This document shows positions 1 through 64,000 of a stretch of DNA of 64,000 bases, piece after piece. Under the pieces are notes generated by a model, which worked only from the letters and a program-made list of their open reading frames with translations, had not been told where the DNA came from and did no database searches. How positions within the stretch are numbered: position 1 is the stretch's first letter; the number at the start of each line of letters is the position of its first letter. Source of the stretch: Micromussa lordhowensis (taxonomy: Eukaryota > Cnidaria > Anthozoa > Scleractinia > Lobophylliidae); assembly GCA_964020085.1 (NCBI GenBank), contig OZ026606.1, positions 19,441,301 through 19,505,300 of the forward strand, written 5' to 3'. The translations under genes and the position numbers were made by a program.

Positions 1-204
1 ACATTCAAAAAGTTGTAGTCTAAATCAGCCAATCTCAATTTCAGAGCGACTTGAAACAATTTACGCTTCCTTGTCAGCATTTTAATGCAAAGTTACTTTC
101 CCTTTCTTTTCTTTTCCACAGCTACTTTGACAATGTGATGACGAAATTTATGATCAATATCAGGACAGACGCATGAAAAACTGACGTCAATTTGTTAAAT
201 TATA

Positions 205-410
205 CATTGAACTTGACATGATTACCCTTAGACAGGACTGTTAGAAATCATGCACTGCGGTCATATATAACTCGTGACCAACAGTGACCTTGGCATGATT
301 ATTGTGTAATCTGCGGTTATGACGTCACGAGCGCTGATTTCGAAAATTCACTGTAGCTGAGGCTTTCGGCCAATCAGAAAAGAGTTAGAGAGTTGAATGT
401 ATAATAACAA
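205..410. repeat. Dispersed repeat copy abutting TRAF exon
   Basis: This stretch matches 18454-18628 closely. The shared blocks are a CTTGACATGATTACCCTT start, a TATGACxTCACGAGCGCTGATTT middle and a CAGAAAAGAGTTAGAGAG end. The match stops just past the 5' splice donor (412-417) of the TRAF exon, so an element end lies immediately inside that intron. Confidence 0.7.
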
Positions 411-417
411 TACTTAC

Positions 418-2341
418 ACTCATGTGATTGAAGACAACTTGATGACCGCAGTGAGTGCAGCGGGTCAACCTGTTGATACATTCAAATGAATGATCTGGTA
501 CTCTTCGCCTTTCTAATGATGCTCCGCAGCGCTTTGGACATGATACCTCGGCGTAGCTACAGATATCTTTGTGTCGCTAAACGAAGACGAAACAAAACTG
601 ATTCATAAAAGTTATGTTCAGTTATTAAGTTCAAGTTCAAGTTCATTTATTCACACTATTCAATTACAATACAACAACAATAAAAGATAAAAAAGAAGTA
701 AAAAGCAGAGCTGATGATACATTGAGCTAAACATAACAACGAGAAAAGTGTGTAGCAGCCAAAGGAGCAAAGCTTTCGAGTTGGCTGCTACCACAGTGAG
801 TGCAGATATTATTAGTATGAGTTAACAATTTTGTATGAGTTAACAAAGAAAACATGGTGGTATAAGGCTTTTGCTGGTCCCTGTTACGTTGAGTTACGTT
901 CTTAGTCTAGTTTCATTTAGGCTTAGTGTAAATGGCGGTCTACCGACAAATCATGATGAAGCGGAGCCAAATGCAGACATAAACTCTTGTACCATTATAC
1001 CATGGAAACAGGTGCAAAGAAAAATGGACATTCAACTCAGATTTTGATTTTTTTTTCACGAATTCCTTTTGATCGTGGGAAGGACATAACTAACTGGCTG
1101 CGGTGAACACCACTGCATTGAATTGTGCATTATATAAAATAGAAGTTTGTTGATCCTCCAATGAGATCTTTGTAAAATGGAGTTGGTGATTGAAATAACA
1201 CCCAGGATGACTGTTCATCAGCTAAAGCCGCTAAAGAATTGCCACAAGTGGATAAAAAAGTATTCAGATGAGGCTCACCTCTATCTCACTAAGTGGCCCA
1301 GTCCACTCGCACCCTTTCTCAAGGTTTGAACACAACACTTGTAAGCTAAGAATTTGCCTGTGGCAGCCATTGTCTGAGAAAACCTGAAATGAGAAAGACC
1401 AGCCGTTCATACAAATCCTACAGTCTCCTCTACAGTTATTTTTCAGGAATGTTACTCAACGCTCCCCTAAAGAAATGGTTTCTTTGGAGGAAGCGTTCCG
1501 TGAGCTGCGGATTGGAAGTAACTCAGCTTTTTAGCGAGCAGCCCTACAATTGAGAATTTCAGTCTATCAGTTGAACACGATGCCGATAGATTCAAACACA
1601 TTCCAATGATGTTGTTGCATACTACGCTCTTATCTACACGCTTAGTTATCAGTGAAGAGACTGTTAACAGAATGGAGATTTAAAAAGGTATAGACTACAA
1701 ATTAGTAGTGGGAATTAATATACCGAAGAGATAAGAGCATGGATTGAATCAGTGATTGTCTTACCTTCACTGGATCAAAGTTGAGGTTATCTAGTGGGCA
1801 TCGGGGCCTCTTGTTTCTGTGGATTTTAAAAACATATGAAAGATTTCTTAAACAAATGCCTGAACGACTAGGTTGAACTTTGATTAACTTCCCGATATAA
1901 AGAAAAGTAGCCATCCTTTTTTTCAATCAGAAATCATACATTCCATAGAAAGGTAGAAAACTTGGCTAGTTTAGAATTTGGCTCAATTTACAATTAAGAG
2001 TTAAATAAATGTCAATGCTTATCAAACAAGGAGGTGATACGAAAATTAAGAGTGAAGAAAATCGTCAAAACAGGATATTGGCTTGATGTACCTCATATTC
2101 TCTGAACTAGACAATAGAGAAATGTTTGACAATGAGTCTGGAGAATTTATAAGTCGATATTGAAAATGAGAGGGATAAGATGACAGTTACTGAATTACCT
2201 CAAAATCGGCTGCAAGCAAGTGCTGCACATACGATGTCCACAAGGTGTTATCTGAACCGGGTCTCGAAGAGCTATGAGGCAAATCGGACACTCAAAGGCC
2301 TTGTCGAGTGGCCCTGTGAACTTAACTTCGTATCCAGGCAT
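418..2341 (-). CDS. TRAF-family protein, 5' part (RING and TRAF-type zinc fingers), partial
   Basis: Four coding exons read on the minus strand: 2341-2199, 1816-1765, 1383-1279 and 576-418, all with GT-AG borders and joining in frame. The gene continues beyond the left edge. Exon 1 begins MPGYEVKF and encodes a C3HC4-type RING (CPICL, CGHRMC, STC) completed by RCPLD in exon 2, where Asp replaces the last Cys, as is common in TRAFs. Exon 3 gives the VFSDN..R.ILSL.V.C segment that links RING to zinc fingers. Exon 4 carries a TRAF-type zinc finger (CPKRCG ... H.F.C ... C.HCG). Known role of the family: cytoplasmic adaptors, often RING ubiquitin ligases, downstream of TNF/IL-1/Toll receptors. The coiled coil and C-terminal MATH domain are not in the window, so the subtype (TRAF2/3/4/6-like) cannot be set. 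Start choice: first ATG in the exon, just before the RING. Confidence 0.9.
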
Positions 2342-5300
2342 TTCTTCTTTGCTCTGTGCAGAGGCAGAATGGAATCCTCCGAATGTTCAATTAAATGTTC
2401 ATTCGACCAAACCAAGCAAGGCGTATGCCAGCGAGAACAAAGCAAATGCCTATACTCGCAAAACTCCTGATTTCTAGCTGTGATTCTTCAGACTTGATGA
2501 TGTCGTTCCAATATTTCGATGTAATGGCTCTTTAGCGATCTCCTTAATCAGGGCTTTCTTGTACTGTTTCACAAAACGCGCATTTACTTGGCTTCCAATT
2601 GTCGCGACCGAAATCGTCTTCTCAAAGAGCGTCGACAGACGCGGTCGTATGTCTTAACTCCTTAGTGCAAGTGAAAATAAAATAATTGGATATGAAACAG
2701 ACTCAAGCGGTTTGTTTGTGGGAGTACGGGACAAATAACAAACAATGTAAGCCGCACCCAGTTGGTGCCAGAAACAGGAAAACCGTGATCTCATAAAAGG
2801 TCGTTCATACGAAATCGCTCACAACCACACCCTCCAGAGGCATCGATGCGGGTTTGTTTGCACGACCGTTAATAAAACAATACAACGTTTCCTCATATTA
2901 AACACGATGTGCTGGTGTCATAACAGACTAGTTATTGGCGGAGTAACTTAGATTTTATTTTTGTGTTGAAATTAGAGATTAGTCACCCCAACTGAACCGT
3001 CGAAAAGTGAAAAACTCTTGTAACAAACTCCGCATGAACGGCGAACGGAGGAAAAAGATATACGAAAACAAACATTATTTGTTTTAGTTTGGATATACGA
3101 AAACAAACATTATTTGTTTTAGTTTGGATTTCTGAGGCTTTATTCAATTCTCCTCAAACAAACAACGCCTAATAAACCCAGTTCACAATGCCACCTGCTA
3201 CCTAAACACCTGTTATTGCTCATGGTCACGTGACTACTCTATCAGTGTCAACTGCTCACGATTGAGAAAATTATATCTCCCGCTCCTATGTTGTTTTTGA
3301 AATGTCTATTTTTTGCTAAAATCTTTGCTAAAATTTAAAAGCCCTTTATTTTCAAGTCCTACTTCGTTCACTGTGTCGTTGGTATTAGTTTAATAGCAAG
3401 TTGTCGGAACGTCCTGAGAATAAGTAAGTGAGTAATGTCTTCCAGCTACACGCGCAATAATAACTGATCATTTTGGATTTGTGTAACGTTTGAGAAAAAA
3501 TCGGTCAGGGAACTCACACGATTATCGCGACGCCACTGTTTTCTAAAAGCCCTGTTTTTATCCTTCCACACGGAAACGAAAAGCCGGCTTTCGATATATT
3601 AAAATTCAGCTTGAGGCCCAGAGGACACACAAAAACGAAATGAATAAACATGCTCATTCACTTTCCTATGTTTGTGTCCTCTAAGCCGGTCTATTTCGGG
3701 CGTGGAAAGTCACGTCGTTACCTCAAAGAGGTTAACTGGGTTACTTTCCGTTTCAAACAAAACATTTCAAATGTATATTCTCTTTATTTACAAGCGGTAT
3801 GTACGTTTGAGGAGGAAGTAACTGAATAATTTAGTACTATTTACAACTTAAACAGTTTTCGACGAAACAGTTACTATACGGCCGAATAAGTTAATTAAAC
3901 TCGGAATCTTAAAACCTCAAAGGCTTATACAGCGCAATCCCACGCACGCATTAACGAATAAACCCAGTCAACTGCAAAAACAGGCGAGTGTTTCATTCAT
4001 AGTGAGACCTGCCGTTTCGTAATGTACGCCTCTCGAATATCAACATTATAACCACAGAACTCGCACAAGGCATTCCCTTTTGGGGAATGCGCGGAAATGA
4101 CGAAAAACAAAAACAACAAAAATAACAAAAATATAAAAACACGACAGATTGTTTTGCTTTTGCATCTTCGCAGTTGACTGCAGTTAAACGAGGGTTGCAC
4201 TGCAATACTCAAATGATTCTGTACGTATTTACATATTTTTAGAAGCAATGCATCATTTGGTTCTCTATGTACGCAATCATCTTATACTTTAATATGTGAC
4301 AAGACCAGGGGTGACAACTATAATATACGCTATTTGAGCAGTCACAATGTAGCAGTTAGACCCCGTTGTCCCGGTAGAGCAGATTACCACAGGCATCACG
4401 CAATACAACTTGGTCCACTCATTTGCCTGTAAATTTTCTTGTGCCCCTATTCAAGGGATCACGGTTTAAAATTGCCGGCAAAAATTTGATTTTCTTTCCC
4501 AACAAAACAGAGTGCATTGGTGTCAGTGGTGAGTTGATTGCACTATGCCAGCAAAAAAAAAGCATATATTAATTAAAAATATAAGATACAGATGTGCCAA
4601 CTCTAAGTTAAAAAAATTCAAACAAAACATTCAAAAAAACATTCAACATTCAAAACAAAACATTCAAAACAAAACATTAAACTATCATGAAATAAAACTA
4701 GGACACCACAGTCCCAAGATGCTCAAGATATTTTCTTTACAATTGTGACCAAAGCCTTGCGTTGGTAGAAAGCCTAGTTGCAAAAGGGGTCTTGTCGAGA
4801 ATCCTCTCTTAGTTTAAATTTACATTTTGGTGCCCTTCATTGCCTGACATTGAGGAAGGTGGGTGAGATCGTTTAACATCTAAAAAGTGTAATAAATAAA
4901 AAAGAAGCCAACTTTTACATCCTTGAAACAATACTATATGCTACCCTCAGTCTCTCCCTCAGAAAATAACATTGCAGAGTTTACCAGAGGTTGGATTGCC
5001 TAACAACATTGTATGACAATGGTAACTGGACGTTTAGCCCCCAAGTCGATTAGCTCCTAACTGTAAACCCCAACTAGAAGTCAATTAGCCCCCAACCTGA
5101 AGTCTTGTTCTTTAAGAGTCAATATGGTGGCTAACCGACTTCTGGTTTGGGGCTAAACAACTAGAGGCTTAATTATCAGCTTGGGGGATAAATGGTCGGT
5201 AACTGTGACAACATTTGGAGTACTCCATGGCCAAAGAAAACAGACATCCATTGTCATGTGATGATTGACAAACATCCATCATCACGTGACGATTGCGATT

Positions 5301-5768
5301 CTCCACAAGAATCTTGTCAAACATCTGATCCAAAAGATTCCGTAAGGACAACACAACACTATCAGCAATCCATAAGGCATCTCTCATTGGTCGTGGTTGG
5401 TTGTGAACTTTCACTGTCATGAAAATGTTGCACAATACAAATTTAAATCAAATAGCGCTCTTGCTTGGCCGCTCAAGCACATAATTATTTAATCTTGCAA
5501 AAGGTGATCCACCCACATTGGCAAGTGACATGCTGCTTACATGGTGCTCATCTATATCAGTCACACTCATCCACGAAAACAATGGCAAAGCATGGAGAGG
5601 CCTTGTTTAAATTTGCTGTCATCTTCTTCAGCATGATGGCAACATTTGCTCCAAGCTTTTATAAAATAGATTATTCTGCTTTTCTGTCGTATCTACATCA
5701 TAAATTAAAATTCCATCTAATCACAAGATGCCTTCCTAACACAAACTTTGTACATCAGTATCTGTTCA
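2342..5768. other. Intergenic gap between TRAF start and TMEM231 end
   Basis: No supported gene. It contains the presumed TRAF promoter and leader just right of 2341, a 2 x 35 bp tandem duplication (3057-3126), a short hairpin element around 3620-3710 (inverted GAGGACACA / TGTGTCCTC), A-rich low-complexity sequence near 4613-4680, and a mobile-element-like block at 5035-5172 with inverted TAGCCCCCAAG / CTTGGGGGATA ends. The last few hundred bases are probably the TMEM231 3' UTR. Confidence 0.6.
3057..3126. repeat. 35-bp tandem duplication (2 copies)
   Basis: The segment starting GATATACGAAAACAAAC is repeated immediately with period 35 and no visible mismatch. Confidence 0.9.
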
Positions 5769-8700
5769 TTATTCCTGATGTTCTTTTTCTATCATCATAG
5801 GAACTGTTGTCACCACTTGGTTTTCAAACACAAATCTTTTGACTCTATCAAAAAGAAAGAGGAAAATGAAGAGAATTGCCAGGTACTGGATCCATGCCAT
5901 CTTGATAAGTTGCCAGAATCCTGGTCGGTACCTTATAATCAGGTTAAGGTTCTGTTTGAATTTGATGAGCCTTGTTTCAATGAGTCAGTTACCAATATCA
6001 TAGCGAGGGAAAAATATGGGCCATCTCCCACCCTCAGTTTAAATCCTGTCTATCATCTAGTGGTCAGGCTGCATGACTGACAATTCAGGCCATCTTTCTC
6101 CCTCAAGGGCAAATTCAACAAGAAGAACAAGGGGCAGCAAACAATATCACACCAGTTATAAATACATTAGCTAACTATGGGTTCAGCATCATCACACAGT
6201 AGCCATGTTTATCACGCGCATACAAGTTCTAGAGATTAGTGTGTGTCAACATCCATGCCCCCCCCCCCCTGCCAAAAACAAAAATAATTATATATTTCTA
6301 CAGAGTTGCCGGAGAGTAACACTTGTACCACAAGGGAGTTTCTGGGAATGAAATACTTTAATTAACAAGGCCAAGGCAATGATTTACAACAATCCCAAAC
6401 TTTTTGCTCTTACTATCTCCAGTAAACTTGGATCTTGAAAAGGATACATAATGGCCTCTTCTGGATAAAAGATAGTTCCTTGTATAACAAATGGCTGCCC
6501 TGCTGCTCGTCCACTTGTCCACACGGGGTGAAATGAGATATATTCTGTGGTGACTTCAGCCAAAAAGTAAAAAAAAAGATATAATAAAACAGTGGTAGTG
6601 TGCAGTGTATGTAATCTTGCTGGTATTGTGAATATGAAACCATATACTTTATTATTTCCTCCCAACTATGCTTTTCAGAATTGATTTACATTATATCAAG
6701 AATAGTCTAAAATTACATAAAGGGCTTAAAAATTACATCAAATGTTTAATAATGATAATAATAAGCACAATACTTATGCTAATAAAAATAACCCTGAACA
6801 ATATTTAATGATAAAATACAATACATTTACTACATGAAGTTCATGCCTCCCTTTTTACCTTCCTCTTGAACTTGCTTAGTGATATTATCACAAAGGACTT
6901 AAGAGCATGATAAAAAAGGTACATTGGGCTGTTTTGGTGCAACAGAAAGGTACCTTTATAAGGTCATTACTGTGTCTTGCATTATGACTATGGACTCAAG
7001 GGCGAGTTGACTGGTTTTCAGATAAGTAAGCACGTAAGATGGAACTAAACCACTGATGACAGTAGATGACTGTGTTCAACGCCAGCTGGGGTCACTGTGC
7101 TGTGCCATGGAAGGTGGGGTAACCTGCCAAAATGTGGGGTAGTGTGCACTGTAGAAACTGGAGTTATTAGCACCAGTACTGCTGTTCGTTTTGAAACGGG
7201 TGCATTTACGTTTTTCATATCATTATCAATAGTTAACCAGTGGGATTGCAATACATACCATTGCGTTGGACATAACTGGTAAAGACATCATACAAGTTAT
7301 ATGCCTCCACATTTGAGCTTGTACTATCAATAACTGACACCTGAAATTACAAATCAAATCACTGGTAAAACACCCCTGGGATGATCACTTGATAACAGGG
7401 AATAAGACACATGCCTCTTCCCCAAGTTTCTACTTCTCAGTAGTGATAACAACGACATGTAGAAATAGAATTGAAAATAGTCCTTAACCTGGGATAAACC
7501 AGTACTAGGAGAAGGCTATTATATGACTGTAACAAATTATGTAACTGGATCATACATATATGATACAATAGTTCTCATTTGTAATTACATCATAAACATT
7601 ATGAATTCCTTTGTGTGGTAAGGGCCCTGATTGTTGTAGGACAAGTTTTCCAACTGAAGAGAACTCTGCTCCTGCTAGAGGAGATGAGAAATGGATATAA
7701 GCCATGCTTTCCATCTTGAGTTTGACATATTTCTGAGGAGAAATAAAGACATGTATCGTTAAAGATGTTTCTTTAAGGTTACTAGTCTGACAGTTAAGTA
7801 ACTACATGAACTTCTGGCAAAGATGCTGTACAAGCTCTTAACAACTTACACAAATTCAGCAGTATGAAGACAGAAACACTTTTAATTAAGAAAAAGAAAT
7901 CATTTTCTCCGTTTCTATTGAAATGAGAAATGGTGTGGGAACATGAGCCATTACATGAGTGTTTCCAAAACTCTTTTGAGTTCTCCGAAACTTTCTTGAG
8001 TGCTTCTATGTAATTCTATATAATTAACAATATTAGAATACAGTGTATGAGCTTGAGATCTCTGTTTTTACAAGATAGTTAACAAGGGTGCAGCCCGAGT
8101 CAACTATAGAAATCGAGAGTGAATAATCTAACTGATTTGGTATAAATCTACTAGTTGAAAACAACTTGAGCTAAATCCCCTGGCCTTCACAGACACTTCA
8201 ATAAAAAAGCAAAGAAGCATCAGAGTATCCCCTAGGACCTATGTTAGTAAGACTTATATTTTACAGATATTTAGTAAAGTATAATGCATGGATTTAGCCA
8301 GTTCAGGTGGAACTCCTGATTGCAATAACTAACCACGCATGTACATGTAATTGTTTGAAGTGTGTGATTTCGCTTTCTTTTTTTACTTAATTTTAACAAG
8401 GAATATGTTGGAAGAAGAGTCAACAGCGCAGGAGTTCATTTGAGCCACAATTCTGCCTTTGCACGCACTCTCTCCTTCTCCCCAAGAGTCACAACCAGGC
8501 TTGAGCCCATGATCCAATCAAAAAACCAGACCTTGGTCAGTGGTCAACTTAAAAAAAACTGAGCCCACAATATGGTCACATAATACTGGTCAGTGGATAG
8601 CTTGTATTGACAGCTGTATTTAACGATAACATGGATGCCCAAAACCAAAGATGTGGCCTTGGTAATGGTGCTATTCTCTTGATTTTCAAGGTATATGGGT

Positions 8701-10108
8701 GTATGGACGTACATATGGATGTACATACATGTATGGACGGACATATGTACATACATGTACGGTCAGTCACGTGACAACCAAAAGTTTTTAGATCAATGGG
8801 TTACTAAATTTTCTAAGGTATGGGACTCTGGCCTTCTGCGAGCGCAGGAGCTCCGCTACTATACAGGTAGACGCTATCACTGAGCTGCCTACTCTCAACA
8901 GATGAGATAACAGATAACAAGCACAACTTATATATAAGAATTGTTTGTATAGTGCCACTTACATGAAGTTGGTAATCAAATATCAACATCAACTGTACAG
9001 AGTGTATTGCCTCAGAGTCTGTCAAGGGTATCTTAATATTGAAGTGAAGGCTGTCATATTTTCCATCCAGGTTATTATCTGTCTCCCAAGACTTTGATAA
9101 AAAAATGAAGCACTGTTAAGCTTAGGTGATGTTCACATTATTTATTATAGCAAAGATATCAGTGACGTCACCTATTGTTATTAATGTGCCAACCAGAGAA
9201 CTATTGGCTGGTGAAACAAAGAGCTCTTTTGTTTAACGCTTTGTACATTTAAATAACAAAAACAATGTTTGTAAACAAATATCTTCCCTATATGGCTAGC
9301 TCCGTGAGCGAGCAAGATGAACCAAATCCTGCATTGTGATTGACTACCCGAGCAGGGAAGATGGAGCTCTCTTGCCTGCTCAGGACTACCGGCTGTGTCC
9401 TGCAAGAAAAATTTCCCCAAAACCCATATGATATGTCCTTTTAGTTTATTGACCAAGCTTGGTTGGTTAAGATGGCTGGATATTAGCCTCACTCTTTTTT
9501 GGCAAGGTTACGGACCTTGACTCCATCTCGGTCCATAACTACACAAAAAACGAACTTGGTCAATATCCAACCATCTCCACCTCAGACTTGGTCAACAACC
9601 CATATATATATATATGATAATATTGAGCATAATGACTTTGCAAAAATGCATTATTTAGTAGATGTCAGCGATTAGAAAGTGTTAAGCTTATTACTCCTCA
9701 CCTTGATGAGTGGAATTCTAAGCTTTTGTTGCAGAAGCTGGTTAAAATTCTGGAAAGTGCTGTAGCCTAGAAACGAACCAGGGGTATTTCCTTGAACTAC
9801 CAGAAGGATCTCGTGTTTGAATCGAACGTCGGGTTGTTCTCTGTAAGTGCTTTCCTTGAGCCAAAAACCTGTGAGTTTTCGTGGCAAATGAGCAAGGTTA
9901 GTAAACAGTACGTTTAAATCAATGGAAAGCTACAAGCTTGGAAAACTGAGGCGTTCAAAAACGGCTTACCTTGTGTCACATAGGCAATGATCAGCGGCGG
10001 TATGAAGGTCAGAAAAATGACAAAGAACTGGAAAAGAGTCGCTCTGCTACAAATGTGAGTCTTGTACTTTTGCTGGACAGGATGGGAATGCACTACATAC
10101 ATCGCCAT
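5769..10108 (-). CDS. TMEM231: TMEM231, ciliary transition-zone membrane protein
   Basis: Exons on minus: 10108-9970, 9868-9702, 9091-8963, 7732-7589, 7340-7259, 6553-6448, 5931-5769. Together they make 930 nt and 309 aa; vertebrate TMEM231 is about 316 aa. Start MAMYVVHSHPVQQKYK matches the family N-terminus. TM1 is about residues 24-44 and TM2 about 265-283, followed by the conserved FVFENQVVTT tail. Between them lies the large extracellular/luminal region, with FWLKEST and EQPDVRF after TM1 and GRAAGQPFVI before TM2. Known role: a B9/MKS transition-zone complex member that keeps the ciliary membrane barrier; human mutations cause Joubert and Meckel syndromes. It is divergent from ADAT1, with 469 bp between the two ATGs. 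If the last intron is retained, the frame runs 64 more bases to a stop at 6384 and loses TM2. Confidence 0.95.
8690..8765. repeat. Simple repeat rich in GTACATA/TGGATG
   Basis: Degenerate repeats of TGTATGGACGTACATATGG type lie within a TMEM231 intron. The small open frames here are by-products of this low-complexity DNA. Confidence 0.7.
9289..9608 (+). mobile_element. MITE-like dispersed element, copy 1
   Basis: It begins TATATGGCTAGCTCC and ends near TTGGTCAACAACCCATA. It shares its body with 21961-22288 and 35356-35610: the GAGCAAGATGAAxCAAATCCTG block, the TTTCCCC block, and the GACTCC-TCTCGGTCCATAA block. It sits in a TMEM231 intron. No ORF of note, so probably a non-autonomous DNA element. 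Confidence 0.75.
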
Positions 10109-10577
10109 GTTGAAAATTACTCATGACAAGCGACACAAACTTCTATAAACAAAAATTCGCGCGTTAGAAAAATTGCATTTTCCTCCTTGAAGATTGAGCC
10201 CGCGATCGTTATTGGAAACAACAACGAAGGAAAACATTTCTTGGCATGGGAGGTGAGCCTCCAGTGCAATTATTTTAAGAAGTATAGAACGCAATTAGAA
10301 CAATTTGAATTTAGAAAAATACTGATGGTATTAAAACAAAATTGTTGGCAACAATCTAGTCTCTTGTGTAGCACATTGCTATTTTAGGACATGAAGTTTT
10401 ACCCAGACAAAATAAAATGTTACTTTACCCCTCTCCTCTTAGCTATCGTTTGCACAACTGGCCCAGTCCTTTGAAGTGGAGTCTCGTCCAAGATGGCCGA
10501 TGAAAGGTGGTCGTCGTTCAATGCTCCGTTTAGCTATATATAGACTTCTTTGTTGACCTCTAGCTCTTTTTTACTTC
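10109..10577. promoter_or_regulatory. Bidirectional intergenic promoter region TMEM231/ADAT1
   Basis: The only DNA between the divergent start codons of TMEM231 (10108, minus) and ADAT1 (10578, plus) is 469 bp, so both 5' UTRs and promoters must lie here. No clear TATA box is placed for either gene. The stretch at 10480-10560 (CCAAGATGGCCGATGAAAGG) contains a YY1-like AAGATGGCCG motif. Confidence 0.7.
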
Positions 10578-13500
10578 ATGGATTATTGGCAAGAAGATGT
10601 TAGTTTTGCCAACAAGGTAGCTCAGTTGTGTTGCGAACATTTCAAGACGTTGAACAAAAGAGGAAAACCTCAAGCGAATCATGAGTGGACACTGCTGGCA
10701 GCCATAGTTCTCGTACAGGAACAAGGTTTAAACTAGCGTTTTTTGAGTGTTCTAAACAGTTATTGTGACGAAGGAAATTGCCAGTAGGGGAAGGCCATCT
10801 TTATATATATATAGCTTATCTCTTGTCGCATGAACAAGAGAACGCTACAAAACAATTACCTCTGGCTTGTTCTGTCAGCTATTCACGTTTCACTCCACAT
10901 TTGATCTAAGCTAGTCGTTGTTTTTGTTCGATTAGATGATAATGATAAGCACCTGTCAGGGTACTCCATGGATGTGGTTGCCATGGGAACTGGTTCCAAA
11001 TGCATTGGAAGAAGCAAAATGAGTAATCAAGGTAAGAAGTTGTCCTAGAGGGTACCCAAGAGAACACAAGTGACAGGTGGTGTGAATGAAGCTTTGAGTC
11101 AACACAGTATCCTTCTGCCCCAGAAAAAATACTCAATCATATAAATGTTCTGATCATAAAATGCTCCCCCAATCCTTTTTGTAAAAGATAAGACCCTCAG
11201 CTATTGGGGTTGCCTATTGATTTACAAAACTAAACTCCCTGAACAATTCTAATTCAACTCCTTGTAACCTGAAAATTTGCAGGCGTAAATAGTAGACTAT
11301 GAGTGGTCCCTCTTTCGCTTACTCCATTGAGCGAGACCGTAAATAAACCACGAGGAAAACTGGCCGTGTGAATTGCCCAGGAGTTCATGGCCATTTTTTT
11401 CTTGCAGTTTTCTTTTGCGTCCCGCACAATGGACTAAGCGAAAGAGGGACTTCTTGTAGGCTACGCAAATAGGGACGTGATAGGGGAGGTGCTCACTCTC
11501 TGTTTGCCCCCCGTTTCCCCCGTACTCTTTCAGGTACTATTTTAATTTTTTGTGACTAGATCCAAGTCCTTAACATAGAAAAAAGAACACCATTATTGAT
11601 TACAGGTTTCCCCTGAGTGTCTTTTGAAAAGAGAATCACGGCTAACAGTGTTTCATTTTAATCTCAAAACCAATAAACATTCTAATATCTTTTTAGGAAT
11701 CATTTTAAATGACAGCCATGCAGAAGTGATTGCCAGGAGAGGTTTTCTCAGGTTTGACCTGCTGACATTTGTAATTTAAATTGAGTTACAAGCCCTTAGT
11801 ACTCGGAAGGCGAAAGCCTTCATCAGGCCAATTGGTCCATACTGCTGGTCAGGAGCTTATCCTGGTTTCTGTAGCATGAAGCTGCTGGGACTATTTCTAC
11901 TCCCCCTAGATGGGGATGTTAGTCAATTGCAGGGTTTACCCCCAGCATTATTTTGTTTATTGTTCTTTTGCTGGTACATGTACCCATCAGCACAGCTAGA
12001 TGCCCAAGAAAAAAAGGGCAATGATCCTGACCAGGGCTTGAACCCAGTGCTAAGAGGAAAAGGCTAATACATATAATTTACACACCAGAAAGTGTGATAT
12101 AATGTAACTCTTGTATTATTAATTTTTCTCTCCACTAGATATCTTTACCAGCAGCTGCAGAATGCATACAATGAGCAGCCAGGTGTATTTCTTTTTCAGG
12201 AAGAAAGCAATTTATGTGCTCTTAAAAGTGGAGTGTCCTTCCACCTTTTTACTTCTCATACACCTTGTGAGTTGCTTTATAAGACTTTAACTTTTTTACA
12301 CTCTCTGATCACCACAGAGGGTTCAATTTCCATTTAAATTATAATATGACTGACTTTTGCATAATCCTTTGCTTGATGATATTATTGCCCTCGAGTGAAG
12401 CAGGAGGGCGATCTTTGAGCGATGAAGTCAGGAGCATGGGCGACGTTTAGGAAAGTATTATTGGAAAGGACTTTTTCAGAAAGTCTATCAACCAACAGTT
12501 TCTTTCGAGGAACTGTGAGGGTTGTCCAATACTCTGACAAATTTATGCATAGCATTGTATTGTCAGTATTATATCCACATAACAATAGATTAATTAACAA
12601 TACAATACAATTAAGAATGATGCAATACAATAGAATACAGTACAATGCTATGCATAAATTTGTCAGAGTATTGGAGAAGTATGGGAGCTGTTCTTCACAA
12701 TAGCTGACGATGCAGTGAGATACATGTATCTAGAGTATCTTTATTTTTGAATTACGCAAACCATTAGTCAATGAAAAATAAATGTAATATTGAATCAAGT
12801 CAATAATTATTATTGACTTGATTCAATATCAATTTTCATATTATTTAAATGGAGTTAATAATTTTCAAAAATTCTTCTCATGAGTGCAATTCTTATCTTT
12901 TTTCTAGGTGGTGATGCATCAATATTTCCCAAAGCAGAGGAAGATGACACTTTGGTTGTTCCACCTTTAAAGAATCAAAATCTCAAACCTCAAAAGAAAA
13001 AATGCCTTTCTTGTCATGAAGTGATAAGCCCTCCAAAGAAAATTTGTTTAGAAAATGACATAGCTTCCAATAATTCATTGAGAGATTGTGATCTTAATTC
13101 CGAGAGATTGATGGAAAGGTCAGATATAACACCCGAGGTTAAAAAAGACAACGATGCAAAGTTATACCTTCAGGAAGGTGGCCACAAACATGATGGAAGC
13201 ATTGCAGAAGTTCCTATGGAGCTGTTAGATAAAAGACTAACATGTTGTGGTAATCTGAAAAATGTGGACCATAGCAGTAAGGATCAGGAAGAAAAAGCAA
13301 TAAAATCAAATCCAGAAAATATTCATGATGACATTCCTGAGAGCTTTGAATGTGTACTTGATGGTATCAACAAGCAACAAACTAATATTAAACAGTACAA
13401 GGATATATACAGGACTGGTGCAAAATGTGTTCCAGGTGGTAAACAAGACCCTCGTCAGTCTGGTTCAGCATACCACACTGTCGGTGTTTTGCGCACTAAA

Positions 13501-25614: not shown

Positions 25615-28600
25615 ATGGCGGACGAGGAAGAAGAATCGTCGTTAGAACTCGTCCTTCAAAGGCACAAAAAGGAGGGGAAAGAACTTCAAGGTATTTTGCA
25701 TTCTTGATATCTTAACTTTTCAATGCTAGTGTTGTATCATTTTGATCGAATTTCTACCATTTCCAAGATCGCTACATTGTTTTGCATTTTGCTTCGCAGC
25801 ACCTAGTCCAAACACCTGGTGCTGAAGCTAATGCTCAACTTTTGTTTCGTCAATGTTGAGTGAAGACTTAAATAATTTGCGAACAGAAACAAAGTCTTCT
25901 TTAAATTTTCTTACGATTTTGTCCCCCTTGATTTATTGTATCTGTATCAAAACAACGATCTAAATTAATTATTGTAACCTTATAATTAAGCTTACTTGTA
26001 AAATGTAAGCTTTTTATTTTGAATAAATTTTTATTTAAGTGTTGTTTTGCAGCCAAAATCCAGTCGTTGAAACATTCTGTTCCAAAGGGTGACAAAAAGA
26101 AGAAAAAGGAAGTTGCTTTAGAGATTGCAAAGCTGGAGGAAGAATTAACCAACAGACACAAGAAAGAACTTGAAGTATTGGAAAATGGTTTGGCAGTGAG
26201 TGTTCTCAGTGACTCATCTTTCATGTTGTAACAGTAATGGAATAGGACTTGTTTCTTCCTCATTATAAGAACGAAATGTAGCGGATTACCACAATTTAAA
26301 GTTAGAAATAGTGAGGGCACAAAGATATTTTTTTCCGTATTGGTTGGAATAATTCAAGCGTAATTATTTGCACTCATCAGTGGACAGAGGCACTGCAGGA
26401 TTGTCCAAGATCAGCATACCAGGACTGTGCTTTAGAAGGAGCGTGGGTGCCACATGTGACCAACTGTTTTCTGTCTGTTGACTGTTTTCATTTAAGCTTA
26501 TGTGCTCGGGCACCCAGGATTTCATTATTAATTAGGAACTTTTGAGCTCCTCAAAATAGTTATTTTTCTTAGACCACAGCCTTGTAAACATTGATCTTGG
26601 GCAAGAGCAGACTTAACAGCATCAAATTCAGTATGCTAATCATTAGACCACAGTATCATCCACAAAATGAACTGTTTCTGTGTTGTTAGCGTCTTAGAGG
26701 AGGTAATTCAGCATGCCATGCATGCAATGGCCAGGCCAGCCCCGGTATGAAAGTGTGGATAAAACCTGATTCTTCAGTTAAATTACCATCAGTTAAACCA
26801 TGACTGGTGTGATAAGAAAATGATTCTGACTCCACTCACACGAGACATTCAATGTGAAAAGTTTATTGAGGATGAGGCAGTCAGCCATGAGCTGTGCGAT
26901 TCAATGTATCGTAATATCTATTAATTATTCAAATGTTTACCTCACAAAACTAACTAAAGATTGCAAAATTCAGAAACTGTGCTACGCCAGATACGAAAAA
27001 TCACTAAAAGACCACCCTTTAGATGTGGCCAAAAAACATGTGGAAACGTATTCCTCATCTAATGCAGCAGCACGAGACCCCGAGGAAAGGGCACTCTACA
27101 TCTAATTTACACTAATTGACGAAATCGAAAAGTAATCCTAAAAAAAAAAATAAAATAAAATAAAGCGGGCGAACACTCTGACTGAGCGACCTAGAATGAC
27201 TTAGATCTCCCGCCAAAAACCTTAAATAGTACTTAAGCAACCCGAGATGCACCGCGAACCTCTCCAACGTGCCGTCAGAATAATAATTTCTGACTAATTC
27301 GTCCCTCAAACGTCAGAAATTACATTAGTTGTCTATCTGTAACTTTTTAAAATTTTTGTTTAGGTGAGTCAGCCGTTATTAAATTTTTGATTTGTAGAAA
27401 GAAAATAGTCAAGGAGAACGTGTTACCAAGGAGATAGAAGCCATGTCTCTAAATGCAGATAACAGTGAATCACAATCAAAACTTTCAAAGGCTCAGAAAA
27501 GAAGGGTAAGTTTTTCATTAAATACAGAAGTAATTGACTGATTTAAGCCAAATTCTCAAGATGATTATTGAAAAATTATAAATAAACAGTTTTTAAGCTG
27601 TGACATACTGGTAAACACCTATGGGTAATAGTTATCTTTATATCATTTTGTGTTTTTATCATTTCAAGGACAAAAAGGCTGCTAAAGAAAGGGAAAGAGA
27701 TGAAAGAATTGCTGAAGCTGAACTGGAAAATGTGTACAGTGCACGCAATGTGGAAGCTGAGAAACTCAAAGAAATCTTAGCGGCTAAATGTTTATCTATA
27801 AAACAGGTATAAGCCCCTCTATGTGTATTTCCGATGAAATCAAAGTCAGATGTAACGGTTACCACTGAAAAAATGAAGCACTCAAGATTGAAGTGAAGAG
27901 TTAACAGTTCACATAATAAGATGGAATATTGACCAATAATATTATATTAAGAACTAATTTCCAGAACAAAACAGTTATATAGCTCATTATATTATGCAAT
28001 GAGATAACTTTTCGGCCTTGAATTACACTCACATCTGACTAAACTGTCAGCCAATAATTCCAATCCATACAACAAAGATCTGCTTAAAAAATCAAAGATT
28101 TGCAAAAATATGCGACAAAAACAAAGTCTTGAGGTACCCATAGAAAAGCTCAGGTATGTCGGAATGGGTAGCTGTTCCAGAATATACCCAATTGTCTATG
28201 CTACCTGAAGGAAGGCCAACAGAAATTTTAAGGAGCTAAGCAACTTTTATTATTATAAGCTAAAATTTTTAAATTGCTAAATTTCCTGAGGGTAATGGAG
28301 GAGGTTCAACTCAAAAACCTGCCATTGGAGGCATAGGGATATTTTCTTGATGAACACAATATTTGATGGATAACAATTTGAAACTAGCTCTGTGCCTTGC
28401 AATTTATAATCATCAACTATTGTCACGATTTTGTTCTCTCTTCAGATCACTCCAGATGGAAATTGGTATGTAGCATTATTTGAAGATCTCGTTTTGTGCA
28501 ATTCCTTGCTAAGGTGATCAACATTTAATTCAAACGTAGTGCAATATTTTAACTAAAATATTGTGTAGGAAAGCGTGGATGGACATCTGGATGTAACGTA

Positions 28601-31600
28601 AAATCCAATCTTGTAATATTGCAAGTTTTTTCCAGCTTATGTTTTTATCATTTTTGTCAGCTTGTATAATGCTGTTGCTGATCAACTGTCCAGAAGAAAT
28701 CAACAGGTATTTTTAATTTATAGTTGTAATCAGAAAGCCCTTCCAGCTGTGACCTTTTAAAGTGCCTATAACCCCAGAATTTTTTTTGGCTAAGATGAAA
28801 CTTAGACAAACACACAAAAAGAATTGGCCAAAATTTTCGGTTTGTGATATTTTTAAGGGCTTTAAAAATTAACATAAAGTAGCTGAAATTTGATACATGA
28901 CCGAGCTGGCGAGGAGCCTGGGTCTATTACTGGGTTGACGTCACAGACTGTTTTGCATGCATGTTTATAAAGAGTTAAATGCTATGTAAATGATTATGTG
29001 ATGTCAACCCAGGAATATACCCAGACCCCTCACCAGCTCGGTCATAACACAAAAGATATCAAATTTCAACTACTTTCTGTTAATTTTTAATTAGCCCTTA
29101 AAAATATCACAAACCGAAAATTTTGGCAAATTCTTTTTGTGTGTTTTTCTAAGTTTCATCTTAGCCAAAAAAAATTCTGGGGTTTAAAGGAATTCATCAA
29201 ACAGGAGAGATTGTCTTGATCTGGATTATCACAACTAACATTAAACGACATGTAGGTGTGCAATTAGTAAGGAGAATTTCTATTTCCATTTGGGGATAAT
29301 CAACAGCTAAGGATTTTTCCAAGGCAATAATTATAAAAAATATTGTCTTTTAGACTGAGATGCAAACATTAAGAAAACTTGCATCAGATTACATGCTGAA
29401 CCATCGAGATGACTTTCTGCCATTCTTAACAGATGCAAAAACGGGTCAATTGTATACACCAGGTAAGCAAGCCAACAAACTTTAAAAATATAATGCCATT
29501 GTTGTATTATTGTCTTTTATTTTTTTTTTGTAAATGCAATTTTATTTACAGGACGAAGACTTGCACCACCAATACAGCACTAATATTATTTACATAATTA
29601 TATACTATACTTACACTGTACTTTCTATTTACACTATACGTAAATTTTATACTCGCACCACTGTTTCTTACAATACATACAGTTTGTATATTACAATACA
29701 ATAAATTATCACACTTATTAAATTACAGTTGGCCTGGATATAATGCTCATATATACCAGGGGGGGGGGGGGGGGGAGGGGGTACATAAACCTATAAGTTG
29801 TAAACATACATATTACATTTTACTTCTCTACAACACACTTAAAAATAAATTATAATGCTACACAAAGGTTACTTTTCAGCTTGACTAACTGCACAACACT
29901 AAAAAATACTTACAATACTACTGATTAAACCTATGTTGTGTTATTGCCATATATATTAAGCATGTGGGATTGATGGGTCCTTGAAAGCAAGAGAGAAATG
30001 TAGTAAGCATCTGAACTGATAATTAACCAATCATAGAACAGGTTTCAACTGGGTGTTGTGAAACCTAAAGTAAAACCTAAGTAATCACTAAATGTAGAAG
30101 ATCTAGAAAGACTCTGGGAGCAAGGTGGTCTGGCCAATCAGTGCAAACAAAAGCCAAAAACTCATATAAATAATTTATACCAGTTGTTTTTTGCATTGTT
30201 TGCACTGTATGCAATGTGAGAAAGCAGTATTTAAAATAAAAAAATGCAAATAAAATATTATGCAAGAATGATACAAATTTTCAGATAATTGTTTGTTAGT
30301 TGTGTATAAGCTTAATTTAAAATTGGATAATTTTTTGTTGGTTGTTTATAATGTTTATTTACAATTATTGTTAATTATTCACAACTGTTATTATTAAATT
30401 ATTATTATTATTTGCAATTATCGTAAATAAACATTAAAAGTTACAACCAGCGAAACAATTATTCAAAAATTTGACTTTAATCTGCGGATACAAACAAGTT
30501 ATCGGTTACACGCGAGCCACCAATGGAAAGCTGAATATAGGCTGAGAATTAAGGACTTTCATCTTGTTAAGCAACCGACTACCAGCATCTGTGCTAGCAA
30601 GGTTTATTCAAGGGACGGCGGAAGACAAATCACCGGCAATGAGTTGGTTCTTCACCATTTTAAGACCTTTCGCGGAAAACGTGCGGGAAACCAAAAAATG
30701 GCTGGAACACTGTACAGAACAAAAACCATCGGAGAAGTAAAATACGTTTGTCTCGACTTCGGAATTAAAGATTTTCTTTCCATCAGAATTGATGGCACAG
30801 TCTGGCTGGCGTTTCTCTGCTGGTGCGATAGTGATTTTCTTGAATGAAACCTTTGTTTTCATCTGAATCAAACAGTCTTCCTCTGGCCTGGGTTGTTCGA
30901 AAGGTGGATATAAACGCTATTTACCGGATAAATCATTGTCCAGTGGATAGCGTGGTTTGTTAATTAACACTTATCCGCTGGATAGTGATTTATTCGGTGG
31001 ATAGCGTTATCCAGCCTTTGAACAACTGGGGCCTGGAGTAAATGAATGCTATCGATCGTCATAAATATTTTCTTGAATGAAACTATTGATTGTCTCGGTT
31101 AAAAACCAAGTTTGTGATGACTTTGGGTATGAAAATGTGGAAACACTTAGAATTTAGCAGAGATTGCTATTACTCTCTTTTAAGCAACAACGAGGGAAGT
31201 GATGGAGCGAATATTAACAAGATGAAGCTAGAGGTCTTGGACGTTTCGCCTCCCAAAACGCATTCCTGCCTTAAAAAAGATGGTTTCACCGAGAAAACGC
31301 AGACCTCGAAAACTCACCCGTTCAGTTGCCGCATGTTTTCTCTATGTTCCTTCCATAGAAACTCGTACTTTACCTTCAGGCTTCTGAGCTTTTCTAAAGC
31401 CTCTATATAAGTTGATCTTTGCTCTCAAATTTACCGGCCATCTGTGAGGTAACTTCTGCGATTTCAGTGTCCTTTTCTTGAACGATAATCGTTATTTCAC
31501 GTTGATCTGGCGTTATATTACTGTCGAAAATCTTCATTTGTAAGATGCGAAATTGTTGAAAATCTGCTCTCAGCGACTGGCGTTGTCTTTTCTCAACGAG

Positions 31601-33348
31601 GCTCGATCCTCTCTAAAAATTTGTATCTGTTGATATTGTTCGTCGATGACTATATCCTTATCTTGAGTAAGGTAGCAGCTTCTACTGAGATGCATTTTTA
31701 GGAATACTTCGGAGTGCTCGGAGCTCAGTCTGTTGCTCTTAATCACGTTGCTTTGCTGAAGCCGTTGTATTGCTTGGAGAAGAACTTGATCTTGAATCAG
31801 ATCAGCATGTTGCTGGATTGTTTTTTGCAGATTGAACACGTTGATATCCGCTCTAACGAAACTTGTATAAATTGATATAAATTGGAAGAAAAAAGTAATC
31901 AAATATCGATTGAATGTTTTTTGGTCTCTGTAATATTGCCAAGCATGGGTTCTACGATCCCTCTTTGGCTGCTCCGTGTTTTTCGCACTCCTCAAGAAAT
32001 CAAGATTATCGTTAAACTCCAATTCATTCTTCAATTCATTCCAATTCAATTCAACCCTAACCCATAAAGAAGGAACCGGCCACCTGAAAAGGTCTACCCC
32101 GACTAATGTGGCTTTCTCTCTAAAACTAGCAATTTTATAATGGTGATAATTTTCGGGCCCACTTTTGGTTTATGCTGACATGTACATTGCTAATAAACTA
32201 AATCAAATGATATTGAATTCCTCTCCGTTGATAGTCGTTTTTTGTTATTCTAAAATACTTATACCATTGTTGCTTTGGTATGTCTATATCCCCGGTAGAA
32301 GTTCTCAAACGAATGCGCTCTATGTGCGAAGAAAGATCCCAGATTCGGCCGAGTGAATCAAAACAAGTCTTCAATAATCTGAGTTTTTGACGTAACAATT
32401 GTAATTTGATGACGGGTGTTGTATGAGGGACCTGCACGAGCCAGTACTCAATGCGATAAACCACGAAAAACTCAATTTACTTCACTTTTGGCTAGTTTGT
32501 TGAAAACTTTTCTTGTTTGATTATGAAGCTGCTAAGATGCGTGCGCAAAATGTTTGCGCCAGGAACGCCTTTCCCCCTTTTGACAATCCCTTAGGTCATT
32601 ATTTACCAGTTAGTGTAGTGAATTTCGAAAGAAAGATATTCGACGAAGCACGACCTTCAGCTCGGCACATGACGAAATTACGGGCTCAGAACTAAGCTGA
32701 CAAGTAGCCTAATAGCAAACTCTCTTCTTGGGGAAAGGAAAAAATAATGTGCATCAATGGGAAAGGCCTGTTTTTCACTTTTCCGCGATCAGCAAGCTCA
32801 CTGCATTGTGATCAGAAGAGGTTCTTTCTCTTCTTTCTCGTGATGCGCTGCTATTTTCTTAGAACTGTCTTTAAAAACAATAAATGACGGTAACTAGGGA
32901 GAGTTTATATTTTGAGCTTGCCCTTCAGTGGCTGGCTACTAGCAGACTGTAGTGGTATAAAATATAGTGTTAATAACTACTTATTAACCGAGAGTGAGGT
33001 CTTGCGGGAAAATCTCAGCCGACACCATCGCTCGGTCAAACAATATTTGAGATTTCCCGTAAACGTTCGAGGTTAATAAGTCGTTTATTATATGGCTTTG
33101 TGCATTGTTTTTGCAAGCCTGTAATCAGCCCATAGGCATTACGGGAGAATAATGCCATAACTACAATTAGCCAATCGGCGCGCGCGTTATATCGGCCACA
33201 AAAGCAAGCATACAATAAATATATCTTATTAGACGTTTTGGTGTGTAGTATCGCTGTATATTTTTACGAGTTGTGCGGTATTTTGACGAGCCCGTAGGGC
33301 GAGTCAAAATACAAACAACGAGTAAAAATATACAGCGATACTACACAC

Positions 33349-33380
<32 letters not shown>

Positions 33381-34994
33381 GATTTCTTTTCCCAAAATTC
33401 TGACTTGCCAAGGTTTTGAACTTCACGCGGCCGGGAGGAATGTGACGAGTACAAATATCGTGTGATATTTGTACTCTACGAAGCAGAGTTGGATAATAAT
33501 ATATTTTAATCCAACCCTTGCAGATCAGTTCGTCCATTATTGTGAAGAAATCGCCAGCACGGCCACATGGGGAGGACATCTGGAGGTTTGTTGCTGCGTC
33601 GTGTCAATAGAATTCCCGAGATTTCAAAGCAATAACTCGGCCACAAGTCAAAGGCCCGTATTTTTGCGCGAGGCACTGTCGGCGTTTCGATTAACGTGAT
33701 GTGTACTACATTTAATAGAACTTTAGCAAGTCATGTTTGTTTTCACTTTGTCACCGACAAGAGACGTCAAAGAAACGATTAGAAGTCAATTATGCATGTC
33801 AGAATTGAAAGAACTTCTTCTGGATGGGTTAAATAGGTTAAGGTGAAGTACAGGTTATGCTGAATTACATGTACTTGTCACTCTAGAGAACAGTACAATC
33901 GAAAGAAATCGGAAAACCGAGTCAGCTGAGCTCGTCCTCGTCGGACCGGGGAGAGCGCTCGACTCGCCCGGCTTTTCCGAATTTTTTTCGCCCTTCCACC
34001 CCACTTAGTAGCCTGGCCACAGGCTATATCAGCCATGCCAGCAGACCAATTTGATATTCCCGATATTGGACTGGAACTAGCTTGCACTGGAGGCTCATGC
34101 GGGGAAATATCATTAAAAAGAGCAGAAACTTATCACCTAGAACTAGGTGATAAGCTTCTGAAAGAGATACATGTCATTTGCATTTGAAAAGACCCCTTTC
34201 ATTAGCCTCAGTTGCAAGCTAGTTCCAGTCCAATTCTGAAAATACGAATAAAGTCTATTGCTATTTCAGCAGTTGATACATTATCTCGTTCTGTTTTCCC
34301 AATAGATCCAGGCTTTGTCTCAAGTTCTGAAGATGCCAATAGAGGTTTATCAAGCTCATGCTCCTATTTTACGAATAGGAGAGGAATATGACTCGCAACC
34401 AATTTCGCTCTCGTAAGTGTTGTTATCGAACCAGAAAGAGCTTGCTAGATCATTGCTTCTTGTTTAGACTAGGACCAAGTAACGGCCTCCTGCCAGTACG
34501 AACGAGGCAAAAACTGAAGGACACGGTAGTCAGTCAGCTGTCAAGTGAATGAAAATTTAATGAAATTTTCTTCATTGTAACTGTATCGTTCTCTTCCGTT
34601 GTTGAGGCGAACAAGGAAGAGAATCAGACGTTAGGGATTTTCAGTTTCAAAGTCCCTGCTTGACGACTACAATCTCTTAAAAAAGTGTTCACTCGAAGGA
34701 CCCTGCAACGCTCTTTACGGTATAGAATTAATGCTACCTCGTCCCCAGGCGTCTCTTTGGTTGGAGCGCGGTGCGCGTAGCAAACCATCAAGCACCGCGC
34801 TCCTTGTTTCCCGCTCTTCGCCGACGAAATGCAACGACGCCTGGGGAGAACGCAGGAGTTTTGGAGAGTTTACCATCTGTCGAGAAACGGAGTAATTGGT
34901 TTTGATTTTATCTTCTAGGTATCATCTCCATGCGTACGGCCTTGGAGAGCACTATAACTCAGTCATCCCTGCTGAAGAATGCTTTGAAAGCTAG
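25615..34994 (+). CDS. OTUD6B: OTUD6B, OTU-domain deubiquitinase
   Basis: Exons: 25615-25690, 26053-26195, 27398-27505, 27669-27806, 28446-28465, 28661-28706, 29354-29462, 33524-33585, 34306-34412, 34919-34994; 885 nt, 294 aa (human 293). Residues 1-150 are a charged coiled coil (LQRHKKEGKELQAKIQ, KLSKAQKRR, ERERDERIAEAE). The OTU catalytic triad is visible: Asp159 and Cys162 in TPDGNCLYNAV and His281 in GLGEHYNSV. Role: deubiquitinase linked to proteasome function and translation-initiation complexes. Oddities: exon 5 is only 20 nt, and the intron after it splits the catalytic Cys codon (TG|C). Intron 7 is 4.06 kb, mostly repeats plus an antisense coiled-coil remnant. The promoter interval is shared with U4 copy 3. 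Confidence 0.96.
28753..29190. mobile_element. Long inverted-repeat element in OTUD6B intron 6
   Basis: Two arms of about 160-180 bp are inverted copies. The left arm contains AACCCCAGAATTTTTTTTGG, TTAGACAAACACACAAAAAG and GACCGAGCTGG; the right arm contains their reverse complements. The loop is roughly 100 bp. It would form a long, imperfect double-stranded RNA in the OTUD6B pre-mRNA. Foldback/MITE type. Confidence 0.8.
29758..29781. repeat. Poly-G tract in OTUD6B intron 7
   Basis: A run of G broken once by A (GGGGAGGGGG-type), flanked by AT-rich sequence. It could form a G-quadruplex on the sense strand. Confidence 0.8.
30885..31036. mobile_element. MITE with GGTTGTTCGAAAGG ends
   Basis: Left end CCTGGGTTGTTCGAAAGGTG, right end CAGCCTTTGAACAACTGGGG (inverted), with internal inverted GATAGCG repeats. 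In OTUD6B intron 7. Confidence 0.75.
31290..32050 (-). pseudogene. Antisense coiled-coil gene remnant inside OTUD6B intron 7
   Basis: The minus strand reads as a long coiled-coil-like protein in three successive frames: 32049-31570 (159 codons, with QKTIQQHADLIQDQVLLQ and HLSRSCYL), then a shift to EKRQRQSLRADFQQF through KFESKDQL, then a 2-base shift to IEALEKLRSLKVKYEF until a GT donor-like site near 31300. Glu/Lys/Gln/Leu composition continues across the shifts. This is best explained by a decayed gene copy, or by exons I have not resolved. A neighbouring 88-codon frame at 32464-32198 has similar basic, leucine-rich composition and may be an upstream part. I do not recognise the family. 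Confidence 0.4.
33235..33364. mobile_element. Large palindrome with about 46-bp arms
   Basis: The left arm starts CTTATTAGACGTTTTGGTGT and continues through TATCGCTGTATATTTTTACG. The exact inverted sequence closes at 33364. The central part (TTTTGACGAGCCCG / GGGCGAGTCAAAA) is also inverted. Upstream, 32985-33110 carries another element of GAGGTCTTGCGGGAAAATCTCA type that reappears near 39040-39140. Confidence 0.8.
34066..34233. mobile_element. MITE with 21-bp inverted ends
   Basis: It starts TTGGACTGGAACTAGCTTGC and ends with its inverted copy TGCAAGCTAGTTCCAGTCCA. The centre has a CACCTAGAACTAGGTG palindrome. In the OTUD6B intron before exon 9. Confidence 0.85.
34741..34858. mobile_element. 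Short inverted-repeat element in last OTUD6B intron
   Basis: The ends GTCCCCAGGCGTC and GACGCCTGGGGAG are inverted, and an internal GGAGCGCGGTGC / GCACCGCGCTCC pair is also inverted. Confidence 0.75.
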
Positions 34995-35355
34995 CACAAC
35001 TAACCTCAATTTAATACACATCGACTACAAAACACTTATTTCAAATGCATGTATTGAATGTGATTGTAATATAGCACCCATTGGTTCACAAGTCTGTACA
35101 ATAAATAACTGCAGCAATAGTTCATGTTTTATGTTGTCTAAAAATTACCCAAGAATTCAAAAAGGGCCTGTTTGAATCCGTCATTGTAGTATCATAAAAA
35201 ACACGAAAGGCTGTGTTTGATCATACTTCCAAACACCGAGATGAGAGTTGAACATACGACGCATAGCACAGTATTTTTGACGACATTCGAGGTGGGCAGA
35301 TACAACCGAGTGCCAAATCACAAATCGTTTACAAGGTTCTTTATAATAGACCTTA

Positions 35356-35610
35356 TTATATGGCTAGCTCCGCGAGCGGGCAAGATGAATCAAATCCTGC
35401 GCTGTGATTGGCTACCCGCTCGGGACTACCCGCCTTGTCCTGCAAGAAAAAATTTCTCCAAAAGCCATAATAAATCCTTTATTAACCAAGCTTGTTCGGT
35501 CAAGATGGCTTGATATTGGCCTCGTTCTTTTTTGCGTGTATATGGACCTCGACTCCGTCTCGGTCCATAAACACGCATAAAAAGACCTCACACTTGGTCA
35601 ATAATCCATA
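35356..35610 (+). mobile_element. MITE-like dispersed element, copy 3
   Basis: Shares GGCTAGCTCCGCGAGCGGGC, the CAAGATGAATCAAATCCTG block and the TTGGTCAATAATCCATA end with copies at 9289 and 21961. Shorter in its right half. Confidence 0.75.
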
Positions 35611-35617
35611 CATATCA

Positions 35618-35815
35618 CAGTTGTCTGCTTCGAGACCTGGCCTTTGAATGGCAGCAAAGCTGGAGGTGAACTTGTTTTGGTACAGATCTCTCAGCTTTTG
35701 TCATGCTAATGCGACTAGTTAGCATCGGAACTTGATTAACACAACAAAAGCAGTGAGGTCTGTATCAAAACAAGGTCGCCTCCATTGAAAGTCCAGGTCA
35801 CTGAGCAGACAACTG
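35618..35815. mobile_element. MITE with long inverted ends (CAGTTGTCTGCT)
   Basis: Left arm CAGTTGTCTGCTTCGAGACC ... CTTGTTTTGGTACAGA, right arm CTGTATCAAAACAAGGTCG ... GAGCAGACAACTG, inverted with some mismatches over about 80 bp. Confidence 0.8.
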
Positions 35816-36982
35816 GAAAATGGTCTATTGGCCAAACAATAGCTAAACAACACAAACAATGTCCCTGGGCCTAAGAACAAACGAGGTGCAGATCAACAAG
35901 AACGAATCAAAATAGAGTTGCAGCTCAGCTGTTTTAATGGTTAGTTTACTTTATTTCCATGATCTGTTATTCCCCACTGAAGCTGCAAACACAACGAGTA
36001 AGATTACGACGGACAAGAGAATAATATTTATTGCACGATATACGCGGCAACATCAGGGTAATTAAATAACTCGATTAAAATAACTAATTTTGCTACAGCA
36101 AATGTTAGGTTCATAATATTATATAGCTACACGATTGATACTCTACTAATCCAGCTTACTGTTCCAGGAACAGATTAAAGGTGATTGCTAGTCCGTTGTG
36201 CGCACTCTCAAGTTCGTTTACGTTTTTTGTTTTGTTTCATGTACGACGTCACAAAATGTAACATTTTGCAACTACTTACACGAAGTAAATTCATAGTTTT
36301 ATGTCAACGGATGCGAAGCTTTATGCTTAGTTCTGTCTGACATAACTAGATGAAACAACTTCCTAGCTGTAGAAATCAAAGAAACTGTAGGAAAAAGAAT
36401 TCAAAATGTTTCGAAGATAAGGTATGTGGTTCGCAACAAATAACAGATTCACATTCCATTGAGTGAGACTCAAACTTTGGGTTTTGAGGCTGCGCAGTAC
36501 GGACTGGAAATCAAAGCGCTACTTTCTACAGAAAACGCAACCTGCGATCAGGCGCTCTTTTTTTCCTCGGCAGAGTTAGAGGGGAGGAAAAAAAAGAACG
36601 CTATGTAAAAAAAACACGCCTCATCGCATGCTACAGAAAACGTCAGATTGACGCGAGATTTTTTTATCGTTCTCTGAAATAAGCGAAAACAATTATTAAT
36701 GTTTGTCACATTACATTTCGAAACCCCATCGAAAAGTCAGAGAAAACTTTACAGTGCCGTCCGGACTGGTCGTCAGACATAGTATGACACAGATTTAAGT
36801 GAATCTCCCTTTCTATAAAGAGAAGTATTGTCCTGAATCCTTTTGTGCATTTGTTTGTGCTCTTGAGCATCCACTTGAACTTGGGTCATCTTTAATCAAT
36901 TAATCAATGACCATCATCAAATGGATTATTTTTTTGTCATTCCTTTTCAATCTGCGAGTATATTGGCAAGGTCAAGTGTATT

Positions 36983-49945
<12,963 letters not shown>

Positions 49946-50098
49946 TGTAGTGCACGAAAGGAAGCCCTGCTGTGTCCTGAATGCTGCCCTCTGATTGGTC
50001 GACAGTTGGTTAAGCCGCCAAAGCGCCTGCGCCGCTCGTGCAAAAATCACCCGCGAAAACATGCTCGCGATTCCGTGAAAATCGTGAAGGCAGCACAC
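49946..50098 (-). CDS. KARS1: In-frame 5' extension of KARS1, candidate mitochondrial presequence
   Basis: Upstream of the cytosolic start the same frame stays open for 51 codons with two further Met codons, at 50098 and 50062. From 50062 the extension reads MFSRVIFARAAQALWRL and continues through TNQRAAFRTQQGF. It has several Arg, no Asp or Glu, and an alternating hydrophobic/basic pattern, as expected of a mitochondrial targeting helix. Animals use one KARS gene for both cytosolic and mitochondrial enzymes; humans make the mitochondrial form by alternative splicing. Here an alternative start in one exon could do it. Translation of the extension is not proven by sequence. Confidence 0.65.
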
Positions 50099-51782
50099 CT
50101 TTCTATCGTCCGGTTAAGCCCCATTGTAACTTAATTCACTCTCCTTGCATATTTCGGCTTTATTTCTAAGCATCAACGTTCAGCTTCAGGCCAAATGGGC
50201 GCGACTTCCGTCTCAAACCGGCACCGAAGCTTTGCCTCTTCCTTGGATTCCTTGTGGTTCCGGATCAGTCGCTCTCGAAGGATTGCATTCATTCCCAGAC
50301 CTCAAACTGCTAATGTTGCCTGTGAAGTGTTGCCGGTCAGGGAGGGGGGGTTAGCAGGGGGGTAGTGGAGGCGGGGGGGGGGGGCGCAGACGGGAGCTAT
50401 GTTCTGACAACTTTCAGTTTTGGTGAATATAAACAAAAAAAGATCTCATAAATGAAAATCTTCCGCTTGTTTTCTGTTCTTCATTTTAATATCCCTATTG
50501 AAGAAATCCCATATTTAAGAATTTAATTTCCATTCATGACAAATTAAGCTTCAGGAAACCATAGCCAGCAGAGCCCTTCAGGGGAAGGTTTTTGGCCTCC
50601 CACCCCTCTTGGGGTCAGTTTGTTCAGCAGTTATTAATTTGCTTTTCTGATTGCAAGCAGCATGACAAATAAATCAGTGGAGTAAATGCATGTTCCATCA
50701 CGGATTACTTGTTATAGTTCATGTAGCCTGTCCATGGATGCTCATTTTTTGGCCACGAGGAGACACAATCATACAAGGGTGAGAGCGGCCACGAAGCGTG
50801 TGCAAAAAATTAAACATGGATATCTTTGGTTAAAAAAGGAAGATTTTTAGTCCCCTCCCCTGTGTCATCATCCGAGTTGTTATCACCTTCACCCTCGCTA
50901 CAAAAATGAAATTGAGCAATAACTGAAAGGATTAAAATTCACAAAAATAACTCTCCCCTCTTCAGCGGCTCCCTAGGGGAGGGGAAGGAGAAATGGGAGT
51001 GAGAAGGCACACAACAGTACTATTCCATTATTCAACCTCTCCCATTAGAATGTTCTGTTTCTGGAGAAACAAGGAATTGAGCTTCTCTAAAGACATCCAC
51101 GGACAATCTGTATTTGTCTTTCCCCTGAGGGTCACCTCATTGCATTTGAGCTTTTTCAAATCCCCTGTGGTTGATTTTGCAAGTGATCTCAACAAACTCA
51201 AGACCAAATCAAGGGTCTCTGTACAGGCTATCTAGATGCCACCCCCATAATGATAAGATATATGATATGTTTCATTTTCTTTATTTCATATTAGAGATAT
51301 GAACATTAAGAAAGGTTAACAGAATTCATAATTACTTTAATATTATGGGCCAAGATGTCTCCCACAGCTTGGTTCTACATAAACTGTCAAAATAATTATT
51401 ATTTAATTCAATCTATTATTGTCTAATGACTTGTGTTTACATCTGGTATGTAAAAATACACCCCAATATTTTTCCATTTCCTTTTTTATTAACAGTACTG
51501 GCTGTTTTTCTCATTTTTTGGTTTTTTAAACCTTTCCCAATTTTAGCCACCAATTCTAAAGATTGATATTTTTCTGATGTAGGAAACTATTACTTCAAAT
51601 TACAACTCCTTCAAATTTTGTACATAACATAAAAAAAGTTACAACATGGCTCCTTTAACCAGAAGACAATGAGTTCTGTAGATGTCTGAAAATTATATTA
51701 ACTGTAAATGTAAGTCCTCTGCGGCACTGACATTGAAATTGACCTCATAAAGATGTCCTGTGTACATGTAATATAGGGGGCG

Positions 51783-51819
<37 letters not shown>

Positions 51820-52257
51820 GTATAACAAGATAATTTGGTTTTATAAACTGAGTTGATAATGTGAAATGGCCACCGTAAAGAGATTCGAAAGCTGATGTTT
51901 CAAGCGTTAGCCCTTTGTCAGAGCAAATGGTTTGATTCGCTCCGACGAAGGGCTAACGCTCGAAATGTCCGCTTTTGAATCTCTTTACGGTGGCCAATTC
52001 ACATTGTCAACCCAGTTGATAAAACCAAATGTACATTTAATATACACAGATATCATGGTAATTGTATTTCACAGTAGTATGCTCTACTGTAGTTCAGCAC
52101 ACTTTTCTCATTTTTTACAGTACCCCAAAATTACCATTCAATAATTTATAGGTGGAATAGATCACCTTGGAGATTATAAATAACTGAAATCCCTTTATGT
52201 TGATGATTTATTCAATATAAAAAATAATTTGCAGAACATGGTAATAAGCTTTAAATG
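50099..52257. other. Region between KARS1 5' end and SLC66A2 3' end
   Basis: It holds the KARS1 promoter. A G-rich stretch lies at 50339-50390. An unrecognised 60-codon open frame ends at 51235 and has no start or domain that I can support. The palindromic retroposon copy is at 51777-52029. Otherwise AT-rich without a gene. Confidence 0.55.
51762..52044. mobile_element. Palindromic retroposon, second copy, with imperfect 15-bp target duplication
   Basis: The core shares GCGTTAGCCC / GGGCTAACGC hairpin halves, TCTCTTTACGGTGG and the AACCCAGTTGATAAAACCAA end with 22301-22500, and has an extra GAAACTGTGGTGCTGCGTCG segment at the left. Flanks TGTACATGTAATATA and TGTACATTTAATATA differ at one base. 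Confidence 0.75.
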
Positions 52258-55219
<2,962 letters not shown>

Positions 55220-58200
55220 ATGGTAAGCTTTTAGTGAACACCCACCTCTTTTGCTTCTTTCGTGAAATACATAGTTGTAATTTCTGATTCAAAAGGCCGA
55301 TCGGGTCAATTCCGGGTCATATGGCATAAAAATTACACAAGCCTTGTATAGTTGATAGGAGCGATTGCAGAATACCCGGCCCAAAGAGTCGTCTTCGACT
55401 CTACTGCTACCGTGGTCCGCGGTCCGCAGTCGGTTAGCAAGGTTAAATGTATGTGCCAAGTGTTAAACTGAAGTGCTACCGTGGTCCGCAGTCCCGCAGT
55501 CGATGAATAAGTATTAATCTAAGTGTTAAACTGAAGTGCTACCGTGGTCCGCAGTCCCGCAGTCGATGAATAAGTATTAATCTAAGTGTTAAACTGAAGT
55601 GCTACCGCGGTCCGCAGTCCCGCAGTCGATGAATAAGTATTAATCTAAGTGTTAAACTGAAGTGCTACCGCGGTCCGCAGTCCCGCAGTCGATGAATAAG
55701 TATTAATCTAAGTGTTAAACTGAAGTGCTACCGCGGTCCGCAGTCCCGCAGTCGATGAATAATTATTAATCTAAGTGTTAAACTGAAGTGCTACCGCGGT
55801 CCGCAGTCCCGCAGTCGATGAATAAGTATTAATCTAAGTGTTAAACTGAAGTGCTACCGCGGTCTGCAGTCCCATAGTGGTGGACATAGAAATTATATAG
55901 GTATTATTAATGACTGCTACCGCGGTCCGCAGTCCCGCAGTGGATGAAAGAACGAGGTATATTCGTGGTTTTTATATACAGTTTATTATGTAAATTATGT
56001 CGACTGCGGGACTGCGGTAGCAGCATTTAAAATTCCAAAAAGTGGGCCGGGTATTCTGCAATCTAGCCAGTTGATATATACAACAGCTTACCAAGTGATC
56101 TAAAAAATATCCAGTGCAAATCAACTTTTAAGCGAAAATTAAAAAATTATATTCTCTCGAGTAGTTTATAGAAATATATTCAATATCAATGTAACTCACT
56201 TATCTGTAAATCTATGTAAAAGATCTGTAATTACCATTGACCGCCAGACTTGTCTTATCAGTTAGTAAAGGGGGTCTCCTAGATAAGCCTAAAAAGGCTT
56301 CTGAGACTTCCTGCTCAGGATTGTATTAATTGCGTTGTAGTAGTAGTGTTGTTATAATCATGATCTTGTGCAAATAAATAAATAAATAAATAAATAAATG
56401 GCAGCAAACGGCTGACCAAGTAAGCCCAAGTTGCAGAAATATGACTATTTTAATCTGGTAGCTTTTAATCTAAGTGTTAAACTGAAGTGCTACCGCGGTC
56501 CGCAGTCCCGCAGTCGATGAATAATTATTAATCTAAGTGTTAAACTGAAGTGCTACCGCGGTCCGCAGTCCCGCAGTCGATGAATAAGTATTAATCTAAG
56601 TGTTAAACTGAAGTGCTACCGCGGTCTGCAGTCCCATAGTGGTGGACATAGAAATTATATAGGTATTATTAATGACTGCTACCGCGGTCCGCAGTCCCGC
56701 AGTGGATGAAAGAACGAGGTATATTCGTGGTTTTTATATACAGTTTATTATGTAAATTATGTCGACTGCGGGACTGCGGTAGCAGCATTTAAAATTCCAA
56801 AAAGTGGGCCGGGTATTCTGCAATCTAGCCAGTTGATATATACAACAGCTTACCAAGTGATCTAAAAAATATCCAGTGCAAATCAACTTTTAAGCGAAAA
56901 TTAAAAAATTATATTCTCTCGAGTAGTTTATAGAAATATATTCAATATCAATGTAACTCACTTATCTGTAAATCTATGTAAAAGATCTGTAATTACCATT
57001 GACCGCCAGACTTGTCTTATCAGTTAGTAAAGGGGGTCTCCTAGATAAGCCTAAAAAGGCTTCTGAGACTTCCTGCTCAGGATTGTATTAATTGCGTTGT
57101 AGTAGTAGTGTTGTTATAATCATGATCTTGTGCAAATAAATAAATAAATAAATAAATAAATAAATGGCAGCAAACGGCTGACCAAGTAAGCCCAAGTTGC
57201 AGAAATATGACTATTTTAATCTGGTAGCTTTTTAAAAGTAAGCTTATGAAGCTTAAATAAAATATCACTTTGAAATGCAACATCAAATGCTTAAAGATCT
57301 AGTAGAGGCCGAATTAGAATCAAAATTTCGAAATCTTTTTTGCACCCTTCATTTAAGCCTTTTAATTTTTATCCATGCATACAGCCTTTGGACTACACAT
57401 TTAGACATGTGATGGGTCACTTATAAAAACAGAAATAGTTGTCATAACTTACAGTTGATTGTATAAGATTGTACATTCATATTTGATAATATGATGTCAT
57501 GGCAAAGTGAAGAAACGTTATGATTTTGTTGCCTTCTCAGCATGGTAGGATCAAGGTGCGTACAACAGCTGAGCAAGCTGAGGCAAAGAGGAAAGAGAGA
57601 GGAAAGAAACTAAAGGTCTATAAAGAAACTACCAGCCGCATCTATGAGAAGGTATATCAAGCAAATGACAGCAGATCTGGAATTTCACAAAGTTCCAGAC
57701 ATAGATGAAGCATGAAAGATGAATGAGGCTCTATCAGAGTTCAAAAGTTAGACTTTCATTTGATCCCAACTCTATGCTTCCCGTGCGTCTTGCACACCCT
57801 CACCAAATTTGATTCTTGTTTGAGTTATGGCTATCCTGCATACAACTACATGTACATACTCTTCAGTTTTCTGAGTAGAGTGGGTAGCTGAAAATTTAAA
57901 GTTGGCTAGAGCAAGTTGATTAGAATCAATTTGGAAGATTAAGATAGCTGTGTTAGCCAATCTTGTCCCTCAGCATTGCCTGTTGATTGTCATATTCTTG
58001 ACTGTGTGATCTGAACTTATAATATACATGTAGTTGTGAATAATAAGGATCCTTTGTAACAGACAGTCAAGTAGATGGAGAGAACAAATTTCAGACAAAT
58101 CTTCTAAGGAACTATGCAAAATCTGCAAGCTGAACTAGTTCTCAGTGCATAAAAATAGAGAGAAATTGTGCTCTAACTGGTGTAATTTATGTCCTCCTTG

Positions 58201-61200
58201 TTTTAGAGAAAGAATGGAGAAAACGACAAAGAGGCACTTTCTTTATCAGAACAAGTTCTTGCAGCTAATCCAGACTTTTCTACCTTGTGGAACTTTAGAA
58301 GGGAGATTTTCCTGTACATGAAAAATGAAAAGTATGTTTAACTTTCAACTTATAGATGAATTACTAATGGAGTAGAAATGGACCAATGTATGCTGCTGAC
58401 GAAAAATCATCCAATCTATGCGCGCCAGTAGGCGCATAAGGCCGAACTGACAAAAATGTCTTCATCTTTAATACTAAGAGAAAGTGGACTAAACATTTTT
58501 AAGTGTTTGTAAGAATCAAATTTTCAAGCTAATGTCCTTAAAAGAGTTCAGGTAAGATTTGCTAGTCTGAAAGTCAGACTTACTAGCCCCAATGCAAACT
58601 ACAGTGCTATAGCATGACTAATTGATTCAAAGTTAATTAACACAAAAACTGCTCATCGTACAGTATTGAATGAATTTCCTCATGGATATTCCCCTCAGAA
58701 ATCTTTATTCACCCATCAGGAAAGCAATGCATAGAATCCACCAGCCTGACTACAAAATCCACTTGCTCAGAACTCTTAGACCCAAGTTTGTTTGCAGCTG
58801 GTTTGGTTGACTAACTGGTCAGTCATAAAAATTAATACCAGTAATTATCATGAGTGAAAAAATGAATAATTATCATGAATGAGAAATTATGAAAATAAAT
58901 TAGTGATGTACAGCTGTAGCTATTAACAACCGAAGATAAAATTATTAGTCAAGTAAATTTGCCATTTTTCATATCTTAAAATTCCAACTTTGCTCCAAGG
59001 TTAGGCTTGATTTCCAGCCACTGTTCAGGACAAAGACCATGTGTGAGATAGTGGCGGAAATCAAGCCCACTCTGGGAATTGGGGGAATAAAACAAAAGAA
59101 ATTGCATCAACGTTAAGGGATGAACAATTAGTTTTCTTTGTTTTGTTCCCGGCAACCCGTGTATATGGAAAATGGCTTAGTATTATTACATGTATTTATT
59201 TTAAAAATTTACAAATTATTAGTTCAGTAGTAAGGGTCTTTTGATTGATCATTAAATTCAGTTATGGTTGCTATAAAATGATGTTAAAGAGTATGATCAT
59301 ATCATTATTAATTCTGATCTGAATATGATGCATTTGAAGTCCACCAGATGTCATGCAAGAACTCTGCCTGAAGGAGCTGTCCTTTCTACAGAACTGTTTA
59401 CAAGTGAATCCCAAATCTTACAGTGTCTGGCACCAAAGACAGTGGATCATGGAATTTATGCCGCAGCCCAACTGGAAACAAGAGTTGCAACTTTGCAACA
59501 AGTTCCTCTCATACGATGAAAGAAATTGTATGTTATTTATTGTTTGTATTTTAACAAGATTTTATCAAAATCTTAGTTTGCTTACTGAGCATTTATTACC
59601 CTTTGTCGATGGAAATACACTTAACTTGTAGGCAGTCCTTTTTTCCTAATGATAAAGTACATGTAACAAATAATTAAAAGGTCAAAGAAGTTAATAACTA
59701 GTAAAAGTTAAATTAACAGGTACAAAGCCTTCGAGTTAGAATCAAGTGCTTACTAAGTTTTCTTGGAATATGTCAATTTAATTGGTTAATCATAGATTTG
59801 CTTTTTTTTGGAAGTTCACTGCTGGGATTATAGACGAATCTCTGTGAAGAAAGCCGAGGTGTCTCCTTACGATGAATTTGACTTTAGTACAGAGAAGATC
59901 AAAGAGAATTTCTCGAACTATTCCTCATGGCATTATCGCAGCAAACTTCTTCCACTGATCCATCCTGATCAGAGTGGAGATAAAGAAAGGGTGGAGGAAG
60001 GTGCGCTTATGAAAGGTAATAAAAATGTTAACTGCTTAATGGCTGAATACCGGTAAATTTCTTTTTCATGTTTCATAATGAGTTCAAGACGGACTGGTAC
60101 CTTGTGAGAATTTGGACTGTGATAATGTCACAGGTGTATGTAGAGTATTTTTAGTTTATTGACTTAAACATAGCAAAATTATTTCAAGGAGGTATTGCGT
60201 TGGATATGGGGATGGGGGAAGGGTGGTAGTGTGGCATCGAAAGCTAGAGCCACCTTCTGCCATATTGCCAAGCTAGGTGTACACATGCGCAGTAGCCGTT
60301 AGCTAGAAAACTGACTAACCGACGAGCATGCGCAGACAAATGATCCTGGACCCTCTCTCCCCTGCGTTGCGTGACAGTAGAGGGGGTCCAGAACTTGACT
60401 ACCTTGTGTCATGAAACCTCCCATTCCTGAACCCAGGCTAGAGTGGCTTTGTCAAATTTTCCTCTGAAAAAATCCAAGATGGAGGATTTTTTCATTATTG
60501 AGAGTGACCACATGATGATTTTTGGTGTTAAAATTAGAGGAACTGTTCATTGTGTATTACCTTGTCATGTTATGTTTTGTAGAATTTGATCTTGCTCAAA
60601 ATGCATTCTTCACGGATCCTTATGATCAGAGCGCTTGGTTCTACCACAGATGGCTTCTAGGAAGAGGTAGTTAATACAAAGTGTGCCATGAGCATATTTC
60701 TCATTATTGTATAGTCAATTTTATAATGATTATTTTCTTTTATTAATAATTTTATTTTCTTTTATTGCTAAAAAATTTGAAGTCAGCAAGGTTGTAATAA
60801 AATTACAGTTTGATTTTCTCCCTTTTTCTCTCTCCAGCCAGGCTGCAGATGGATATATTGTGCCTGTACATGAGGTGTGATGATACTGTAACAACACTCA
60901 TTGTGCAGTTTACCCAACCAATCCTGGTAAGTGTACAAGTCCTTGCAGTTGTACTGTAAATTTGACAAATTTCACAGGCAATTTCAACCATAGATGTGCA
61001 GAAAGCATTTGCGCGCATTGCAGGCCTATGATGTTGGCAAATATGTAAATAATTATATTTTAAAATATGTCAATTGGAGATGAAAATCTCCTAACTACAT
61101 TTAGTTTGAACATTTTTATTATATATATGCTTCATGGTAAAGTGGATGACATTTTAGTTATCCCTCCTGAATTGAAATTTCTGACTCTGATTTTGATTAT

Positions 61201-64000
61201 ATGGGCTATATAACTGAAATGAATGTTTTTGTTTTAGTCAAACATTTGCATGTGTTGTTTTGCATTTAATTACATGTACCTATCCAGATTAACTTAGAAG
61301 ACACAGTGCTATTGCTGCTTGAAACAGTTTCAGATCAAACTTCAAAGCCTCTTTACTATGTCTCTGAGAGGAAACTGGCCTCATGATTTTGTTCAAAGAT
61401 GAATGTGTTCATTTTGTTCTCTTCCCAGGTACCTAAGGAAAATCCAGTTGTCTCGATTGGCTGTCAAGAGGTTACTGGCAATTGGAAAAACTCATTTCAC
61501 AACAATCATCCTTCTACTGTTTGGATATCCTTTTCTGTGTAGTGTGTTTGTTTTCATTGAGTTTTTGGTTGTTTTTCTTTCTTCAAATGTTAACATTAAA
61601 GTGAAAGAGAGTTTCTTAAGTTGTATACATTAGTCTTGTCAATCATCACCTGGAACTGAGAAGAGATATAAATGAGATGACATATTATGAATCACTAATA
61701 AGCTTAATCTGGACATTACTAAGTATATGTAAAGTGGCAATAACTGTTTAATGTCAATTGTTGTTATCAAGCTGTTTTTCTGGTTTGTACTATTTCCTCT
61801 ATTATTTACTGCACTTCCCTTAACTATATTTACATTTTTAGCTGTAATTACAATTCTTTGAATACACCTGATGAAAAAACAATTAAAGTGAAATTTATGG
61901 ATGGAAAACTGGAAAGTAGTGTGGTGTTACTTCAAGGTTTGTATCCTATGTGGTTTAATAAAAGACAAACCTTCGGTCATTTAAATAGCTGGTGAGGAAT
62001 AGTCTGTTGTGCATGTGGAAAAGTACATACCATAAACATCGGTGGATAGCCACACTCGTAGATAAGCCGCACCCGAGTTTGGGAACTCAAATTTTGGGAA
62101 AAAAAGTTTTGGAAAGATATCAAATAAATCATTACTTATATTTGTAAATGTAAGCTTATGTATAAGCTTGCATTTCTTGATTCATTCAATGTAAACCTGC
62201 GTAAGCCATCAAATGTACAATTTATGCAATGATCAAATTGCATACTCTAGTATTTAAGAAATAGAAAACATGTGCCGTGTTTCTATCGAGTTATAGAAAC
62301 ACGAGTGAAAGTTTGGGAGAACGAGAAATGCTGTGGGAACATGAGCTGCAGGCGAGTGTTTCCACAGCTTTTTCGAGTTCTCCTAAACTTTCACGAGTGT
62401 TTCTATAACTCGATAGGAACACGGAGAACATGTTTTCTATTTCTTTTAGAAAATACCGCGACGAAGAAAAAGAAAAACAACTTGTTTACTTCGATCATCA
62501 AAATGTAAATTCTCTTTGTTCGCACCATCATTACGTCAACAGCTCGTGCTAGTTCTGTGTTTCTATCGAGTTATAGAAACACGGTTTTAAACCAATCAGC
62601 GTGCGTATTTGCTTTTGGTTATTTTCTAAAGTGTTATGAAGTTCTTTTAAGTTTGCTATACAGACTTAGTTTCGATGAAAAGTGTTAAGTTATGCAAATT
62701 TACAGCACATTGTCTAGATGTTCTCACAGATAAGCCGCATCCTCAATTTGTTAAGAATATATTGAGTAAATAGGTGTGCCTTATCTGCCCGTGTTTATGG
62801 CACATATATACCTCTTAGAAAATGTCTTGTTACAAATTATATACAAAGTTTGTGCTTGTCATCTCCCAAGCATTTTTTGTTGAATTCTAGTGGTGACATT
62901 TACCTAGATAAAGATGCTTGCTAAGTGTAAGAAAATGCAAGTATTTTTAAGACAATTTCTGCTTACTTTTATTTTCCTTTCCCCATTATGATTAGGGCAA
63001 ATATTTGTACGTGTACTTTATTTTTGTTTTAGATGCTCTCTCCCAGTGGAAAGGGTTTTATTGTTGCAGGTAAAGTCATTGCTTTTAGCCTGTTATGTTG
63101 TTTATTTATAGGTGAATCAGAAGTGTGGTCCACTGCAAGCGAACTACACCTTTTTAGGTAAGTACAGACTGAAGAGTCTTGTAAAAAATAATCATGCTGT
63201 CTAGACTTCAAAGAGTTTCTCCTATGTGTCTTGCCCCTAGTTTTAATTGTATGGCCATTTTTTGACTTTTGACTATTCTTGTTTGCTGAACATTGAAACA
63301 CACATCAGAATGTTTGAATCATTACTAGCATTGTTTGTGAGATTATTTTTGATTTGTACATAATGTAAGGTGACTGCCCACAGGAGCTTTGAAGGCATTT
63401 TAGCACTGTTTTTAGCACTGTCAGTACAGAGTAGTGACTGTAGTCGTTTCCATAATAGCTCATCATCAATGATAGGTATAAAGGAATTTTTGCCTATTCT
63501 TGTGATATAAAGTCCCGGCCAAATGATTGCAACATATTGCAACATTGTTGGGTGCAGCATGTTGCACGTGTTTGGCACCCTGTTGCGACATGTTGCGATA
63601 TGTTGGGTGTTGTTGGCTCAAATTTGAAAATGGTCAAACTTTTCATGCAACATTTTGCGATATGTTGCATTCAAATGTTGCAATCGTTTGGCCGGAGCTT
63701 GCAAATACTGGGCCAACAATGTTGCGATATGTTGCGTTGAAATGTTGCGATCTTTTGGCCGGGGCTTAAGAACTATACCGCCCTCTTATTTGGTGAAGAT
63801 AGCTGCGTTGTCGAAAGATTCTGGTTCTGCTTTGAGTGCCTGTTTACGCTTGTGATTCTCTCGTCCTAAAGGATTGAGCAGAAAATACAAGCGAAAATGG
63901 TTGTGTTAGCATATAGCTCGCATTTCATTACATTTAATGTTGTATTGTATTTTGTTCCTCCTCAGAGCAGAGCTGACTGCCGTTCATAGTTCTGTTCTCC
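55220..64000 (+). CDS. RABGGTA: RABGGTA, Rab geranylgeranyltransferase alpha subunit, partial
   Basis: Exons: 55220-55222 (ATG only), 57541-57651, 58207-58331, 59340-59527, 59815-60015, 60583-60666, 60838-60926, 61429-61538, 61842-61936, 63112-63157, 63966 to the right edge; about 362 codons present. With RABGGTB and a Rab escort protein it attaches geranylgeranyl groups to C-terminal cysteines of Rab GTPases. Visible PFTA helical repeats: [50 protein letters not shown] and [12 protein letters not shown]. The Ig-like insert follows ([30 protein letters not shown]). The C-terminal leucine-rich repeats lie beyond the window. Start: the ATG|GTAAGC exon joined to CAG|CATGGTAGG gives the family N-terminus MHGRIKV. 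An ATG at 57520 would instead give [10 protein letters not shown], which is less family-like. Confidence 0.93.
55365..56061. mobile_element. Inverted-repeat element carrying a 63-bp minisatellite
   Basis: Perfect 19-bp terminal inverted repeats: TTGCAGAATACCCGGCCCA at 55365-55383 and its reverse complement at 56043-56061. Inside, a 63-bp unit (GTGCTACCGCGGTCCGCAGT ... AGTGTTAAACTGAA) repeats about 6.5 times from 55473, with starts at 55473, 55536, 55599, 55662, 55725, 55788 and 55851. A GTCGACTGCGGGACTGCGGT inverted copy lies near the right end. Confidence 0.85.
56073..56398 (+). mobile_element. LINE 3' end (CR1/L2-like), 5'-truncated, copy A
   Basis: An open frame of 32 codons ending at 56171 reads NSLPSDLKN, then [15 protein letters not shown] and stop, the typical C-terminus of reverse-transcriptase ORFs of CR1/L2-type LINEs. 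It is followed by a 3' UTR and an AAAT-repeat tail. The rest of the LINE is missing. Confidence 0.75.
56835..57164 (+). mobile_element. LINE 3' end, copy B (by segmental duplication)
   Basis: Identical reading frame and 3' UTR to copy A, 762 bp downstream, with a tail one AAAT unit longer. Duplicated with its flanks, not independently inserted. Confidence 0.8.
62256..62446. mobile_element. Hairpin element with GTGTTTCTATCGAGTTATAG arms
   Basis: AAGAAATAGAAAACATGT and GTGTTTCTATCGAGTTATAG appear at the left and as inverted copies at the right end, with GTTTGGGAGAACGAGAAA / TTTCGAGTTCTCCTAAAC inverted inside. A solo arm (GTGTTTCTATCGAGTTATAG) recurs at about 62558-62584. In RABGGTA intron 9. 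Confidence 0.8.
63510..63767. mobile_element. Element rich in ATGTTGCGATATGTTGC, with CCCGGCC ends
   Basis: The ends AAGTCCCGGCCAAATGATTG and GATCTTTTGGCCGGGGCTT are inverted. The interior is a degenerate array of ATGTTGCGA words in both orientations. Short open frames here are by-products. Confidence 0.75.

Follow-up and report, generated by a model that had tools for sequence, protein, structure and literature searches.

Closest to the locus described here are the microsyntenic blocks of planulozoans, which are reported as sets of at least three unrelated orthologues common to a cnidarian and vertebrates, with no more than five intervening genes and an order that may change (Robert et al. 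2022, PMC8851819). According to the passages of that paper on block gain and loss, the planulozoan ancestor had 162 novel microsyntenic blocks, compared with 17, 19 or 25 in shuffled genomes, and vertebrates lost 85% of the planulozoan-novel blocks. Thus, one that is retained in vertebrates is uncommon. The same passages state that the vertebrate ancestor kept 70 inherited blocks, fewer than the 110-124 expected by chance in a shuffle test, which counts against reading a cluster such as the present one as ancestral. Blocks of four genes are reportedly rare across deep cnidarian splits: between anthozoans and medusozoans, blocks of at least four genes are reported for no species pair, and Nematostella and Rhopilema are reported to share seven blocks when as many as five genes may intervene (PMC10719294).

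The window that we analysed, a 64,000-nucleotide stretch of the coral Micromussa lordhowensis, is part of a 25.8-Mb contig in a 580.8-Mb genome. Spliced models place its genes in the order TMEM231(-), ADAT1(+), GABARAPL2(-), three U4 genes, an OTUD6B-like gene(+) and KARS1(-). The order and strands of TMEM231, ADAT1, GABARAPL2 and KARS1 given in the original prediction are borne out by these models and their Pfam domains. The three U4 genes and OTUD6B that it placed between GABARAPL2 and KARS1 were recovered as Rfam U4 matches and, by Pfam, an OTU-protease gene on the plus strand. All four gene models run from ATG to stop with GT-AG introns throughout; position 5769 is exactly the TMEM231 stop, and position 50098 lies 36 bp past the first modelled KARS1 ATG. 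TMEM231 belongs to the ciliary transition zone, ADAT1 is a tRNA deaminase, GABARAPL2 acts in autophagy and KARS1 is a lysyl-tRNA synthetase.

The homologue-guided model of TMEM231 (5769..10108, minus strand) has seven coding exons and encodes 309 aa (Pfam TM231, E=7.8e-119, 396.8 bits). ADAT1 (10578..15581, plus strand), modelled with the Oculina ADAT1 as a guide, has eight coding exons and encodes 557 aa (Pfam A_deamin, E=5.3e-88, 296.1 bits). For these two genes the Pfam scores are those of the corrected models and the protein-search identities those of earlier, faulty versions: Nematostella TMEM231 is 68% identical to a coral model that lacked three residues and carried 11 intron-derived residues, and the ADAT1 homologue search used a first model with one exon missing and the next misread. 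GABARAPL2 (16259..20277, minus strand; five exons, 117 aa) matches Pfam ATG8 (E=3.9e-50, 168.8 bits). Among the best 60 of its 112 matches to solved structures, GABARAPL2 ranks first (197 bits), above GABARAP (160-163 bits), and on this basis we assign the coral Atg8 to the GATE-16 type. KARS1 (36983..50062, minus strand; 16 exons, 620 aa) contains tRNA-synt_2 (E=3.2e-90, 302.8 bits) and tRNA_anti-codon domains. Its model begins with an N-terminal leader and contains another in-frame ATG further inside (MADAGG...), and the lysine--tRNA ligase of Desmophyllum is 90% identical to it.

GABARAPL2 and KARS1 are 16.7 kb apart. Between them lie three U4 snRNA genes on the plus strand (23227-23365, 24288-24426 and 25324-25462; Rfam RF00015, 125.7-127 bits), whose array (23227..25462) consists of tandem units of ~1.05 kb that are 89-93% alike. 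They are followed by the OTU-protease gene (25615..34994, plus strand; Pfam OTU, E=5.8e-18, 66.1 bits), which, by its family, we take to be OTUD6B; its eight exons have tentative splice sites, modelled without a guiding OTUD6B homologue.

We read the coral cluster as an ancient microsyntenic block, an already known class. It shares four orthologues with chicken, orthology being judged from domains and best matches, and the intervening genes are one recognised protein gene (OTUD6B-like) and the three U4 genes. In the published chicken table, chromosome 11 carries KARS (20108842-20121014), ADAT1 (20121004-20145653), GABARAPL2 (20146831-20154681) and TMEM231 (20154497-20159550), which gives the vertebrate order KARS-ADAT1-GABARAPL2-TMEM231, with overlapping records for the last two genes (PMC6339939). 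All four genes also appear together in a cattle table, and the rows of a blackcap table include TERF2IP, KARS, GABARAPL2 and TMEM231, with ADAT1 not included. For GABARAPL2, placement outside the coral was compared in these published vertebrate tables only. The block is present in cnidarians and bilaterians alike, represented by coral and chicken; further anthozoans and one starfish show part of the linkage.

A single inversion, of the ADAT1-GABARAPL2 pair, and the OTUD6B and U4 genes separate the coral layout from that of vertebrates, for which the strands are assumed. The claim that one inversion separates the coral from human 16q23.1 is exact for the human layout with the strands that we assumed for the four genes. 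However, 10 of the 192 possible arrangements lie within one inversion, so the fit is weak by itself and adds little. By eye, no further human 16q23 gene was recognised in six-frame translations of 100 kb on each flank (22.5 kb of it N), among the frames listed of at least 85 aa, or at least 60 aa for the ~33 kb adjoining the window on each side. The flanks include frames that are presumably cytochrome P450-like, receptor-like, armadillo-like and transposon-like.

Linkage in other species was assessed from shared contigs and locus-tag numbers; large contigs show linkage, not adjacency, and contig sizes are those of 90% clusters and may belong to a cluster member other than the species named. 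Of the 10 species that could be compared for ADAT1 and KARS1, 4 show linkage (Oculina, Desmophyllum, Xenia and Pristimantis). They share a contig five tags apart in Oculina patagonica (ACROYT_G011701 and ACROYT_G011706) and a 5.16-Mb contig in Desmophyllum, and a single 14.8-Mb contig of Xenia carries ADAT1, TMEM231 and KARS1. The two genes are apart in the other six species found in both lists: on chromosome-sized contigs in Ptychodera (39.8 vs 45.6 Mb) and Owenia (37.3 vs 34.9 Mb), on 4.0- and 3.6-Mb scaffolds in Dendronephthya, in Paramuricea and Limulus, where contigs are short, and in Nematostella, whose two contig sizes are probably those of separate assemblies. TMEM231 and ADAT1 are linked in five of eight comparable species and apart in Lymnaea, Nucella and Paramuricea. 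They share one contig in each of Nematostella, Dendronephthya and Asterias rubens, and in Coilia grayii their tags are ACEWY4_011339 and ACEWY4_011341. Only two of six species carry TMEM231 and KARS1 on the same contig. Planulozoan-novel blocks are by definition missing from choanoflagellates, sponges, ctenophores and placozoans; of these, the placozoan Trichoplax appears once, as an ADAT1 record (contig 1218393), and neither the TMEM231 matches nor the 120 KARS1 matches listed include it. These counts leave out amphioxus (ADAT1 from hybrids and B. lanceolatum, TMEM231 from B. floridae and B. belcheri), Biomphalaria (differing species names), Pocillopora verrucosa (kilobase contigs only) and the 'Seg' gene set (TMEM231 Seg5184.1, KARS1 Seg562.11). 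Based on these frequencies, and on the separation in Ptychodera and Owenia, the linkage of TMEM231 with ADAT1 appears old, with KARS1 as the looser member of the block.

We favour, with a probability of about 0.7, the reading that these unrelated housekeeping genes already formed a cluster in the ancestor of cnidarians and bilaterians, since altered by one inversion. Could the four genes have gathered by chance or convergence? The 10 of 192 arrangements within one inversion would allow it, and some three-gene blocks reportedly arise in shuffled genomes (PMC8851819). In contrast, no four-gene run arose in 300 simulated shuffled genomes, and three-gene runs averaged 0.12 per genome; the parameters were assumed rather than measured (14 chromosomes, 25000 genes and 7000 one-to-one orthologues, with a same-chromosome chance of 0.8 in 300 runs and of 0 in 100 runs). 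Under these parameters the four-gene clustering is strongly beyond chance, and linkage is seen again in other species, which makes a chance origin extremely improbable. The originally proposed pre-bilaterian block stands in so far as the cluster is real and its linkages return elsewhere: TMEM231 with ADAT1, and ADAT1 with KARS1, in further anthozoans and in vertebrates, and TMEM231 with ADAT1 in one starfish too. The recurrence is consistent with an origin that predates the cnidarian-bilaterian split, the only origin that we argue for. The weaker part is KARS1, which is off the ADAT1 contig in Ptychodera, Owenia, Dendronephthya and others and, in the coral, is separated from GABARAPL2 by the U4 genes and OTUD6B. 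A TMEM231-ADAT1-GABARAPL2 core may alone have been ancestral, with KARS1 joining separately in corals and vertebrates, or with its linkage being due to chance. We consider this unlikely, since KARS1 adjoins ADAT1 in the chicken table and shares its contig in Oculina, Desmophyllum, Xenia and Pristimantis, and losses are a likelier explanation than two separate arrivals only a few genes away.

Most likely, then, the four genes were already grouped before the coral-vertebrate split. The cnidarian-bilaterian ancestor would have had TMEM231, ADAT1, GABARAPL2 and, more loosely, KARS1 as neighbours. After the split the ADAT1-GABARAPL2 pair would have inverted once, in one lineage or the other. OTUD6B and the U4 array may have arrived before KARS1 in corals or departed in vertebrates.

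Shared regulation, or regulatory DNA interleaved among the genes, was originally suggested to keep them together, and we found no evidence for either. The start codons of the divergent TMEM231 and ADAT1 genes are separated by 469 bp (10109..10577; CpG o/e 0.88 vs 0.65 in the window), and ADAT1 and GABARAPL2 are convergent across 677 bp (15582..16258), where a promoter-like CpG signal is absent (CpG o/e 0.17). These gaps leave little interleaved DNA. Genomic regulatory blocks, whose bystander genes contain conserved non-coding elements, resemble the coral block in that genes stay in place for long; they differ in having a developmental target, and to our knowledge none of the four genes is a developmental regulator. 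No such regulator was found among the open frames and models scanned with Pfam in the window. The persistence of unrelated genes, and long introns in the 16-exon KARS1 that could house enhancers, speak for shared long-range regulation or interleaved enhancers. Against them stand the short gaps and a chromosome-level study in which sea anemones are reported to be without TADs and CTCF and to have enhancers near their genes (PMC10719294). Such regulation is an improbable explanation, and long-range control would not be needed. Breaks in the head-to-head or tail-to-tail gap would often damage a promoter or a 3' end, and the likeliest reason for persistence, though at less than even odds, may be that there is little room for harmless breaks. 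Slow decay would account for the remainder. Unrelated genes that stay together in coral and vertebrates offer a clean case for asking what holds genes without long-range enhancers.

The 469-bp region is a candidate shared promoter. In bidirectional promoter pairs transcription starts are less than 1 kb apart; the divergent coral TMEM231/ADAT1 pair resembles them in its start-codon spacing, and chicken TMEM231/GABARAPL2 in its overlapping records. They differ in that the TMEM231 neighbour is ADAT1 in the coral and GABARAPL2 in vertebrates (strands assumed), so no specific pair is conserved. The proposed inversion would itself have broken the TMEM231-facing edge, so no fixed head-to-head promoter pair keeps the block together. 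Conceivably, though at somewhat less than even odds, the breakpoint fell inside the divergent TMEM231 promoter, which swapped partners (ADAT1 in corals, GABARAPL2 in vertebrates) while the block survived. If true, the block would have tolerated a natural re-partnering of a promoter, and this would set remaining together apart from having a promoter in common.

In the main texts of the papers searched we found no report of microsynteny with GABARAPL2 and ADAT1, and the block may be reported in supplements. Papers that name ADAT1 with GABARAPL2 or TMEM231 appear, from the portions of their text available, to be association, selection, cytogenetic, expression and network studies.

Spliced models of the Micromussa lordhowensis window, built from exon seeds picked by hand and splice-site scores (with a homologue guide for ADAT1 and TMEM231), together with Pfam domains confirm the order and strands claimed for four genes: TMEM231 (5769-10108, - strand; 309 aa; TM231, E=7.8e-119), ADAT1 (10578-15581, +; 557 aa; A_deamin, E=5.3e-88), GABARAPL2 (16259-20277, -; 117 aa; ATG8, E=3.9e-50) and KARS1 (36983-50062, -; 620 aa; tRNA-synt_2, E=3.2e-90). 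All four run from ATG to stop, and every intron is GT-AG. The source assembly comprises 580.8 Mb in 1383 contigs, and the window occupies C12:19441301-19505300, the contig C12 measuring 25.8 Mb. By bit score the window's Atg8 protein belongs with GABARAPL2 (197, vs 160-163 for GABARAP). The nearest named protein matches are stony corals: KARS1 is 90% identical to Desmophyllum pertusum, and early, partly faulty models gave 62% for ADAT1 (Oculina patagonica) and 81% and 78% for TMEM231 (Pocillopora verrucosa and Orbicella faveolata).

Between GABARAPL2 and KARS1 lie three U4 genes and a + strand OTU-protease gene (OTUD6B-like, 25615-34994; Pfam OTU, E=5.8e-18). The U4 array (22900-25620, +) is a tandem duplication with units of ~1.05 kb; units 1 and 2 share 93% identity across 1.1 kb, and unit 3 matches at 89-91% across ~614-620 bp. 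Since this last match ends near the OTUD6B start codon, the last U4 gene is placed ~150 bp upstream of OTUD6B.

We take the human strands to be TMEM231(-), GABARAPL2(+), ADAT1(-) and KARS1(-); the printed vertebrate tables are without strands. Computed with these strands, a single inversion of the ADAT1-GABARAPL2 pair accounts for the coral-human difference among the four genes, as originally proposed. Ten of the 192 arrangements of four stranded genes lie at most one inversion from human, so this fit by itself is expected about 1 time in 20. In the available parts of the sources, chicken chromosome 11 reads KARS, ADAT1, GABARAPL2, TMEM231, CHST6 by coordinates (PMC6339939), a cattle table contains all four genes plus neighbours (PMC8446201), and a blackcap table has KARS, GABARAPL2 and TMEM231 alongside TERF2IP and CHST6, with ADAT1 absent from it (PMC7173969).

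The main weight of the argument is carried by the clustering, not by the inversion fit. In 300 simulated genomes with assumed gene numbers, in which local order was shuffled and chromosome-level linkage retained, four neighbouring orthologues never fell inside a stretch of six genes; the corresponding rate for three was 0.12 per genome. Shuffles in the literature give a comparable picture: the part of PMC8851819 available gives 162 inferred new blocks (at least 3 genes) for the cnidarian-bilaterian ancestor vs 17, 19 or 25 after shuffling. It also has the vertebrate ancestor keeping 70 inherited blocks, below the chance values of 110, 120 and 124, which is a warning for any single block.

Linkage of ADAT1, TMEM231 and KARS1 in other species was judged from protein records (using the species name, the locus tag where given and, as contig label, the contig size per 90% cluster), for species named among the best 120 of 2726 ADAT1, 111 TMEM231 and best 120 of 7995 KARS1 rows; amphioxus, Biomphalaria, Pocillopora verrucosa and the 'Seg' gene set were left out. 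Among the rows listed, ADAT1 and TMEM231 lie on one contig in five of eight species (Nematostella, Dendronephthya, Xenia, Asterias rubens and Coilia grayii) and are separate in three (Paramuricea, Lymnaea and Nucella). Among the best 120 rows per gene, ADAT1 and KARS1 are together in 4/10 (Oculina, Desmophyllum, Xenia, Pristimantis) and apart in 6/10 (Nematostella, Dendronephthya, Paramuricea, Limulus, Owenia, Ptychodera). TMEM231 and KARS1, again among the rows listed, share a contig in Xenia and Bombina (2/6) and are separate in Nematostella, Dendronephthya, Paramuricea and Periophthalmus (4/6). Trichoplax was found in the ADAT1 rows only, among the rows listed for these three genes. The near-adjacent locus tags of Oculina (ADAT1 011701, KARS1 011706) and Coilia (TMEM231 011339, ADAT1 011341) place these pairs close together, if tags follow the chromosome.

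The separations differ in weight. The Nematostella KARS1 record (1.5 Mb contig vs 16.1 Mb for ADAT1 and TMEM231) probably comes from another assembly and carries none; those in Paramuricea and Limulus, on short contigs, carry little. The Ptychodera and Owenia contigs with ADAT1 or KARS1 are chromosome-sized. The available text of PMC11175523 counts 23 chromosome-scale scaffolds for the 1.16 Gb of Ptychodera, so KARS1 and ADAT1 probably occupy separate chromosomes in this species. Both TMEM231-ADAT1 and ADAT1-KARS1 linkage recur in anthozoans and vertebrates, the former also in a starfish, patterns most simply explained by a common ancestor that had the cluster; KARS1 would then have departed in the sampled hemichordate and annelid lineages. 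The main rival, that KARS1 arrived separately in corals and in vertebrates, we consider unlikely. The predicted pre-bilaterian age is likely on this recurrent linkage, with the membership of KARS1 less sure. The block is worth recording, since the available text of PMC10719294 reports zero microsynteny of at least 4 genes across the anthozoan-medusozoan split; no earlier report of it was found in the literature searched, which excludes supplements and most subscription journals.

Regulation had been suggested as what maintains the block, a view that we find unsupported: in the available text of PMC10719294, sea anemones are without TADs and CTCF and have short enhancer distances, making long-range regulation unlikely in a cnidarian. 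TMEM231 and ADAT1 are head to head, with starts 469 bp apart and an elevated CpG ratio (0.88 vs 0.65 for the window); ADAT1 and GABARAPL2 are tail to tail, with ends 677 bp apart (CpG ratio 0.17). The inversion must have broken the DNA separating TMEM231 from the gene divergent to it, and so changed the partner of TMEM231, which is ADAT1 in the coral vs GABARAPL2 in vertebrates on the strands assumed above. Because this partner changed, a fixed promoter pair is not what keeps the block together. In genes this closely packed, many breaks would do harm and decay would be slow, a candidate passive cause that would suffice.

In the first KARS1 exon (49908-50062, -), a leader, MFSRVIFAR..., precedes a further 12-residue sequence in the same frame, a layout that is the same in Desmophyllum and similar in Xenia and Dendronephthya; the KARS1 model has an internal in-frame ATG (MADAGG...). 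The layout suggests mitochondrial and cytosolic forms made through alternative start codons; human KARS, in contrast, reportedly uses alternative splicing. Behind KARS1, PQ-loop exons (53510-54759, -; Pfam PQ-loop) presumably belong to an SLC66A2-like gene; human SLC66A2 lies at 18q23, which may be partly related to 16q through an old genome duplication. A TRAF-type zinc finger fragment (E=8e-8) occupies 388-576 (-). At 59338-60053 (+) lie two exons carrying prenyltransferase alpha (PPTA) repeats, which we take to be RABGGTA-like; the second has a near-identical copy at C12:19560295. A large repeated stretch (C12:19510691-19605300) has matching frames at ~57.5 and 61 kb offsets and three units spaced 6.05 kb, whose 911-913-aa frames have identical first 110 residues; the repeats reflect either segmental duplication or assembly haplotypes.
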